From an uncultured Tropicimonas sp. (GTDB taxonomy: Bacteria; Pseudomonadota; Alphaproteobacteria; Rhodobacterales; Rhodobacteraceae), in NCBI GenBank assembly GCA_947495685.1, contig CANLZY010000017.1, forward strand, positions 1-64,000: a stretch of 64,000 nucleotides of DNA, read 5' to 3'. The notes below the pieces were generated by a model. It was not told the DNA's origin. It saw only the letters and a program-made list of their open reading frames with translations, and made no database searches. The position numbers and the translations under genes were made by a program. Shown one piece after another: positions 1 through 64,000 of the stretch (positions are counted from its first letter, which is position 1; every line of letters begins with the position of its first letter).

Positions 1-501
1 GCCGACGGGCTGCACGTGGTGCCCGAGTTCCTCGGCAACCGCGCGCCCCATGCCGATCCGCACACCCGCGCGGTGATTGCAGGTCTGGGCATGGAGGCGG
101 ATGTCGACAATCTCGTGGCCCTCTATATCGCCGGGCTGTGCGGCCTCGGCTACGGCCTGCGTCAGATCATCGAGGCACAGGCCAGGAATGGCGCACCGAT
201 CAAGGCGGTGGTCATCAGCGGCGGCGCCGGGCGCAGCGAACTCGTGCGGCAACTGTTGGCCGATGCGACCGGGGTCTCGCTCGCTGCTCCCAGAACCGAG
301 GAGCCCGTCCTGCTGGGATCTGCGATCCTCGGCGCCGTGGCCGCCGGGGCCTTCAAGGACATGCAGAGCGCAATGGCTCAAATGTCATCGAACGAGGCCG
401 TGTACGAACCGTGCGATGCGGCCGCAGCCTATCATGATCAGCGGTTCGATCTGTTCCAGCGTTTCCAGGAACTGGCCCGCGAGGCGGCTGTCCGCGGTTG
501 A
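1..501 (+). CDS. FGGY-family carbohydrate kinase, C-terminal part (cut by window edge)
   Basis: This is the last 166 residues of a sugar kinase whose 5' part lies left of the window; the reading frame is open from base 1. The visible piece is the C-terminal ATP-binding half of the FGGY fold. It begins with VVPEFLGNRAPHADP, typical of ribulokinase-like members, and continues with the adenosine-binding stretch GGAGRSELVRQLLADATG and the helix PVLLGSAILGAVAAGAF. Members phosphorylate ketopentoses or polyols in the cytoplasm. The substrate cannot be decided from this fragment, and the upstream operon context is missing. A perfect palindrome follows the stop codon directly and may end transcription. 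Family assignment is firm; specificity (pentulose kinase versus other) is open. Confidence 0.85.
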   Translation, partial: ADGLHVVPEFLGNRAPHADPHTRAVIAGLGMEADVDNLVALYIAGLCGLGYGLRQIIEAQARNGAPIKAVVISGGAGRSELVRQLLADATGVSLAAPRTEEPVLLGSAILGAVAAGAFKDMQSAMAQMSSNEAVYEPCDAAAAYHDQRFDLFQRFQELAREAAVRG

Positions 502-506
502 GGTCT

Positions 507-526
507 CCACCGCCTGCAGGCGGTGG
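507..526 (+). terminator. Hairpin after the sugar kinase
   Basis: Perfect inverted repeat CCACCGCC-TGCA-GGCGGTGG six bases after the kinase stop codon, with outer AGGTC and GACCT arms that also match. The tail is CCTTTGACC, so the T-run is weak. It probably ends transcription of the kinase operon. Confidence 0.5.
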
Positions 527-805
527 CCTTTGACCTCATGAACGTTTCAAGGAGCGTCCCGCCGCAATATCTTTGACGCCGACGTCGTTCTCGTCGACCG
601 CTCGCTGGTGATCGAGGCGCTCGTGCGTTTCGGGCCGGGGGCCTGTCGGCTACGAGTAAAACCTCGGTTGGGGTTTCGCGGTGCCGCGCACTGAAGGCTG
701 GTTGGGAGAAATCGCACTGCTACAACGGCTGCGGCCATGATGGCCGTCCCCAGGGTGCCCCCGCGCAGTCTACGCGGGAGCGCCAGTCTTGTTCCTGATA
801 GTTTG
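527..805. other. Intergenic stretch without recognisable gene
   Basis: Between the kinase hairpin and the end of the minus-strand dioxygenase gene. Short frames exist on both strands, but none has a ribosome binding site or a recognisable product. Confidence 0.5.
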
Positions 806-1936
806 TCAGGCGGCCTTGGAAGGGTTTGCGTCACGCGCCAGCAAACGCAGGCGCGAGGTGAATTCACCGCGGTCCACATAACAGCCGTGCAGATGCCGGT
901 ACCCCGTCGACGGATCGAACGAGTCACGCCCGTGCAGCACCCGACGATTGTCAAAGACCACCATTTCGCCCCCCTTCAGCTTCAACGTCAGACGGTATTC
1001 CGGATCCCGGGTTTTGGCCATGTAAGCGCGATATGCACGGTAATAGTCGGGCATGATCTCGGACGGCATGTCAAAAATCCCCGCCAGATGGGCATTGAAG
1101 CGGATCTCGACTACCCGCCCTGACCGGTCCAATGTGATAACGGGTTCATGCACCCGGATATCGGCGGTGCCATCGTGGAAGCGAAAGGGAACCGGCACGT
1201 CACACAGCAGCCGAAACGCTTCCGGATCTTCGTTCCTGAGATCCTCTGCCATCGCAAATCCATCGGCGAACAGGGATCCGCCCCCGGTGGCCTCGTTGGC
1301 CAGACAGTGCAAGAACTGGTAGCCGGGGGGGACTTCCTGGTTCGGCAGATCCGTGTGCAACGGCAAGGCAACAGAGGTGTAGGCCAGGTTGTTCGGGTCG
1401 GGTTTGTTGATCACCTCGAAGGTTGAGCCAAAGTTGGTTTCCCGCAGGAAGCCGATCCGTTGAGCCACTTCCATTCCGGCGCTGGTTCGATCATCAAGAT
1501 GATCAACTATCGACACGCCGAATTTTGCCGTGTCCTGCATCCATGCCTTCAACGATGGGGCGTCTGCCAGAATTGCGGTCGCCGAATGACGCGGAACAAC
1601 CGCTGCGGTCATTTCTGCCCGCCATAGCTGGGGCAGGATGGCGCCCGCATCCGCCGTTGGGTGGCCGGGGCGATGGGCGCTCAGCAAGGCCACTGGCATG
1701 TGGCTTGTGTGGCCGTCCTCATACCTCAGTACCACGTTGCCACCGTCGAGTTGTGCGCTCGACAGCACGGGTGACACATCCAGAGCGAGCAAATCCAGTA
1801 GTCTCTCGTGGGTTTGTGGGTGCAACCCAGAGGGACAGTTGTCACGCAGCCAGATGGTTGGGAACGAAGTCGATGTTGTGTCCGCCCACGTCACGACAAG
1901 CGTGTCGGCGCGGACCAGGAAGGTCGCCATGGTCAT
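806..1936 (-). CDS. Gamma-butyrobetaine dioxygenase-like Fe(II)/2-oxoglutarate oxygenase
   Basis: 376 residues, the usual length for the gamma-butyrobetaine hydroxylase (BBOX)/trimethyllysine hydroxylase family. The N-terminal ~100 residues (IWLRDNCPSGLHPQTHERLL) form the small zinc-binding DUF971-type domain seen in BBOX enzymes. The rest is a TauD-type double-stranded beta helix with an HxD iron motif (HTDLPN, near residue 196) and the distal His in VLHGRDSF (near residue 333). The family hydroxylates gamma-butyrobetaine to L-carnitine with O2 and 2-oxoglutarate in the cytoplasm. A BCCT-type betaine/carnitine transporter lies upstream on the same strand about 270 bases away, which supports a role with a quaternary amine. 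Exact substrate is inferred; a related betaine or trimethyllysine is possible. Confidence 0.8.
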   Translation of the reverse strand: MTMATFLVRADTLVVTWADTTSTSFPTIWLRDNCPSGLHPQTHERLLDLLALDVSPVLSSAQLDGGNVVLRYEDGHTSHMPVALLSAHRPGHPTADAGAILPQLWRAEMTAAVVPRHSATAILADAPSLKAWMQDTAKFGVSIVDHLDDRTSAGMEVAQRIGFLRETNFGSTFEVINKPDPNNLAYTSVALPLHTDLPNQEVPPGYQFLHCLANEATGGGSLFADGFAMAEDLRNEDPEAFRLLCDVPVPFRFHDGTADIRVHEPVITLDRSGRVVEIRFNAHLAGIFDMPSEIMPDYYRAYRAYMAKTRDPEYRLTLKLKGGEMVVFDNRRVLHGRDSFDPSTGYRHLHGCYVDRGEFTSRLRLLARDANPSKAA

Positions 1937-2023
1937 CGGGAATCCAGTTCATTTTGAGGTGTTGGACGCAGAAACGCGGATCAACGCCCGGGGGGCGGCC
2001 ACCATTCCTGCGTCTTGCCGTAG

Positions 2024-2042
2024 GGCGCGCCGGAGGCGCGCC
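2024..2042. repeat. Tandem palindrome hairpin upstream of the dioxygenase gene
   Basis: GGCGCGCC-GGA-GGCGCGCC: two copies of an 8-base palindrome with a 3-base spacer, able to form a GC-rich hairpin. It lies between the transporter unit and the dioxygenase start and has no T tail. A weaker GGCCAAC/GTTGGCC pair lies nearby at about 2098-2135. Role unknown. Confidence 0.35.
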
Positions 2043-2204
2043 AACCAAGCTCAAAATGTGTGATTTCGGATCGCATGGTTGACGCTAGGTCCGTTTCGGC
2101 CAACCGGCAAGTCGCAACCGTTGGCCCGACAGGATGAAAGGCTCCAAGGCCGCTGGACCTGCCCAACACCAGACATTGTCCTCTGCCCCCTGCGTCAGGC
2201 ATTT

Positions 2205-2297
2205 CTACGGGTCCGGCCGCATAGCCAGCCAGATCAAGACTCCGATGTAGGCGAAGACCGTGACATTCAGCAACGTGTCGAGAACCTGGGCACTCAT
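2205..2297 (-). CDS. 30-residue single-span membrane peptide coupled to the BCCT transporter
   Basis: The ATG overlaps the transporter stop codon in an ATGA arrangement, the hallmark of translational coupling. GGGAGG lies seven bases upstream of the ATG, a near-perfect ribosome binding site. The peptide starts MSAQVLDTLLNVTV and ends LIWLAMRPDP. Residues of about 8-26 form one hydrophobic helix, followed by a short charged tail. It has no family I recognise. Position and coupling suggest a small accessory subunit or stabiliser of the BCCT transporter, but this is inference. It is too short for most gene callers and is easily missed. Confidence 0.6.
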   Translation of the reverse strand: MSAQVLDTLLNVTVFAYIGVLIWLAMRPDP

Positions 2298-3787
2298 TGT
2301 CTCGCCTCCCGTCGCAAGGACCTGAACAGGCATAAAACCAGAATTGGCACGATGAAGACAAAGGCGATTGCCGAGAGCGCAATGACCGACCGCACCAGTG
2401 AGATGTCGCCAACCAGAACCATGGCAAACCCGAGCGCGGCCAGAATGGCGCCCCAGATCGTGCGAATGCGGGGTGTCGGGTTTTCGTCGCCGCCGGTGCC
2501 GATCATGGCCAGTGTAAAGCCCGCGCTGACGACGCTGGTGACCACGAAAAGAAACGCCGCCAACACCGTCACCGTGCGGGTCAACCCATCGAGTGGGAGG
2601 CGTTCCAGCAGTGCGAATGTCGTGGCATCGAGGTTCTCGCGGTTCACGGCCGAGAGCGCTCCCTCCTGCCGGAGCGCATCGAAGAAGCCCAGGCCGCCGA
2701 AGACTCCGAACCACAGGATCGAGAACAGGGTCGGCGCGACGATGACACCCACAAGGAACTCCCGGATCGTGCGCCCGCGCGAAATTCGGGCGATGAAAAT
2801 GCCGACGAAAGGCGACCAGGCGAGCCACCAGATCATGTAGTTGAGGGTCCAGCCCTGGAACCAGTCCACCACGTCGCGGTCAAAGAACTCTGCGGTCGAG
2901 AAGCCGGCGGGCAGCACGTTGAACACGTAGCGCCCGAACCCGGAGACGATGCCGTTCATGAGATAGGATGTGGGGCCGAGGATTAGCAGGTAGACCATCA
3001 AGCCGATCGCGATCAGCATGGCCGCGTTGGAGAGCTTGGACATCCCGTCACCGAGGTCGCGTCTCAGCGGAATTGCAAAGCCCACGCACATCGCGACAAA
3101 GACCGGAATGGTCAGCGTGCCGGGAGATTCTACCCCGATCAAACCGGCCAACCCGGTCTGAACCTGAAAGACGCCCATCGCCAACGATCCCGCAAGCCCC
3201 ACGGCAATTGCGACGATCGACAACAGATCGAAAACCCATCCAAGGGCACGAGTCCAACGGGCGTCACCAAAGGCATCCATCAACGGAGCGCTCAGCAGCA
3301 GTGTGCCTCCGCGGCGAAACGCGAAGTAGGCAACGATGAGACCGACCACACCGTAGATGGCCCAGGCGTGAAAGCCCCAGTTCAGGTATGTAACAAAAAG
3401 CGCGTATCCCGCGGCTTGTGGATCGCCGGTGGATTGCCGCAACTGTTCGAAATGGGTCAGTGGTTCGGCGGCACCATAGAACAGCAGGCCGACGCCCATC
3501 CCGGCTGCGAACAGCATGGCGATCCAGGCCGGCGTGGAGAATTCGGGCTCCGCATCGTCGGGCCCCAGGCGGACGTTTCCAAAACGCGAGAAGACAAGGA
3601 ACACGGCGATGAACAGCAGGCCGCTCGATTCCAGCATGATGAACCAACCGCGGCTGTCGAATTGGGATGCGACCGCCGCTGCGGCCAGACTTCCCAACCC
3701 CTGGGGATCCGTGATCCCCCAAATGGCAATCGCCGCGCTGATCGACAAGGCAACGATCAACAGCGGGCTTGGTGACTTTCCGTCCAT
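2294..3787 (-). CDS. BCCT-family betaine/carnitine/choline transporter
   Basis: 497 residues with about twelve hydrophobic segments. The first half contains the family's glycine-rich stretch (FAAGMGVGLLFYGAAEPLTHF), and TM8 carries the Trp-rich signature WTLNYMIWWLAWSPFVGIFIARISRGRTIREF, which lines the substrate site in BetP/CaiT-type carriers. It imports trimethylammonium compounds (glycine betaine, carnitine, gamma-butyrobetaine, choline) across the inner membrane using an ion gradient or exchange. The C-terminal tail is short, so osmosensing of the BetP kind is unlikely. It is followed by a coupled small membrane peptide and then a gamma-butyrobetaine dioxygenase-like gene on the same strand, suggesting uptake of the oxygenase substrate. 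Confidence 0.9.
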   Translation of the reverse strand: MDGKSPSPLLIVALSISAAIAIWGITDPQGLGSLAAAAVASQFDSRGWFIMLESSGLLFIAVFLVFSRFGNVRLGPDDAEPEFSTPAWIAMLFAAGMGVGLLFYGAAEPLTHFEQLRQSTGDPQAAGYALFVTYLNWGFHAWAIYGVVGLIVAYFAFRRGGTLLLSAPLMDAFGDARWTRALGWVFDLLSIVAIAVGLAGSLAMGVFQVQTGLAGLIGVESPGTLTIPVFVAMCVGFAIPLRRDLGDGMSKLSNAAMLIAIGLMVYLLILGPTSYLMNGIVSGFGRYVFNVLPAGFSTAEFFDRDVVDWFQGWTLNYMIWWLAWSPFVGIFIARISRGRTIREFLVGVIVAPTLFSILWFGVFGGLGFFDALRQEGALSAVNRENLDATTFALLERLPLDGLTRTVTVLAAFLFVVTSVVSAGFTLAMIGTGGDENPTPRIRTIWGAILAALGFAMVLVGDISLVRSVIALSAIAFVFIVPILVLCLFRSLRREARQ

Positions 3788-4210
3788 ATTCTCAGATCTC
3801 CCAAGCCTAACGCGGCGGCCAGTTTTCTTATGCTGTCATACGAGTTGACCCTACCCGATGAAGCCTGCGCCACCAACTGATCCGGAGCGCCCCAAAGGTG
3901 TCCGGTTGACCACATAGCACACCCGGCCGCTGCGCGCTCCCGGGCAATCCGAAAAAGCAACCGTGGCGGTGTCGAGCCGTCGCTGCTTGAGCGCCTTGCC
4001 GGGGACGATAGCGTGGAATTCACTGCGCCCATTTCTGACAGAACGAAAAGCGGTTACAACGTTCCAAAGGACATCATCTGTTTAAAGGTCGCGGCCAATC
4101 GCAGAACAACGGTTCCTTTCCGGGCTGGCGCGATGCGGATCATGGGACGCTTTTCAAATTGGAAACCGTTCACCAAGGCCAATGGCCGCTCAAGAATTGC
4201 TGGAAGACCC
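3788..4210. other. Divergent intergenic region, BCCT transporter / ABC exporter
   Basis: 423 bases between a minus-strand and a plus-strand gene; it must hold both promoters. An open minus-strand frame across it (to about 4032) is rich in Ser and Arg and lacks a ribosome binding site. The in-frame extension of the ABC gene upstream of 4211 also looks non-coding. No operator was recognised. Confidence 0.45.
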
Positions 4211-6112
4211 ATGTTCACGCTTTATGATCGGCTCACCCGGGTCGCCCTGAACCTCGCGAACCCTTATGTCCACGGATCCGGGGGCACGCCGCCCGATCAG
4301 GTCTGGCCATACCTCAAATCGCACATGCGCCCACTGCGTCGCGTGCTGGTGCTGAGTTTGATCATCACTGTGTTCACGGCCAGTATCGAGGTCTGGCTGA
4401 TCGGCTATGCAGGACGGCTGATCGACATGCTGGCTGATACTGCCCCAGCCGAGATCTGGCATGACCATCGTTGGAGCCTGATCGGTGCGGCATCGATGGT
4501 GATCCTGCTGCGCCCGTTGGCGCAATTCGCCCGCCATTCGGTGAACGACATCGGATTGCAGTGCAACGCCGCCAACCTGTTTCGCTTTCGGGCCCATGAC
4601 CACCTGACACGGCAGTCGGTTGGCTGGTTTCAGGAGGACCTCGCCGGACGCACGGCCTCGCGGCTGGTGCTCCTGGGAAACTACGCCACGGATGTGATCT
4701 ATCAGTCCCTGAACGCGGTCGCCTTCGGTCTTGTGTACATGGTGGGGATCGTCACCTTCATGGCCGGAACAGACATTCGGCTGGCGCTCCCGCTCTTCGT
4801 CTGGCTCGCGATCTATATCACCATCATGGTGCTGATCGTTCCGCGCATGGTCCGTGCGATGGAAGACTTCATGGCCACCAAGTCAGCCTTGTTGGGCAGG
4901 GTGGTGGACGTGTTCTCGAATTTCGACACGATCAGTCTCTTTGCCCGCAGCGAGGATATCGAGGCGGATCACCGGGCCTCGCTTGAGGAGACGCGGGAAA
5001 AGCTGTTCCACGCTCGCCAGATCAGCGTCGGGATGCGCACGGTGACTGTCTGGCTCGAAGGCGTCATCATGGCGGGCTTTGTCGGCTATGGCATCTGGCT
5101 CTGGTCACAGGGGGCGGCGTCCATTGGCCTTGTCAGCGCGGCAGTTGCGCTGTCCTTGCGGATCACGACGATGGCGGATTGGGTGTCAGAGGCGGTCTGG
5201 TCGATCTTCCAGCAAGTCGGATCGGTCCGCGAGGCCCTGCGCAGTATCAGCCAGCCACTCACGATCCCGGCCCTGGTGGGCGCGGCGGAGCTGGCGGTTG
5301 GCCCGGGCGAAATCACCATCCAGGGCGCGCAGCACCATTACGGCAAGGGGCAGGGCGGGCTCGCAGGGATCGATCTGCACATCCAGCCGGGCGAAAAGGT
5401 CGGGCTGGTCGGGCCGTCGGGGGCGGGAAAATCGACCTTGGTCAACCTGATCCTGCGGTTCTACGATCCCGAGGGTGGTCGGATCATGATCGACGGACAG
5501 GATATCAGCCGCGTCGATCAGCAGAGCCTGCGACGGGCCATCGGCATGGTCAGCCAGCAGGCCGCCCTGCTGAACCGGTCTGTGCGCGAGAATATCGCGC
5601 TTGGGCAGGTGGGCGTGCCTCAGGCACAGATCGAAGCCGCGGCCCGCCAGGCCCGGGCCCACGAGTTCATCTGTGACCTGCAGGACAGCAACGGGCGCGC
5701 CGGCTATGACGCCCATGTGGGCGAACGCGGGGTCAAGCTCTCCGGCGGTCAGCGCCAGCGGATCGCGCTGGCGCGGGTGATCCTCAAGAACGCGCCGATC
5801 CTGATTCTCGACGAGGCGACAAGCGCGCTGGATAGCGAAGTCGAGGCCGAAATTCAGGCCGCGCTGAAGCACGTGATGCGGGACAAGACGGTGATCGCCA
5901 TCGCGCACCGCTTGTCAACCATTGCCGAGCTGGACCGCATTGTGGTGATCGAGGCCGGGCAGATCGTCGAGAACGGCACCCACCAGGAATTGCTGGCGGC
6001 GGGGAAACTCTATGCAACACTCTGGAACCGCCAGTCTGGCGGCTTCATCGGTGATCAAGGCGGCGACGGACGGCAGAGCGGTGAGGTTCCTGCGCCGAGG
6101 CGCGAGAGATGA
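4211..6112 (+). CDS. ABC exporter, fused permease and ATPase (ABCB/MsbA-like)
   Basis: 633 residues from the ATG at 4211 (MFTLYDRLTR). The frame is open further upstream, but that part has no exporter-like sequence. Residues of about 45-330 form a six-helix type IV exporter membrane domain. The C-terminal ~240 residues are the nucleotide-binding domain: Walker A GPSGAGKST near residue 401, Q-loop GMVSQQAALLNRSVRENI, signature [15 protein letters not shown] near 510, Walker B ILILDEATSALDSE, and the switch His in IAHRLSTI. It works as a homodimer or heterodimer in the inner membrane, exporting a lipid, peptide or drug. The substrate is not evident. A 39-codon frame overlaps its stop codon. Confidence 0.88.
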   Translation: MFTLYDRLTRVALNLANPYVHGSGGTPPDQVWPYLKSHMRPLRRVLVLSLIITVFTASIEVWLIGYAGRLIDMLADTAPAEIWHDHRWSLIGAASMVILLRPLAQFARHSVNDIGLQCNAANLFRFRAHDHLTRQSVGWFQEDLAGRTASRLVLLGNYATDVIYQSLNAVAFGLVYMVGIVTFMAGTDIRLALPLFVWLAIYITIMVLIVPRMVRAMEDFMATKSALLGRVVDVFSNFDTISLFARSEDIEADHRASLEETREKLFHARQISVGMRTVTVWLEGVIMAGFVGYGIWLWSQGAASIGLVSAAVALSLRITTMADWVSEAVWSIFQQVGSVREALRSISQPLTIPALVGAAELAVGPGEITIQGAQHHYGKGQGGLAGIDLHIQPGEKVGLVGPSGAGKSTLVNLILRFYDPEGGRIMIDGQDISRVDQQSLRRAIGMVSQQAALLNRSVRENIALGQVGVPQAQIEAAARQARAHEFICDLQDSNGRAGYDAHVGERGVKLSGGQRQRIALARVILKNAPILILDEATSALDSEVEAEIQAALKHVMRDKTVIAIAHRLSTIAELDRIVVIEAGQIVENGTHQELLAAGKLYATLWNRQSGGFIGDQGGDGRQSGEVPAPRRER

Positions 6113-6228
6113 AATACACCACCGACCTTCCTGTGGAGGTGACCATCCGGGAAATCCTCGGCCTGCTGGCGTGGATCGGCATCGAGACCGGAAACCCTTT
6201 GCCCTCAACGCCCGGCTTTCGAGCGTGA
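6109..6228 (+). CDS. Possible 39-residue coupled ORF, perhaps a truncated gene
   Basis: The ATG overlaps the ABC exporter stop codon (ATGA), with GCGAGAG just upstream. The peptide starts MKYTTDLPVEVTIREILGLL, an amphipathic helix-like sequence with GC-rich third positions. The last dozen codons (from GNPLPSTPG on) lose this codon bias, as if a longer gene had been cut by a deletion or insertion. No family recognised. It could be a remnant rather than a working gene. Confidence 0.3.
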   Translation: MKYTTDLPVEVTIREILGLLAWIGIETGNPLPSTPGFRA

Positions 6229-6569
6229 CGCGCGAACACCTGCAAGGTGACCTTGCCGCCAAACGTGACGGCGCGCGACTTTTGGGCCTTCACAGTCCAC
6301 AATGAGCAAAGTCGGTCGATGTTGCGGGCGGCTCCTGTGAGAGTCCTTCGGCTCGGAGCCGCCCGCAGGCAAGAACAGGACCCGGTTGCTGAACGGTATC
6401 AGGCTGATCGAATGACCGACCCCGGCCGGCATCGAAGACGGACCGATGCGAGCGAGGCCGAGCAGATCGTAGGTGGCCCTGCTCCGCGCAGATGGCGTGG
6501 AAATAGGGGTTGATCCGAAGCGGCGTCCGGCAGATCCTGCGGGACCTGCTTCACCATCGGGAGAATCCT
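6229..6569. other. Non-coding stretch before cardiolipin synthase
   Basis: No convincing gene on either strand. It holds the long inverted repeat at 6324-6366 and ends with the ribosome binding site of the cardiolipin synthase gene. Short frames resemble decayed sequence, but I could not assign them to an insertion element. Confidence 0.4.
6324..6366. repeat. 12-base perfect inverted repeat with 19-base loop
   Basis: GCGGGCGGCTCC at 6324-6335 is matched exactly by GGAGCCGCCCGC at 6355-6366. The stem is very stable, but there is no T-run on either side, so it is not a classical terminator. It may be an element end, a processed RNA structure or a terminator lacking a U tract. Confidence 0.5.
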
Positions 6570-7982
6570 ATGCTGGCTGGCCTGGCCGTTTTGGCTTTCA
6601 TCGTTCTGGAATTCTTCGCGATCCGCTTTTCCTGGAAGGCCATCACCTCGACCCGAACATCGCAGGGCGCGGTCGGTTGGGTCGTGTTCCTGATCGCGGC
6701 GCCCTATCTGGGCGTTCCGCTGTACCTTTTTCTTGGCCATCACAAGTTCAACAACTACCTGATTGCCCGCCGCGACAGCGAACAGGTGATCGACAGCCTT
6801 CGCGATTTCGCCAATGCCAATGCACCGGAAACGGAGACGGTGATCCCGGTCGAGCCGTTCGAAAGGATCGCCGAGCTTCCGGCCGTCCGGGGCAATTCGA
6901 TGCAGCTTCTGATTGATGGGGAGCAGACCTTCGAGGCGCTGTTTGCTGCCATCGACGCTGCCCAGACCTACGTTCTGGTGCAGTTCTACATCATCAACGA
7001 CGACGGCCAGGGGCGCGCCTTGCGGGAGCGCCTGATCGCGGCGGCCAACCGGGGTGTCTCCGTGCGGCTGATGTTCGATGCCGTGGGCAGTGCCAAGCTC
7101 AAGGCTGGCTTCCTCGACCCCTTGCGTGAGGCGGGTGTGGAGATGGCGGATCCCGAGCAAGCGCGGGGGCCGAAGAACCGCTACCAGCTCAACTTTCGCA
7201 ACCACCGAAAAACCGTGATCGTGGACGGCACAATCGGGTTCACCGGTGGGTTCAACGTCGGCGACGAATACATGGGCCTGAATCCGAAATTCGGCGATGA
7301 CTGGCGGGACACCCATGCGGTTCTGCGTGGCCCGATCATTTCGCAGCTACAGTTGATCTTTGCAGAGGATTGGCACTGGGCGACCGAGCAAAACATCGTC
7401 CAGGGGCTCGAATGGGAAGCCCCCTATGCGCCTGAAAACATGACCGGGATGATCATGCCCACGGGTCCTGGCGACGACATGGAAACTGGGGCGCTGTTCT
7501 TCTTTTCCGCGATTGTCGCCGCAAAGCAGCGCCTGTGGATCGCCTCGCCGTATTTCGTGCCGGATACCGACGTGCTGACCGCTCTGAAACACGCGGCCCT
7601 GCGCGGTGTCGATGTGCGGATTCTCGTGCCCGAAGTGATCGACCACACCATTCCCTGGCTCGCCGCATTTGCCTATTTCGACGAAATCCGCGCCGCAGGT
7701 GTGGAGGTCTGGCGGTACGATTCCGGTTTTATGCATCAAAAGGTGGTCCTGGTGGATGATGGCCTTGCCGCAATTGGGACGACCAACATGGACAACCGAT
7801 CCTTCCGGCTGAATTTCGAGGCGATGGCGCTCTTCTTCGATAGCCGGGCTGCCGAGGCGACGGCACAAATGCTCGAGGCGGATTTCGCACGCTCCTTCCG
7901 GTTGGAAAAAAACCTTGCGGAGCAGCCCGCAAAGGTCCGGTACGGCGCACCGATTGCCCGATTGTTTTCGCCGGTGCTCTGA
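6570..7982 (+). CDS. cls: Cardiolipin synthase (phospholipase D superfamily)
   Basis: 470 residues from the ATG at 6570, chosen because GGGAGA lies a few bases upstream; an upstream TTG frame start lacks this. Two N-terminal membrane helices (residues of about 1-65, including LGVPLYLFLGHHKF) anchor it in the inner membrane. Two HKD motifs follow: HRKTVIVDG near residue 211 and HQKVVLVDDG near 388, each with the downstream G/N residues (GGFNVGDEY; GTTNMDNRS). It condenses two phosphatidylglycerol molecules, or PG with another phospholipid, into cardiolipin. It stands alone; the psd-pssA phospholipid genes are about 18 kb away. Confidence 0.93.
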   Translation: MLAGLAVLAFIVLEFFAIRFSWKAITSTRTSQGAVGWVVFLIAAPYLGVPLYLFLGHHKFNNYLIARRDSEQVIDSLRDFANANAPETETVIPVEPFERIAELPAVRGNSMQLLIDGEQTFEALFAAIDAAQTYVLVQFYIINDDGQGRALRERLIAAANRGVSVRLMFDAVGSAKLKAGFLDPLREAGVEMADPEQARGPKNRYQLNFRNHRKTVIVDGTIGFTGGFNVGDEYMGLNPKFGDDWRDTHAVLRGPIISQLQLIFAEDWHWATEQNIVQGLEWEAPYAPENMTGMIMPTGPGDDMETGALFFFSAIVAAKQRLWIASPYFVPDTDVLTALKHAALRGVDVRILVPEVIDHTIPWLAAFAYFDEIRAAGVEVWRYDSGFMHQKVVLVDDGLAAIGTTNMDNRSFRLNFEAMALFFDSRAAEATAQMLEADFARSFRLEKNLAEQPAKVRYGAPIARLFSPVL

Positions 7983-8410
7983 GCCTTTCCCGGCAAACAA
8001 GACGCCTGACCGTTCTTTACCATGATCGAGAGCCAGTGCGAAAAGTTGTCTTGGCGGTGTCTTCTCGTGTCTGAGATGACAGTATCTCGTTCGGGAAGGC
8101 GCCGGATGCGCGACGTTCCCGCGACTCGCGCAGCGCAGGTGATCGGTATTTGTGCGAGATCCGGTGGGAAATCGGGGCCCCGGTCGAACGGGAGGTTGCC
8201 GCGGAAGAGCTGTCGAGCCTGATCGAGGAAATTCCCGACGAGATTGTCAACAACATCCATGCCAGCGAATTCACCGCGCGATGTGCGGCTGCCGACGGGA
8301 TAGATGATCTTGGCCCGCTGGGCGCTGAATGGTTCACCCCTTCCCAGATGCGTGCCAGCCTGATTGCGGCTTAAGGTCAGGACCCATTAATCCCCGCCCA
8401 GCCCAAACGC
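7983..8410. other. Region between cls and the VPLPA-CTERM gene
   Basis: Apart from the doubtful frame at 8150-8374, no gene could be recognised on either strand in this stretch. Confidence 0.4.
8150..8374 (+). CDS. Hypothetical acidic protein or gene remnant
   Basis: A 74-residue frame beginning at TTG (MCEIRWEIGAPVERE) and ending MRASLIAA. The composition is protein-like and acidic in the middle (EELSSLIEEIPDEIVNN), unlike the Arg/Ser-rich shadow frames around it. The frame is open upstream without a clear start or ribosome binding site, so it may be the C-terminal remnant of a longer gene. No family recognised. Confidence 0.3.
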   Translation: MCEIRWEIGAPVEREVAAEELSSLIEEIPDEIVNNIHASEFTARCAAADGIDDLGPLGAEWFTPSQMRASLIAA

Positions 8411-8434
8411 AAAACGCCCTGCGAATGCAGCGCG
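8411..8434 (-). terminator. Terminator of the VPLPA-CTERM gene
   Basis: On the minus strand, CGCGCTGC-ATTC-GCAGGGCG (one G-G mismatch in eight pairs) is followed by TTTT. It lies just downstream of the minus-strand gene that ends at 8456. Confidence 0.6.
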
Positions 8435-8455
8435 CTTTCATTCTATCAGAGCGTG

Positions 8456-9148
8456 TCAGCTACGGCGCCTGCGACGCATCAGGCCCAAACCGCCAAGCGC
8501 GGCCACGAACATTGGCAAGGCGGCGGGGCGGGGAACCGGCCCGGGTTCCGCCGGTACCACTGTAATTTCTGATGTGCTTTGACCCCCAAAATACTCAGTT
8601 AACGAGCTTGAATCATCCTTCAACCAAAATCCGAGACGATAAATGGACCCTTGTGTGAGTAGCAATTCAGATAAGTCTTTTGTGGTGGCAAAAGGGTTCT
8701 CGCCGACATCGAAATCCAGGATCACGCCTGTAAGCGAGCGTGTACCAAAACCTGCACTGGAAGTACCCGGTACGAACGCTGTAACAATGTCATCGGAACT
8801 GGCCTCGAGAAGGAAACTACCGCTTATCGTGGTGAAACTTTGCGGTACTCTGCTATCCCAGTTCACGCCGCCTACAAAATCTGAAAATGTGGCCGGGCGA
8901 TAGGCGGCGGAACCATCGACGTCAAACGTGAAGGACCCGGTCACGACAGTGCCTAACGGTAATCCGGAGGTCAGTGGAGTATCGGAATTGTCGTTCGTAG
9001 CTGAAAACCCGACCGTCAAACTGACCGCACTTGCGCCTGTCGCAGCAACCATCAGCACCGCCGCTACGGCACCCGTAAAAAATTCCTCACAATCAATCCC
9101 CCGTGTTTTCAGCGACCTTGGGGGAGCAACCTTAACAGGGTAGACCAA
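8456..9148 (-). CDS. VPLPA-CTERM sorting domain protein, probably frameshifted at its start
   Basis: The C-terminus has the tripartite sorting signal: PVPRPAALPMF, a hydrophobic helix (VAALGGLGL), then an Arg cluster (MRRRRRS). Such proteins are exported by Sec and processed by an exosortase-type enzyme. The body is a beta-rich secreted domain of unknown function (GSFTFDVDGSAAYRP). The open frame starts at a TTG at 9148 with no ribosome binding site. A GTG at 9090 is preceded by GGGGGA at ideal spacing and would start a normal signal peptide, but it is in another frame. One extra T in the T6 run at 9077-9082 would join them as V-R-N-F-F-T-G-A-V-A-A. I infer a homopolymer frameshift or sequencing error; the intended gene is 8456-9090. 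Confidence 0.75.
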   Translation of the reverse strand: MVYPVKVAPPRSLKTRGIDCEEFFTGAVAAVLMVAATGASAVSLTVGFSATNDNSDTPLTSGLPLGTVVTGSFTFDVDGSAAYRPATFSDFVGGVNWDSRVPQSFTTISGSFLLEASSDDIVTAFVPGTSSAGFGTRSLTGVILDFDVGENPFATTKDLSELLLTQGSIYRLGFWLKDDSSSLTEYFGGQSTSEITVVPAEPGPVPRPAALPMFVAALGGLGLMRRRRRS

Positions 9149-9646
9149 TTCGGGGTCACCTTGCGCAAGGTGGCAGAGGCGAACGCGGCTTGGGAGCCTG
9201 AAGTTCGGTTGGGATTCATGGGTCCAGAGCCTGGCGTGGCGAGATGGATCTGCCGGAAAGCGTTCCGGGGCGCGATATTTCGGCCTGAATGCAGATTGCC
9301 TGCCTGATCGAGACAGTGCGCAGCGTTGCCGGGACGGATTGGTGCCCCGAGCGGATCACCTTCGGCTTGGATCCAGGACAAGCGACGATGCCAAAGTGGC
9401 CTTCCCGGACGCACGGTTCGAAACCGACATTGTGTACACCTTCATCATCTTGCCGACCGCACACCTGTTCAACTCAATGCCGGGGGCGTCGGGTCCGGAC
9501 GCCCAAGAGACTTGCTGTCAAACGCCGGTTCAAGCGGATGACCTGCTGCGTCGCCTGATCCGCCCCTATCTGCTCAGGTCTGGCGGCCCCGAACGCAGGA
9601 CAGGCGGATCAGTGTTGCAGGAGCACTCAAAAGCCGCGGTTCACAG
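9149..9646. other. Intergenic stretch without recognisable gene
   Basis: 498 bases between two minus-strand genes. Open frames on both strands have Ser/Arg/Cys-rich, non-protein-like composition. It could be decayed sequence, but no transposase or other family could be recognised. Confidence 0.4.
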
Positions 9647-10630
9647 TCACGCATCAGGCCTGTCCTTGCAGAGAGTGTCCTGGAACTCCCTGGATGGTAC
9701 CCGTTCAAGAAGCGAGAGGTTCCGTTCCAGAGACGTCCGTTTCGCGGTGCCTATGAGCAGGGACGCCGTTGCAGGATGGTTCAGGCAGAACTGCAAGGAT
9801 GCCTCTGCGAGCGACATGCCGAGAGCCTCGGCCCGCGCCTGCAAATCTGCCACCTGTGAACGGGTGCGTTCGGACGCTGGCTGATAATTGTACGTCGCGC
9901 CGTCCACCGGTCCCGTCGCCAGGATGCCTGAATTGAACACGCCGCCGAGCACCAGGCTGGTGCCTGCGTCCATGCAGGCCGGAACCAGCTCCGCCTCGGC
10001 TGACCGATCCAGCAATGTCAGCCGTCCGGCGAGCAGGATTGCGTCGAGCCGTGCGTGCCGCATGATCTCAAGGCAGATCTCGTTCTCGTTTACGCCAAGG
10101 CCGAATGCGCCGATCCGACCGCTCTCCTTGAGCCGCACAAGGCGTTCATGGCCCGACCCCAGAAAGGCCTCCATGTGTTCGGCATTCCTCTCTCCATGGG
10201 TGACCACGCCGATGTCGTGCACATAGACGATATCAACATACCCTGTCCCGAGCCGTTTGAAACTGCCCTCAAGCGCCTGCTCGATCCCGTCGCCCGAGTA
10301 GTCATAATGCACATCGTTTGGCGCCGGATTGATGAACCCGTCGGCCTCGTCCATCGGGACACCCGGTGTCAGGACGCGACCGACCTTTGTCGAAACGGCG
10401 TAGCTGTCGCGCGGGCGCCCTGACAGAAAGGCCCCCAATCTCTGTTCCGAAAGACCCCGGCCGTAATGCGGCGCGGTGTCGAAATACCGAATGCCGGACG
10501 CCCATGCCGCTTCCAGAACCTCTGCCGCCTGGTCTTCACGGACTGCGCGATACAGATTGCCGATGCTGGCACAGCCAAAGGAAACCTCGGTCACCTTGAC
10601 GGCAGTCTCTCCGATACGGTTGGTCTTCAT
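9647..10630 (-). CDS. Aldo/keto reductase, L-fucose (D-threo-aldose) 1-dehydrogenase type
   Basis: 327 residues, a TIM-barrel aldo/keto reductase. The catalytic tetrad is visible: D51 and Y56 in YFDTAPHYG, K82 in STKVGR, and H138 in YVDIVYVHDIG. The sequence resembles D-threo-aldose 1-dehydrogenases, which oxidise L-fucose, L-galactose or D-arabinose to the 1,5-lactone with NAD(P). This is step one of the non-phosphorylative pathway. It is the last gene of a ten-gene minus-strand operon, 12 bases after the fuconate dehydratase-like gene. The lactone would be opened by the amidohydrolase at 20141. Context makes L-fucose the leading substrate; related sugars with the same stereochemistry are possible. 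Confidence 0.82.
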   Translation of the reverse strand: MKTNRIGETAVKVTEVSFGCASIGNLYRAVREDQAAEVLEAAWASGIRYFDTAPHYGRGLSEQRLGAFLSGRPRDSYAVSTKVGRVLTPGVPMDEADGFINPAPNDVHYDYSGDGIEQALEGSFKRLGTGYVDIVYVHDIGVVTHGERNAEHMEAFLGSGHERLVRLKESGRIGAFGLGVNENEICLEIMRHARLDAILLAGRLTLLDRSAEAELVPACMDAGTSLVLGGVFNSGILATGPVDGATYNYQPASERTRSQVADLQARAEALGMSLAEASLQFCLNHPATASLLIGTAKRTSLERNLSLLERVPSREFQDTLCKDRPDA

Positions 10631-10642
10631 CCTCTGGTCTCC

Positions 10643-11917
10643 CTATCCCTTGAACTGGTAGTCCTGCAGCGTCGCGTCGCGCATCTGGATCGAAAATCCG
10701 GGTGCGTCGGGCGCGAGATAGGCCCCATTTTCGACAATGCAGGGATCGCGGAAATGCTCGTGCAGGTGGTCGACATACTCGATCCGTCGACTGTCCTTTT
10801 CGCCGGTGATCGCGACGTAATCGATCATCGACAGGTGCTGCACATATTCGCACAGTCCGACCCCCCCGGCATGGGGCCAGACAGGCAGGTCGTATTTGGC
10901 CGCCATCAGCATCACGGCCAGAACCTCGTTCAGCCCACCGAGGCGACAACTGTCGATCTGGACAATGTCGATCGCACCACCGGCGATGAACTGCTTGAAC
11001 AGGATCCTGTTCTGACACATCTCGCCGGTCGCGACCTTGATCGGGGCGACGCCGTCTCGAATGGTGCGGTGGCCGGACACGTCATCCGGGCTGGTCGGTT
11101 CCTCGATGAAGAACGGGCGGGCAAAGGCGAGCTTGTTGACCCAGTCGATCGCCTGATCGACCTCCCAGACCTGGTTGGCGTCGATCATGATGTTCATGTC
11201 TTCGCCCAGAACCTCCCGCGCGATGCTCAGACGGCGAATGTCGTCGTCGAGGTCCTGGCCGACCTTGAATTTCACATGAGTGAACCCGGCCTCGCGGGCT
11301 TGCATGCACAGCCGCCGAAGCTTCTCGTCGGAATAGCCCAGCCAACCGGCCGAGGTCGTGTAGCAGGGGTAGCCCTCGCGTTCCAACCGGGCGATGCGGT
11401 CCGCCTTTCCGGGTGCCGCCGCCCGTAGGATGGCACGGGCCTCGTCGGGCGTGATGGCATCGGTGAGGTATCGGAAATCGATCAGGCGCACGATCTCCTC
11501 CGGCGACATCTCGGCCACCAATCGCCAGACGGGCTTGCCGGCGACCTTCGCCCAGAGGTCCCAGACCGCGTTGACGACAGCCCCGACCGCGAGATGCATG
11601 GCGCCTTTGTCCGGGCCGATCCAGCGCAATTGGCTGTCGCCCGTGACATGGCGCCAGAAGCGCCCCATGTCCGCCTGGATCCAGTCCAGCTCAAGCCCGA
11701 CCACGCGGGCCACCAGCGCTTCGATTGCGGCAACGCAGATCTCGTTTCCGCGACCGATGGTGAACGTGAGGCCGTGACCGGAATGTCCAGCGTCGGTTTC
11801 CAGCACGACATAGGCCGCGGAGTAATCCGGATCCGGGTTCATCGCGTCCGACCCGTCGAGGGACTCCGATGTCGGGAACCGCAGATCGTAGGTCCGCAGG
11901 CCCGTGATCACTGTCAT
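10643..11917 (-). CDS. L-fuconate dehydratase-like enolase-superfamily enzyme
   Basis: 424 residues from the ATG at 11917, which overlaps the stop of the upstream gene (ATGA). Catalytic layout: KxK motif K216/K218 (VKFKVG), metal ligands D246 (IDAN), E272 (IEEP) and E299 (TGEM), and the second acid/base H349 (WPHAGG). Length, the long N-terminal part and these positions closely match characterised FucD, which dehydrates L-fuconate to 2-keto-3-deoxy-L-fuconate. Its operon supplies the dehydrogenase and hydrolase for the next steps. The longer open frame upstream to 12310 is the shadow of the neighbouring gene. Confidence 0.88.
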   Translation of the reverse strand: MTVITGLRTYDLRFPTSESLDGSDAMNPDPDYSAAYVVLETDAGHSGHGLTFTIGRGNEICVAAIEALVARVVGLELDWIQADMGRFWRHVTGDSQLRWIGPDKGAMHLAVGAVVNAVWDLWAKVAGKPVWRLVAEMSPEEIVRLIDFRYLTDAITPDEARAILRAAAPGKADRIARLEREGYPCYTTSAGWLGYSDEKLRRLCMQAREAGFTHVKFKVGQDLDDDIRRLSIAREVLGEDMNIMIDANQVWEVDQAIDWVNKLAFARPFFIEEPTSPDDVSGHRTIRDGVAPIKVATGEMCQNRILFKQFIAGGAIDIVQIDSCRLGGLNEVLAVMLMAAKYDLPVWPHAGGVGLCEYVQHLSMIDYVAITGEKDSRRIEYVDHLHEHFRDPCIVENGAYLAPDAPGFSIQMRDATLQDYQFKG

Positions 11918-12759
11918 TTCGCCGCCTCTGCCACTTGTCGCTGGCTGCCCAGCCCCTCGATTCCAAGTTCGACGATGTCGCCCGGTTTCAGGTAAGTCTC
12001 CGGCGTCTGCCCCATGCCAACGCCCGGAGGCGTGCCGGTGGAGATGACGTCTCCCGGTTGCAGGCTCATGAACTGCGACAGGTGCGCGATCACAGTCGCC
12101 ACGCCGAAATGCATCGTGCGCGTCGACCCGTCCTGGTAGCGGTGGCCGTTGACATCGAGATACATCGCAAGCTCCTGCGGGGTCGAAACCTCGTCGCGGG
12201 TGACAAGCCACGGACCGATCGGCCCAAAGCTGTCGGCGGACTTGCCCTTCACCCATTGCCCCGAGCGATGCAGTTGGAAGTCCCGTTCGGAGAGATCGTT
12301 GATCACGCAATAGCCCGCCACATGGTCCAGCGCATCGGCTTCGGACACGTATTTGGCTTCCTTGCCGATCACCACGCCAAGCTCGACCTCCCAGTCAGTC
12401 TTGACCGAGCCGCGCGGGATCTCGATCCCGTCATTCGGCCCACAGATGGACGAGGTTGCCTTGAAGAAGATCACCGGCTCTGCGGGCAGGTCCATGCCAG
12501 CCTCGGCGGCATGATCGGCATAGTTCAAGCCGATGCAGATGAACTTTCCAACCGATCCCACGCAGGGACCAACCCGGGTCTCGGGCGGGATCACCGGCAA
12601 ACTGGCCGGATCGAGCGAGGCCAGGTGCGCAAGACCGCTGTCTGCAAGCGCCGCACCGGAAATATCCGGTACGACAGACGTCAGATCACGGATGACGCCA
12701 TCGGCATCGAGCATGGCCGGTTTTTCGGCACCCTTGGGGCCGACACGCAAAAGTTTCAT
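11914..12759 (-). CDS. Fumarylacetoacetate hydrolase-family protein, likely 2,4-diketo-3-deoxy-L-fuconate hydrolase
   Basis: 281 residues from the ATG at 12759, preceded by GGGGAAT. The FAH fold is clear: CIGLNYADHAAEAG, the metal-site Glu residues in DWEVELGVVIG, and the C-terminal STGTPPGVGMG loop. In non-phosphorylative L-fucose catabolism this family hydrolyses the 2,4-diketo-3-deoxy acid made by the SDR to pyruvate plus L-lactate. It sits between that SDR and the dehydratase, and its stop overlaps the dehydratase start. The role is inferred from context; the family also includes acylpyruvate hydrolases and isomerases. Confidence 0.83.
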   Translation of the reverse strand: MKLLRVGPKGAEKPAMLDADGVIRDLTSVVPDISGAALADSGLAHLASLDPASLPVIPPETRVGPCVGSVGKFICIGLNYADHAAEAGMDLPAEPVIFFKATSSICGPNDGIEIPRGSVKTDWEVELGVVIGKEAKYVSEADALDHVAGYCVINDLSERDFQLHRSGQWVKGKSADSFGPIGPWLVTRDEVSTPQELAMYLDVNGHRYQDGSTRTMHFGVATVIAHLSQFMSLQPGDVISTGTPPGVGMGQTPETYLKPGDIVELGIEGLGSQRQVAEAAK

Positions 12760-12772
12760 GGATGAATTCCCC

Positions 12773-13522
12773 TTAGATGGCCCATCCGCCGTCGATGACG
12801 TGGACTTGTCCGGTGGTGAAAGCGCTCTCGGCGCCGCCAAGGTAGAGTGCCAGGGCAGCGATCTCGTCCGTTGTGCCGACCCGGCCCATCGGCTGGCGTG
12901 CGTTGAATTCGGCCCACGCCTTGTCATAATCGCCGGTTGCCCGCAGGCGCTCGTGCAACGAGGGCGTGTCTATCGTGCCCGGGCAGATTGCGTTGCACCG
13001 TATGCCCTGTGTCACGAATTCGGCGGCGACGGCCTTGGTGATGCCGACAACGGCCGCCTTCGAGGCGGTGTAGGCGAAACGGTTCAAGGTTCCGGTGACC
13101 GACGACAGCACCGAGGACATGTTGATGATGGAGCCACCGCCAGCCTCCAGCATTGCCGGCAGGAAGGCGCGGATCATCCGGTACTGGGCCTTGGCATTCA
13201 GGTTGAATGCGAAATCCCAGTCTTCTTCTGAGCATTCGAGGATCGAGCCTGCATGCACCACCCCGGCGCAATTGAAGAGCACATCCACGCCGCCGATCTC
13301 TGCTTGAAGGGCGTCGATCTCGGCCTGCGAGGTCACATCCAGCCGTCGGGTGGAAATGCCCGGCACGGCGCCCAGTTCGGACAGCAGGGCTTCATTGACA
13401 TCGGTCGCCCAGACATGGGCGCCCTCGGCGGCAAAGGTTTCCGCCGTCCGTCGCCCGATGCCCTGGGCTGCTGCGGTTATCAGGGCGGTCTTTCCCGCCA
13501 GTCGTCCGGCTTTATCGTTCAT
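12773..13522 (-). CDS. SDR dehydrogenase, likely 2-keto-3-deoxy-L-fuconate dehydrogenase
   Basis: 249 residues, classical short-chain dehydrogenase. The cofactor loop is TAAAQGIG (residues 16-23), the Asp in ATDVNE near 41 suggests NAD preference, NCAG is near 84-87, and the catalytic Ser/Tyr/Lys are S136-137, Y151 and K155. It would oxidise the C4 hydroxyl of 2-keto-3-deoxy-L-fuconate to the 2,4-diketo acid, which the adjacent FAH-family protein cleaves. The resemblance to the DHRS6-like group fits this role. Four bases separate it from the mutarotase gene. Specificity is by context. Confidence 0.82.
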   Translation of the reverse strand: MNDKAGRLAGKTALITAAAQGIGRRTAETFAAEGAHVWATDVNEALLSELGAVPGISTRRLDVTSQAEIDALQAEIGGVDVLFNCAGVVHAGSILECSEEDWDFAFNLNAKAQYRMIRAFLPAMLEAGGGSIINMSSVLSSVTGTLNRFAYTASKAAVVGITKAVAAEFVTQGIRCNAICPGTIDTPSLHERLRATGDYDKAWAEFNARQPMGRVGTTDEIAALALYLGGAESAFTTGQVHVIDGGWAI

Positions 13523-13526
13523 GTCC

Positions 13527-13856
13527 TCAATCCGTATGAAAAACTTCTTCCATCATCGACCATTGCTCTCCCTCGGCCCGCGACGCGAGCGGAGATTGGC
13601 AAGGGTCGGTGTGTGTCCACCATTCCCGGGTGCGCGGATCACGGGCCATCGCGGCCATGTCGGCGTCGAAATCGTTGCCGTGGTATTCCCAGCACCCAAA
13701 GAGCAGGTTTTCCGGCTCCCGCAAAAAGATCGTGAAGTTGCGGATGTTGCTGTTGTGGATCTGCTCCAGAACATCGGGCCAGACCGCCGCGTGCAGGCGT
13801 TTGTATTCATCGATCTTCTCGGGCCGCACGCCGATCACCATTCCCATGCGTTGCAT
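13527..13856 (-). CDS. L-rhamnose/L-fucose mutarotase family protein (DUF718)
   Basis: 109 residues, the normal size for this family. The start is the ATG at 13856 that shares a base with the stop of the preceding gene (TGATG). Family features: MGMVIGVRPEKIDEYKRLHAAVWPDV at the N-terminus (substrate-binding Tyr and His), NIRNFTIF in the middle, and the C-terminal EWWTHTDPCQ. It interconverts anomers of a 6-deoxy sugar, feeding the anomer the dehydrogenase uses. In this operon L-fucose is the likely substrate, although many family members act on L-rhamnose. Confidence 0.88.
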   Translation of the reverse strand: MQRMGMVIGVRPEKIDEYKRLHAAVWPDVLEQIHNSNIRNFTIFLREPENLLFGCWEYHGNDFDADMAAMARDPRTREWWTHTDPCQSPLASRAEGEQWSMMEEVFHTD

Positions 13857-14968
13857 CAGCTTCGCTCCGACACTGTGAACCCTGCCACCGAGTTGCGTTC
13901 GATCTCGGCGCGGTCCCAGGCGACCCCCAGCCCTGGCGCCTCGGGTGCCAGGGCTTCGCCGCCCTCGATCCGGATGCCGGTCTCGGTCACGAGGTCCAGC
14001 TGCGGGATGTATTCCAGCCATTTCGCATTCGGGATGGCGCAGACCAGCGACAGGTGCAGCTCCATCAGGAAATGCGGGCAGACGGTGACGTTGTGCGCCT
14101 CGGCCATGTGGGCGACCTTGAGCCAGGGCGTGATGCCACCGATCCGGGCCACGTCGACCTGCACGATGGAGGCCGCGCCGAGGGTCAGGTAATCCTTGAA
14201 CTGACTGAGCGAATACATGCTTTCGCCCACCGCGATTGGAACCGCCGTGCGGCGGGACAGCTCGATGTGCCCTTGTATGTCATCGGCCGGCAGGGGTTCC
14301 TCGAACCAGCCGATCCCGTGGCGTTCCAGCATCTGAGCCCGGCGGATCGCCTCGGACAGGCTGAAGCCCTGGTTGGCATCCACCATGATCTCGTAACCCG
14401 CGCCAACGGCCTCGCGCATCGCGCCCAGCCGGGCATCGTCTTCCGAGATATGCTCCCTGCCGATCTTGACCTTGGAGCCGCGAAACCCCTTGGCCTTGAC
14501 CTCCAGCGCATCGTTGATCAACGCCTCCTGGGACAGATGCAGCCAGCCGCCCTCGGTCGTATAGAGCGGAATGCGATCGCGGCTGCCGCCTGCTGCCTTC
14601 CAGAGGGGCAGGCCGGACTTGCGGCAGCGCAGATCCCAGAGCGCGGTGTCCACTGCGGCCAGCGCCAGCGAGGTGATCGCGCCCACCGAGGTCGCGTGGG
14701 TCAGGAACAGAAGGTCGCGCCAGATCTGCTCGATCCGGTCGGGATCGCGCCCGATCAGGGCCGGGGCGAGGGTGCGCTCCAGCAGGGCCATGACAGACGG
14801 CCCACCAGTGCCGATCGTATAGGTGTAGCCTGTCCCGCTGGCGCCATCGCTGTCGTGGATGGTCAGGATCGGCGTTTCCTGACTGACGAAGGACTGGATT
14901 GCGTCGGTGCGCTTCACCTTGGGGATCAGGTCGACCATCGCAACGTCGACACGGGTGATGACAGCCAT
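13856..14968 (-). CDS. Mandelate racemase-group enolase-superfamily enzyme, second in the cluster
   Basis: 370 residues. Active-site layout: K166/K168 (SKVKIG), D197 (VDANQ), E223 (FEEPL), E249 (VGES) and H299 (CPHF), so it should be catalytically competent as an acid-sugar dehydratase or racemase. It differs clearly from the fuconate dehydratase-like enzyme three genes downstream, so it is not a recent duplicate. Possible roles are an epimeric sugar acid (rhamnonate, galactonate, arabinonate) or racemisation, widening the substrate range of the cluster. It lies between the transporter ATPase (3-base gap) and the mutarotase (1-base overlap). Substrate unknown. Confidence 0.85.
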   Translation of the reverse strand: MAVITRVDVAMVDLIPKVKRTDAIQSFVSQETPILTIHDSDGASGTGYTYTIGTGGPSVMALLERTLAPALIGRDPDRIEQIWRDLLFLTHATSVGAITSLALAAVDTALWDLRCRKSGLPLWKAAGGSRDRIPLYTTEGGWLHLSQEALINDALEVKAKGFRGSKVKIGREHISEDDARLGAMREAVGAGYEIMVDANQGFSLSEAIRRAQMLERHGIGWFEEPLPADDIQGHIELSRRTAVPIAVGESMYSLSQFKDYLTLGAASIVQVDVARIGGITPWLKVAHMAEAHNVTVCPHFLMELHLSLVCAIPNAKWLEYIPQLDLVTETGIRIEGGEALAPEAPGLGVAWDRAEIERNSVAGFTVSERS

Positions 14969-14971
14969 GGC

Positions 14972-16063
14972 TCAGGTCCTTCCGATGGCATTGCCGGTGG
15001 CCGCGTCAAAGACATGGCAACGGTCCAGCATGAGGTTGAATGTCAGGTCCTCGCCGGGCGCAACGGGGCGGGGGTTCAGCATCTTGCCCTGGATCTCCGC
15101 GCCAGCGAGGGTCGCGAACAGCAGCGTTTCGGTGCCGAGTGGCTCGGTAAGATGCACTCGCAGATCAAGCTGCGTCGTTTCCCCTTTTTCGCGCAACCCG
15201 TGCCCCACCGGCGTCAGGTTGTCGGCCCGGAATCCGAAGATGACCTTCTGCCCGTTGCTGAGCTGACCGCGAACGGAGGACGGGATCGGAACGTAAACCT
15301 CGCCCAGCGAAATCGCATCGCCCTCGACGGTTCCAGCAAGCTGGTTCATCGGCGGCGAGCCAATGAACCCGGCCACGAAGATGTTGACCGGTTGCTCGAA
15401 CAGCTGAAGCGGCGTGCCCACCTGCTCGATCCGGCCATCCCGCATCAGGACGATCCGATCCGCCAGCGTCATCGCCTCCACCTGGTCGTGAGTGACGTAG
15501 ATGATCGTGGAATCGACCTTCTGGTGCAGCTTCTTGATCTCGACCCGCATCTGCGAACGCAGCTTGGCGTCGAGGTTCGACAGCGGTTCGTCAAACAGGA
15601 ACACGTCAGGGTGGCGCACGATGGCCCGCCCCATCGCCACGCGCTGGCGTTGCCCGCCCGAGAGCGCGGCAGGCTTGCGGTCCATCAATTCGTCCAGTCC
15701 AAGGATGCCGGCGGCCTCGTCCACCGCACGGACGATCTCGTCCTCGGGGCGCTTGGCAATCGTCAGGGAGAACCCGAGGTTTTCGCGAACGGTCATATGC
15801 GGGTAGAGCGCGTAGTTCTGGAACACCATGGAGATGTTGCGCTCGCGCGGCGGGAGATCATTCACCACCCGTCCGCCAATCGATACCTCTCCGTCGGAAA
15901 TGGCCTCCAGCCCCGCGATCATGCGCAGGGTCGTGGACTTTCCGCACCCGGACGGCCCGACGAGCACGACGAATTCGCCATTCTCGATCTCCAGGTCGAT
16001 CCCGTGGACGGCCTGTTGGGTGCCGTAGCGCTTGATCACGTTTCTCAGTGAGACTTCGGTCAT
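14972..16063 (-). CDS. CUT1-type sugar ABC transporter ATPase (MalK/UgpC family)
   Basis: 363 residues. Walker [10 protein letters not shown] (residues of about 37-45), signature [15 protein letters not shown], Walker [18 protein letters not shown], switch His in [14 protein letters not shown]. The C-terminal third is the OB-fold/TOBE regulatory domain typical of MalK ([13 protein letters not shown]). It powers the permease pair encoded just upstream and is four bases from the nearer permease gene. It serves uptake of the sugar or oligosaccharide handled by this cluster. Confidence 0.92.
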
Positions 16064-16067
16064 CGGG

Positions 16068-16931
16068 TCATCCCTTGACGCCGCCGAAGGTCAGGCCGGC
16101 GATCAGATGTTTCTGGACAATGAAGGTGAGGATCAGGGCGGGCAGGATCATCAGAACCGCCAAGGCGCACATGCCGCCCCAGTTGATGGTGAATTCCGCC
16201 GTGAAGTCGAGCAGGCCCACCGGCATGGTCTTGGAGCCGGTCGAGCGGGTCAGTTGCGAGGCCAGTGCGAATTCGTTCCACGAGGTCAGGAAGGCAAAGA
16301 TCGCGGCCGAGGCGACACCGGAACGTGCCACCGGGAACTCCACCTTCCAGAACGCCTGCCAGCGGGTGCAGCCATCGATCTCGGCGGCTTCGTGCAGCTC
16401 TCCCGGGATCTGCCGAAAGAACCCGTCGGTCAGCCATACGGTGAAGGGCACGTTCATCGCCACATAGACAAGGATCAACCCGAAATGCGTGTCGATGATG
16501 CCGACCCGGGCAAAGACGATGAACAGGGGCAGGGACAGTGCAACCCCCGGCACGGCGCGAAAGAGCATCAGCCCGACGAAGATGCCTCCCTTGAAGCGAA
16601 ACTTGTAGCGCGCAAAGGCGTAACCGCCCGACATGCCGATCAGGATCGCGATGACCGTCGAGGTGACAGAGACCACCAGCGAGTTGCGGAAGTAGTGAAA
16701 CACCGGCACGCCGCCTTCGCCCGCGCCACCGAACATCGCCCGGTAGTGATCCAGGGTGAACGAGGGCACCCAGACGGGCGGCTTGGCCATGATCTCGACC
16801 GTGGGCCGGAAGGAGTTCAACACGATCCAGAGGCCGGGAATGCAGATGATTGCCATCACGATGAACAGGCCGAAGAAGTGCATCCAGGCGAGGACACGGC
16901 GGCGATTGCGGTGGGTGCGATTGCGATCCAT
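16068..16931 (-). CDS. Sugar ABC transporter permease (MalG-like)
   Basis: 287 residues with six predicted membrane helices. The N-terminus is short and Arg-rich ([13 protein letters not shown]). The EAA loop that docks the ATPase reads [23 protein letters not shown]. MalG-like permeases pair with a MalF-like subunit, here the gene five bases upstream. Inner-membrane component of the CUT1 importer. Confidence 0.92.
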
Positions 16932-16936
16932 GAGCC

Positions 16937-17830
16937 TTACCCCTCCAGCCCGATTTCGGCGCGGGCGGCGCTGAGTTTGCGGAAGAAATAGATGGTGAAG
17001 AGGATCGACAGGATGATGGAGACATACCCCATGGCGTTCGCCAGCCCCATCCTGGCATCAACGTAGCCGGTTCGGGACATCAGCGTCCACAGCAGCTCCG
17101 TGCGCCGCGCCGGCCCGCCGCCGGTCATGATCTGGACGATGTCATAGGCCCGCGCCACATCAAGCGACCGGATCGTCATGGCGATGTAGATGAAGGGCAT
17201 CAGGAACGGCAACGTGATGTGCCGAAAGGTTTGCCACGGGGTGCAGCCGTCAACCTCTGCCGCCTCCAGCGGGTCGCGGGGCATGGCAAACAGCCCGGCC
17301 AGGATCAGGATGGCAAAGACGGAGGTGCTCATCCAGACCTCTGCGAAGACAATCGAGAACATCGCCAGTCGCCCGTCCACCAACCAAGGTAGCGCCATGT
17401 CCGTGATGCCCAAGGATTGCAGCACGTTGTTCACCAGCCCGACGTTGTCGTTGAAAATGAACTTGAACTGGAAGCCAACGAGGATCGGCGAAAACATCAT
17501 CGGAAACATCAGGATCGTGCGCAGGGTGCGCTGCCCCCAGGTGACCCGGTTGACCATCAGCGCGATGCCAAGACCAAGAAGCAACTCCACGTTCAACACG
17601 ATGGTCAGGAACAGGACCGTCCGACCGAAGGCCGCCCAGAAATTCGCATCCGTCAGGATCTTCTGGTAATTGTACGTTCCCACCCAACGCCACAACGTCG
17701 AGGGCCGGGTGAGCTTGTAGGGTGTGAAGCTCGAATAGAGCGAGAAGATCAGCGGGATCAACACCACTGCTGCGATCACGATGAACGCTGGCAATAGCAG
17801 GACAAACCACTCCGGCAGGCGGCGTCTCAT
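16937..17830 (-). CDS. Sugar ABC transporter permease (MalF-like)
   Basis: 297 residues from the ATG at 17830 (MRRRLPEWFV); the open frame upstream is not permease-like. There are six membrane helices, the first at residues of about 8-30. The EAA loop is PLEAAEVDGCTPWQTFRHITLP. It forms the heterodimeric channel with the MalG-like protein encoded next. A 64-base gap separates it from the binding-protein gene upstream. Confidence 0.92.
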   Translation of the reverse strand: MRRRLPEWFVLLLPAFIVIAAVVLIPLIFSLYSSFTPYKLTRPSTLWRWVGTYNYQKILTDANFWAAFGRTVLFLTIVLNVELLLGLGIALMVNRVTWGQRTLRTILMFPMMFSPILVGFQFKFIFNDNVGLVNNVLQSLGITDMALPWLVDGRLAMFSIVFAEVWMSTSVFAILILAGLFAMPRDPLEAAEVDGCTPWQTFRHITLPFLMPFIYIAMTIRSLDVARAYDIVQIMTGGGPARRTELLWTLMSRTGYVDARMGLANAMGYVSIILSILFTIYFFRKLSAARAEIGLEG

Positions 17831-17894
17831 GGCGTCTGTTCCTTGGGAAAACGGAAAGGTCGGCGGAGGCCCTGAATGCCCCCGCCAGGGAGGG

Positions 17895-19211
17895 TCAGTA
17901 GTACCCGGCCTCACGCATCAGTTCGTCGACGCCTTCGGCAGCATCGTTCAGGGCCTCTTCGACCGTCTTGTCACCGACAATCGCTGCCTGAAGCTCCGGG
18001 AAGACGATGTTGGTGCTTTCGCCCCATTCCGGGATCGGCGGTACGGCAAACGCGTGCTTTGCACCTTCTGCAAACGCGGCGAGGGCTTCGGCGCGGAATG
18101 CGTCGTCCCCGTTCTGTGCGGCTTCGACGTTGGTCGCCCACACAGCCGTTCGTGTCGGCAACGACCCACCGGCCGACTCGGCCAGCTGGCTTTCCTCGCT
18201 GGTCAGGAACATGACGAGCGAAACTGCGGCGTCCTTGTTCTCGCAATCATCGGTGACCGAGAATCCGTGATGCCCCGACCAGCCCGTCCGAGCCGCCGAT
18301 CCCATGGGTTGCACCGCAACGCCGACGTTTCCGGCAGCCTTCGAGGATTCGGGATCGTTGAAGAACCCGGCCCAACCCGGCCAGTCGAGGTTCAGAGCGA
18401 TGGTTCCCGAGGCAAACCCTTGCCCAAGATCATCCCAGACATAGCTGGTGGTGCCTGCTGGCACGGCCTTGGCCTCGTACAGATCGACAAACCATTGCAG
18501 GGCGCGTTGTCCGGCCTCGGAATTGAAGATCGGCTTGTTGGTCTCGTCGATGTAGTTGCCACCCTCGGCCACGACCATCTCGTAGAAGCGTCCGACGATT
18601 GCCTCGTCCTTGCCCGCATATTGCGTGCCGTAGAAGTTCGGCGGATCGGCAAAGAAGATCGCCTGGTCCTTGACCTGGTCCCAGGTCTCGGGGACGGCCA
18701 GATCGTAGCCATATTCTTCCTTGAAGGCGGCGGATTTATCGGCGTCCTCGTAGTTGGACTTCAGGTAGTAGAGAACCGAAACGTCGAACTGGGCGCGCGG
18801 CAGCATCAGAAGCTCTCCGCCCACCGTCGACGCATTGATGTTCCCGGGAACGAATTCGGCCACCGTCTCGGCGGGCACAAACGCGTTCAGGTCGACGTAG
18901 AGCCCCTCGTATTGCGGGGCAAAGGACGAATGGTTGGAACCGACACACCACGATGTCGTTCCCGCAGCCATGTCCGACTTGATCTCGCGATCAATCTCGA
19001 AATGGCTCTTCTTGGATGAGATTTCGACCTTGCCGCCGGTCTCTGCCTCCCAGTCGGCGATCCGGGCATACAGCCCCTCGTATTGTTGTCCGCCGATCAG
19101 CTTTGCCTGAATCGTTACACCGTCAAATTCTCCGGCTGCCGATGCTCCGGCGCCAACACCAACAGCGGCGACGCTCGCCATCAGCATCCTGAATGCGCGT
19201 AAATCTTTCAT
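17895..19211 (-). CDS. Sugar ABC transporter substrate-binding protein (CUT1)
   Basis: 438 residues. A Sec signal peptide (MKDLRAFRMLMASVAAVGVGAGASAAG, cut near residue 26) sends it to the periplasm. The rest is a cluster-D two-lobe binding protein (EFDGVTIQAKLIGGQQYEGLY; Trp-rich lobe DWPGWAGFF). It is the first gene of the ten-gene operon, with a strong ribosome binding site (AGGGAGGACATC before ATG). It faces the IclR regulator across a 123-base divergent promoter region. It selects the sugar for the cluster, possibly a fucoside or oligosaccharide. Confidence 0.92.
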   Translation of the reverse strand: MKDLRAFRMLMASVAAVGVGAGASAAGEFDGVTIQAKLIGGQQYEGLYARIADWEAETGGKVEISSKKSHFEIDREIKSDMAAGTTSWCVGSNHSSFAPQYEGLYVDLNAFVPAETVAEFVPGNINASTVGGELLMLPRAQFDVSVLYYLKSNYEDADKSAAFKEEYGYDLAVPETWDQVKDQAIFFADPPNFYGTQYAGKDEAIVGRFYEMVVAEGGNYIDETNKPIFNSEAGQRALQWFVDLYEAKAVPAGTTSYVWDDLGQGFASGTIALNLDWPGWAGFFNDPESSKAAGNVGVAVQPMGSAARTGWSGHHGFSVTDDCENKDAAVSLVMFLTSEESQLAESAGGSLPTRTAVWATNVEAAQNGDDAFRAEALAAFAEGAKHAFAVPPIPEWGESTNIVFPELQAAIVGDKTVEEALNDAAEGVDELMREAGYY

Positions 19212-19334
19212 GATGTCCTCCCTGTGCGCGCCCTAGGTCTTCGAACTTTCGGCGCAACGCATTTATATACAAAACCGATATTCAAAAATAAATCAACCTT
19301 GACTTTAAATGCGACTTCGCCTGAATGTCCGAAC
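19212..19334. promoter_or_regulatory. Divergent promoter region between the ABC operon and the IclR gene
   Basis: 123 bases, clearly AT-richer than the surroundings (for example ATTTATATACAAAA at 19261-19274). A TTGACT at 19299-19304 could be a -35 box for the regulator gene. The AT-rich imperfect dyad TTTATATAC...AATAAA at 19262-19293 is a candidate IclR operator. The exact sites are not certain. Confidence 0.5.
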
Positions 19335-20144
19335 ATGATGGATCGGGACGAGACGAACGAGAAGTACAGGGCGCCGGCGCTCGAAAAAGGGCTGGATATC
19401 ATAGAGTTGCTGGCGGAAAGCGTGGACGGGCTTGCCCAGAAAAGCATCGCGCAGGCGCTGGATCGGTCGCAGAGCGAAATCTACAGGATGCTCTCGACGC
19501 TGGTTCGGCGCGGCTATGTTGTTCGCTCGTCAGAGGATGACCATTACTCGCTCAGTCTCAAGATTTTCGCCCTGGCCCAACGGCATCCCCCGATAGGACG
19601 TCTGCTCGATGTGGCGCCGGCAAGGATGCGGAATCTGTCGCGCCGTATGTGGCAATCGAGCCATCTGGTCACGGAGAGCAACGGCGACATCGTCGTTGTG
19701 GCATCCGTCGAATCCCCGGGAAACTGGGGGCTGGCCCTCAAGGTCGGCTCGGTGATCGGCCTTGGCAATACCGGCTCAGGCCGGGTCCTTGCCGCGTTTC
19801 GATCCGATGAAGAAATCGACGAGATGATCGGTCTCCATCGGCTTTCTGTTGGTGAACCACCGCTGGACCGGGACGAGTTCCGTGCACATATCCTGCGGAT
19901 TCGGGAAGTGGGATACGAACGCATGCCGTCCTCGACGACAGTCGGGGTGACCAACCTGTCCTTTCCGGTGCTCGATCAGGTCGGGCGCTCCATCGCGACA
20001 TTGAGCTGTCCGTTCCTGGAGCGGATCGATGCGCATGAGGTCCCGTCGATTGACGAAGTTCTGGAGATGCTCCGCACCCTGGCGCGCGAGCTGACGGACT
20101 TCTATTGCGGCACCACCGGCGTCGAGGGGGAACCGCGATCATGA
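19335..20144 (+). CDS. IclR-family transcriptional regulator of the sugar cluster
   Basis: 269 residues from the ATG at 19335 (MMDRDETNEK); a second ATG follows directly. The N-terminal winged helix-turn-helix spans residues of about 15-75 (ALEKGLDIIELLAE; AQALDRSQSEIYRMLSTLVRRGY). The C-terminal GAF-like effector domain runs from about 85. IclR proteins bind a pathway metabolite and repress or activate the divergent operon. The stop codon overlaps the start of the lactonase gene (ATGA), so regulator and enzyme are co-translated. It likely responds to a sugar acid made by the cluster. Confidence 0.9.
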   Translation: MMDRDETNEKYRAPALEKGLDIIELLAESVDGLAQKSIAQALDRSQSEIYRMLSTLVRRGYVVRSSEDDHYSLSLKIFALAQRHPPIGRLLDVAPARMRNLSRRMWQSSHLVTESNGDIVVVASVESPGNWGLALKVGSVIGLGNTGSGRVLAAFRSDEEIDEMIGLHRLSVGEPPLDRDEFRAHILRIREVGYERMPSSTTVGVTNLSFPVLDQVGRSIATLSCPFLERIDAHEVPSIDEVLEMLRTLARELTDFYCGTTGVEGEPRS

Positions 20145-20980
20145 TCGACACCCATCAGCATTTCTGGCGCCTTTCCCGCGGCGGCTACGACTGGATGCCA
20201 AAGGATCTGCCGGTCTTGTATCGCGACTACGAGCCGACCGACCTGGAACCTTTGCTGACTGCCTGCGGGGTGACCGGAACCATCGCTGTTCAGGCCGACG
20301 ACAACGAGGACGAGACCCGGTTCCTGCTGTCGCTGGCCGACGATCATCGCTGGCTCCTGGGCGTGGTCGGCTGGGTCGATCTGCAGAGCGAGATGGCACC
20401 AGCCCGGATCGAAACGCTTGCACGCCATCCCAAGTTCCTGGGAGTCAGGCCGATGATTCAGGACATCGACGACATCGACTGGATGCTGCGTCCGGAGTTG
20501 GCCCCCGGCCTCGCAATGCTTCGCGATCTGGATCTTACATTCGATGCCCTGATCCTTCAGAAACACCTGCCCAACCTGGCCCGGTTCCAGACCCTGTATC
20601 CTGATCTGCGAATTGTCATTGATCATTGTGCCAAGCCAGAATTCCAGCCCGGAAGGTTCGACGATTGGGCCGACGGCATGTCCCGCGCGGCGGCGTCCCC
20701 AAACACGTTCTGCAAGGTCTCGGGATTGCTCACGGAGGCCGGTCCCGGCGCGGGCTTGCTGGACGTCGCGCCATATATCGACCACGTAACAGAGGCATTC
20801 GGTCCGTCGAGACTGCTCTTTGGGAGCGATTGGCCAGTGCTGAACCTCGCCGGTGATTACGTTTCATGGCACGGGATGCTGAACCGCCATTTCGGGCAGG
20901 ATCCGGCGGTATTACGCAAGCAGATCGGCATCGCCGCAGCCTATGCGGCCTATCCGAGACTTCGACCAGCGGCGGCCTGA
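20141..20980 (+). CDS. Amidohydrolase-family lactonase, likely L-fucono-1,5-lactonase
   Basis: 279 residues from the ATG at 20141, which overlaps the IclR stop. TIM-barrel amidohydrolase of the L-fuconolactonase group: H5 and H7 in THQHFW, H162 in VIDHCAKP, D230 in FGSDWPV. The family hydrolyses sugar-acid lactones, often without needing a tightly bound metal. It would open the lactone made by the aldo/keto reductase at 9647-10630 and supply the dehydratase. It closes the catalytic set of the cluster even though it lies on the opposite strand. Confidence 0.85.
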   Translation: MIDTHQHFWRLSRGGYDWMPKDLPVLYRDYEPTDLEPLLTACGVTGTIAVQADDNEDETRFLLSLADDHRWLLGVVGWVDLQSEMAPARIETLARHPKFLGVRPMIQDIDDIDWMLRPELAPGLAMLRDLDLTFDALILQKHLPNLARFQTLYPDLRIVIDHCAKPEFQPGRFDDWADGMSRAAASPNTFCKVSGLLTEAGPGAGLLDVAPYIDHVTEAFGPSRLLFGSDWPVLNLAGDYVSWHGMLNRHFGQDPAVLRKQIGIAAAYAAYPRLRPAAA

Positions 20981-21048
20981 TGCGGAGTGCGGAGCCGATC
21001 TTTCGGACTCCCCTTTCTGCATGACAGAGCTGGCCCGGCGAACCGGGG

Positions 21049-24000
21049 TCAAACGAATTCGAACGACAGGTCGCGATTGAGGTCGAAGCTGGAGAAGCCG
21101 ATGCCCGACAACACGATCGTGGTATCGTCGAAGGTGACCTTCGATTCCTGGCTGGTGCCTGTCAGTTGCGCGGTCGCCGATCCGACAGCAATGACCACGA
21201 TGGTGTCGATTCCCGGCTGGAAATCACGGATGGTATCGGTGCCATCGTCGACGCCAAAGCGGAACTCGTCCGCGCCGTCGCCGCCAATGAGTATGTCGTT
21301 CCCCGTACCGCCGATGATGGTGTCATCCTGGTCTCCGCCGTTGATCGTGTCCTTCCCGGCATTGCCCAGCAAGCGGTCCTTCCCACCGCCTCCGGAAATG
21401 TCATCGTCACCGGTGCCGCCGCGGATCGTGTCGTTGCCCGCACCACCGATCAAGGTATCGTTGCCGCCAAGCCCGTCGATCTCGTCCGGACCGGCCGTAC
21501 CTGTAATCGTGTCATCGCCGTTGGTGGGGCGAAAGCCACCCCCCAGGGAGATCGTGATCCCGGCGAAGTCATCCTCCTTGATGACGCCATTTCCGGGAGT
21601 GCTGTCGGGATCCTTTTCGCCGACGGAAACGACTTCGGCCGTGATCCGGGCATCGCCCTTGCCCTCCAGTGCCAGGGTGAGATCGCGACCCAGTGCATCG
21701 CGCAGGTTACCCAGCGACCAAATCCCGGTGCTGGCGTCAAACGCACCCTGAACCGTGCTCCACGAGTCGACCGTGACCCCCTTTGGAAGCGAGACAGCGA
21801 TTTCGACATTGGAGGCGACACCCGGCCCGGCATTGTCGACTGTCACCGTCGCCTGTGCCCGGTCGGAGGCATCCGGTCCGGCGTCGGTCAGCTTGACGCT
21901 CAGATCCGCCTTCTCGGGGAGCGACCCGACGGAGTTGAAGCCCTGCAGGATCTCGTTGTTCGTCGGGTTGATATCCTTCTTGGCCGTTGCCACGATGTGA
22001 GAGATCACGCCCCCCGCCAAGGCTGTTGTTCCGCTGACGGTGTAGGTGCGCTTGGCGCCCGGAGCCAATGTGCCCACGGCAATCTCGAGCGCCTGCGCAT
22101 TGAGGGTGGTTCCGCTGCGGTTTGCGGCCAGATTGCTTGCTCCCGTCACGGTGTCGGTCAGTTTCACATTCTTCGCTTGCAGGTCGCCGAGGTTCTTGAC
22201 CACGACATCGTAGCTGAAGTCTTTCCCGACCACGCCCTTCGAAGGAAGATCCTTGGTCCAGATCCGAAGGTCCGGACCCAGATACACCTTTGGCGCCACG
22301 ATGACTGTCTCGCTGGCAAGATCGTTGGTGCGTCCGAAATCGTAGGTTTCCGTCAGCACCACCCCATCAAGGGTGATTGGTCCGGCCTTCTTCGTGCCCG
22401 GCATCTTCAGCGCCAGATCGATTTCAGAGACCGATTTGCCAGGCACGTCGCCGACCTTCAGCGTCAGGGTGCCGTCCTTCAGCTTGTGCGGAACAGACGC
22501 CGAGGAAAACGTCGTTCCGTCGGGCAGGTCGAACTGAACAGACGCGTCGCTGGCCAGACCGGCCTTCAAGTTGCGCACGGTAATATCGTACTTGGCGACC
22601 TTGAACGGCAGCACCTCGTCCTGCCTGGCGTCGATCTTCAACGCCAGATCGGTTTGCGATCCGACCTTGAGTTTCTTACCGGCCCGAACGACCTCGGGGG
22701 CGTTGTTGCCGTCATCGATGATGGCATAGACACCGTAGGTTCCGGGGGCGACACCGACCGTATCCCAGAAGAACGTGCTCTTCCCATCCATTTCCCGCGC
22801 GGTGCCGATCAGAGTGCCGTCCAGCGTGGAAAGGTCGTCGTCATACCAGAAGGTGATATTGGCCCGGGAGTCGCTGTCAAAGGCCTTGTAGAGGATTTTG
22901 ACATCGCCTTTCACCTTCTCAAGCTTGGTGCCGCGGAAGGACAATTCCGGTGCCGGTGTGCTGCCCATGCCCTGATAGGTGACGTTGCCCAGTCCGGCCT
23001 CCTTGACCATCACCACATCCCAGACCCCGGCATCCGGTTGCGCGATGACGACGGCCCGACGGGTCGCCGTCGTCAACTCGTCGACGATGGCGATCCCTTC
23101 CTTGGCGAACCCCTTTTCAAAGATCTGCCGGCCATCCGGGGCGATCACCTTGAGCTTGCGACCGGGGGCTGCGTTCTCCCATTCGGCCGAGACCATCAGG
23201 TAATCGCGACCGTCCTTCACCTGCCAGGATCCGGTCTGAGGAATGTTGCCGGCGCCGATCCGTTCCATCTTCCCGTCGAAGCCGATCCGCATGCCAAGGG
23301 TCACGTCGATATCCGCAGCGATCAGATCCGGCATCGGCACGGTGAAGGTCGACCAGCCTGCGATGTAGTCATTCTTGAAATTGTCGTCGTTGGTGAACTT
23401 GAACTGGTAGTTGCCGCCGGCCAATCGGGTGCCGCCGATCCCCGGGACAAAGTTCGGGATGGCGATGGCGGCGCTGTCGGAGGCGCTGAAGTTGAATTTG
23501 GAATCGAACAGGAAATCGGACTTGGCGGTGAAGAAGCCATCCATCACATTCGTGGTGCCCTTGAAGGTCAGCTCACCCTTGCTCCAGTCCAGCCGCATCG
23601 TGCCGACCTGGTTCGCCACGGCGAAAGTTCCCAGATCCTTGCCAAATCCCTTGAACTCCGCTGTCAGCAGCTTGTTGTCCATCTTGCCTTCGATGAACTT
23701 GGAGCTGACCGTGATATCCAGATCGGAGCGTACAAGGGAGGTTCCCTTGATCTGCGGGCCAAGCGTTGCGCCGCCCGTCCCGGTCAATTCGATCTTGCGC
23801 CAGTCCAGGTCGGCGAAGTTCGCGATGGCACCGCCAATGGATTGCCAGAAAAAGACCGGGTAGGCAGGTATCGGCTTGTTGATGTTGTCGATGACGAAGC
23901 CGATCTTTTCGAGTTGCAGCGGGTTGTAACTGACCTCGAAACTGGGCTTGACGGAAATGCCTTCGTTGCCGAACTTCACGCCGAAGGGGGTCCCGAAAAC

Positions 24001-25086
24001 GGCGCTGCCACCAACCTTGTCCGCCTTCGTGTCGACCTTGATCTCGATTTCGGACAACGACCAGAGGCCCATGTTGATCTCGGTTTCGACCTTCAGCGTG
24101 CCGACGACATCCACGTCCCGGTCGCTCTTGACCTCGATGTAGTTGGGGCCGGACAGGTCCGCCGTGATCTTCTTCAACGCGCCGGAACCGCCAAAGAAGT
24201 CGTCCATGACAATCTTGGAGCGGAACAGGATCGAGTCCGAGGCTCCGCGATACGTCAGGGAGATGTGGCTGGCGTTCACCTTCACCAGATTGCCCATGGT
24301 GAATTCCACGTCCGCGTTCAGGTTCAGCTTGCCGCCAAACGCAAACCGTGCGCCGTTCTGGTCGATGATGAGCGCGTCATCTCCGACCTTCACCGTATCC
24401 ACAAACAGGCCCGATGCCTCGTCGGGCAGCTTGAAGGTCGCATCAAAGGCCAACTTGTCGGACAGCATTGTCATGCCCTTGAAATCGACATCCAGGTCGG
24501 CCAGCTTGAAGTTGCCCTTGCGCACATTGGAGAGTTTCGCCTCACCGCTGGTGGCGCTGAAATCCATCTTGCCGCTGAACAGAGACTCGGCGACGCCGCC
24601 GATCACCGCATAATAGGTGCCGCCCGTTGTCGTGGCCTTGTTGCGGTCGTGCTCGCCCTTTGCGCCCTCGATCCGCAACATCGGATCGGTCCCGTTGCGG
24701 TGGCCCAGCAGGAAGGTGCCGGCGGCCGTGCACATCTCCTTCGTCTTGTCGAACTTGAAGGTGTCGCCCACGACCTCGAAATTGTAGGTCTTCAACTCCG
24801 GGCAGCTTTCGACGGTGACGCCGTAGTTCCAGGCCGTTCCCGAGTCATTGGTCGCCAGCAGCACTTGCAGGCTGTCGCTCTTGCCCGGCGGCAGTTGCAA
24901 GGTCCCGGTGGCCGAGCCCCCGGTGAATCCGGTGTCGAACAGCGTGCGACCATCGTAGCGGATGATGAACCGGTCCGGGATCGTGTAGTGTTCGTATCGG
25001 TAGGTGATCGTCCCACCTTCGGAACTGCCAAGCTTCAGAAGCTTCGAACTGCCTTCGAATCCACCACTATCTTGTACCGAAATCAT
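21049..25086 (-). CDS. Large RTX (hemolysin-type calcium-binding) secreted protein with DUF11-like domains
   Basis: 1345 residues from the ATG at 25086, chosen because GGGGGAGG lies six bases upstream; the frame is open to a TTG at 25233 without such a site. There is no Sec signal, as expected for type I secretion. The N-terminal ~850 residues are beta-rich and unrecognised. Two DUF11-like/CARDB-like beta-sandwich modules follow (VGKDFSYDVVVKNLGD near 950; RAQATVTVDNAGPGVASNV near 1075). The last part has about ten GGxGxDxLx nonapeptides (residues of about 1195-1285), which bind calcium outside the cell, and the C-terminal secretion signal. No type I secretion genes are nearby. Function probably adhesion or surface layer, but this is a guess. 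Confidence 0.82.
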   Translation of the reverse strand: MISVQDSGGFEGSSKLLKLGSSEGGTITYRYEHYTIPDRFIIRYDGRTLFDTGFTGGSATGTLQLPPGKSDSLQVLLATNDSGTAWNYGVTVESCPELKTYNFEVVGDTFKFDKTKEMCTAAGTFLLGHRNGTDPMLRIEGAKGEHDRNKATTTGGTYYAVIGGVAESLFSGKMDFSATSGEAKLSNVRKGNFKLADLDVDFKGMTMLSDKLAFDATFKLPDEASGLFVDTVKVGDDALIIDQNGARFAFGGKLNLNADVEFTMGNLVKVNASHISLTYRGASDSILFRSKIVMDDFFGGSGALKKITADLSGPNYIEVKSDRDVDVVGTLKVETEINMGLWSLSEIEIKVDTKADKVGGSAVFGTPFGVKFGNEGISVKPSFEVSYNPLQLEKIGFVIDNINKPIPAYPVFFWQSIGGAIANFADLDWRKIELTGTGGATLGPQIKGTSLVRSDLDITVSSKFIEGKMDNKLLTAEFKGFGKDLGTFAVANQVGTMRLDWSKGELTFKGTTNVMDGFFTAKSDFLFDSKFNFSASDSAAIAIPNFVPGIGGTRLAGGNYQFKFTNDDNFKNDYIAGWSTFTVPMPDLIAADIDVTLGMRIGFDGKMERIGAGNIPQTGSWQVKDGRDYLMVSAEWENAAPGRKLKVIAPDGRQIFEKGFAKEGIAIVDELTTATRRAVVIAQPDAGVWDVVMVKEAGLGNVTYQGMGSTPAPELSFRGTKLEKVKGDVKILYKAFDSDSRANITFWYDDDLSTLDGTLIGTAREMDGKSTFFWDTVGVAPGTYGVYAIIDDGNNAPEVVRAGKKLKVGSQTDLALKIDARQDEVLPFKVAKYDITVRNLKAGLASDASVQFDLPDGTTFSSASVPHKLKDGTLTLKVGDVPGKSVSEIDLALKMPGTKKAGPITLDGVVLTETYDFGRTNDLASETVIVAPKVYLGPDLRIWTKDLPSKGVVGKDFSYDVVVKNLGDLQAKNVKLTDTVTGASNLAANRSGTTLNAQALEIAVGTLAPGAKRTYTVSGTTALAGGVISHIVATAKKDINPTNNEILQGFNSVGSLPEKADLSVKLTDAGPDASDRAQATVTVDNAGPGVASNVEIAVSLPKGVTVDSWSTVQGAFDASTGIWSLGNLRDALGRDLTLALEGKGDARITAEVVSVGEKDPDSTPGNGVIKEDDFAGITISLGGGFRPTNGDDTITGTAGPDEIDGLGGNDTLIGGAGNDTIRGGTGDDDISGGGGKDRLLGNAGKDTINGGDQDDTIIGGTGNDILIGGDGADEFRFGVDDGTDTIRDFQPGIDTIVVIAVGSATAQLTGTSQESKVTFDDTTIVLSGIGFSSFDLNRDLSFEFV

Positions 25087-25723
25087 GACCTGCCTCCCCC
25101 GCTGCCATCCGACATGTATAGAAATGCCTTGGGCGCGATCTCGGCTGCCTTCAGGCGTGCAGACTCCCCCCGCGCCTCTCCCGATGGTTAATAATACCAC
25201 GGCAATGGCCAAACGGGCCTTGAGTGAGATCAAGGTGGCCGTCGGTGAGGGCGCTCAGGCTGGCCCACGACTTCCCGGTTACGTCGCGTGGTTGGGGGCC
25301 CGCCGAAGAACCTGCATTCCGCCTCAGGCAGAGTGGTCGAATATCGTTTCGACGATGGGGGAGAGCGGGAAGGGACCGGTGGTCATTGGGCACTCACGCG
25401 GGAACAAATGTCCTTCAGGGTGCTTCAGGCGATCAAGATGTCGGCTCTTTTTCCCGGCGTCCGGCCTGCGGCTGTACTGCACCATGCCCCAGACCCAAAT
25501 TCCCGAGGCTCGCACCGGAACAGTGGTTCACCCACGATTGCACCAGGGGACCCGACGTTCCAACCGATCCGAGCGCTTGAGGCAACTGCCCGCCCCTTCG
25601 CACCACGACAGCTTTCAACCTCTGCATTTCCGGTTTCGCTACAAATCTCACCCATGTTGTGTTGTTATCCTTGGAGGGATCGGGCTAGGAAGCTACGATT
25701 CATGAAGGAATGGTGACATCTCA
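25087..25723. other. Divergent intergenic region, RTX gene / psd
   Basis: 637 bases without a convincing gene. It contains the strong ribosome binding site of the RTX gene and must hold promoters for both sides. Frames across it have no family signal. Confidence 0.45.
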
Positions 25724-26416
25724 ATGAAAATGCGCGACACGTTCCTAAAGCCGATGCATCCAGAAGGGCGCAAGTTCGTCGCCATCTTTGCTGCATTGAC
25801 CGCAGTCTTGTTCCTGATTTCCTCTTTCCTGGGGTGGATCGGGGTTGTTCTGACAATCTGGTGTTACTACTTCTTCCGCGATCCAGTGCGCGCGACGCCG
25901 ACCCGCGATGGCTTGATCGTCAGCCCCGCAGACGGTGTCGTCTCTCTCATCGAGAAGGCCGTGCCACCGGCAGAGCTTGGCATGCCGGACGAGGCGTTGA
26001 CCCGCGTCAGCGTCTTCATGAGTGTCTTCAACTGCCATGTGAACCGCGCCCCGATTGCCGGGCGCATTGCCGCGATCGCCTACCGACCGGGCAAGTTCTT
26101 CAATGCATCCCTGGACAAGGCCAGTGCCGACAACGAGCGCAACAGCCTGTGCATCGAGATGGCGGATGGTCGACAGGTTGCGGTGGTCCAGATCGCGGGT
26201 TTGGTTGCACGGCGGATTGTCTGTTTTTCCTTTGTGGATGAACAGCTGCAGACCGGCGAGCGGTTTGGCCTGATACGCTTTGGGTCGCGATTGGACGTGT
26301 ATTTGCCGGACGGCGTTCAGCCCATGGTCAGCCTTGGGCAAACCATGGTCGCCGGGGAAACGGTTCTTGCCGATCTGACCTCGACAGAGCCTGCACGTTC
26401 AGCCCGGACAGATTGA
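25724..26416 (+). CDS. psd: Phosphatidylserine decarboxylase (short form)
   Basis: 230 residues, the length of the compact alphaproteobacterial form. One or two membrane helices lie at residues of about 18-50. The pro-enzyme cuts itself within RFGS, leaving a pyruvoyl group on S188 ([13 protein letters not shown]). Other family features are the SPADG motif (67-71) and the catalytic His in NCHVNRAP. It makes phosphatidylethanolamine at the inner membrane. pssA starts three bases after its stop, so the two steps from CDP-diacylglycerol to PE form one operon. Confidence 0.95.
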
Positions 26417-26419
26417 GCG

Positions 26420-27172
26420 ATGCCAGAGCCGTCAACCGACAAGAAGCCACAGGTCCCCGTCTTTCAGCTCCTGCCAAACCTGCTGACCATCGTGGCCATT
26501 TGCGCGGGTCTCACGGCGATCCGGTTTGGCTACGAGGGGAACTATGAAATGGCTGTCCGCCTCATCCTGGCGGCCTGCATTCTGGATGGCCTGGATGGTC
26601 GGCTGGCGCGCATGATGAACGCCGCCTCGCCAATTGGTGCAGAACTCGACTCGCTGGCGGATTTCCTGAATTTCGGGGTGGCACCCGTGCTCATTCTGCA
26701 CAGCTGGACCCTCCAGGAGTTCCGCGGAGCCGGCTGGATGGCCGTTCTGTGCTATTCCATTTGCGCCGTCTTGCGGCTGGCGCGTTTCAATGTCAGCAGC
26801 CGCCTCGAAGCCGAAGGGCACGCACCTGACTTTTTCGTCGGCGTCCCCGCTCCGGCGGGCGCGCTGCTTGTGATGTTGCCAATGGTTCTTTCGTTTGCGG
26901 TTTCGGATCTTCCGTTGACGTCGCCTGCAATCGTCGCGGTCTATGTCTGCATCGTGGGATTGTTGATGATCAGTCGTATTCCAACGTATTCCTTCAAGAA
27001 TCTCTCGATTGATCGCCGGAACACAAAGTTTGTTCTGCTGGGCGCCGTGCTTTTGGCGGCCGCTCTTCTGACCTACCTTTGGGCGACCCTTGCGCTCCTG
27101 ACATTTTTCTATGTCGGGTGCCTCGTTTGGGCGTTTGTTACTGAACGGTATTCCCAGAAGCCGGGTCGATAA
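26420..27172 (+). CDS. pssA: CDP-diacylglycerol-serine O-phosphatidyltransferase
   Basis: 250 residues, integral membrane enzyme with about seven helices. The CDP-alcohol phosphotransferase motif DG-x2-AR-x8-G-x3-D-x3-D is visible as DGLDGRLARMMNAASPIG followed by AELDSLAD. It makes phosphatidylserine from CDP-diacylglycerol and serine, which the product of the gene just upstream decarboxylates. This is the type II (membrane, Bacillus-like) enzyme common in alphaproteobacteria. Confidence 0.95.
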   Translation: MPEPSTDKKPQVPVFQLLPNLLTIVAICAGLTAIRFGYEGNYEMAVRLILAACILDGLDGRLARMMNAASPIGAELDSLADFLNFGVAPVLILHSWTLQEFRGAGWMAVLCYSICAVLRLARFNVSSRLEAEGHAPDFFVGVPAPAGALLVMLPMVLSFAVSDLPLTSPAIVAVYVCIVGLLMISRIPTYSFKNLSIDRRNTKFVLLGAVLLAAALLTYLWATLALLTFFYVGCLVWAFVTERYSQKPGR

Positions 27173-27609
27173 AACCACCGGGGCGATGCAACAACGCGAC
27201 TTGGCCCGGACACGGGCCGTCGGGCACCCGATGCCAACTCGGACCACCGACCCAGTCTCCTAGGCGTTCAGGTCGACGCATTGGGATTTCAGGGATCTCC
27301 AGAGCGTCCCGATACAGTTGTTGTGCCTTGGCTCAGTTGTCTCCGGTTCCAGGCGCGCGAGTTTCGGTTGGGTCCAGCGCTCGAAACACTCATCATCCCG
27401 CCTACGAGCAGCCAGGTCTGCAACGCGATGGTCAGCGTGGTGTGGCACCATTCCCGCGCATGCGGGTTCGAGGCGGCGTCGCCTGCCTCTGCGTGTGGGA
27501 CGGAGCTCGGAGCTGGGGAGTGGGGAGGGCTTGCTACACGGTAGCGGCCATTGGGGTCCGGAGCGGCGAGGGCCGCTCCGGACTTGACGTCAGGCGAAGC
27601 CTGCGCGTG
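27173..27609. other. Gap with decayed sequence after pssA
   Basis: 437 bases between convergent genes. No intact gene. It contains a GGCCCG-GACA-CGGGCC hairpin near 27200 and the possible transposase vestige described separately. Confidence 0.4.
27260..27322 (-). pseudogene. Possible vestige of an IS3-type transposase
   Basis: About twenty minus-strand residues, including IGTLWRSLKSQCVDLNA, resemble the FVERLWRSLKYExVYLxA block near the end of IS3-group transposases. Upstream residues do not match, and there are no visible terminal repeats. If real it is a short, heavily decayed remnant. Confidence 0.25.
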
Positions 27610-29127
27610 TCATTTGCGCATCGAGCCGCTCTCGATGAACCGCTGGTGCCAGGCAAGAGATTCGCTGGGCAGGGCGGGTGAGTGCAGGCCAAAGGCATTC
27701 TTCTTGGCGCGGTCATAGTAGTCTTCGAGCATCGGGCGGTAGGACGGATGCGCACAATTCTTGATGATTGTCTCGGCGCGCTGCTTGGGCGGCAGTCCGC
27801 GCAGGTCCGCGAGGCCCTGTTCGGTCACGATGATCATGACGTCCTGTGTGATGTGATCGACATGGCTGACTTGCGGCACGATGGTCGAGATGTCGCCGCG
27901 CTTGGCAATCGACGGCGAGACGAAGCAGGACAGATAGGCATTGCGGGTAAAGTCGCCCGAACCGCCGATGCCGTTCATGATCCGCGAAGCCATGACATGG
28001 GTCGAGTTGATGTTGCCGAAGATGTCGGCCTCGATCATTCCGTTCATCGAGATCGTTCCCAGACGCCGGATCACCTCGGGGTGGTTCGAGATTTCCTGCG
28101 GCCGCAGGATGATCTTTTCGCGGTAGAAATCGAGGTTCTCCCGGAACCGCTTGGCCGCCGTGTCGCTCAGGCCGAATGCGGTGGATGATGCGGCGAGCAT
28201 CTTGCCGGAATCCAGCAGGTCCATCATGCCGTCCTGGATCACCTCGGTATAGGCCATCAGGTCATGGAACGGCGAATCCAGCAGGCCATCCAGCACCGCG
28301 TTGGCCACGTTGCCAACACCCGATTGCAGCGGCAGCAGCTTGTTGGTCAACCGGCCCTTCTTGACCTCCCACTTCAGGAATTCCATCAGGTGGCCGGCGA
28401 TGGTGCGCGACATGTCATCGATTGGCGGGAACGGCGCGTTCTTGTCCGGCAGGTCGGTTTCGATGATGCCGACAACCTTGTGCGGGTCGCAGCGGAACGT
28501 GGACTGGCCGATACGGTCGTCCGCATGCATCATCGGGATCGGCACACGGTTCGGCGGCAGGGCGGTGCCGTAGTAGATGTCGGCCATGCCTTCCATGCGC
28601 ACGTCATGCCATCTGTTGACCTCGAGGATCACCTTGTCGGCGCAGTCGATCCAGGTTTTGTTGTTGCCGATGGAGGTGGCAGGGATCAGCGAGCCGTCTT
28701 CCTTGACGCCGGTGACCTCGATCACGGCAACGTCCAGGTTGCCGAAGAAGCCTTCCCAGACCATCGGCGCAACGTGGCTGAGGTGCAGGTCGAAATAGTC
28801 GACCTCGCCACGGTTGATCTTCTCGCGTTCGATCGGGTCCGAGTTGTAGGGCAGCCGATATTGAATGGCGTCGGCCTTGGCCAGCGCGCCGTCAAGCTCG
28901 GGTCCGGTCGAGGCGCCAGTCCACAGGCCGATCTTGAACTGTTCGCCCGCGTCGTGCGCGGCCTCGATCTGTCCGGCGAGGGCTTGCGGCAGGGCCTTGG
29001 GGTATCCCGAACCGGTAAAGCCGCTCATGCCGACCGTGTCGCCCGACTTGATCAACGACGCAGCATCGTCCGCGCTCATGATCTTTGAACGGAGTTGGTT
29101 GTTTTTGATACGATCACTCGTCGACAC
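27610..29127 (-). CDS. Acetyl-CoA hydrolase/transferase family, succinyl-CoA:acetate CoA-transferase type
   Basis: 505 residues starting at a GTG (VSTSDRIKNN), chosen because AAAGGAGAG lies at good spacing. The family is clear from GMSGFTGSGYPKALP near the N-terminus, the catalytic Glu region AYTEVIQDGMMDL, the glycine loop GIGGSGDFTRNAY and the C-terminal EQGLADLRGLPPKQRAETII. It transfers CoA between succinyl-CoA and acetate (AarC/Cat1/SCACT) or hydrolyses acetyl-CoA. In aerobes it helps acetate and propionate metabolism and can close the TCA cycle. It stands alone. Confidence 0.88.
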   Translation of the reverse strand: MSTSDRIKNNQLRSKIMSADDAASLIKSGDTVGMSGFTGSGYPKALPQALAGQIEAAHDAGEQFKIGLWTGASTGPELDGALAKADAIQYRLPYNSDPIEREKINRGEVDYFDLHLSHVAPMVWEGFFGNLDVAVIEVTGVKEDGSLIPATSIGNNKTWIDCADKVILEVNRWHDVRMEGMADIYYGTALPPNRVPIPMMHADDRIGQSTFRCDPHKVVGIIETDLPDKNAPFPPIDDMSRTIAGHLMEFLKWEVKKGRLTNKLLPLQSGVGNVANAVLDGLLDSPFHDLMAYTEVIQDGMMDLLDSGKMLAASSTAFGLSDTAAKRFRENLDFYREKIILRPQEISNHPEVIRRLGTISMNGMIEADIFGNINSTHVMASRIMNGIGGSGDFTRNAYLSCFVSPSIAKRGDISTIVPQVSHVDHITQDVMIIVTEQGLADLRGLPPKQRAETIIKNCAHPSYRPMLEDYYDRAKKNAFGLHSPALPSESLAWHQRFIESGSMRK

Positions 29128-29767
29128 GATTGGTCTCTCCTTTGTCTGAGCTCGCACCTGCAATCGTATTGGGCTTCCCTGACGCGGCGGCGAGGATGCC
29201 GACGGCCTGGTGAAACGCCCAACGGAGTTGCCCGCAGAAATTGGAGGCGGTTGGAGCCGAGCTTTCTACCGGTGCAATAAGCTTAAACTGAAAGATCGTA
29301 CAATGTGACGAGTCAGCTTCCTTTGCCCAAACCGGTGCAAGCGTTGTATTTTCGTCCTAATTATCTGATTGAGCACCAAAATACCCGTCCTGCGCCGGAT
29401 GCAACCTGCGGCGATTTTATCCAGGCGTGAGACTTGCCTTCCTCAATGGCGGTGCATGTCCTTGAATGAAAAACACCCAGAAAGCACCACAGGCGATGAC
29501 GGTTGTGGCTGACGACAGCCCAGCGAGGCACGGTCAACACCGGTCGCAGGGTCGCCATAGGAAGTTATAATTATTTGAAAATATTTGTGAAATGTCACTG
29601 CAGGTCCCGGTGAACTGGATGGACGTCGGGACGATGCATGCGGTGCGCCCGACGACAGGCAGCCAGAACACCGGTGAATCGGGGACGTTTGGTGGCTGTC
29701 CGACCGATGCGCGCTTTTGTTGCAGATCGGCGTCGTGAAACGCAACCGGGAGCGCCTGGTCTGGCCG
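29128..29767. other. Long gap without recognisable gene, AT-richer
   Basis: 640 bases between two minus-strand genes. The 29270-29600 part is AT-richer than its surroundings (for example AATTATTTGAAAATATTTG near 29568). It probably carries the promoter of the CoA-transferase gene at its left end. No gene, repeat or RNA could be recognised. Confidence 0.45.
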
Positions 29768-31576
29768 TTAGGGCGAGTCCAGCAGCATTTTCCATAGATC
29801 CGGGGCGCCGGGCGAGCGTTCCGCGATGGCCCGTTCGCTGTAGCGGCGGGCCGATGCTGTCACTTCTCGGTGATATTTCCACGATAACAGGCTGATGTTC
29901 TGGGGCAGGGGCGGTGTCATCAGCAGGTCCCGCGCGGTCAGCGACGGTTTGCGTGCCGTCTGTCCCACCATCATGCTGCGCACGAGTGTTTCGGTCAGGC
30001 TTGGTGCCCAGGGGCGGCGGGGGCCAAACGGCCAGAGCATGCCTTTCAGGTAGTCCCGTCGGCGCGGAAACTGCTCGTACGGCAACTCGGCGCCGCGTTC
30101 CGTCCAGCGCAGCAGGGACGAGATCACGTTTGGGCCGGTCTTGAGCCATCGCATGGTATCGACAGGAACATTGTTGATCACCCCGCCGTCGACAAGAATT
30201 GCGCCGTCGTCGCGGATGAAGGGCGGCAACACCCCGGGGATCGAGGTGGAGGCCCGGACGGCGCTCCACACCGGGCCACGGCGGATCTCTTCGAGGCTGT
30301 TGCTTGCCAGGTTGCTGGCGACGGCGAAGAATGGCAGCCACAGGTCTTCGATATCCGTTTCGGTGAAGTGTTCGATCAGTTTCGCGTCGAACAGACCATG
30401 ATCGAGCAACCCGTAGCGGGGCAGGGTGAATCGTGAAAAGACCCGGTTTCGAACGAACAGATCGTCGATCTTTTCGGCGATCATGCCGCTGTCGTGGCCC
30501 AGTGCAAAGGCTGCCGCCATTGCAGCACCCGCGCTCGACCCGCCATAGGCGTCGAAGGTGACTCCGGCCTGGCCAAAGGCGGACCACACCCCGACATGGG
30601 CCGGGCCGAACGCTCCGCCGCCCGAACACACCATCCCCACCGCCGTTCCAGAGACGAAGCGCGCGAGGCGCTGCCAGTCGGACTCGTCATCAAAGGTGGC
30701 GTGATGGTGCAGGCGGACCGGAAACCGGTCCAACCAGGCCGAGGTGCCGCTGACCCGTGTTCGACGTTCGCGGTGGACGAGGACCAACCGGCGCATGTTG
30801 GCCGGGATCTGCCGGAACGCAAAGGCCTCGATCTCGCCGGGAGCCGGCGGTTGGCCGGCCAGCGAAAACAGGATCATCTGGTCTGACTGGCGCAAGGCGG
30901 CGCGGCTCCAGGCCGGGGTGTCCGACGGACAGACAAACAACGTGAGGTCGGCCCGACGCTCGATCTCGTTGAACCATTCGATCGTCCCGGCTCCGTCAAG
31001 CGCGGCCTCTCCGCGGTCGGCGGCATGGTCCGCGGCTGTCACGACCTGAACACGGACCATACCGCTCAACGCGTCGCGGAGTGCATTGATTTCGCGCTGT
31101 GGAAGCGGCCGGTTTCCCGCGCCGAGCAGGGCAATCGTGCGCGGCCGCACGCGGGTGATCGGGATGCGCTCTGACACCACAAGGTCGTTGGTGGCCTGAA
31201 GACGCGTGGCAAGGTCCGACATGATGATGTCGCGCAGGGGCGGAATGGCGTCACACAGATGCTCGAAATCCCGCCGGTTGACCCGCAGCACCAACGCGTC
31301 GCGCAGGGCGACGACATCGGCGGCGCGCGCGGCACCGGTCAGGAACGCCAGTTCGCCGACAACGCTGCCCGCCTCGATATCGCTCAGCACCTGCCCGTCT
31401 TTCACCACGCGGAGACGCCCGGCGATGACATAGTACATTTCACCCGCCGGATCGCCCTGCCGCAGCAACAACTCGCCGCGCCGGATCTGAAGCCGCCGAT
31501 CCGACCGGGCATCAACCTCGCGGGCCAGGTAATCTTCGAGCAGGGTTTTCAGAGTGGCAGGATTCGGTGTGGTCAT
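29768..31576 (-). CDS. Patatin-like phospholipase with N-terminal cyclic-nucleotide-binding domain
   Basis: 602 residues. Residues of about 20-140 are a cNMP-binding fold (LLLRQGDPAGEMYYVIAGRLRVVKDG; GSVVGELAFLTGAARAADV). A linker/Rossmann-like part follows to about 310. The patatin domain has the oxyanion stretch GGGAFGPAHVG, nucleophile elbow GGSSAG near residue 345 and catalytic DGG near 462 (ILVDGGVINNVPVD). The layout matches bacterial NTE/RssA-like proteins linking a small-molecule signal to phospholipid or lysophospholipid hydrolysis at the membrane. The binding loop lacks an obvious cAMP Arg, so the ligand is uncertain. Confidence 0.85.
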   Translation of the reverse strand: MTTPNPATLKTLLEDYLAREVDARSDRRLQIRRGELLLRQGDPAGEMYYVIAGRLRVVKDGQVLSDIEAGSVVGELAFLTGAARAADVVALRDALVLRVNRRDFEHLCDAIPPLRDIIMSDLATRLQATNDLVVSERIPITRVRPRTIALLGAGNRPLPQREINALRDALSGMVRVQVVTAADHAADRGEAALDGAGTIEWFNEIERRADLTLFVCPSDTPAWSRAALRQSDQMILFSLAGQPPAPGEIEAFAFRQIPANMRRLVLVHRERRTRVSGTSAWLDRFPVRLHHHATFDDESDWQRLARFVSGTAVGMVCSGGGAFGPAHVGVWSAFGQAGVTFDAYGGSSAGAAMAAAFALGHDSGMIAEKIDDLFVRNRVFSRFTLPRYGLLDHGLFDAKLIEHFTETDIEDLWLPFFAVASNLASNSLEEIRRGPVWSAVRASTSIPGVLPPFIRDDGAILVDGGVINNVPVDTMRWLKTGPNVISSLLRWTERGAELPYEQFPRRRDYLKGMLWPFGPRRPWAPSLTETLVRSMMVGQTARKPSLTARDLLMTPPLPQNISLLSWKYHREVTASARRYSERAIAERSPGAPDLWKMLLDSP

Positions 31577-31738
31577 GTCGTGGCGATCTGGCCAATGGTT
31601 TGTCCGCGTTTCTAAGCAGTTACCGGAGCCCGCGTCACGTGTCCATCAGCCGTCTGGCATAACGTTGTGTGGAAACTGACCTGTATCCGGCCACAAGCGC
31701 GGTCGCGGGCCGGGGAAGGCGCATGCTGGGTGAAGCCG

Positions 31739-33103
31739 TCAATCCGAAAAGACGCTGTGTTTCCAGGTCCCCTTGTAGATCCGAAGGTGAAACATCGGAA
31801 ACTTGACCAATTCCTCGAACAGGACGAGGGCAAAGACCCATGTCACCGAAAGATCAAGGTACAGGATGAAGATCGCCGTCAGCGGCACCTTGAACAGCCA
31901 TTGCGCCGAAACAAAGATGTTCATCACGTACAACGTGTCACCGCTTGCCCGAAGAGTCTGCCCGCAGATTGCGTTCGACCCCTTGGGGAAGGGCAGGATC
32001 AGCAGGATCGGCAGAAAACTGAGGAGCGCTGCGGTCGTTTCGGGTTCGAGGTTTCCGTAGATCCGGTCGGAGGAAAGAGAAACAATGAGGTAGGTGACCG
32101 AAACCAGCGCCGCAGCCACGAACGCCATGCGCCACGCCCGGCTGAGGAACGCGTCGAGTTCGGGTCCGGTTCGATTGCTGCCCAGAAGCTGCGCGACGAT
32201 GATGCCGGTCGATTGCGCCCAGGCCATGCCGAAGGTTCCGGCCACATTGACCCAGGGCAGGATCAGGGTCATTGCCGCGAACTGGTTCACGCTCATCTTG
32301 GCATACAGCAACATCGAGACATTGTTGGCCACCGCATTGCTGATGAACGTCCCGGCAATCGGCAGCGAAAAGGTCAGGTGCCTTCTGGTCGAGGCCCAGA
32401 ACGTCCCATGAAGCCACCCGGTCAGCCCGATGTAGGCCCTGTTCAACCGATAGAAGGTTATCCCCAGGAACAGCGCCCGGGCCAATGATGCCACTGCACT
32501 GCCCACTGCGGCCCCGGTGACTCCGAGTTCCGGAAACCCGTAGAGGCCGTGGATCAGCACATAACTGACGGCCACGTTCAACGGTATCGCGATCAGATAG
32601 CTGCGAAACGGCGTGATGGTCTTTCCGCAGCCGTTGAAATAGCTGCCGAGGCACTGGCCAAAGGCTTCGATGAAGACCAGCATGAGAAAGACATTGAGAT
32701 AGTTCTTTGCCTGATCGGCGATCCACGTGGTGTGCGCGAACGAGTCGATCAGGATGCCGCTGCCCCCCCAGATCAGGGCCGCTCCGATGCCCGCCGCGAC
32801 AAGGTTGATCACCAATCCGGCGTAGAACCCCGTCTTGAGCGCAACCGGTTTTCCGGAGCCGAAGGACTGTGCGATCCGGATCTGCGTGGCCGTCGAAAAA
32901 GCAAACAGGATCCCCAGAAGCAGCCCGCCGAAAGAGGCCGCCAACCCCATCGCCGCCAGGGCCGGTTCGCCGAGCGATGACACCAGGTAGGCATCGATGA
33001 CGACGATGCCGTGGACCATCATTGCTTTCAGCATCAGCGGCCAGGCGAGTCCGAAAATGGCAGCAGTGGACGGCGTCGACGAGTGGGTCGGAGCGTTCGA
33101 CAT
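31739..33103 (-). CDS. MATE-family efflux transporter
   Basis: 454 residues from the ATG at 33103; a TTG just upstream is less likely. About twelve membrane helices in two homologous halves, with family-typical stretches WPLMLKAMMVHGIVVIDAYLVSSLGEPALAAMG and FIEAFGQCLGSYFNGCGKT. It exports cationic drugs or metabolites using Na+ or H+. It stands alone between the patatin gene and the divergent RTX gene. Substrate unknown. Confidence 0.88.
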   Translation of the reverse strand: MSNAPTHSSTPSTAAIFGLAWPLMLKAMMVHGIVVIDAYLVSSLGEPALAAMGLAASFGGLLLGILFAFSTATQIRIAQSFGSGKPVALKTGFYAGLVINLVAAGIGAALIWGGSGILIDSFAHTTWIADQAKNYLNVFLMLVFIEAFGQCLGSYFNGCGKTITPFRSYLIAIPLNVAVSYVLIHGLYGFPELGVTGAAVGSAVASLARALFLGITFYRLNRAYIGLTGWLHGTFWASTRRHLTFSLPIAGTFISNAVANNVSMLLYAKMSVNQFAAMTLILPWVNVAGTFGMAWAQSTGIIVAQLLGSNRTGPELDAFLSRAWRMAFVAAALVSVTYLIVSLSSDRIYGNLEPETTAALLSFLPILLILPFPKGSNAICGQTLRASGDTLYVMNIFVSAQWLFKVPLTAIFILYLDLSVTWVFALVLFEELVKFPMFHLRIYKGTWKHSVFSD

Positions 33104-33373
33104 CAAGATTCCGTGGATGACAAAAAGTTACAAATCTTTAACGACCCCGAGATTGAAACTGCAACCGGATTTCACAAAGCACCGCTTTCCCGGCGCAATC
33201 GAGCCTCCGAGGCGTTGCCGTGCTCCGGCTGGGGTGCGGACAAGCCGTAGCCGCCGGTACAGGTGCGCGCCCGTCCGAACGACCAAGGTTGTTGACGGAT
33301 GGAGAAAAACTTGCAAGCATTTGCCCTTAATCGAAGCATTGTTCCAAATTTTGACTGGTAAGGGGATTTTTCC

Positions 33374-35200
33374 ATGGTGGCTTCTCTCAAGAGCGCAGGC
33401 TCGGAATTCCGCGCTAACACCTACACCAAGAAGGGGCAGGGCGATCCAAGCATCGATGCCAACCCCAAGTCCGGCGGCTTTCAGATTGTCTGGGAGAGCG
33501 ACGGGCAGGATGGCAGTGGTCTTGGCGTCTATGGCCAAAACTTCAACTCCAACGGCAAAAAGGTCGGCAGCGAGTTCCTGATAAGCGACATAACGAATGG
33601 CAGCCAGCAAAACCCCGATGTCGCGTTCGACGAGAATGGCAACGGCATGTGGGTCTGGCAGACCGAAGGGATTATCAACTCGGCGGCCTCCAATGCGAAC
33701 GAACCTGCGGTCGGGTATTCGTATTACGCCGCCAACTACCGCACCAGTTCCAAGACCTTTGGCTACGAAGATGGCGACGGTGACGGTGACTCAATCTACT
33801 ACAATCACGAACGCCTGCGTGATGGCGGATGGGACGACGACCCGGTGGGCAAGGATGCGATCGACCCCACGGTTATCTCGATCGGCGGCGACATGTTCAT
33901 CAACGGCTGGTATCGCAAGGACGAGGACCGGGCCGAGTTCCGCTATTCCGTCGACCAGGTCAGCGCCGATTTCGACAAGGTGATTTCCGCCAACGGCGAT
34001 TACTCACGTGGTTTTGCCGAGGCAGAAAAGACCGACAAGATCTATACGAATTTTGGCGATGTCGGCATGCTGCGGACCGTTGATACCCGCTTTGGCGAAG
34101 TGCGCGAAATGATCGTGGTGACGACACTGGCCAGCGACCTGTATTCCAAAGATGGCGTGATCCAGTTCCAGATTTTTCAGGAAAGCTCTTCAGCGGGCCT
34201 GGCCTTTAGATACGGGCAAAACCTGCAGACGGACTACAACGACCGATTTGTGCTCGAACAGTCCGGCCTGACAGGCGATGCCAGCAACCCGCATGTTGCG
34301 ATCCTCAAGAAGGGTGCGTTTGCCATAACCTGGACAGAGTTGAACCAGACCGGCAACAATGAAAACTCTGACGTCTATGTTCAGCTTTTCAGGGGTAATC
34401 TGACGGAGAAGGCCGACGCAATCAAAGTGCATAGTGCTTCCGGCGCGAACCAGAGTGATGCCGAAATCACCACGTTGAAGGATGGCGGTTTCCTGATCAC
34501 CTGGACCGACGATGGCGGCAAGGATGGTGACGGGTCGTCGATCATGTCACAGCGCTTTGATGCCAATGGCGTCAAACTTGGCAAGGCTGTTCTTGTCAAC
34601 GACACCAGCGGTGGCGATCAAACTGACTCGGCAGTGACCACTTTGAAAAACGGTCAGGTTGTCGTGACATGGGAATCCGAGACCGGTGATGGCAACAACA
34701 GCGGCGTCATGGCGCAAAAGCTTTCAATCCAGAACTATGGCAGCAAAATCGCCCAGGAACTGTTCGGCACATCCAACAACGAGAAGTTCGCCACCAAGGG
34801 GGGCAACGACACTGTTTTTGGCGGCGCGGGCAAGGACACGATCAAAGGTGGCGCGGGCAAGGACAAGCTTTACGGCGAGAAGGGCAACGACAATCTCCAG
34901 GGCGGCACCGGCAATGACAAGTTGAACGGCGGCGCCGGCAACGACTCTCTCTTGGGCGGTGGCGGCAAGGACGAGTTCGTCTTCAACGACGGCGTGGATG
35001 TGATCAAGGACTTCAAGGACGACGTCGATACGGTGACCTTTGACCACTCGCTGGTGAAGGGCAAGCTGACCAAGAACAAGCTCGCCAACATTGTCGAAGA
35101 GAAACAGGACGCGCTGGTCTTCGACTTCGGAGACGACAAGCTCACGATCCAGGGGATCTCGGATTTTGGCGATCTGCGCGACGACATCAGCTTCGCCTGA
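33374..35200 (+). CDS. RTX calcium-binding secreted protein with N-terminal beta repeats
   Basis: 608 residues from the ATG at 33374, with AAGGGG upstream. No Sec signal. Residues of about 25-460 contain repeated beta units of the form SGGFQIVWESDGQDG / DGGFLITWTDDGGKDGDG / NGQVVVTWESETGDGN, each followed by a variant of GVxxQxF. About seven GGxGNDxLxG calcium repeats lie at residues of about 475-540 (GGAGKDTIKGGAGKDKLYG), then DVIKDFKDDVDTVTF and the C-terminal type I secretion signal. A strong terminator follows. Probably a surface or secreted binding protein; no secretion genes are nearby. Confidence 0.85.
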   Translation: MVASLKSAGSEFRANTYTKKGQGDPSIDANPKSGGFQIVWESDGQDGSGLGVYGQNFNSNGKKVGSEFLISDITNGSQQNPDVAFDENGNGMWVWQTEGIINSAASNANEPAVGYSYYAANYRTSSKTFGYEDGDGDGDSIYYNHERLRDGGWDDDPVGKDAIDPTVISIGGDMFINGWYRKDEDRAEFRYSVDQVSADFDKVISANGDYSRGFAEAEKTDKIYTNFGDVGMLRTVDTRFGEVREMIVVTTLASDLYSKDGVIQFQIFQESSSAGLAFRYGQNLQTDYNDRFVLEQSGLTGDASNPHVAILKKGAFAITWTELNQTGNNENSDVYVQLFRGNLTEKADAIKVHSASGANQSDAEITTLKDGGFLITWTDDGGKDGDGSSIMSQRFDANGVKLGKAVLVNDTSGGDQTDSAVTTLKNGQVVVTWESETGDGNNSGVMAQKLSIQNYGSKIAQELFGTSNNEKFATKGGNDTVFGGAGKDTIKGGAGKDKLYGEKGNDNLQGGTGNDKLNGGAGNDSLLGGGGKDEFVFNDGVDVIKDFKDDVDTVTFDHSLVKGKLTKNKLANIVEEKQDALVFDFGDDKLTIQGISDFGDLRDDISFA

Positions 35201-35248
35201 TCGTGAAATCCACGCGGCGCCCAGCGAGGGCGCGCTATCTATATCGAC

Positions 35249-35272
35249 GGGGCGGTCCAACAGGACCGCCCC
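35249..35272 (+). terminator. Strong rho-independent terminator after the RTX gene
   Basis: GGGGCGGTCC-AACA-GGACCGCCCC, a perfect ten-base stem with a four-base loop, followed by GTTGTTTT. Confidence 0.92.
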
Positions 35273-35337
35273 GTTGTTTTGACGCGGCCATCCAGGCGTT
35301 CGACCCGCTGGAAGCCAAATCTCCGATCCCAATGAAA

Positions 35338-35365
35338 CAGCGCGCCATCGTTCGACGGCGCGCTG
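35338..35365 (-). terminator. Candidate terminator of torA
   Basis: CAGCGCGCC and GGCGCGCTG pair over a ten-base loop. Read on the minus strand the stem is followed by TTTCATT. It lies downstream of the minus-strand torA. Confidence 0.55.
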
Positions 35366-35408
35366 CATTTGTCTGTGATGCCCGGGGTATCTTCCCCCGG
35401 ACACAGGT

Positions 35409-35445
35409 GGGCCCCATCGCGTTGACCGTCGCAACGATGGGGCCC
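35409..35445. repeat. 11-base perfect inverted repeat just downstream of torA
   Basis: GGGCCCCATCG at 35409-35419 and CGATGGGGCCC at 35435-35445, with a 15-base loop. No T tract on either strand. With the two hairpins to the left it forms a cluster of three strong stems between convergent genes. Confidence 0.6.
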
Positions 35446-35467
35446 GGCCTGTTCCGGCGTCTTTCGA

Positions 35468-37909
35468 TCAGCTCATGGCTGGAGGATCGAACGCGGTGAC
35501 CGAAGGCAACTCACCGGTGAACTTTTCGAGCCGCACCAGCGTCGTGTGAGCCGTCGTGGCCTGTCCGATCAGCGAACTCGGGATATCGCGGGTCAACTGG
35601 TTGGCAGAGCCGTACTTGTCCAGCGTGCCGACCTTTCCCGGTTCGGCCGGATCATACCACGACCCCTCGCACAGCCGCAGCACACCTGGCATCAGATCAT
35701 CGGTGAGCACGGCACCGGCCAACGTCTGGCCACGGTCGTTGAAGACCCGCACCACATCTCCATCTGCTATGCCGCGCGCCTTGGCGTCGGCGGTGCTGAT
35801 CTCGATCGGTTCGCGCCCCTGCACCGTGTACTTGTCGCGGACATCGGCAGAGTTCATCTGCGAATGGATCCGATACTCCGGGTGTGGGCTGACCAGGTGC
35901 AACTGGTCGGCAGCGTCGGCGCTTCCCAGCCATTCGGACGGGGCGATCCACTGGGCGTGCCCGACGATTCCCTCGTACCCAAAGTCCGCGATCGTTTTCG
36001 AGAACAACTCGATACGACCGGAGGGCGTGCCAAGCGCTTCGATGTCCGGGTCTTCGCGGAAATCGGCATGCCGCACCCTTTGGCCAGCCTTCTCGTCGAC
36101 CGGGAACTCGTGGTACGCCCCACTCTCCCAGAACTCGGCGAAGGGCGGCATGGTTTGCCCGACAGCGGCCGCCTGTTCGGCGCACGTGGCATAGAAGCTC
36201 TCGATTTCGGCCAACTGATCCTTGCGGTTGAACCCGGCACCATATCCCAGACGTTCGGCCAGATCGGCCGCGATGTCGTAGTCGTTGCGGGATTCGCCCT
36301 GCGGGTCGACCAGCTTGTGCATCGGCACGATGAACTGGCGCGAATAGTCGCCGCAGATCTCGATGTCGTCCCGCTCGAACGGGGTTGTAGCGGGCAGAAC
36401 GATGTCGGCAAACCGTGCCGTCGTTGTCCACCACGGCTCCTGGATGACGACGACCTCGGGCTTGTGCCAGGCCTCGATCAGCTTGTTGCGGTCCTGATGA
36501 TGGCTGAACGGGTTGCCACCCGCCCACATGATCATCCGGATGTCCGGATAGGTCAGTTTCTTGCCGTTGAAGTCGAGCGTTGCGCCCGGGTTCATCAGCA
36601 TGTCGGCGATGCGAGCACAGGGGATGCGCGGGGGCATGTTGTCGGGCGACGCGCCACCCGACAGGCCCGGCAGGCCACCACCCGTCGCGCGCGGCGCCGA
36701 GGTCGAGTTGTAGTGATACCCGACCGAGAAACCACCGCCCGGCAGGCCGATCTCGCCCAGCATGGCGGCCAGCGTTGCCAGCATCCAGTAGGTCTGCTCG
36801 CCGTTCTCGGTGCGTTGCAGGGCCCAGCCGCCCATCAGGAAGGTGCGCTTGGCCGCCATCTTGCGGGCCAGGTCGCGGATCGTGTCGGCCGGGATCTGAG
36901 CGATTTCGGCGGCCCAATCAGCATCCTTGGGCTGACCGTCGGCCTCGCCGGTCAGATACGGCACGAACTGGTCGAACCCAACCGTGTAATCATCGAGGAA
37001 GTCAGCGTCATGCAGCCCTTCGGTATAGAGCGTGTGGGCAAGGCCCAGCATGATGGCGGTGTCCGACTGTGGCCGCGGTGCGATCCAGTCGGCGTCGAGA
37101 TATTTGGCCGTCTTGGTCTTTTTCGGGTCGATGACAACGGTTTCGATTCCCTTGGCCTTGAAGGCCTCAAAACCTTTCAGCGCCTCGTGATCCGGCGGTG
37201 CGTATCCGATCTTGAGTGTGACCAGCGGGTCCGACCCCCAGATTACCAGCAATTCGGCGTTCTCGGACACACCCGGCCAGGCCGATTGCGGCGAATAGAC
37301 TTCGAGCCCGCCCATCACGTGGGGCATGATGCCCTGTGCCGCGCCGGTCGAGTAATCGCCCAGCGGTGACGTGAACCCGCCGTGCAGGTTCATCAGGCGC
37401 ACAAGCGACGCACGTGGGTTGTGCAGCCGGCCGGAGCTCTTCCAGCCCAGGTTGCCGACATAGAAACTGGCGGGGCCGTGGTCTGCCTTGACCCGGGTCA
37501 TCTCGCGGGCGACGAGGTCCAGCGCCTCGTCCCAACTCACGCGGACAAAGTCGCCGTTGCCCCGTTCCGAGGTGTCGCTCTCGTGGCCCTTTTCCAGGAA
37601 CCCGCGGCGCACCATCGGGTATTCGATGCGTGACTTCGAGTGCACCATGGATGGTGTCGAGGCGATCATGTCGACGTTGGGGAACGGATCCTTCTCGAAC
37701 GGCAGGGCTGAGACGAACTTGCCGTTCTCGACCTTGGCGCGCATCACGCCCCAGTGGGCGGCCGTCAGAACGCCGTCGGATGCCGACGCGCGTGCGACCC
37801 CTGCGGTGAAGGGTGTGCCAAGAGCGGCGAGCGCTGCCGCGGCGGCGGTGGACCCAAGGAACCATCGGCGGTTCAGGGTCGGTGTGATTGGTGGTTTGGC
37901 ATTGGGCAT
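35468..37909 (-). CDS. torA: Trimethylamine N-oxide reductase, molybdopterin catalytic subunit
   Basis: 813 residues. A twin-arginine signal (RRWFLG from residue 14, then an Ala-rich core to about 43) exports the folded protein with its bis-MGD cofactor to the periplasm. The molybdenum ligand is S187 in GDYSTGAA, the TorA/DMSO-reductase (DorA) type serine. It has no N-terminal Fe-S cluster Cys motif, as expected for this group. It reduces TMAO (or DMSO/biotin sulfoxide) with electrons from the quinol pool through TorC. The start has a strong GAGGAGG site. Its cytochrome partner is transcribed divergently rather than in one operon, and no torD chaperone gene is visible here. Confidence 0.9.
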   Translation of the reverse strand: MPNAKPPITPTLNRRWFLGSTAAAAALAALGTPFTAGVARASASDGVLTAAHWGVMRAKVENGKFVSALPFEKDPFPNVDMIASTPSMVHSKSRIEYPMVRRGFLEKGHESDTSERGNGDFVRVSWDEALDLVAREMTRVKADHGPASFYVGNLGWKSSGRLHNPRASLVRLMNLHGGFTSPLGDYSTGAAQGIMPHVMGGLEVYSPQSAWPGVSENAELLVIWGSDPLVTLKIGYAPPDHEALKGFEAFKAKGIETVVIDPKKTKTAKYLDADWIAPRPQSDTAIMLGLAHTLYTEGLHDADFLDDYTVGFDQFVPYLTGEADGQPKDADWAAEIAQIPADTIRDLARKMAAKRTFLMGGWALQRTENGEQTYWMLATLAAMLGEIGLPGGGFSVGYHYNSTSAPRATGGGLPGLSGGASPDNMPPRIPCARIADMLMNPGATLDFNGKKLTYPDIRMIMWAGGNPFSHHQDRNKLIEAWHKPEVVVIQEPWWTTTARFADIVLPATTPFERDDIEICGDYSRQFIVPMHKLVDPQGESRNDYDIAADLAERLGYGAGFNRKDQLAEIESFYATCAEQAAAVGQTMPPFAEFWESGAYHEFPVDEKAGQRVRHADFREDPDIEALGTPSGRIELFSKTIADFGYEGIVGHAQWIAPSEWLGSADAADQLHLVSPHPEYRIHSQMNSADVRDKYTVQGREPIEISTADAKARGIADGDVVRVFNDRGQTLAGAVLTDDLMPGVLRLCEGSWYDPAEPGKVGTLDKYGSANQLTRDIPSSLIGQATTAHTTLVRLEKFTGELPSVTAFDPPAMS

Positions 37910-38143
37910 GGGATCAGCCTCCTCATCTGTGTCACCAGTCGGGAGTCGGGCGCGGCGGGTGCGCGGATGGGCGCACGGGTCGTGTTGCCGGCATCAGGAC
38001 CGGAAGATCCTGCCCGTCAGCCTACGCTCGCAATGTGAAGCTGTCAGTCCCCGCGATCCATAAAAGGTATATATTTGGCGCGTCATTTTGACGTTTGATC
38101 CCGTACCGAGAGGGGCGTAGCGTCCGCCCAAAGGGAGAGAGAC
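37910..38143. promoter_or_regulatory. Divergent torA/torC promoter region
   Basis: 234 bases holding both promoters. An AT-rich patch at 38060-38076 (TAAAAGGTATATATTTG) could serve torC. No convincing FNR-type or TorR-type site was seen; TTGACGTTTGATCC at 38088-38101 matches only one half of an FNR box. Confidence 0.5.
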
Positions 38144-39301
38144 ATGTCCGACAGCGGTTTGCGGGCGTGGCTGACCCGACCATCATCCATGGCCTGGAGC
38201 CTGTTCGCGCTCATCTTCTTCGTCCTCGGCGTCCTGTTCTGGGGCGGCTTTCACACGGCGATGCATGTGACCGACAGCATCTCGTTCTGCACATCGTGCC
38301 ATTCGATGTCGCCGGTGTACGAAGAATACAAGGCCAGCACCCACTTCCAGAACCCGTCGGGCGTCCAGGCGATCTGCACCGATTGCCATGTGCCCAAGGA
38401 CTGGAGCTCCTACGTGGTGGCCAAGGTAAAGGCATCGCGAGATGTCTGGGCCGAGCTGCGCGGCACGATCGACACGCCGGAGAAATTCGAGGACAAGCGG
38501 CTCGAGTTGGCAGAACGGGTCTGGCACGAGCTGGAACGGACGGATTCGGCCACCTGCCGGAACTGCCACGCATTCGAGACGATGCAGGTTCCGGCCCAGG
38601 CCAAGGAGGCGCAGACTCAGCACCCCAAGGCCATGGACGGCGGCGATACCTGCATCTCCTGCCACAAGGGGCTGGTGCACAAGATGCCCGACATGGGATC
38701 GCTGGCCAAGATCGCCTTTGCCGCCCTGGAGCCGACCATCGGACAGATCCCGGCCGACGCAGACATGGTCTATCCGCTCGAAACACAGGGGTATTTCGTG
38801 GACCGTGACAGCCAGACCAAGGCGGGCAAGGTGCTGGCCGGCGCGCCGCTGGATCTGCTGGCTGTCGAGGGCGACATGGCCCGGATCAGGCTGCATGCCT
38901 GGCGGCAGGACGACATCGCGCGGGTTTCCTATGCAGACGCCGGCAAGCGCATCCTGCTGGCCTCGCTGAGCAAAGAGGCACAGGCGGTGGCCCGGGACAC
39001 CGGCGCGCCGGTGGTTCTGGAAGATACCGGTCAGACCTGGACACCGATCGAGGTTGACGGATGGATTGCGACGGCGGGGCTGACGGCCTCGAGCGAGGCG
39101 ATCTGGAACTATGCCGATGCGCTCTACACCGCCAACTGCGCCCTCTGCCATGCCGCGCCGCACCTGAACGAATATGCGGCCAACCAGTGGTCAGGCCAGT
39201 TCAAGGCAATGGTCGATTCCAGCAATCTGCTGAAGGAAGAGGGGCGTCTGGTCCTGACCTACCTGCAACTCCATGCGTCTGACATGGCCACGTCACACTG
39301 A
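38144..39301 (+). CDS. torC: Pentaheme c-type cytochrome TorC (NapC/NirT family)
   Basis: 385 residues. One N-terminal membrane anchor (residues of about 15-40, WSLFALIFFVLGVLFWGGF). Four haem-binding CxxCH motifs in the NapC-like domain (CTSCH, CTDCH, CRNCH, CISCH), and a fifth (CALCH) in the C-terminal TorC extension. It takes electrons from quinol and passes them to periplasmic TorA. The C-terminal haem domain is what distinguishes TorC from NapC. A ribosome binding site AAAGGGAGAG precedes the start. Confidence 0.93.
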   Translation: MSDSGLRAWLTRPSSMAWSLFALIFFVLGVLFWGGFHTAMHVTDSISFCTSCHSMSPVYEEYKASTHFQNPSGVQAICTDCHVPKDWSSYVVAKVKASRDVWAELRGTIDTPEKFEDKRLELAERVWHELERTDSATCRNCHAFETMQVPAQAKEAQTQHPKAMDGGDTCISCHKGLVHKMPDMGSLAKIAFAALEPTIGQIPADADMVYPLETQGYFVDRDSQTKAGKVLAGAPLDLLAVEGDMARIRLHAWRQDDIARVSYADAGKRILLASLSKEAQAVARDTGAPVVLEDTGQTWTPIEVDGWIATAGLTASSEAIWNYADALYTANCALCHAAPHLNEYAANQWSGQFKAMVDSSNLLKEEGRLVLTYLQLHASDMATSH

Positions 39302-39416
39302 CGCCGATCCAACCCGACCGCCGTTCCATGCCCACGGGGGGCAGGTGCGTAATGCACACTTGCATGAAGAGGGGAGCGCGCTAAGGATGACGGGCGGAGC
39401 AATTACGGGACGCTGA

Positions 39417-41195
39417 ATGGAACTTCTGAGTCTGGGGCCGAGCGGAGAAGCCGTTCTGGCGCTTGTCATCGTACTGGTGATGTTCGTCCTGTTCTCGCGC
39501 GAGCTCTTCCCCGCCGAGGTTGTGGCGATGCTGGGGGCGGCAGTGATGCTGGCCACAGGCATCCTGCCCTACGACTCCGCGCTGGAGGTCCTGTCGAACC
39601 CCGCCCCATGGACCATCGCGATGATGTTCCTTGTCATGGGGGCGCTGGTGCGAACCGGGGCGCTGGACTGGTTTACACAGATCGCGCAGCGACAGGCCGA
39701 ACAGAATCCGAAGCTCGCCATCGGCACGCTCATTGGCTTTGTCGTCGTGGCTTCGGCGGTTGTGTCGAACACGCCGGTCGTGGTGGTCATGATCCCGGTG
39801 GTGGTGCAGATTTCGCGCACTCTGAAACGACCGGCGTCCAAGATGCTGATCCCGCTGTCCTACGCGGCGATCCTGGGGGGCACGCTGACGCTGATCGGCA
39901 CTTCGACCAACCTGTTGGTGGACGGTGTGGCGCGCGCCAACGGGTTGGAAGCCTTCGGCATCTTCGAGGTGACGCCGCTGGCGATTGTCCTTGTGGCCTG
40001 GGGGATGCTGTACCTGCGTTTCATCGCACCGCGCCTGCTGCCGGCACGGGAAAGCATGGCGAACCTGCTGTCCGACAAGCAGGCGATGAAGTTCTTCACC
40101 GAACTCGCGGTGCCCGAAGAGAGCAACCTGATTGGCCAACAGGTAATGGAAGTGGATCTGTTCAAGCGCGAGGGCGTCCGGCTGATCGACGTGCTGCGCG
40201 GCGATGCCTCGCTCCGCCGCGATATGAAAACCGTCGTCCTCGAACAAGGTGACAGGGTCATACTGCGGACCCGGATGGCCGAATTGCTGAGCCTGCAGGA
40301 AAACAAGCAGCTTCGGTCGGTGGACAAGCTGAGCTCGGTCCGGACCGAAACCGTCGAGGTATTGATATCGCCTGGTGCCCGGATGATCGGGCGCACCCTG
40401 GGCCAGTTGCGCCTGCGCCGCCGGTACGGGGTCTATACCCTCGCCGTACATCGCCGAAATCAGAACATCGGCCGACAGTTGGATGACCTTGTGGTGCGAG
40501 TCGGCGACACGTTGTTGCTGGAAGGCGCGCCCGAGGACATCCATCGCCTTGCCGCCGACATGGGGCTTGTCGATATCACCAAGCCGTCGGCGCGGGCCTT
40601 TCGGCGCGACCGGGCACCGGTCGCAATCGTGGCGCTTCTGGGGATTGTCGTTCTGGCGGCAGTCGGTGTCGCGCCGATCCTGCTGTTGTCTTTCATGGCG
40701 GTCGCAGTGGTGCTCGTGACCCGCTGCATCGACGCCGACGAGGCGTTTTCGTTCGTCGAGGGACGCCTGCTGGCGCTGATCTTTGCGATGCTGGCGATCG
40801 GGGCGTCGCTGGAGGCCTCTGGTGCCATCGAACTGATCGTGAACGCCGTGTCGCCGGGCATGGCGGTACTGCCCCCGTTCCTTGTTATCTGGGCGATGTA
40901 CCTTTTGACCTCGGTGTTGACGGAAATGGTGTCGAACAACGCTGTTGCGGTGGTGGTGACGCCGATCGCCATCGGCCTGGCCACCGCGTTGGGATACGAT
41001 CCGCGCCCATTCGTCATTGCCGTGATGGTTGCGGCCTCGGCCAGCTTTGCCACGCCCATCGGGTACCAGACCAACATGATGGTCTATGGCCCCGGCGGCT
41101 ACCGATTCTCGGACTTCCTGAAAGTCGGCATTCCACTAAATATATCAATTGGCGTAGTTGCGTCGATCCTGATCCCGTTTCTGTGGCCACTGTAA
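39417..41195 (+). CDS. SLC13/CitMHS-type permease with two TrkA-C domains
   Basis: 592 residues. About ten to twelve membrane helices in two halves, split by a cytoplasmic insert at residues of about 205-375 holding two TrkA-C (RCK-C) modules (LIGQQVMEVDLFKREGVRLIDVLRG; IGRTLGQLRLRRRYGVYTLAVHRR). Family-typical helices include VASAVVSNTPVVVVMIPVV and LTEMVSNNAVAVVVTPIAIGLA, matching the SNT-type substrate motifs. Members carry sulfate, dicarboxylates or other anions with Na+. It lies 115 bases after torC but need not be linked to it. Substrate unknown. Confidence 0.85.
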   Translation: MELLSLGPSGEAVLALVIVLVMFVLFSRELFPAEVVAMLGAAVMLATGILPYDSALEVLSNPAPWTIAMMFLVMGALVRTGALDWFTQIAQRQAEQNPKLAIGTLIGFVVVASAVVSNTPVVVVMIPVVVQISRTLKRPASKMLIPLSYAAILGGTLTLIGTSTNLLVDGVARANGLEAFGIFEVTPLAIVLVAWGMLYLRFIAPRLLPARESMANLLSDKQAMKFFTELAVPEESNLIGQQVMEVDLFKREGVRLIDVLRGDASLRRDMKTVVLEQGDRVILRTRMAELLSLQENKQLRSVDKLSSVRTETVEVLISPGARMIGRTLGQLRLRRRYGVYTLAVHRRNQNIGRQLDDLVVRVGDTLLLEGAPEDIHRLAADMGLVDITKPSARAFRRDRAPVAIVALLGIVVLAAVGVAPILLLSFMAVAVVLVTRCIDADEAFSFVEGRLLALIFAMLAIGASLEASGAIELIVNAVSPGMAVLPPFLVIWAMYLLTSVLTEMVSNNAVAVVVTPIAIGLATALGYDPRPFVIAVMVAASASFATPIGYQTNMMVYGPGGYRFSDFLKVGIPLNISIGVVASILIPFLWPL

Positions 41196-41285
41196 AAAGT
41201 CCAGCCCCAATTTTGCCAGATTTGCCCCAAAAATGACTTAACTCTCAAAGCCGCCCTCACTAGAACAGACCATGTATCAGTAACC

Positions 41286-42002
41286 ATGGTAAGTGAGGAT
41301 AATTCCTTGAAGGTATGTCTAGTTGCGGCTGCGGCCGCTTTTTCTGTGTGTTCGGTCGGTGTGGCTTCGGCGGCCACCATGACCATTGATGATTTCACTG
41401 ACGCCCAAAACGTTGCGGCCATGGCGCTGTCTCCGTCCTTCCCGTCGTCGAGCGAAGTGTTGGGTGCCGGAATTCTTGGCGGGGCGCGCGATCTGAGCGT
41501 CACCACGTCCGCGACCGGTCCTCTTCAGACCCAGGGTAGCGTTGCTGCGGGCACGCTTGGCTTCTCGAACACCGTTGGTGTTTCCGGCAGCCTGACTGCA
41601 ACCTGGGACGGTACCGGCACCCCCGGCAGCGGCCTCGGCTATGACTTCACGGGCGGCGGCCTGTTTTCCAGCGTTGTTGTCGACCTGCTGTCCTCGGACA
41701 CCGGCCTGTCGATGTCGCTGATCGTTGATGGCGACACGGTAACCAAGGTGTTCGCGACGGGTGTTGCGTCTGTATCCACGCAGATGTTCGACTTCTCCGA
41801 GTTTGCCTCCGCGGACTTCAGCAATGTCAATAGCCTGAGCCTGTTCCTGACCGGCCCGGAAGATCTTGATGCGAGCATCAGCCTCGTCGGTCTGTACGGT
41901 GCGGACACCACTGCGGTTCCGCTGCCGGCTGCCGGCCTGCCGCTTCTGGCCGGTATCGCGGCTCTTGGTGCCATCGGCCGTCGCCGTCGTCGCGCAGCCT
42001 GA
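41286..42002 (+). CDS. VPLPA-CTERM sorting domain protein
   Basis: 238 residues. An N-terminal Sec signal (LKVCLVAAAAAFSVCSVGVASAA) and a complete C-terminal sorting signal: VPLPAAGLPLLAG, hydrophobic helix, then RRRRRAA. The middle is a beta-rich, Thr/Ser/Gly-rich secreted domain without a recognised fold (TIDDFTDAQNVAAM). A processing exosortase of the Rhodobacterales type would remove the tail; none is in this window. A terminator follows. Likely secreted or surface-bound, function unknown. Confidence 0.88.
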   Translation: MVSEDNSLKVCLVAAAAAFSVCSVGVASAATMTIDDFTDAQNVAAMALSPSFPSSSEVLGAGILGGARDLSVTTSATGPLQTQGSVAAGTLGFSNTVGVSGSLTATWDGTGTPGSGLGYDFTGGGLFSSVVVDLLSSDTGLSMSLIVDGDTVTKVFATGVASVSTQMFDFSEFASADFSNVNSLSLFLTGPEDLDASISLVGLYGADTTAVPLPAAGLPLLAGIAALGAIGRRRRRAA

Positions 42003-42038
42003 GACGACGTTCCGTCTGTGTCTGAAGATTTGAGGAGG

Positions 42039-42056
42039 CGCCGGGGAAACCCGGCG
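42039..42056 (+). terminator. Terminator of the VPLPA-CTERM gene
   Basis: CGCCGGG-GAAA-CCCGGCG, a seven-base stem with a GNRA tetraloop, followed by TCTTCTTCC. It lies 36 bases after the stop codon. Confidence 0.8.
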
Positions 42057-42316
42057 TCTTCTTCCGTTTGCGCAGCGCGGTCTTCGTGCGCGACACGCCC
42101 CGGCCCCCGCCCCAGTGGCCACGACGCCTGTGCCTGGCTGCTGACGGGGCTTGTCGGGCTGGCGTGTCCACCTTCGAGCTATCGATACGCGCGATCTCCA
42201 TCAATCCGGTGTTTTCCGGGCGCCAATCCAGGGGATGGGATTGCCCCGCACCGGTGCTTTGCGATAAGGAACGCCGCAACCCTGATCCATTGTCACGACC
42301 CGAACGGAGAAGACCC

Positions 42317-43057
42317 ATGGCCGGCCATTCAAAATGGGCGAATATCCAGCACCGCAAGGGGCGCCAGGATGCCGCCCGCTCGAAACTGTTTTCCAAGCTG
42401 TCGAAGGAGATCACCGTCGCCGCCAAGATGGGCGACCCGGATCCCGACAAGAACCCGCGCCTGCGGATGGCGGTGAAGGAAGCCAAGTCGAACTCCGTCC
42501 CCAAAGACGTTATCGACCGCGCGATCAAGAAATCGCAGGCCGGTGAGGGCGACGAATACGAAGAGATCCGCTACGAGGGCTATGGCCCCGGTGGCGTGGC
42601 CGTCATTGTCGAGGCGATGACCGACAACCGCAACCGCACCGCCTCCAACGTCCGGTCGACCTTTGCCAAGAACGGTGGCAACCTGGGTGAAACCGGATCG
42701 GTCGGCTTCATGTTCGACCGCAAGGGCGAGATCACCTATCCCGCGTCCGTCGGCGACGAAGACAGCGTGATGGAAGCCGCGATCGAGGCCGGTGCCGAAG
42801 ATGTGGAAACGGACGAGGACGAGCACATCATCTATTGCGCTGACACCGACCTGAACGAGGTGGCGACCAATCTGGAAGCAAGCCTGGGCGAATCCGAGCA
42901 CACCAAGCTGGTCTGGAAGCCCACCACCACGACCGAGTTGGACCTGGACGGCGTGCAGAAGCTGATGCGCCTGATCGAGATCCTTGAGGATGATGACGAC
43001 GTGCAGCGCGTCACCGCCAACCTGGAACTCTCGGATGAGGTTGCAGCGCAGCTCTGA
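42317..43057 (+). CDS. yebC: YebC/PmpR-family protein
   Basis: 246 residues from the ATG at 42317, chosen because the family begins [15 protein letters not shown] and GGAGA lies upstream; the frame is open further left but is not conserved-looking. Three-domain YebC fold with an acidic C-terminus ([12 protein letters not shown]). Long annotated as a DNA-binding transcriptional regulator; recent work on the family links members to translation of proline-rich stretches. Terminator at 43109-43142. Confidence 0.95.
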
Positions 43058-43108
43058 TGTTGCCTGCGGGCACTGCGACCGGTGGCGTTGCCGTGCGAGA
43101 AAGGATCG

Positions 43109-43142
43109 AACCGCCCGGGATCTCGTCAGTTTCCGGGCGGTT
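43109..43142 (+). terminator. Terminator of yebC
   Basis: AACCGCCCGG and CCGGGCGGTT form a ten-base stem over a 14-base loop, ending in a T run (GGTTTTGCGTTT). Confidence 0.82.
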
Positions 43143-43276
43143 TTGCGTTTGTCGGGCTGTTAATGGACTGACGCGCCAGCGTCGGCAGGGGCGGTAGGGT
43201 CATTCCACTCCGGCACCGGGATGGTGAAGTCGCCAACCACGCACCCGTCCGGCAGGGCAGTGAACAGGAGCCCGGC

Positions 43277-43882
43277 ATGGGATACGAGGCCTTCATCCAG
43301 GGGTTCCTGGTCAGTTTCAGCCTGATCCTCGCGATCGGGGCACAGAACGCGTTCGTGTTGCGGCAGGGATTGCGGCGCGAACACGTGTTGCCGGTCGTGC
43401 TGGCCTGTGCGTTGTCCGATGCCCTGCTGATCACCATCGGTGTCTTTGCCTTTACCTCGGTGTCCAAGATGGTGCCGGGGCTTGTGCCGGTCATGCGGTG
43501 GGGCGGCGCGGCGTTCCTTCTGGTCTATGGCGCGATGAATTTCCGCTCTGCCTGGCGCGGAGGTGAAGTGCTGGAGGTCGGCAACGGAGAGACCCGCAGC
43601 CTTGCGTCCGTGCTGGCGACCTGCCTCGCGCTGACCTGGCTGAACCCGCATGTCTATCTGGACACGCTGGTGTTGATCGGGTCGATCTCGGCCGGGTTTC
43701 CGGGGCAGGAAAACGCCTTCGCCATCGGTGCGATCCTTGCGTCCCTGTCCTTCTTCTTCGCGCTTGGCTATGGCGCCCGACTGCTGCAACCGCTGTTTGC
43801 GCGTCCTGCCAGTTGGCGGGTTCTGGATGGTCTGATCGGTTGCGTCATGTGGGCCATCGCCGCCGGGCTGGTTCTTGGCTGA
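43277..43882 (+). CDS. LysE/ArgO-family amino acid exporter
   Basis: 201 residues with six hydrophobic segments. Family marks: FSLILAIGAQNAFVLRQGLRREH near the N-terminus (the GAQNAF motif) and ALTWLNPHVYLDTLVLIGS in the middle. It exports basic amino acids (arginine or lysine) from the cytoplasm. No regulator is adjacent. An EamA permease gene follows about 100 bases downstream on the same strand. Confidence 0.9.
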   Translation: MGYEAFIQGFLVSFSLILAIGAQNAFVLRQGLRREHVLPVVLACALSDALLITIGVFAFTSVSKMVPGLVPVMRWGGAAFLLVYGAMNFRSAWRGGEVLEVGNGETRSLASVLATCLALTWLNPHVYLDTLVLIGSISAGFPGQENAFAIGAILASLSFFFALGYGARLLQPLFARPASWRVLDGLIGCVMWAIAAGLVLG

Positions 43883-43980
43883 GCGGCGCTGGCCGTCGCT
43901 CGGGAGGCTGTGGCACGAAAAGCGCTTCCGTTGCGCTTCTTTCATTGTGGTCGGCCCGACAATCGGATCAGGTCGCAGCC

Positions 43981-44880
43981 ATGTCCCAGACCAACGCATA
44001 TCGCCCGCTGATCGGCATCTTCTGGATGGTCGTCACCGGTATGTGCTTCATCGGGGTGCAGGCGCTGGTCAAGGTTCTGGGCGGTCGGTTGCCGCCAGCG
44101 GAATCGGCCTTTCTGCGCTACCTGCTGGGGCTTGTCTTCCTGATCCCGATGTGGCCGGGCCTGCGTCGGACGCACCTGTCTCGCCGGGCGTTGGCTCTGT
44201 TCTCGTTGCGCGGGGCGGTCCAGGCCTGTGGCGTCATCCTGTGGTTCTTTGCCATGACCCGCATCTCCATCGCCGAGGTAACGGCGATGAACTACATGTC
44301 GCCGATCTATATCACGCTGGGGGCGGCTGTCTTTCTGGGCGAACGGCTTGCAATGCGGCGACTGGCGGCGATTGCCGTTGCCCTGCTTGGGGCGCTGATC
44401 ATCCTGCGCCCGGGGTTCCGGGTGCTGGACCCGGGCCATTTCGCCATGATCGTCACGGCGTTCTGCTTTGCCGCGTCGTACCTGATTGCCAAGCGCATGT
44501 CCGGCGAAGTGCCACCCTCGGTGGTGGTGGGGATGCTTTCGATCACCGTGACGTTGTTCATGGCGCCCTTTGCGCTTGCGGTCTGGGTGCCGCCAACCCC
44601 GTCGGAGCTGGGCCTGCTGATGGTCGTCGCGTTCTTTGCGACGTCCGGACACTATGCGATGACCCTGGCGTTTCAGGCGGCCCCGATGGCGGTGACACAG
44701 CCAGTGACGTTCCTGCAACTGGTGTGGGCAGGGCTGTTGGGGGCCCTGGTCTTTGGCGAGCCGGTCGACGGCTGGGTCATGTTGGGGGGCGGGTTGATCC
44801 TTGGAGCGGTCAGCTTCATCGCCTGGCGCGAAACCCGGATCAAGGTCGAGCGGTCAGAGCCAACCCTTCAGAACGGATGA
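43981..44880 (+). CDS. EamA/DMT-superfamily permease
   Basis: 299 residues from the ATG at 43981 (MSQTNAYRPLIG). Ten membrane helices as two EamA halves (residues of about 10-145 and 155-290). RNA-independent features include the glutamate-containing helix IAEVTAMNYMSPIYITLGAAVFLGE. DMT proteins export or import amino acids, nucleosides or SAM; the substrate here is not evident. Its last 13 bases overlap the end of the convergent SDR gene. Confidence 0.87.
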   Translation: MSQTNAYRPLIGIFWMVVTGMCFIGVQALVKVLGGRLPPAESAFLRYLLGLVFLIPMWPGLRRTHLSRRALALFSLRGAVQACGVILWFFAMTRISIAEVTAMNYMSPIYITLGAAVFLGERLAMRRLAAIAVALLGALIILRPGFRVLDPGHFAMIVTAFCFAASYLIAKRMSGEVPPSVVVGMLSITVTLFMAPFALAVWVPPTPSELGLLMVVAFFATSGHYAMTLAFQAAPMAVTQPVTFLQLVWAGLLGALVFGEPVDGWVMLGGGLILGAVSFIAWRETRIKVERSEPTLQNG

Positions 44881-45533
44881 GCCTGGCCATCCCAGGTCTC
44901 GAAACACCCTGTGGTGTCCAGCGACAAGGCATCGAACCGAGCAACCAGCCCATCCGCGGAGTCGTCCACCGAGATACTGGCCCCGGCCCCGCCCATGTCG
45001 GTGCGCACCCAACCGGGATGGTACATGCCGACCGCGATGCCACGCGGGGCCAGGTCGGTCGCCAGGTTGCGGCCAAGGTTGGTCACCGCCGCCTTGGAGG
45101 CGCGATAGATGTAGCTGCCGCCGCCGGTGCGTTGGCTGGAGCCCATCTGAGACGAGATGATCGCGATCCGGGGGCGGGTGCCGCGCGCCAGGTTTGGCAG
45201 CAGCGCCTGAACGGTCAGGAAGACGCCGGTCACGTTGGTGGCAAAGGTATCCGCCCAAAGCGCGGCCTCGAATCCGTCGTCCAGCGCTTCGTGCCGGTCG
45301 ACAAAGATCCCGGCATTGCAGACCAGCAAATTCAGCGGCAGCCCGTCGAGGCAACTGGCCAGCGACGACGCGGCCTCGGGTCGGGTGGCATCGAACGGCT
45401 CCCACCGAACCCCGGGGGTATCAGGCTGTGGCGACCGCGCGGTCCCCACGACCGGCCCGCGTGCGGCGTACCTGTCCAGCATGGCCCGGCCGATGCCGCG
45501 ATTGGCGCCCGTGATCAGCACAGCTCCGGTCAT
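44868..45533 (-). CDS. SDR-family oxidoreductase (C-factor-like)
   Basis: 221 residues. Cofactor loop ITGANRGIG at residues 7-15, NAG in LVCNAGIF, catalytic SSQM Ser and YRASK Tyr/Lys. Resembles the short C-signal-like SDRs with NADP preference. Its start codon shares one base with the stop of the DUF1178 gene (TGATG), so the two are probably translated together. Substrate unknown. Confidence 0.85.
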   Translation of the reverse strand: MTGAVLITGANRGIGRAMLDRYAARGPVVGTARSPQPDTPGVRWEPFDATRPEAASSLASCLDGLPLNLLVCNAGIFVDRHEALDDGFEAALWADTFATNVTGVFLTVQALLPNLARGTRPRIAIISSQMGSSQRTGGGSYIYRASKAAVTNLGRNLATDLAPRGIAVGMYHPGWVRTDMGGAGASISVDDSADGLVARFDALSLDTTGCFETWDGQAHPF

Positions 45534-46003
45534 CAGTTTGTCTTGCGCCGCGGCGCAAAGGGCAGCGGCAGGACCGGGATGCCGTCTTCCATGAGGCTCT
45601 TGGCCTCCTTGGCGTTGGCCTCGCCGTGAATGGATCGCTCGGGCGCGTCGCCGTCGTGAATGGCACGCGCCTCGCGGGCAAAATCCTTGCCGACATAATC
45701 GCTGTTGGCTTCGATCTTCTTCTTCAACTCGGTGATCGCCTGTTCGGCGGCCGACGCCGGGGTCGACAGGGGGCGTTCAGGGCGGACAGCGGGTGGTTGC
45801 ACCACCGGTGCTGCTATCTGGGCCTTGGACCGGGTGTCGCTGGGTTGCACCCGTGGCGCCATGATCGCCTTGTTCACATCTGGCGTTCCGCAGACCACGC
45901 AATTGATCATGCCCGAGGCCCGGAGGGTCTCGAACGCATCGGCCGATGCAAACCAGCTGTCAAACTGGTGATCGTCGGCGCATATGAGGCTGTACTTGAT
46001 CAT
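45533..46003 (-). CDS. DUF1178-family protein
   Basis: 156 residues from the ATG at 46003 (MIKYSLICADDHQFDSWF), the conserved start of the family. A CVVC pair near residue 37 and a Cys near the start could bind a metal. The C-terminal half (from about 95) is conserved-looking: EANSDYVGKDFAREARAIHDGDAPERSIHGEA. Common in alphaproteobacteria, function unknown. Coupled to the SDR gene by a one-base overlap. Confidence 0.88.
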   Translation of the reverse strand: MIKYSLICADDHQFDSWFASADAFETLRASGMINCVVCGTPDVNKAIMAPRVQPSDTRSKAQIAAPVVQPPAVRPERPLSTPASAAEQAITELKKKIEANSDYVGKDFAREARAIHDGDAPERSIHGEANAKEAKSLMEDGIPVLPLPFAPRRKTN

Positions 46004-46055
46004 CACCCCAAGATGTAAAGCTTTCCGGCCCCGTTTCAAAGGGGCGAAGTCTGCG

Positions 46056-46636
46056 TCACCGAGACTTGTCGGGGTCGAAGGCCTTCGGCAATCGCCTCAA
46101 TTCCGGTTCCGCGACCTTCTTGGCGGCCTGTTTCGGGGAAAAAACCACTTGCGCCGCCGGTGTTTGCGCTCGGGGTGCTCTTTTGACAGATGTGTCACCT
46201 GCACCGGGAAGACGTTGACAACAAACTGCATCGCGGTGCCCGTCTTCTCGCAGGGTCTCAGGTAGGTGTGAAAGCGGGTGCAACGTGGGTCGATCTTGCC
46301 CCGTGCACCGGCCCCTTCCCAGACTTCGACACGGGCCGCGGCGGACGGGGCCGTCCGCTTGATCGGCCAGCCCTTGGGGATGGTCCAGCGCCGCGTTGTG
46401 CGCGAGGTGATCAGCAGGTCCCGTGTCTTGCCACGCACGTCGCGATAGTAGAACGCGCCAATTTGAGTCCGGTTTCTGACCTTGCCCTTCGGGAGACCGA
46501 GCCGTTGTTTTGATCTGATCAAATTCACTAAAGGCCATTCTGCTGAACGGACCTCCCGTCCCGTTGTTTCGATCTCGGGATTGTCGCCAGAATACCATCG
46601 CACAGATTCAACCTCCAGTCCGGCACCTTCGGACAC
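46056..46636 (-). pseudogene. Nudix hydrolase gene with C-terminal frameshift and altered Nudix box
   Basis: The frame from 46636 encodes the start of a diphosphoinositol-polyphosphate phosphohydrolase-like Nudix protein (LLITSRTTRRWTIPKGWPIKR). The Nudix box reads AAARVEVWEGAG where this subfamily has xxEAWEEAG, so the last metal-binding Glu is Gly. After RRKWFFP the frame runs into an Arg-rich tail. The expected C-terminus, FSPKQAAKKVAEPELRRLPKAF, continues in another frame down to 46056. The switch point is a T6 run (minus strand) near 46139-46144; adding one T (or removing two) restores the frame. It is a broken gene or a homopolymer sequencing error in an already degenerate gene. Confidence 0.7.
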
Positions 46637-46759
46637 TCGAAATGGGGCGGTGTTTCGGGACCGCGTTTCGGCGCAGCAGGGCAGGTTGTCGGTGGCGGTG
46701 AATCAGGCGTTCGGGAAAGCTCCGGGGTGGGCCTTCAAGAGTCGACCCTGATGGATGTT

Positions 46760-47191
46760 TCAGGTCCGGCGATCGAATTTCGTCGACAGGTGGATCAACG
46801 ATTCCGTGTCACGGACGCCGGGAATGCCGCCGATCCGGTCGAGGGTCTCGTCCAGTTCCCGTGTCGTCTCGGCCACCAGTTGCAGGATCATGTCGGTGCG
46901 ACCGGTGGTCGTGTGGCAGGTTTCCACCTGGGGCATCGGTTTAAGCCGTTGCAGAACGCCGGGTGTGCTGCGGGGCTCCACATGGACCAGCACGGTCGCC
47001 CGGATACGGCGTCCCTCCAAGGTTTCCCCCAGCCGCACGGTATAGCCCGCGATCACGTCAGTTCGTTCCAGCCGTTCGATCCGCGCCTGGATTGTCGACC
47101 GTGCGACGCCCAGCTGTCGCGCCATCCGCGCAGTGGGCATGGAGCTGTCGGCGGCAAGCGCCGCCAGAAGGTTGCGGTCCAGCTCGTCCAT
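46760..47191 (-). CDS. Lrp/AsnC-family transcriptional regulator
   Basis: 143 residues from the ATG at 47191 (MDELDRNLL), chosen for the GGAGG eight bases upstream. N-terminal helix-turn-helix (MPTARMARQLGVARSTIQARIERLE, residues of about 15-40), then the RAM/Lrp ligand-binding domain (RATVLVHVEPRSTPGVL to the end). Lrp proteins form octamers and respond to amino acids. It is divergent from the ornithine decarboxylase-type gene 200 bases away, its probable target. Confidence 0.9.
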   Translation of the reverse strand: MDELDRNLLAALAADSSMPTARMARQLGVARSTIQARIERLERTDVIAGYTVRLGETLEGRRIRATVLVHVEPRSTPGVLQRLKPMPQVETCHTTTGRTDMILQLVAETTRELDETLDRIGGIPGVRDTESLIHLSTKFDRRT

Positions 47192-47392
47192 CAGATTGCC
47201 CTCCGTCTTCGTCATTATGACGAAAATTGAAGTCAATCCAAACGATATCGCAGGGTAAATCGCCCGAATCTACGGGCATCCTGAAGGGGGCGGCTTGGGA
47301 AACGGCGCCCTTGGCAGGAAACGCGCACGCAACAGGCGATCGCCCAAAGAGCGGTCACCGTTCGTGCCTTGTTGGCAGAAAGGACATCGCCA

Positions 47393-48535
47393 ATGGGGCT
47401 GATCCGAACCATCTGGAGCAATCCGTCGGAATTCATCCGCGCCCATCACGGCGCAAACCCGGTGCTGTTCTTCGCGCCTTCGATCCTGCAAGCCACGGCC
47501 CGGCGATTTCTGCAGGGGTTTCCGGGGCTGGTCAGTTATGCGGTCAAGGCCAACCCGGACGAGATCGTGGTGCAGAACCTTGCAACCGCAGGTGTGCGGG
47601 CGTTCGACGTGGCGTCGGTGCCCGAGATCGAGTTGATCCACCGGATCGTGCCTGACGCCACGTTGCACTACAACAATCCGGTCCGCTCGGGTGCCGAGAT
47701 CGACCTGGCGGTGGCGATGGGGGTCCGGTCGTTCAGCGTGGACAGCTGCTCCGAACTGGACAAGCTGGTGGCACGCGTCCCGGCAGGCACCGAGGTCTCG
47801 GTTCGGTTCAAACTGTCGATCACCGGCGCAGCCTATGACTTCGGCACGAAGTTCGGGGCGACGGAATCCTGCGCCAGCGACCTGTTGCGCGATGTGGCGG
47901 CGGCGGGACTTCTGCCATCGATCACCTTTCACCCCGGTACGCAATGTACCGACCCCGACGCCTGGGTCACCTACATCCACGCCGCGGCAGAAATTGCTCG
48001 CGCTGCCGGGGTGCGGCCCGCGCGATTGAATGTCGGCGGCGGGTTTCCCGCGCATCGTCTGGCGGCCGCCCCCCCAGACCTGGAACGGATCTTTTCCCGG
48101 ATCGGCAGCGCAGTGAGCAAGGCCTTTGGCGACCGGCCGCCCGCGCTGGTCTGCGAACCGGGACGCGGGATGGTCGCCGAAAGCCTGTCGTTGGCGACAC
48201 GCGTGCGTGCGGTTCGGGACGGGGCGCATGTGTTCCTCGACGACGGGGTCTATGGCGGGTTGATGGAGTTTCCGCAGATCGGTGCCACGGATCGCTTTGA
48301 ACTGCGCGATGCCGACGGGCGCAAGCGTCACGGCACCTCGGTGGAGCGGGTTGTGTTCGGGCCGACCTGCGACAGCCTCGACAGGCTCCCCGGCCTGTTG
48401 GCGATGCCCGGAGACGTCGCGGAGGGGGATGTTCTGATCTTTCACGGCATGGGCGCTTATTCGACCGCAATGGTCACCCGGTTCAATGGCTTTGGTCATC
48501 TGGAGGTGGCAACCGTGGACTCGTTGCAGGGCTGA
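47393..48535 (+). CDS. Fold III PLP-dependent decarboxylase, ornithine decarboxylase-like
   Basis: 380 residues from the ATG at 47393 (AAAGGA upstream). Alanine-racemase-type barrel: PLP Lys in YAVKANP (near residue 50), HPGTQC, the phosphate-binding glycines LNVGGGFP, and EPGRGMVAES. The C-terminal FGPTCDSLD supplies the Cys and Asp that complete the partner subunit's active site, as in ornithine decarboxylases. It makes putrescine for polyamines; lysine/ornithine dual activity is possible. Likely controlled by the divergent Lrp-type regulator. Confidence 0.85.
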   Translation: MGLIRTIWSNPSEFIRAHHGANPVLFFAPSILQATARRFLQGFPGLVSYAVKANPDEIVVQNLATAGVRAFDVASVPEIELIHRIVPDATLHYNNPVRSGAEIDLAVAMGVRSFSVDSCSELDKLVARVPAGTEVSVRFKLSITGAAYDFGTKFGATESCASDLLRDVAAAGLLPSITFHPGTQCTDPDAWVTYIHAAAEIARAAGVRPARLNVGGGFPAHRLAAAPPDLERIFSRIGSAVSKAFGDRPPALVCEPGRGMVAESLSLATRVRAVRDGAHVFLDDGVYGGLMEFPQIGATDRFELRDADGRKRHGTSVERVVFGPTCDSLDRLPGLLAMPGDVAEGDVLIFHGMGAYSTAMVTRFNGFGHLEVATVDSLQG

Positions 48536-48700
48536 TCCCGATCACGTGAACAACACCTTTGCGCGTTCGCACTGTCACAGTCATGGCGACGTCGGCGTTG
48601 CATCGCCAGATATTTGGGAGGATCATCGAACGACGACGAGGGAGATCGGCATGCGGCGAATGGGCGATCAGGCGGACATGGAGAATGGCAGGAGCAGAGC

Positions 48701-49762
48701 ATGCGCCTGAGCCGGCACATCGCGGCCTGGGCGCGGTTGCGGCAGCGCAATCGCAGGCGCCAATCCGGCCTTGCCTTGCACACGCGCGGCCCGGTGACCC
48801 ACGTTGTAATCCTGGATGGCACGCTGTCGACCCTGGAACCCGGCTGCGAAACCAACGCCGGGCTGACCTATCGCCTGCTGGCGGAAGGCGGGCCACGGGC
48901 AAGTGTGTCGCTGTTCTATGAATCCGGCATCCAGTGGGCCGACTGGGTCAGCACCCATCACGTGATCGTCGGCCGCGGCCTGAACCGGCAGATCCGCCGT
49001 GCCTATGGGTTCATCGCCTCGCGCTATCGCCCGGGTGACCGCATCTATCTTTTTGGCTATTCGCGTGGGGCATTTGCGGCAAGATCGCTTGCCGGGATGA
49101 TCGGGCATATGGGCCTCTTGACCGGCCAGCATGCCACCGTGCGGAACATTCGGCAGGTCTATCGGCATTATCAATGCACGCCGAACGTGCCCGCCGCAGC
49201 GGAGTTCAGCGAGCGGTTTTGCCACCAGCATGTGCCAATCGAAATGGTCGGGGTCTGGGATACGGTCAAGGCCCTCGGGCTGCGGTTTCCGATCCTGTGG
49301 CGCTTGAGCGAACCGACCTACGCCTTCCACAACCACGCACTGAGCGCCGATGTTCGACGCGGTTGCCACGCGCTGGCCAATGACGAGACGCGGCTGGCCT
49401 TTGCGCCCGAGCTCTGGGAAACGCAGGACGGACGGTCCGGTCATGTCGAACAGAGGTGGTTTCCCGGATCGCATGGCGACATCGGCGGCCAGCTGGGCGG
49501 GTTCGACGCGGCCCGACCGAGGTCGAATGTTCCACTGGTCTGGATGCTGGAGAACGCCGAAGTGGCTGGCCTGGATCTGCCGGAGGGGTGGCGGGCACGA
49601 TATCCGCGCGACATCACGGCCCCGTCGGTCGGCACCCTTCGGGGGTGGGGAAAGCTGTTCCTGCTGCGATCGCAACGGCGTATCGGGTTGGATCCATCCG
49701 AGACCTTTCACCCGGCGATCGACCGCCACGAGGCGCTACACCGTGCCGCTGCTTTGGGGTGA
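48701..49762 (+). CDS. DUF2235 alpha/beta hydrolase (Tle1-like phospholipase family)
   Basis: 353 residues from the ATG at 48701 (AGGAG upstream). The nucleophile elbow is GYSRGAFAARSL (GxSxG-like), the Asp lies in VGVWDTVKALG and the His in FPGSHGDIGGQ, the full DUF2235 triad. Some family members are type VI secretion lipase effectors; many others are stand-alone proteins of unknown role. No VgrG, immunity or other secretion gene is nearby, so an effector role is not supported here. There is no signal peptide. Confidence 0.85.
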   Translation: MRLSRHIAAWARLRQRNRRRQSGLALHTRGPVTHVVILDGTLSTLEPGCETNAGLTYRLLAEGGPRASVSLFYESGIQWADWVSTHHVIVGRGLNRQIRRAYGFIASRYRPGDRIYLFGYSRGAFAARSLAGMIGHMGLLTGQHATVRNIRQVYRHYQCTPNVPAAAEFSERFCHQHVPIEMVGVWDTVKALGLRFPILWRLSEPTYAFHNHALSADVRRGCHALANDETRLAFAPELWETQDGRSGHVEQRWFPGSHGDIGGQLGGFDAARPRSNVPLVWMLENAEVAGLDLPEGWRARYPRDITAPSVGTLRGWGKLFLLRSQRRIGLDPSETFHPAIDRHEALHRAAALG

Positions 49763-50014
49763 GGCAGGTTCGGGCAGGTATGCAGGGCGCGGCGGGGGCT
49801 CCCGTCCGTCGTTGCGCCCGTCCCGGGCGCGCCTCCCGTTGGGCATGGCGCCTGCGGCGGGCCACGCCCGCGCACATGGCGTCGCATGACCCATGGGGTC
49901 GGACGCCTGATCTGTTGGCGCGTTTTCCTGGCGGCGAATGCGTCCGGACCGGTGCGCGGGCTTTGACGCCGCGGCCCGGTTGGCGCAGACTGCTGCAAAC
50001 CATCAGGAGGTTCC

Positions 50015-50416
50015 ATGTCCGACATCGACGCCCCGCACGGGGATCTGACATTGCGCACTCTGGCCATGCCGGCCGATGTGAACGTCAACGGCGACATTTT
50101 TGGCGGCTGGGTATTGAGCCAGATGGACATTGCCGCCGGCATAACGGCGGGGATGCGGGCGCGGGGCCGCGTGACGACCGTTGCATTGGACGCGATGAAG
50201 TTCATCCGGCCGGTCAAGGTGGGCGATGTTCTGTGTGTCTATACCGACGTGGCGCGGGTTGGCCGCACGTCGATGGGGATCTCGGTCGAGGCCTGGGTTC
50301 TGCGGGACCGGCTGGGGGCGCGCGAGAAGGTGACCGAAGCCATCTTCACCTTCGTGGCCATTGACCCGGATGGGCGACCCAGACCAGTGCCCGAAGACGA
50401 CACGCCCGACTCGTGA
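50015..50416 (+). CDS. Acyl-CoA thioesterase, YciA-like hotdog protein
   Basis: 133 residues. The hotdog core shows NVNGDIFGGWVLSQMD, in which the Asp of GD and the following helix form the active site in YciA, and TVALDAMKFIRPVKVGD. It hydrolyses acyl-CoA esters to free CoA and acid in the cytoplasm. AGGAGG precedes the start. It converges with the cold-shock gene across a shared hairpin. Confidence 0.92.
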   Translation: MSDIDAPHGDLTLRTLAMPADVNVNGDIFGGWVLSQMDIAAGITAGMRARGRVTTVALDAMKFIRPVKVGDVLCVYTDVARVGRTSMGISVEAWVLRDRLGAREKVTEAIFTFVAIDPDGRPRPVPEDDTPDS

Positions 50417-50417
50417 A

Positions 50418-50446
50418 AACGGGGCCCAGCCTGGCTGCGCCCCGTT
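50418..50446 (-). terminator. Terminator of the cold-shock gene, possibly bidirectional
   Basis: AACGGGGC pairs with GCCCCGTT, with an inner CAGC-CTG-GCTG stem. On the minus strand the stem is followed by TTTTCA. It also lies two bases after the thioesterase stop and could act on both strands. Confidence 0.75.
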
Positions 50447-50470
50447 CGGAATTCTGGATCGCTGAAGCGA

Positions 50471-50677
50471 TCAGGCCAGCGAGATGTTGATCGCAGCTTC
50501 GCGACCGTCACGGCCGTTTTCGATGTCGAAGGTCACCTTCTGGTTGTCGGCCAGGCCGGTCAGGCCCGAGCGCTCAACGGCGCTGATGTGGACGAAAACG
50601 TCCTTGCTGCCGCCATCGGGTGCGATAAAGCCGTAGCCTTTGGTGGTGTTGAACCATTTCACGGTGCCAGTGGCCAT
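50471..50677 (-). CDS. Cold-shock protein (CspA family)
   Basis: 68 residues, a single cold-shock domain. RNP1 KGYGFI and RNP2 VFVHIS are intact, as are [10 protein letters not shown] at the start and the C-terminal REAAINISL. It binds single-stranded RNA/DNA and acts as an RNA chaperone. There are about 215 bases upstream before the next gene, room for the long regulatory leader that such genes often have. A terminator follows. Confidence 0.95.
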
Positions 50678-50892
50678 CCGTCAATCTCCTGTCTGTTGCT
50701 GCCCGCGGAAGTGCGGCAGCCCGGCGGCGGTCAAGTGCGGGTCGATAGAACTGACAGCCGGTGAAGGTAGACAGAGATCGAGTGCGGTAACGTTCGCAAA
50801 TTCCGATATGGGGCAGGATTCGTCATAAAGCAAGGTTTCTCTCACGATCCCGCACAGGATTTTCGAGTGGAAATCCCGGTTTTGACCGGTGT

Positions 50893-51879
50893 TCAGGACG
50901 ACTTGTCGACTGGCGAGAGCGCCGGCAGGCGCAGCTCGTCGTGGATCTGAACCGTGCCGTCGGATACCGTGACAACGCGAAACTGTGATGCCCCTTCCTC
51001 GGGAAAATCGGCGTGATCCTTGGCCAGTCCGATCACCACGGAACGCTCCGGCCCCATGCGCTTGATCTGTCGCGCCAGGTCGATGCGGGCACCGCATTGC
51101 CAGCGATTGCAGGTGGTGGAGCGCAGGTCCCTGGGCAGGGTGCAGCCACGATCCGACAGGTAAAGGCATGATTGAACAAGGGATTTTCGGGGAATGCGCG
51201 ACAGGTAATCGGCAATGATCTCTGCCGGGGTCGCGTCCGGACGGTGGTGGCGGTAATAGGCGATGTCGATTGCATGGAGGTAGGCGTGATGGCGCAGACC
51301 GGTCGTGCAGCAGTTGCCGCCGCAGGCGATGCAGGCCGCGACCAGCGAGAGAGGGTCGTCCTGGGCCTCCCGGTCGCGATCGGCAAACGCGGTCTCCACG
51401 TCCACGTCCATGTCCGGAGCGGACAGAACAGCCGACGCCATGAAGGTCGTATCGTCGTCCGGTCGCGCGGCGGCATCCCCCGGAGGGGTGTCGGAGATGA
51501 CATTGCCCGAGTTCACGTCGATCGGCATCCCGGCAAATACCTGCGTTACCAATTTGGTCAGGTGGCGGACAAAATCGAGAATCACGTCAGCGTCCCGCTC
51601 GACCTCTGGCGGCGCGATGTAGGGCGTGATGGTCGTCGGAATGTCGGCGCGACTGTCGGCGCCAAGCTTTCGGGCCAGGCCCTCCAGGATTTCGCCAACC
51701 CTGTCGTCTGCCTGTTGTTCTAGGCGATCCCGCCTGGCGACGGCGGTCAGGCCGAGCTGTGACGCCTGTTGGACGCGACTTCGGGTGATACACACCGGGG
51801 TGTCGCAGATGTCGCCGCCGGAACCTGCCAGCAGGGGCTGTTGGCAGAACCGACACCGGCCTGGAACTGCACCGATCAT
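50893..51879 (-). CDS. Uncharacterised Cys-rich protein with YkgJ-like metal-binding region
   Basis: 328 residues with two Cys clusters. Near the N-terminus, CRFCQQPLLAGSGGDICDTPVC looks like a small zinc ribbon. In the second half, CIACGGNCC (near residue 190), SCLYLSDRGCTLPRDLRSTTCNRWQC (near 240-265) resemble the Fe/Zn-chelating CxxCxxCC...C...C pattern of YkgJ/flagellin N-methylase-type proteins. Residues 95-185 are acidic and low in pattern. Function unknown; the motif suggests a metal site, not a known enzyme. Two separate Cys modules in one protein are unusual. Confidence 0.7.
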   Translation of the reverse strand: MIGAVPGRCRFCQQPLLAGSGGDICDTPVCITRSRVQQASQLGLTAVARRDRLEQQADDRVGEILEGLARKLGADSRADIPTTITPYIAPPEVERDADVILDFVRHLTKLVTQVFAGMPIDVNSGNVISDTPPGDAAARPDDDTTFMASAVLSAPDMDVDVETAFADRDREAQDDPLSLVAACIACGGNCCTTGLRHHAYLHAIDIAYYRHHRPDATPAEIIADYLSRIPRKSLVQSCLYLSDRGCTLPRDLRSTTCNRWQCGARIDLARQIKRMGPERSVVIGLAKDHADFPEEGASQFRVVTVSDGTVQIHDELRLPALSPVDKSS

Positions 51880-51902
51880 TGATGCATCGGCGCCAGCGCC
51901 AT

Positions 51903-52475
51903 TCAGAGCACCGAAACGACTGTGCCGAGCGGAACCCGGTTGTACAGATCGATCACGTGGGAGTTCAACATCCGAATGCAGCCGTTGGACACCGAGCGGC
52001 CGATGGATTCGGGCGCCGTGGTGCCGTGGATGCGGAAATACGTGTCTTTGCCATCCTGGAACAGATACAGAGCACGCGCGCCCAGCGGGTTTCCTTCACC
52101 ACCCGGCATCACGTAGTCGGTTCCGTTGAACTTGCCATACAGGTGCGGGTCGCGCTCGATCATTTCGTCGGTCGGGCGCCAGGTGGGCCATTCCTTCTTG
52201 ACGTCGATGGTTGCGGTGCCCGTAAACTCCAGGCCGGCCTTGCCGACGCCCACACCGTACCGGATCGCCTTGCCAGGCTCGATGACGAAATACAGGAAAT
52301 GAGATCGGGGCAGGATCAGCAACTGACCGGGCAGGAAGGACTTCTTGATCTTGACGACCTGCGGTTGAAACTGCGGATCGATCACGAACGGTTGCGCAGG
52401 CTGGGTTGTCTGTGCCAGCGCCGGGGCGGCGGCGACAGCAAGTGCGGAAGAAACGAAGGCGCGGCGTGTCAACAT
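51903..52475 (-). CDS. L,D-transpeptidase (YkuD family), Tat-type signal
   Basis: 190 residues from the ATG at 52475 (MLTRRAFVSSALAVAAAPALA), a signal peptide with RRAF like a twin-arginine motif. The catalytic YkuD motif is HGTTAPESIG...VSNGCIRM, with the nucleophile Cys in SNGCIRM near residue 163. It cross-links peptidoglycan or attaches proteins to it in the periplasm. The first residues after the signal (QPFVIDPQFQPQVV) resemble the alphaproteobacterial group. Stands alone. Confidence 0.9.
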   Translation of the reverse strand: MLTRRAFVSSALAVAAAPALAQTTQPAQPFVIDPQFQPQVVKIKKSFLPGQLLILPRSHFLYFVIEPGKAIRYGVGVGKAGLEFTGTATIDVKKEWPTWRPTDEMIERDPHLYGKFNGTDYVMPGGEGNPLGARALYLFQDGKDTYFRIHGTTAPESIGRSVSNGCIRMLNSHVIDLYNRVPLGTVVSVL

Positions 52476-52728
52476 GAAGTGCAGATCCAAACTTGAGAGG
52501 TACGGACTTATTTGTTGCCTGATTGGCGCGAAAAATCAACGCTTTCCAACCCTGCATGACGCTCACGGCGTATCACGATCACCGTGATGTGGCCGCGACA
52601 TCGCGGTTCGACACGCCGATGCCTGCTGGGACGACCAGCCCAGGTGACCAGCGCACCCGCGCGGGCGCGGGCGACCCGGTGCTCCGATTTCGGATTGCCG
52701 GTGGTGCCGGGATACCCGGGAAAGCGGA

Positions 52729-52754
52729 AAAGCCGCCCGGTTCGGGGCGGCTTT
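52729..52754 (-). terminator. Terminator of the AhpD-like gene
   Basis: AAAGCCGCCC-GGTTCG-GGGCGGCTTT, a perfect ten-base stem. On the minus strand it runs into TTTTCCGCTTT. It lies 25 bases downstream of the minus-strand gene ending at 52779. Confidence 0.85.
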
Positions 52755-52778
52755 CCATCATTCTGGTGCGGGCGAGGC

Positions 52779-53123
52779 TTACGCCTGTTCGGCGACCAGT
52801 TGATCCCAGGCAGCCAGCGCCTTGGCGGCATACATCAGCGACGGGCCACCGCCCATCTGGATGCACATGCCCAGCACGTCGGCCAGTTCGTCCCGGGTTC
52901 CGCCAGCCTTGGCCAGAGCCTCGATGTGGAATCCGATGCAGGGTTCGCACCGGGTGGCGATGGCAATGCCCAAGGCGACGAATTCCTTGTTCTTGGCGTC
53001 CAGAACCCCGCCCTCCTTGGCTGCCTTCGACAGGGCGCCAAACCCCTTGGCGGTGTCCGGAATGGTCCGGTTCAGCTCGCGCAGCTGGTCCTTCATGTCG
53101 CCAATGAAATTCTGCCAGTCCAT
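52779..53123 (-). CDS. Carboxymuconolactone decarboxylase/AhpD-family protein
   Basis: 114 residues from the ATG at 53123 (AAGGAT upstream). All-helical AhpD fold with CEPCIGFHIEALAKAGGTRDEL: the redox CxxC, the downstream His and the Gly-rich turn. Members act in peroxide defence or are of unknown role. This one shows high conservation to the single-domain group. Stands alone with its own terminator. Confidence 0.88.
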   Translation of the reverse strand: MDWQNFIGDMKDQLRELNRTIPDTAKGFGALSKAAKEGGVLDAKNKEFVALGIAIATRCEPCIGFHIEALAKAGGTRDELADVLGMCIQMGGGPSLMYAAKALAAWDQLVAEQA

Positions 53124-53289
53124 GACGTTTCGATCCTTCACGTGATACAGCGCCGCGTGCCTGTCACCGGCGTCTCTCGAGGTCAGGACAGGGCGCTGCC
53201 CGATTGTTGCGGGCTGCGGTGTCCTGAAAGTCTGGGTGACACTTGGGGCACGAATGCAAATCTTGCAATATGAACGACGGTCGCAGGGG

Positions 53290-54363
53290 TCAGGCGCGTA
53301 GCCGATCCGGCACCAGCGCGCCCACCAGCGCGGTGTCGATCTCGGGCATCCTCCCGGCGGCAAGGTCCGCCAGCAGGCGTGCCGCGGCGGGGGCCGTCTG
53401 AAAACCGTAGCCGCCCTGGCCGGCGCACCACAGGAAACCGGTGTCCAGCGGGTCCGGCCCCAGAACCAGGGCGCGGTCGGGCGCAAAACTGCGCAGCCCG
53501 GCCCAGGTGGTCTCGACCCGTGTGACGTCCTGCGTCGCAAACGGCTGATAGCGGGCCAGACCTTCGGCGATGACCATATCGTCGGCCCAGGCATCCTGCG
53601 GCTCCACCGGGTCCTCGTCGGCGGGCGAGACGATCCAGCCACCGGCGTCGGGCTTGGCGTACCAGGCTTCGGTCACCTCGTCGACGAAGGGCCAGTCGCG
53701 GGTGTCGAGCCCGCCCGGAGCGGGCAACCGGGCCATCGACCGGCGATAGGGCTGGATGCCAAGGGCCGGAATGCCGGCCAGAAGGGCGATCTGATCGGCC
53801 CAGGCGCCGGCGGCATTGACCAGTCGCCGTGCCCGATGTTCCCCGGTCGGGGTCTCGACGATCCACCCGGTGTCGGTGCGTCGGATCGCGGTGACCGATT
53901 GGTCCGTCAGGATCTCGGCACCGGAATTGCGGGCCTGCCGGGCGAAATGCTGCAGCAGTCGATCGGTGTCGATGTCATGGGCATCCGCAAAAAAGGCGGC
54001 GCGTGTGCAATGCCCGGCATCAAGGATCGGCCACAGGCCCGTTGCATCGGCCACCGAAATGCGATCGGCGCCAAAGGCGACATGCTCGGTTTCGAAACGA
54101 CCCTCCTGGTCGGCCGCGGCAACCATCAGAAAACCACGCCGTGACAGCACGCCGCTGTCGCGATGAACGGCGGCACTGGCGGAATTCAGCGCCCGCACCG
54201 TGGCATTGCCGTAACTTTCCAGGAACATCGCCGCCGACCGCCCGGACGCGTGATAGCCAAGGGCGCTCTCTGCTTCGAGCACCAACACCGATCCCAGTTG
54301 CGCCAGGTGCGCCGCAGCCGAGATCCCGGCGATTCCGCCGCCAATGACAAGAAAATCCTTCAT
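53290..54363 (-). CDS. FAD-dependent amine/D-amino-acid oxidase-type oxidoreductase (DAO family)
   Basis: 357 residues from the ATG at 54363 (MKDFLVIGGGIAG). Dinucleotide-binding VIGGGIAGISAAAHLA at the start, substrate-side VNAAGAWADQIA near 205, and C-terminal GQGGYGFQTAPAAARLLA. The family includes D-amino-acid dehydrogenases, glycine/sarcosine oxidases and related enzymes. Divergent from the molybdenum hydroxylase operon across about 195 bases, which may be coincidence or hint at a shared substrate class. Substrate unknown. Confidence 0.85.
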   Translation of the reverse strand: MKDFLVIGGGIAGISAAAHLAQLGSVLVLEAESALGYHASGRSAAMFLESYGNATVRALNSASAAVHRDSGVLSRRGFLMVAAADQEGRFETEHVAFGADRISVADATGLWPILDAGHCTRAAFFADAHDIDTDRLLQHFARQARNSGAEILTDQSVTAIRRTDTGWIVETPTGEHRARRLVNAAGAWADQIALLAGIPALGIQPYRRSMARLPAPGGLDTRDWPFVDEVTEAWYAKPDAGGWIVSPADEDPVEPQDAWADDMVIAEGLARYQPFATQDVTRVETTWAGLRSFAPDRALVLGPDPLDTGFLWCAGQGGYGFQTAPAAARLLADLAAGRMPEIDTALVGALVPDRLRA

Positions 54364-54557
54364 GCCCGCTGTTCTGGCAGGGAGTGCTGCCGACGAAAAG
54401 GGCCTGTCGTACTTTGGATGTGACCGGGCCGAGGGCATTTCGCTCTTGCCGTGTTCCGCGCCGCGCTTCATCCTGCGAGCAATTGCAGCAGACCTCGATC
54501 CCGCCATCCCGCGAGGAGGCCGGTTGTCGGGTCTGACGTTACGCGCAGGGGAAAAAC

Positions 54558-55424
54558 ATGAGATACCATACCGCGGCGAGCTTCGAGGAAGCGGTCGCAA
54601 TCGCTGCCGCTGCCGAGGGCGTGACACGATTTTTGGCCGGAGGCACGGATGTCCTGGTTCAACTGCGTTCCGATGTTGTGACACCGGACGACCTGATCGA
54701 CATCAAGCATATCCCCGGCGTGTCGGAGATCATCCGCGCGGATGACGGCGGCTGGACCATCGGCATTGCCGTGCCCGGCGCCGTGATGGGCGAACATGCG
54801 GACCTGTGCCGGGACTGGCCCGGCGTTGTCGAGGGCATGGAACTGATCGGCTCGACCCAGGTGCAGGGACGGGCGACGCTTGTCGGCAACCTGTGCAACG
54901 GATCGCCCGCCGCTGACGGCGTTCCGGCCCTCATGACCGCCGGTGCGACGGTTTCGGTCGTCGGCCCCAATGGCAGCCGGACGGTTGCGGTGCAGGACAT
55001 TCCCACCGCTCCGGGCCGCATCAGCCTGTCAAAGGGCGAGATGATCACTGCAGTGCACCTGCCTGCACGTGCAGAGCACGCCGGCGACGCGTATCTGCGT
55101 TTCATCCCGCGCACCGAAATGGACATTGCCGTCGTGGGCTGCGCCGTGAACCTGCGGCTGGACGGCGACGTGATCATCGAGGCCAGCGTGGCGCTTGGCG
55201 CGGTGGCCCCTACCGCCCGGCTTGTGCCCGCTGCCGCCGAGGCTCTGATCGGCAGCACGCTGGACGATGCGGCCCTGTCGGCACTGGCAGAGGCCGCCTC
55301 TGCCGCCTGTTCGCCCATCGATGACAAGCGCGGCACCATCGCGTTCCGCACCCGTGTGGCAGGGGTTCTGGCCCGCCGGGCGGCCGGCATCGCCTATGAC
55401 CGCGCAAAAGGAGCTTCGGCATGA
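54558..55424 (+). CDS. FAD-binding (medium) subunit of a molybdenum hydroxylase (CoxM-like)
   Basis: 288 residues. N-terminal FAD-binding domain with FLAGGTDVLVQLRS and later TQVQGRATLVGNLCNGSPAADG, the two flavin motifs of the xanthine dehydrogenase/CoxM family, and the C-terminal domain (RFIPRTEMDIAVVGCAV). It takes electrons from the 2Fe-2S subunit. AGGGG precedes the start. The stop overlaps the CoxS start (ATGA). Confidence 0.92.
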   Translation: MRYHTAASFEEAVAIAAAAEGVTRFLAGGTDVLVQLRSDVVTPDDLIDIKHIPGVSEIIRADDGGWTIGIAVPGAVMGEHADLCRDWPGVVEGMELIGSTQVQGRATLVGNLCNGSPAADGVPALMTAGATVSVVGPNGSRTVAVQDIPTAPGRISLSKGEMITAVHLPARAEHAGDAYLRFIPRTEMDIAVVGCAVNLRLDGDVIIEASVALGAVAPTARLVPAAAEALIGSTLDDAALSALAEAASAACSPIDDKRGTIAFRTRVAGVLARRAAGIAYDRAKGASA

Positions 55425-55900
55425 GCAGAATCCATGTGACCACCACGGTCAACGGCGACGAGGTCGAGTACCTGTGCGAACCGCGTGAAACGCTGCTGGA
55501 CTGTCTGCGCGATCATGTCGGTCTGACCGGGGCCAAGGAAGGCTGCGGCACCGGCGATTGCGGGGCCTGTTCGGTCACGCTCGACGGGCGGCTGGTGTGC
55601 TCCTGCCTGGTGCTGGGCGCCGAGGCCGAGGGCAAGAAGGTCGAAACCATCGAGGGGCTGGCCGACGGTGACACGCTGCACCCGTTGCAGCGCAAGTTCA
55701 TCGAACACGCAGCCTTGCAATGCGGGATCTGCACGCCGGGCATCCTGATCGCCGCCAAGGCGCTGCTGGAAAAGACCCCCGATCCGACCGAGACCGAGGT
55801 CCGCTACTGGCTGGCCGGAAACCTCTGCCGCTGCACAGGCTATGACAAGATCATTCGCGCCGTGATGGACGCGGCGGCTGAAATGCGGGAGGCATCGTAA
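55421..55900 (+). CDS. 2Fe-2S (small) subunit of a molybdenum hydroxylase (CoxS-like)
   Basis: 159 residues. The plant-type 2Fe-2S cluster ligands lie in EGCGTGDCGACSV and VCSC, and the second cluster in CGICTPG and LCRCTGY. The cluster order (plant-type first) is that of the family. The stop shares a base with the CoxL start (TAATG). Electron carrier between the molybdenum site and the FAD subunit. Confidence 0.95.
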   Translation: MSRIHVTTTVNGDEVEYLCEPRETLLDCLRDHVGLTGAKEGCGTGDCGACSVTLDGRLVCSCLVLGAEAEGKKVETIEGLADGDTLHPLQRKFIEHAALQCGICTPGILIAAKALLEKTPDPTETEVRYWLAGNLCRCTGYDKIIRAVMDAAAEMREAS

Positions 55901-58149
55901 TGGCGCTCGACGATCGAAAGACCGACGGTTTCAAGTATATCGGCACCCGCCCCAACCGCCCCGACGGGCTGGACAAGGTGACGGGAAAGGCCCGCTTTGG
56001 CGCGGATGCCTCGGCCTCCGGCATGCTGCACGGTGCCATCGTGCGCTCGCCCCATGCCCACGCGCGCATCCTGAAGATCGACGCGACCAGGGCGCTGGCG
56101 CTGACGGGCGTCAAGGCGGTCGTGACCCGCGCCGACTTTGCCACCGGATTGACGGGCGAGGACGCCGACCTGCTGGAAAACGTCATCGCCGGAGAAAAGG
56201 CTCTGTATGATGGCCATGCAATTGCCGCCGTCGCGGCGACATCGGCGCTGATCGCGCGCGATGCGGCCAAGCTGGTCGAGGTGACCTACGAGCCTCTGCC
56301 GCACGTGACGGATGTGGATGCCGCCATGCAGCCCGACGCGCCGATCATCCGCGCCGATGCCGCCGACGACAGCGTGCCCGAGGGCATGCACCCTAACGTT
56401 GTCCGCTACATGGAGTTTGGCCGCGGTGATCTGGAGGCCGGGTTCGCCGAGGCCGATGCCATCGTCGAGCAGACCTACAAGACCGAGGCCACCCACCAGG
56501 GCTATATCGAACCCCATGCCTGCCTGGCGCAGCTGGGGGCCGACGGCAGGGGCGAGCTGTGGTGCTGTACCCAGGGCCACTGGTTCGTGCGGCGCATGTG
56601 CACCGCCCTGCTGGGGCTGGAGACCAGCCAGTTGCGTGTCACCCCGTCCGAAATCGGTGGCGGGTTCGGTGGCAAGACAACGGTGTTCATCGACCCGATT
56701 GCACTGGCCCTGTCGCGCAAGGCCAGCCGCCCGGTCAAGCTGGTGATGAGCCGGTCCGAGGTGCTGCGGGCCACCGGGCCGACGGCGTCGGCCTCGATGG
56801 ACATCAAGATCGGCATGAAGCGCGACGGCACGATCACGGCGGCCAGCGGGGTGTTCCGCCTGCAGGGCGGTGCCTTCCCGGGCGCGCCAACGGCCGAGAC
56901 GATGCAATGCGCCTTTGCCTGCTACGAAATTCCGGCTGTGCACGAGGTCGGGTACGACGTTATCGCCAATCGGCCGAAACAGGCTGCCTATCGGGCGCCC
57001 GGGGCGCCGATGGGGGCGTTTGCCGTCGAAAGCGCGCTGGACGAACTTTGCCGCGAGTTGGATCTGGACCCGATCGAGATGCGACTGAAAAACGCCTCCC
57101 GCGAAGGCACCCGGTCTAGTTTTGGCCCCCGGTTCCCGCGCGTCGGGTTGGTGGAAACGCTGGAAGCGGCCAAGGCACATCCGCATTACGCGGCACCGCT
57201 GGGCCCCAACCAGGGACGCGGCGTCGCCTGCGGTTACTGGATGAACTGGGGCGGCGAGACGTCGGTGTCGCTGGCAATCTCGGAGGATGGCACCGCGCAG
57301 GTCACGGTCGGCACGCCGGATATCGGTGGCTCACGGGCGTCGATGGCGCTGATGGCGGCCGAGGCACTGGGCATCCCGTATGAAAACGTGCGCTGCAACA
57401 TCGCTGACACCGGCTCGCTGGGTATCAACGAACCGACCCATGGCAGCCGGGCGACCTACGCCAGCGGGTTGGCCACCATCGAGTCTGCACGCCAGGCCAT
57501 CGGCAAGTTGTGCGAGCGCGCTGCGGACAAGTGGGGCATCGACGCCGAGGCGGTGATCTGGGAGGACGGCTGTGCGAAGCCCTCCGGCCCCAATGCCGGG
57601 GAATTTCCGCCGCTGACCATTGCAGAGATCGCCGCCGAGATGGGATCGACCGGCGGGCCGATCTCGGGCCACCACGAGGCCACGCCGAATGGTCATGGCG
57701 GCAGCTTTGGCACCCACCTGGTGGATCTGGAGGTGGACCCGGAGACCGGGCGCACCACGATCCTGCGCTATACGGTGGTGCAGGATGCCGGCAAGGCGAT
57801 CCATCCGGCCTATGTCGAGGGACAGTTCCAGGGCGGCGCCGTACAAGGCATCGGCTGGGCGCTGAACGAGGAATACATCTATGGTCAGGACGGACGGCTT
57901 CAGAACCCGATCTTCCTCGACTATCGCGTTCCCGTCGCCTCCGACCTGCCGATGATCGACACGGTGATCGTCGAGGTGCCCAACCCGGGTCACCCCTACG
58001 GTGTGCGTGGGGTGGGCGAAACCGGCATCACCCCGCCGCTGCCTGCGGTGGCCAACGCGGTGGCAACAGCCGCGGGCGTGCGCCTGCGCCATCTGCCGAT
58101 GACCCCACCGCGGATCCTGGCCGCACTGGAGCAGAAGGCCGGTGGTTGA
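55900..58149 (+). CDS. Molybdopterin-binding (large) subunit of a molybdenum hydroxylase (CoxL-like, not CO dehydrogenase)
   Basis: 749 residues. Cofactor motifs: GGGFGGK (253-259), AYRAPGAP (363-370), and the catalytic Glu near 707 in GVRGVGETGITPPL. The active-site loop is AYRAPGAP, not the AYxCSFR of true form-I CO dehydrogenase, so CO oxidation is unlikely. Closer groups include hydroxylases of aromatic or N-heterocyclic compounds. The substrate is not clear. The MoaD/ThiS-like gene overlaps its end. Confidence 0.9.
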   Translation: MALDDRKTDGFKYIGTRPNRPDGLDKVTGKARFGADASASGMLHGAIVRSPHAHARILKIDATRALALTGVKAVVTRADFATGLTGEDADLLENVIAGEKALYDGHAIAAVAATSALIARDAAKLVEVTYEPLPHVTDVDAAMQPDAPIIRADAADDSVPEGMHPNVVRYMEFGRGDLEAGFAEADAIVEQTYKTEATHQGYIEPHACLAQLGADGRGELWCCTQGHWFVRRMCTALLGLETSQLRVTPSEIGGGFGGKTTVFIDPIALALSRKASRPVKLVMSRSEVLRATGPTASASMDIKIGMKRDGTITAASGVFRLQGGAFPGAPTAETMQCAFACYEIPAVHEVGYDVIANRPKQAAYRAPGAPMGAFAVESALDELCRELDLDPIEMRLKNASREGTRSSFGPRFPRVGLVETLEAAKAHPHYAAPLGPNQGRGVACGYWMNWGGETSVSLAISEDGTAQVTVGTPDIGGSRASMALMAAEALGIPYENVRCNIADTGSLGINEPTHGSRATYASGLATIESARQAIGKLCERAADKWGIDAEAVIWEDGCAKPSGPNAGEFPPLTIAEIAAEMGSTGGPISGHHEATPNGHGGSFGTHLVDLEVDPETGRTTILRYTVVQDAGKAIHPAYVEGQFQGGAVQGIGWALNEEYIYGQDGRLQNPIFLDYRVPVASDLPMIDTVIVEVPNPGHPYGVRGVGETGITPPLPAVANAVATAAGVRLRHLPMTPPRILAALEQKAGG

Positions 58150-58387
58150 GGTTCACCTCTGGTCCAGCATGCGCCCTCTTGCCGAGGGGCGCGACATGAT
58201 CGAGGTCGACGGGGCCACGGTCGGTGAGGTGTTGGACGCGGTGGCCGCGGAATGCCCCGCACTTGCGCCGATACTCGCGGCTGGCGTGTCGGTTGCGGTG
58301 GACGGTCAGGTCATGACCGGCGCGCGACGAGAGCCGGTCAAACCCGACAGCGAGATCTTCATCTTTCAGAAGATGAAGGGGGGCTGA
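58142..58387 (+). CDS. MoaD/ThiS-like small protein with C-terminal Gly-Gly
   Basis: 81 residues from a GTG that overlaps the CoxL stop by eight bases. The beta-grasp fold is suggested by EVHLWSSMRPLAEGRD, GATVGEVLDAVAAECPALAP, and KPDSEIFIFQKMKGG. It ends in Gly-Gly, as required for thiocarboxylation of sulfur carriers. Presence at the end of a molybdenum hydroxylase operon suggests a role in making the sulfurated (Mo=S) cofactor or in molybdopterin supply for this enzyme. A bidirectional terminator follows. Confidence 0.7.
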   Translation: MVEVHLWSSMRPLAEGRDMIEVDGATVGEVLDAVAAECPALAPILAAGVSVAVDGQVMTGARREPVKPDSEIFIFQKMKGG

Positions 58388-58419
58388 TCGGGCGCGTTCG
58401 CTGACGGCTTGCAGACAAA

Positions 58420-58451
58420 ACGAACACCGGGCCAGTAGGTCCGGTGTTCGT
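58420..58451. terminator. Bidirectional terminator between MoaD-like gene and comE
   Basis: ACGAACACCGG and CCGGTGTTCGT form a perfect 11-base stem over ten bases. The plus side is followed by CGTTTC, the minus side by TTTGTC. It serves both convergent operons. Confidence 0.85.
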
Positions 58452-58475
58452 CGTTTCAGGAGTCCTGCCCGTGGA

Positions 58476-59030
58476 CTAGCGCGCGACCTCGTCCATGAAC
58501 CGCTGGCGGATGACGATGGGGTTCATCGTGATCACCGGGCACTTCTTGTTGCCGCTGTCGCATTTCGACACGATGATCGTCATCGTGTCGGCAGCCAGCG
58601 CGGCCTTGACCGCATCCGGCGTCTCGGCTGCAGAACACTCCACGACGGTGTCACACCCGCAGGCCTCGGCGACCTTGGCCAGCGAGGTGCGCGCACCGGC
58701 ATAGGTCGGCTGATCGCCGGTGGAGCCGTAGCTGCCGTTGTCCACGATCAGCAGTATGAAGTTGTTCCGGGCGTTGTTGCCGATGGTGGCCAGCGTGCCC
58801 ATGTTGGTCAGGACAGAGCCGTCGCCGTCGATCGCGATGACCTTTTTGTCGGTCGCCATGGCAAGCCCGAGGCCGATCGACGAGGCCAGTCCCATCGTCC
58901 CCAGCATGTAGAAGTTCGACGGCTGATCGTCGATCTCGTGCAGTTCCTGGCTGGGCGAGCCGATGTTGCAGACGACAAGTTCGTCCGTGATGACGGGTTT
59001 CAGGAGTTCAAGAAGCTCGTAGCGGATCAT
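58476..59030 (-). CDS. comE: Sulfopyruvate decarboxylase beta subunit
   Basis: 184 residues from the ATG at 59030, which overlaps the ComD stop (ATGA). Thiamine diphosphate-binding motif IDGDGSVLTNMGTLATIGNNARNNF (GDG...NN), then VDNGSYGSTGDQPTYAGARTSL. With ComD it decarboxylates 3-sulfopyruvate to sulfoacetaldehyde and CO2. In archaea this serves coenzyme M synthesis; in marine bacteria it serves sulfonate degradation. Here it ends a six-gene operon that supplies its substrate. Phosphonopyruvate decarboxylase is the main alternative, but the neighbours favour sulfonates. Confidence 0.87.
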   Translation of the reverse strand: MIRYELLELLKPVITDELVVCNIGSPSQELHEIDDQPSNFYMLGTMGLASSIGLGLAMATDKKVIAIDGDGSVLTNMGTLATIGNNARNNFILLIVDNGSYGSTGDQPTYAGARTSLAKVAEACGCDTVVECSAAETPDAVKAALAADTMTIIVSKCDSGNKKCPVITMNPIVIRQRFMDEVAR

Positions 59031-59533
59031 TTTGCGCTCCCCCAGAAGCTGGCGTCGGTCAGGATGGCGACGGGTTTGCAGCACATCTGGGTGTGCTTCA
59101 GGATGCCCGGCAGCTCCTCGATCTGCGACGCATGGTGCAGGTGGTAGGTCGGGATCAGCATCTGGTTCAGAAAGGCCTTGGTGTGCAGCGCCATTTCCAC
59201 CTGGCAGGCCACCGGTTCACCCACTTCACCGCGATAACTGATCAGCATCGGCAGCGGGATCTGGTAGAACTGGATCAGCGTTGCCAGCGAGTTGAGCGTC
59301 ACCCCCAGGGCGGTGTTCTGCATCATGATCAGCGGCCGCATGCCGCCCATGAAGGCGCCCGCACACAGGCCCATGCCCTCGTCTTCCTTGTTGCAGGGAA
59401 CGTGCAGGATACCGTCGGTCTGGTCGACGACCTCGATCACGCCTGCCAGTTGCTTGCAGGGGACGGAGGTCACGAAATCGACCTTGTTGTCCAGCAGATC
59501 CTGGATGATCCGCCTGTCTATGTCCTTTGCCAT
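59027..59533 (-). CDS. comD: Sulfopyruvate decarboxylase alpha subunit
   Basis: 168 residues. Pyrimidine-binding half of a thiamine diphosphate decarboxylase: DFVTSVPCKQLAGVIE, the catalytic Glu in VPCNKEDEGMGLCAGAFMGG, and QNTALGVTLNSLATL. It makes a heterodimer with the ComE subunit encoded next, with a four-base overlap. Separate alpha and beta subunits are the ComDE arrangement. Starts 13 bases after the SlcC-like gene. Confidence 0.87.
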   Translation of the reverse strand: MAKDIDRRIIQDLLDNKVDFVTSVPCKQLAGVIEVVDQTDGILHVPCNKEDEGMGLCAGAFMGGMRPLIMMQNTALGVTLNSLATLIQFYQIPLPMLISYRGEVGEPVACQVEMALHTKAFLNQMLIPTYHLHHASQIEELPGILKHTQMCCKPVAILTDASFWGSAK

Positions 59534-59545
59534 CTGGCTTCCTCC

Positions 59546-60472
59546 TCAGGCCTTGTTCAGTCGGTCCAGCATCAGATCGGCGATCATGGTGCTGACACGA
59601 ACATTCGATTCCTCGGTGACGCCGGCGATATGCGGGGTCAGGATGAGGTTCTGCACGTCCTTGAATTTCGCAGCGGCCTCGGCCGTCAGCGGTTCGGTTT
59701 CGAACACGTCAAGCGCGGCACCCGCAACGTGCCCCTCGGTCATCGCGGCAACCAGGGCGGCCTCGTCCACGACGCCACCGCGCGCCGCGTTGATCAGCAC
59801 TGCGCCGGGTTTCATCGCCGCCAGCGTTTCGGCGTTGATCATGTGGCGTGTGGCATCGACCAAGGGCACGTGCAGGCTCACCACGTCGGCGGCCTTGAGC
59901 ACCCCGGACAGATCGGTCCGCATCACGCCATACCAGGCGGGGCTGTCGGCCGACACATACGGGTCGGTGGCGCAGATCTGCATGCCAAGCTCCCTGGCCA
60001 GCCGCGCCGTTTCCTGCGCGATGGCGCCAAACCCGATCAGGCCCAGCGTCTTGCCAGACACCTCGCGCCCCGCACAGGCCATGCGCGGCCAGTCCCCGGC
60101 CAGCATCGCGGACCGGGCCTGATAGGCGTTGCGCAACAGGACAAAGGCATTGGCGATGACGTATTCCGCCACCGACAGGTTGTTGGCGCCGGTTGCCGGG
60201 ATGACCTCGACATCGCGTTCCTTGCAGGCCGGCAGGTCGATATTGTCGAGCCCCACCCCCAACCGTCCGACGACCTTCAGGTCAGGGGCGGCATCCAGCA
60301 ACGCGGCGGTGACCTGGGTCCGGTTGCGGACAACCAGCGCCTGAATCCCGCCCATCATGCCCGGAATATCGCTCTGCCTGTCGGCCAGATCGGGCAGGTA
60401 TTGGGTTGCGACCTTGTCAGAGAGGGCGGCAACCGCCCCTTCGTCCATGAATTCGGTGATCAGAACAGACAT
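59546..60472 (-). CDS. slcC: D-2-hydroxyacid dehydrogenase, (S)-sulfolactate dehydrogenase (SlcC)-like
   Basis: 308 residues, phosphoglycerate-dehydrogenase fold. NAD motif GKTLGLIGFGAIAQ, catalytic Arg in INAARGGVVDE, Glu in the FETEPL stretch, His in LTPHIAGVT. The group includes SlcC, which oxidises (S)-sulfolactate to 3-sulfopyruvate. The gene sits directly before comDE, which consume sulfopyruvate, and one base overlaps the aldehyde dehydrogenase before it. Its start is the TGATG shared with that gene. Specificity is by context; another hydroxyacid is possible. Confidence 0.78.
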   Translation of the reverse strand: MSVLITEFMDEGAVAALSDKVATQYLPDLADRQSDIPGMMGGIQALVVRNRTQVTAALLDAAPDLKVVGRLGVGLDNIDLPACKERDVEVIPATGANNLSVAEYVIANAFVLLRNAYQARSAMLAGDWPRMACAGREVSGKTLGLIGFGAIAQETARLARELGMQICATDPYVSADSPAWYGVMRTDLSGVLKAADVVSLHVPLVDATRHMINAETLAAMKPGAVLINAARGGVVDEAALVAAMTEGHVAGAALDVFETEPLTAEAAAKFKDVQNLILTPHIAGVTEESNVRVSTMIADLMLDRLNKA

Positions 60473-61923
60473 CAGAGCAACCCCGCAACGCAGACGTATT
60501 TCGTGGACAGGTAGTCATCCAGCCCCTGGCTGCCGCCCTCCTTGCCCATGCCGGATTCCTTCAACCCGCCAAACGGTGCCTCCACCGTGGTGATCAGGCC
60601 CGAGTTGATGCCGATCAACCCGTATTGCAGCCCGTCGTTCAGCCGGAACACGCGCCCGACGTCCTTGGTATAGGCATAGGCAGCCAGGCCGAAGTCGGTG
60701 TCGTTGGCGGCGGCGATCGCCTCCTCTTCGGTGTCGAAGCTGAAGACAGCGGCCAGCGGGCCAAAGATCTCTTCGGTGGCAAAGGCCATGTCGGCGGTGG
60801 CACCGGTCACCACGGTGGGTTCGAAATAGGTGCCGCCGTTGCCGTGACGTTTGCCGCCTTCGACGATCTTGCCGCCCTTTGAGACGGCATCGGCGATGAA
60901 CTCCTCGACCTTTTCCACCGCGGCCATGTCGATCATCGGGCCCTGCTGCACGCCGTCCTCGATGCCGTTGCCGACAACCAGCGCCGCCACGGCTTCCTTC
61001 AGTTTTTCGACAAACGCGTCGTGAATGCCGGCCTGCACGTAGAACCGGTTGGTGCAGACGCAGGTCTGGCCCATGTTGCGGAACTTGGCGATCATCGCGC
61101 CTTGAACCGCGGCGTCGAGATCCGCGTCGTCAAAGACGATGAAGGGCGCGTTGCCGCCCAGCTCCATCGACACCTTCTTGACCGTGTCGGCGGACTGCCG
61201 GATCAGGGTCTTGCCGATCTCGGTCGAGCCGGTGAAGGTCACTTTTCGAACATCCGGGCTGTCCATGATGGCGCCCCCGATCTGGCGGGCCGAGCCGGTG
61301 ACGACATTGACCACGCCAGCCGGATACCCGACCTCTTCGCACAACTTGCCCCAGGCCAGGCCCGAGTAGGGCGTCGCCGTTGCGGGCTTGGCGATCACCG
61401 TGCAACCAGCCGCCAGCGCCGGGGCCAGCTTGCGCGCAAGCATGGACGAGGGGAAGTTCCACGGCGTGATGGCGCCGACCACGCCAACCGGATGGCGGGT
61501 GACCAGCAGGCGGCGGTCGTTGGTGGGGGCGGGCACGATCTCGCCCTTGGCGCGGCGCACCTCTTCGGCAAACCAGCGCACGTAGGCGGCCGAGATTGCG
61601 ATCTCGCCCATCGCCTCGAACAAGGGCTTGCCCTGTTCGGTGGTCAGCAGCAGCGCCAGCGACGCCTGGTTGTCCATCAACGCGTCATGCAGTCCGTGCA
61701 GCAGCTTCACGCGGGTCATCAAGTCGGTCCGGGAAAAGCTCTTGAAGGCATCGGAGGCGGCCGCGATGGCGCGGTTCGTCTCGTCGGTGCCGCAGTTGGG
61801 CACGGTTCCGATCACCTCGCCGGTGGCCGGGTTGGTCACATCGATCGTCGTCCCGCTGTCGGCGCCGACCCAGGCCCCGCCGATCAGGTTGGCTTGCTGC
61901 AGATAGGTGGTGAAATCGGTCAT
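60472..61923 (-). CDS. Aldehyde dehydrogenase, succinate-semialdehyde type, likely 3-sulfolactaldehyde dehydrogenase
   Basis: 483 residues. Catalytic Glu in MELGGNAPF (near 254) and Cys in MGQTCVCTN (near 288), cofactor motif FTGSTEIGKTL. Closest groups are GabD-like semialdehyde dehydrogenases and SlaB, which oxidises (S)-3-sulfolactaldehyde to (S)-sulfolactate with NAD(P). Since the next gene is sulfolactate dehydrogenase-like, the sulfolactaldehyde role is the natural reading. Coupled to both neighbours by overlaps of four bases (upstream) and one base (downstream). Confidence 0.8.
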   Translation of the reverse strand: MTDFTTYLQQANLIGGAWVGADSGTTIDVTNPATGEVIGTVPNCGTDETNRAIAAASDAFKSFSRTDLMTRVKLLHGLHDALMDNQASLALLLTTEQGKPLFEAMGEIAISAAYVRWFAEEVRRAKGEIVPAPTNDRRLLVTRHPVGVVGAITPWNFPSSMLARKLAPALAAGCTVIAKPATATPYSGLAWGKLCEEVGYPAGVVNVVTGSARQIGGAIMDSPDVRKVTFTGSTEIGKTLIRQSADTVKKVSMELGGNAPFIVFDDADLDAAVQGAMIAKFRNMGQTCVCTNRFYVQAGIHDAFVEKLKEAVAALVVGNGIEDGVQQGPMIDMAAVEKVEEFIADAVSKGGKIVEGGKRHGNGGTYFEPTVVTGATADMAFATEEIFGPLAAVFSFDTEEEAIAAANDTDFGLAAYAYTKDVGRVFRLNDGLQYGLIGINSGLITTVEAPFGGLKESGMGKEGGSQGLDDYLSTKYVCVAGLL

Positions 61924-62930
61924 GGGGTGTCCTTCGAAAAGATGTATTGCGTCTGTTGGCGATAGGTCTCGCCCGGCCGCAGGATAGCCTGCGGGAAATT
62001 GGCATGATGGGGCGAATCCGGCCAGATCTGCGGTTCCAGTGCCACGCCGGCGCCCGGACCCATGCGGCGCCCATCCAGCCCCGGCACCGGCACATCCAGC
62101 GCCGCACCATCATAGACCTGAAGCCCCGGTTCCGTCGTGCGGATCTGCATCGAGACACCGGAGGCAGGGCAGGACAGTTCGGCCACCTTGCGCAGCGCCT
62201 GGCGTTCGGCGGACAGGCAGAGGTTGTGATCGATCAGCCCCCTGGCGCTGGCCGGTCCAATGGCGCATGGCGCGCGGAAATCGAACCGCGTGCCGGCGAC
62301 CTCCGCCACGTCTCCCGTCGGGATCAACTCGTTGTCCACGGGCAGGTAGTTGTCCGCCGCGACCCGCAGCAGGTGGTCTGCCACGGTGTCACCCTCACCA
62401 AGGTTGAAATAGCTGTGGTGGGCGATATTGCAGAGCGTCGTCGCGTCGGTGGTCGCCTCCATGCAAATGTCGAGAACGCCATCCCCGCGGAGGGTGAAGG
62501 TCTGCCGGATGTCGAGGTTGCCCGGAAAGCCCATCTCGCCATCGGTGGCGCGGATCACCAGTGTGATGCTGTTGTCGCTGAGCTCCGCGAGGCCCCAGAC
62601 CCGCTTGCCGATCCCGGCGGCCCCGCCGTGCAGAAGGTGCTTGCCGAGGAAGTTGGTGTCGAGCTGGTAGGTCTCGCCGTCCAGCTCCAGATGCCCGTCC
62701 CGAATGCGGTTGGCATAGCGGCCAGCCGTGGCCCCGAAATAGCGCGAATGGGCAAGGTAGTCCTCGAACGCCTCCAAGCCCAGCACCAGTGGCCCGGCGT
62801 GACCGTCGAGCCGCAGATCCTGCAGCACCGCGCCATAGGTCAGGAACCGCGCCGTCAGCCCGCCGCCCTGAATTGTGTAACGCCGAACGGGTGTGCCGTC
62901 AGGCATCTGGCCGAAATCTTCCCCTCTCAT
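61920..62930 (-). CDS. Aldose 1-epimerase (galactose mutarotase fold)
   Basis: 336 residues from the ATG at 62930 (MRGEDFGQMPDG), overlapping the Gfo/Idh stop by four bases. Beta-sandwich GalM fold with the catalytic His pair region CNIAHHSYFNLGEG, the HGG-type site LLHGGAAGIGKRVW and the Glu in GVALEPQIWPD. It would speed anomer interconversion of the sugar released by the cluster. Sulfoquinovose mutarotase is a fitting role in this operon, but specificity cannot be read from the sequence. Confidence 0.85.
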   Translation of the reverse strand: MRGEDFGQMPDGTPVRRYTIQGGGLTARFLTYGAVLQDLRLDGHAGPLVLGLEAFEDYLAHSRYFGATAGRYANRIRDGHLELDGETYQLDTNFLGKHLLHGGAAGIGKRVWGLAELSDNSITLVIRATDGEMGFPGNLDIRQTFTLRGDGVLDICMEATTDATTLCNIAHHSYFNLGEGDTVADHLLRVAADNYLPVDNELIPTGDVAEVAGTRFDFRAPCAIGPASARGLIDHNLCLSAERQALRKVAELSCPASGVSMQIRTTEPGLQVYDGAALDVPVPGLDGRRMGPGAGVALEPQIWPDSPHHANFPQAILRPGETYRQQTQYIFSKDTP

Positions 62931-64000
62931 AGCGATACCTCGATGGCCTGGCCGGTGCGGGCCGATTTTTCGGCCGCCTCGCCGACGATGACAGACCACA
63001 GGCCGTCCTGAAGCGTCACCTCTGGTTCGCCCTTGCCGGCAAGCACGAGATCGCGGAACTTTTGATGCTGGAAATAGGTCGAGCCGTGGTGGTCGCCCGC
63101 CTCAAGCACCTCGTTGGGAACGTGAACGACATCGACCGAGATCCTCTTGGTGGCGCGTTCGGAGACGACTACTTCGGCGTCCCGTTCCTTGCCATCGGGG
63201 GAAAACCGCGAGGGGCCGGGCACCTTGGCCTCGATCCGCGCCGCATCCCCGGTCACACAGATCTTTTCCTGCCAATAGGCCCCTTCGGAAAACATGCACA
63301 GATCCAGCATGCCACGGGTGCCGTTGGCAAAGTCTATTGTGACATAGGCATTGTCGATGATGTCGGGTTTGCGCCCGCCATAGGTCTCGTCAACGTGGTT
63401 CACATCCATCGCGCCAGAGGCATAGACCCGCACCGGGTCGCTTTGCAGCGTGAACCGCATCAGGTCCCAGAAGTGGCAGCACTTTTCGGTAAGCGTGCCA
63501 CCGGTGCGCTCGTTGAACCGGTTCCAGTCGCCGACCTTGGGCAGGAAGGGAAACCGGTGTTCGCGGATCGACATCATCTGCGGCCTGCCGATCCGCCCCT
63601 CGGCCATCTCCGCCAGCAGCCGTTGCATCGGCGGCATGTAGCGATACTCCATCGCCACCCAGATCGGCGCCGCGCGCCCCTCTGCCTTGGTCACCAGATC
63701 GCGGCAGTGCTCGGACGTGGTGCAGAGCGGTTTTTCGCACAGGATCGGTTTGCCGCTGTCCATCACGTCCAGCATGATCTGATGGTGCGTGTCATTTGGC
63801 GAGATGATCATCAGCGCGTCACAGATGCCCGCCGACAGCATGTCCTTGTGGTCGCTGAAGGCCTTTGCGGTGCCGCCCGACGTTTCCACCGACAGGGCGC
63901 GCATCCCCTCGTCGAGGTCGGCAATGGCAGTGACCTCGCAGCCTTCCAGCAGGTTCAGGTTTCGGATGTGTTCCTGGCCCATCATGCCGGATCCGATGAG
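62927..64000 (-). CDS. Gfo/Idh/MocA-family NAD-dependent protein, start beyond window edge
   Basis: 357 residues visible. The frame runs out of the window at the right edge within the nucleotide-binding motif LIGSGMMGQEH, so only a few N-terminal residues are missing. Other marks are EKPLCTT (the Gfo/Idh catalytic Lys region) and the substrate-side stretch TGGTLTEKCCHFWDLMRF with a His typical of the glycosidase-type members. The fold is used both by sugar dehydrogenases and by NAD-dependent glycosidases, including sulfoquinovosidases of the SqgA type. It is the first visible gene of the operon; which activity it has is undecided. Confidence 0.8.
   Translation of the reverse strand, partial: LIGSGMMGQEHIRNLNLLEGCEVTAIADLDEGMRALSVETSGGTAKAFSDHKDMLSAGICDALMIISPNDTHHQIMLDVMDSGKPILCEKPLCTTSEHCRDLVTKAEGRAAPIWVAMEYRYMPPMQRLLAEMAEGRIGRPQMMSIREHRFPFLPKVGDWNRFNERTGGTLTEKCCHFWDLMRFTLQSDPVRVYASGAMDVNHVDETYGGRKPDIIDNAYVTIDFANGTRGMLDLCMFSEGAYWQEKICVTGDAARIEAKVPGPSRFSPDGKERDAEVVVSERATKRISVDVVHVPNEVLEAGDHHGSTYFQHQKFRDLVLAGKGEPEVTLQDGLWSVIVGEAAEKSARTGQAIEVSL

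Follow-up and report, generated by a model that had tools for sequence, protein, structure and literature searches.

A predicted hybrid sulfoglycolytic operon for sulfoquinovose with a ComDE desulfonation tail in an uncultured Tropicimonas sp.

The window, which is the whole stretch of 64,000 nucleotides analysed here, ends within a run of six minus-strand genes at positions 58476-64018, the final 18 bases of which lie past the window edge on the same contig (C17, 138,976 bases). No internal stops were found in any of the six genes (ComE, ComD, SlcC-like, aldehyde dehydrogenase, aldose 1-epimerase and Gfo/Idh), which are as follows.

58476..59030, minus strand: comE, sulfopyruvate decarboxylase beta subunit (TIGR03846, 231.6 bits, cut-off 221.5; 4-base overlap with comD)
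59027..59533, minus strand: comD, sulfopyruvate decarboxylase alpha subunit (TIGR03845, 144.0 bits, just under the cut-off of 147.95)
59546..60472, minus strand: slcC-like (S)-sulfolactate dehydrogenase of the D-2-hydroxyacid dehydrogenase family (PF02826/PF00389; 61% identity to an SlcC-like gene; tree)
60472..61923, minus strand: SSADH/GabD-type aldehyde dehydrogenase, proposed (S)-sulfolactaldehyde dehydrogenase (TIGR01780, 638.1 bits, cut-off 646.35)
61920..62930, minus strand: aldose 1-epimerase, proposed sulfoquinovose mutarotase (PF01263, 3.1e-76)
62927..64000, minus strand, with the start codon at C17:64018: predicted GH188-type NAD-dependent sulfoquinovosidase, SqgA-like (PDB matches 8qc3/8qc2/8zn9)

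Consecutive genes overlapped by 4 (comE/comD), 1, 4 and 4 bases, and ComD was separated from the SlcC-like gene by 12 bases. An earlier sequence-only reading had described six joined genes on this strand; all six and their overlaps were confirmed and only the gap, given there as 13 bases, had to be corrected. The operon runs on upstream past base 64000 and was followed to C17:73274. Past the window edge lay an isomerase, a LacD-type aldolase and a PfkB kinase, together with a TRAP transporter and a regulator of the DeoR type. The window gives a truncated view of this longer minus-strand operon, its six genes being the downstream half. Comparison of nine enzyme genes with those of Aliiruegeria lutimaris (L108) showed 83-93% identity at codon positions 1 and 2 against 53-69% at position 3; the first two positions being far better kept, the nine genes are therefore under protein-level selection. 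Gene order was preserved across genomes and genera, which ruled out a chance operon. An Rfam search of positions 8400-20000 of locus L009 produced no match.

For the back half, of the two genes assigned to sulfopyruvate decarboxylase, ComE scored over its cut-off and ComD just under its own; they are adjacent and overlapping. The SlcC-like protein was 61% identical to the SlcC-like gene adjoining suyAB in another genome (G052, L095). In a tree whose members were assigned by gene linkage, without a biochemically characterised SlcC and with some rows from one and the same genome, 36 SlcC rows linked to the operon, comDE or suyAB were placed apart from seven D-2-hydroxyacid dehydrogenase paralogues of the own genome (support 84/93, branch not starred). 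This grouping with suyAB-linked SlcC supports the identity proposed earlier, and an ordinary phosphoglycerate dehydrogenase was ruled out by the separation from the own paralogues. The aldehyde dehydrogenase had E. coli SSADH as its best PDB match. The residues put forward for RlGabD (WNF, the two Arg and the Cys) were kept in 19/19 aligned sequences, but E. coli SSADH has them too, and they cannot separate an SLA dehydrogenase from SSADH.

The Gfo/Idh protein matched PDB entries 8qc3/8qc2/8zn9 with E-values of 5.9e-115 to 2.7e-111, the next family following at 8.9e-24. An inositol pathway was ruled out by this far better fit to GH188. The stretches with catalytic and sulfonate-binding positions were kept in all 22 aligned sequences, with residue roles in the GH188 sulfoquinovosidase taken from the accessible parts of PMC10755693 and PMC11465081. 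By sequence and residues, the protein is predicted to be a GH188 NAD-dependent sulfoquinovosidase, in agreement with the gateway function that had been suggested for it.

The sequence-only reading had expected an Entner-Doudoroff front end and an ABC importer upstream. Instead, the next genes were the isomerase, LacD-type aldolase and PfkB kinase of a sulfo-EMP logic, together with the TRAP transporter. The genes from 58476 through to 73274 included no sulfoquinovose (SQ) dehydrogenase, lactonase, dehydratase or KDSG aldolase, which ruled out a sulfo-ED front end for the operon. The sole NCBIfam match of the isomerase was the sulfoquinovose isomerase SftI model NF048012, at 251.8 bits far under the cut-off of 700. 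Its Pfam match was Fucose_iso_C, and by these two matches it is not a YihS-family (aldose-2-epimerase) isomerase as in Yih-type sulfo-EMP. Its fold resembles AraA/FucI. The kinase belongs to PF00294 (PfkB), and its best PDB match was the sulfofructose kinase YihV (7ag6, 1.2e-55), which gives a family placement only. At the positions aligned with Lys27, Asn109 and Arg138, which we take to be the sulfonate contacts of YihV, Lys and Arg were found in 22/22 sequences each and Asn in 17/22 (Ala in 5). The aldolase is of class I (PF01791), LacD/DUF2090-type, in a tagatose-1,6-bisphosphate aldolase subfamily, and its PDB matches to 8tnf (1e-94) and LacD (6e-39) were both far better than that to YihT (3e-16). 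The YihT aldolase of Yih-type sulfo-EMP is thus replaced in this operon by an enzyme distant from it, which may not be sulfo-specific. The AlphaFold model of the operon aldolase was poor (pLDDT 56.7) and was left out of the fold comparison. Literature searches returned only unrelated papers for PDB 8tnf and nothing for sulfofructose, aldolase and LacD together.

Elsewhere in the own genome, apart from the operon, Xsc is encoded with a TIGR03457 score of 932 bits (cut-off 676.4), as the earlier reading had anticipated. One family search showed no SuyB-type gene in this genome. A protein that is presumably SoeA, part of a SoeABC-like enzyme, scored far below every NCBIfam cut-off among its matches, and only one phosphotransacetylase-type match, 39% identical, was found. 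Overall, the ComE and ComD models, the SlcC grouping, xsc and the GH188 match support the earlier proposal of a single-organism sulfosugar route ending in sulfoacetaldehyde. The next genes were not those of an unrelated pathway, the SlcC-like protein did not fall among ordinary reductases and xsc was not missing.

Isomerase orthologues were found in 23 of the 390 genomes of the order (Rhodobacterales). Among these 23, xsc was over its cut-off in 22 (the own genome and 21 of the 22 others; the match in G343 was partial only), compared with 259/390 overall (Fisher p 8e-4, in a test that ignores shared ancestry). ComE or SuyB was detected in 19/23 isomerase genomes, and four showed neither by these searches. 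Tails were counted in the 80 named loci, some of them short, that were retained out of a wider scan. ComD and/or ComE lay downstream in 19/80 (18 with both, L163 with ComD alone), and SuyB with SlcC lay downstream on the same strand in 7/80. Counting HpsN-like genes as well, a sulfolactate-type module was present downstream in 28/80 loci. ComDE, SuyB and HpsN-like genes were all missing downstream in 52/80, 28 of these with SlcC, and in 43 of the 66 loci with at least 6.5 kb downstream. The ComDE and SuyB-SlcC tails are exchanged and no locus had both; therefore sulfolactate is independently supported as an intermediate, though 52/80 loci had neither tail. SuyB was called from 82-100% identity to the L085 protein, from a SuyA-sized gene in the three loci whose genes were listed (L095, L097, L099) and from SlcC/ComC genes lying nearby in the seven loci with this tail; NCBIfam search of five SuyB candidates gave no match to a SuyB model and only galactarate dehydratase far under cut-off. 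The names SuyB, HpsN, SoeABC and ComC are given to these genes tentatively.

The operon very probably serves as a hybrid sulfo-EMP route for the catabolism of SQ and its glycosides, with a back half leading to sulfoacetaldehyde. The gene identities are at family level, and every substrate and activity, the transporter cargo and the flux through Xsc are deduced from sequence and context. The TRAP transporter would import the substrate, the GH188 enzyme would cut SQ-glycerol with catalytic NAD+ and the aldose 1-epimerase would interconvert the SQ anomers. SQ would then be converted to sulfofructose by the isomerase and to sulfofructose-1-phosphate by the PfkB kinase, from which the class I aldolase would release dihydroxyacetone phosphate and (S)-sulfolactaldehyde. 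The aldehyde dehydrogenase would produce (S)-sulfolactate, SlcC sulfopyruvate, and ComDE sulfoacetaldehyde and CO2. Finally, Xsc would act in trans to give acetyl phosphate and sulfite, and the SoeABC-like enzyme, also in trans, may oxidise the sulfite.

The same operon logic could act on another sulfohexose such as sulfofucose, via sulfotagatose-1-phosphate split by the LacD-type aldolase. The tagatose-1,6-bisphosphate aldolase subfamily and an isomerase that is only a distant SftI relative with a FucI/AraA-like fold would suit such a substrate, and a Paracoccus is described as degrading sulfofucose in the accessible part of PMC12421959. This reading is nevertheless unlikely, as the operon holds a GH188-type sulfoquinovosidase with SQ-contact positions kept in 22/22 sequences and a kinase nearest to the SQ-pathway kinase YihV, while the known sulfofucose pathway, as far as that source describes it, is ED-type with ABC importers and without a candidate sulfofucosidase.

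It is considerably less probable that SQ is oxidised just to sulfolactate or sulfopyruvate and then excreted, with ComDE used for imported sulfolactate or DHPS. Published sulfo-EMP strains with an SLA dehydrogenase excrete sulfolactate, according to the accessible text of PMC8873060, and the front half occurs without a downstream module in the 52/80 loci (43/66 of the longer ones) given above. Against this, comD/comE lie 12 bases behind slcC within the SQ operon, xsc is in the genome, and the SuyAB tails of other relatives would likewise cut the C-S bond. An operon for a non-sulfonated sugar (inositol, fucose) with comDE as a chance neighbour is hardly credible. Gfo/Idh, epimerase, PfkB and LacD are generic sugar gene families, but the GH188 match (5.9e-115 against 8.9e-24), SftI as the isomerase's sole NCBIfam match and the 28/80 loci with a downstream ComDE, SuyB or HpsN-like module all speak against it.

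Among known systems, Arthrobacter sp. AK01 has SqgA and a sulfo-EMP pathway that, as far as the accessible parts of PMC8873060 and PMC10755693 describe it, corresponds to the enzymes predicted in Tropicimonas: a GH188 sulfoquinovosidase, an isomerase, an SF kinase, an SFP aldolase and an SLA dehydrogenase. The Arthrobacter isomerase is YihS-type, the aldolase is YihT and sulfolactate is excreted, whereas in Tropicimonas the isomerase is of the SftI family, the aldolase is LacD-type and SlcC-ComDE come after them. The predicted FucI-family SQ isomerase would be shared with Sulfo-EMP2 or hybrid sulfo-EMP, and reports of proteobacterial hybrids between the sulfo-EMP and sulfo-EMP2 enzyme sets already exist (accessible parts of PMC9594981, PMC10599462, PMC12890257 and PMC13372026). 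SqiK (PF00365) and the class II SqiA of Sulfo-EMP2 are absent from the operon, which instead has the YihV-like kinase (PF00294) and class I LacD-type aldolase (PF01791). A known actinobacterial single-cluster system likewise carries sulfoglycolysis and desulfonation genes together, and its PGDH may be SlcC, though not so named there; the Tropicimonas system differs in being alphaproteobacterial with a ComDE tail, Xsc in trans and a TRAP importer. The tandem sulfofucolytic-SuyAB pathway of Paracoccus wurundjeri shares SlcC and the combination of sulfosugar breakdown with sulfolactate desulfonation in one bacterium, but differs in sulfofucose as substrate, ED-type chemistry and SuyAB, and a sulfolactaldehyde dehydrogenase is not identified in the accessible part of that report (PMC12421959). 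The ComDE and Xsc module is shared with alphaproteobacterial DHPS/sulfolactate degradation (HpsNOP, SlcD, ComDE, Xsc), where, in the accessible text of PMC11382572, sulfolactate is derived from DHPS and not from a sulfosugar operon. A Jannaschia faecimaris cluster is named in a figure of PMC10755693, and part of this locus type is possibly already drawn there, judging from the accessible part of that paper.

SQ is an abundant sulfur sugar of plants and algae, and its yearly production is put at about ten billion tons (accessible part of PMC12890257). In the accessible parts of PMC9594981, PMC12890257 and PMC13372026, sulfoglycolytic bacteria are said to release C3 or C2 sulfonates that other organisms use, and complete SQ use by one organism to proceed via oxygenase pathways, with 'extended' clusters with SuyAB also noted. 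Extended sulfoglycolysis is already known, and no description of a sulfo-EMP/ComDE operon was found in the open-access literature searched, which was covered as text and mostly at listing level. The balance of evidence moderately favours a third sulfo-EMP enzyme set, made up of an SftI-family isomerase, a YihV-like kinase and a class I aldolase of the LacD/DUF2090 type, that shares an operon with desulfonation tails which can stand in for each other, either ComDE with Xsc or SuyAB-SlcC-ComC. Such an arrangement would let many marine Alphaproteobacteria mineralise SQ alone, without an oxygenase or partner. If true, part of the marine SQ flux would be moved inside single cells, in contrast to the two-organism picture of current reviews, the isomerase with comDE or suyAB would serve as a diagnostic gene pair, and a new sulfofructose-phosphate aldolase type would be on offer. 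The locus type is carried by named strains, Hoeflea halophila among them with a SuyAB tail. In further support of the SQ reading, a related isomerase is paired on a Zymomonas plasmid with a GH188-like protein that has 46% identity to the one in Tropicimonas.

The operon proposed for sulfoquinovose (SQ) catabolism is genuine and conserved and adds a variant to extended sulfoglycolysis, which is already known; as a whole the pathway proposed for it is likely, with each enzyme activity predicted from sequence. The six minus-strand genes of the window (ComE, ComD, SlcC-like protein, aldehyde dehydrogenase, epimerase and Gfo/Idh protein) were present where the sequence-only reading had placed them, and their overlaps of 4, 1, 4 and 4 bases also held, while the single gap was 12 bases and not 13. 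Codon-position conservation against Aliiruegeria lutimaris showed a pattern typical of coding genes for all six. The window covers the first 64,000 of the 138,976 bases of contig C17 (CANLZY010000017.1) in a genome of 5.6 Mb. The following genes were identified beyond the window on the operon's upstream side, in C17 coordinates, which continue the numbering of the window:

64020-65402, minus strand, SftI/SqvD-family isomerase
65413-66438, minus strand, LacD/DUF2090-type aldolase
66438-67322, minus strand, PfkB kinase
67319 to about 68629 (start uncertain), minus strand, MauG-like di-haem protein
69167-70246, minus strand, TRAP solute-binding protein (NF037995, 133.8 bits, cut-off 50)
70257-71756, minus strand, TRAP large subunit (identified by eye)
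71756-72340, minus strand, TRAP small subunit (identified by eye)
72489-73274, minus strand, DeoR/GlpR-family regulator (NF008154, 196.4 bits, cut-off 331)

The enzyme genes of the operon begin with the MauG-like one, which occurs at 19 of the 22 loci of relatives, although none of the proposed pathway steps calls for it. It is separated by about 537 bases from the TRAP solute-binding protein gene; between them a Sel1-repeat-like gene lies on the opposite strand (68642-69115, plus), with a sole NCBIfam match far under cut-off and related ORFs in L050, L052 and L055. Convergent with the operon end, three plus-strand genes (window 54558-58149) resembled by eye those of a CoxMSL-type hydroxylase with its FAD, 2Fe-2S and molybdenum subunits.

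A sulfo-ED front end and an ABC importer had been expected beyond base 64000. The genes upstream of the window, read to C17 73274, include none for an SQ dehydrogenase, a lactonase, a dehydratase or an ABC importer, and therefore the sulfo-ED front end was wrong; isomerase, LacD-type aldolase, PfkB kinase and TRAP transporter genes were there instead. The gene set fits sulfo-EMP logic. The isomerase matched a single NCBIfam family (E up to 0.001), SQ isomerase SftI. Its score of 251.8 bits falls short of the cut-off (700), and by that rule it is a distant SftI relative by sequence and not an equivalog. Its predicted structure (pLDDT 89, pTM 0.90) resembled arabinose and fucose isomerases with a TM-score to the query of 0.49-0.58. 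The closest solved structure to the kinase was E. coli sulfofructose kinase (1.2e-55), followed by 2rbc (1.2e-46) and ribokinases (3.9e-27). The aldolase was placed in the LacD/PRK12858 subfamily, with matches to 8tnf (DUF2090, 1e-94), LacD (6e-39) and YihT (only 3e-16). The Lys in its LacD active-site stretch was kept in 19/19 sequences. In the literature searched, no paper was found that places a LacD-type aldolase in SQ breakdown.

The suggestion that the Gfo/Idh protein belongs to the NAD-dependent sulfoquinovosidases was borne out, as it is GH188-type by sequence with SQ-contact positions kept and a predicted activity. It matched PDB 8qc3, 8qc2 and 8zn9 at 2.7e-111 or better, with the next family at 8.9e-24; 8qc2 is a named GH188 structure (PMC11465081), and we infer from their likeness that 8qc3 and 8zn9 are also GH188. 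The SQ and sulfonate contacts of ArSqgA (Lys107, Tyr136, Arg166, Leu170, Lys172, Glu189, His193 and His321; PMC10755693), mapped via alignment of the protein to its PDB matches, were conserved in 22/22 aligned sequences, its own included.

At the other end, ComE scored above its model cut-off and the adjoining ComD 4 bits below its own. The SlcC-like protein was 61% identical to that encoded directly 3' of suyA-suyB in genome G052. In a tree of 43 sequences with long paralogue branches, some rows from one genome and no characterised SlcC in any row, 36 operon-, comDE- or suyAB-linked SlcC-type sequences stood apart from seven own-genome paralogues (support 84/93, branch not starred), which sided with SlcC over an ordinary phosphoglycerate or hydroxypyruvate reductase. 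The aldehyde dehydrogenase was succinate semialdehyde dehydrogenase (SSADH)-like; residues proposed for sulfolactaldehyde (SLA) binding in RlGabD (PMC10599462) were kept in 19/19 sequences, a result that does not discriminate because SSADH shares them.

A scan of GTDB species contigs produced 275 stretches with an isomerase relative, and the best 80 of 275 were kept, a set biased to close relatives and partly overlapping the 390 genomes of the order. Among these 80, ComD and/or ComE lay downstream on the same strand in 19 (18 both; in L163 ComD alone, where the locus ends with its contig), SuyB with SlcC in seven (ComC also in 6/7) and an HpsN/HisD-like gene in two; none held ComDE and SuyB together. 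Different sulfolactate-consuming modules at the same operon end argue that the operon makes sulfolactate, with no reliance on a single annotation. What speaks most against it is the large share of loci without such a tail (52 of the best 80, 28 of them retaining SlcC), in which the desulfonation step is either missing or encoded at another place in the genome. Restricting the count to the 66 of these 80 loci that extend 6.5 kb or more downstream gave ComD/ComE 14, SuyB 7, HpsN/HisD-like 2 and none 43.

The genome search for xsc was positive (C1:241450-243177, 932 bits). The gene adjoins one for a YeiH-family exporter (134.6 bits, below the cut-off of 232.6), and further neighbours resembled taurine genes by eye. 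In G059 a gene for a molybdopterin oxidoreductase lies near xsc; its homologue on C7 of our genome shares 75% identity and is taken, on context, for sulfite dehydrogenase SoeA, while NCBIfam matches of the G059 protein were far below cut-offs (best 190.8 of 694). The sole match to a phosphotransacetylase-type query was 39% identical, and the PF04295 search for a SuyB-type gene gave one 561-residue open frame, unlike the 393-residue SuyB type.

Isomerase orthologues (59-100% identical) were found in 23/390 genomes of the order, with weak matches near 30% only in 10 more. SlcC-ComD-ComE lay within the operon in six of the 23, including our own. The other 22 loci (at least 40% identity) held GH188 in 21 (missing from L049), the kinase in 21, and aldolase, SlcC, aldehyde dehydrogenase and epimerase in 18 each, absences that may partly stem from the 20-kb stretches and 40% threshold. 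With phylogeny ignored, ComE was over cut-off in 14/23 isomerase genomes versus 139/390 overall (Fisher p 0.0099) and xsc in 22/23 versus 259/390 (p 8e-4), the exception being a partial match in G343. A SuyB-type gene occurred in 6/23 and ComE or SuyB in 19/23; neither was matched in G059, G268, G080 and G350. In G059, xsc is about 14 kb from the isomerase gene. The stretch at that distance from the G059 SQ operon (L101, 3575-16131) encodes a HisD/HpsN-like protein, three proteins that by reading resemble a sulfite dehydrogenase, a phosphotransacetylase-like protein, Xsc and taurine-type proteins.

Hybrid sulfo-EMP clusters are already reported in Proteobacteria (PMC10599462, PMC9594981, PMC13372026), and extended sulfo-TAL clusters carrying SuyAB are noted (PMC9594981). 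One actinobacterial cluster combines GH188 with SLA dehydrogenase, D-3-phosphoglycerate dehydrogenase, SuyAB, sulfofructose phosphate aldolase, sulfofructose kinase and fucose isomerase, and has been presented as possibly encoding a new pathway (PMC11465081). Paracoccus wurundjeri couples sulfofucose breakdown to SuyAB, a coexistence in one bacterium that its authors deem unusual (PMC12421959), and ComDE-Xsc is known in Alphaproteobacteria from DHPS degradation (PMC11382572). In the open-access literature text searched, we found none that describes a sulfo-EMP operon with SlcC-ComDE at its end; a cluster from Jannaschia (PMC10755693) may be of the same locus type.

Two plasmids carried related genes. 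Zymomonas mobilis ZM4 pZZM402 has a possible SQ cluster (128-4636) that encodes, one after another, a class II aldolase, an aldose epimerase, an SftI-family isomerase and a protein resembling GH188, which is 46% identical to our Gfo/Idh protein. On the Ca. Chlorohelix allophototropha plasmid NZ_CP128401.1 (1425-17274), an SftI-family isomerase, PPi-PFK-type kinase and SSADH-like dehydrogenase were identified together with a threonine-synthase-like gene, genes for sulfite reductase and siroheme, and a PGDH-like protein that shares 38% identity with our SlcC. The cluster may serve sulfur assimilation from SQ; identity between its Gfo/Idh protein and ours is only 27%, and thus the former is not GH188 by the identity test.
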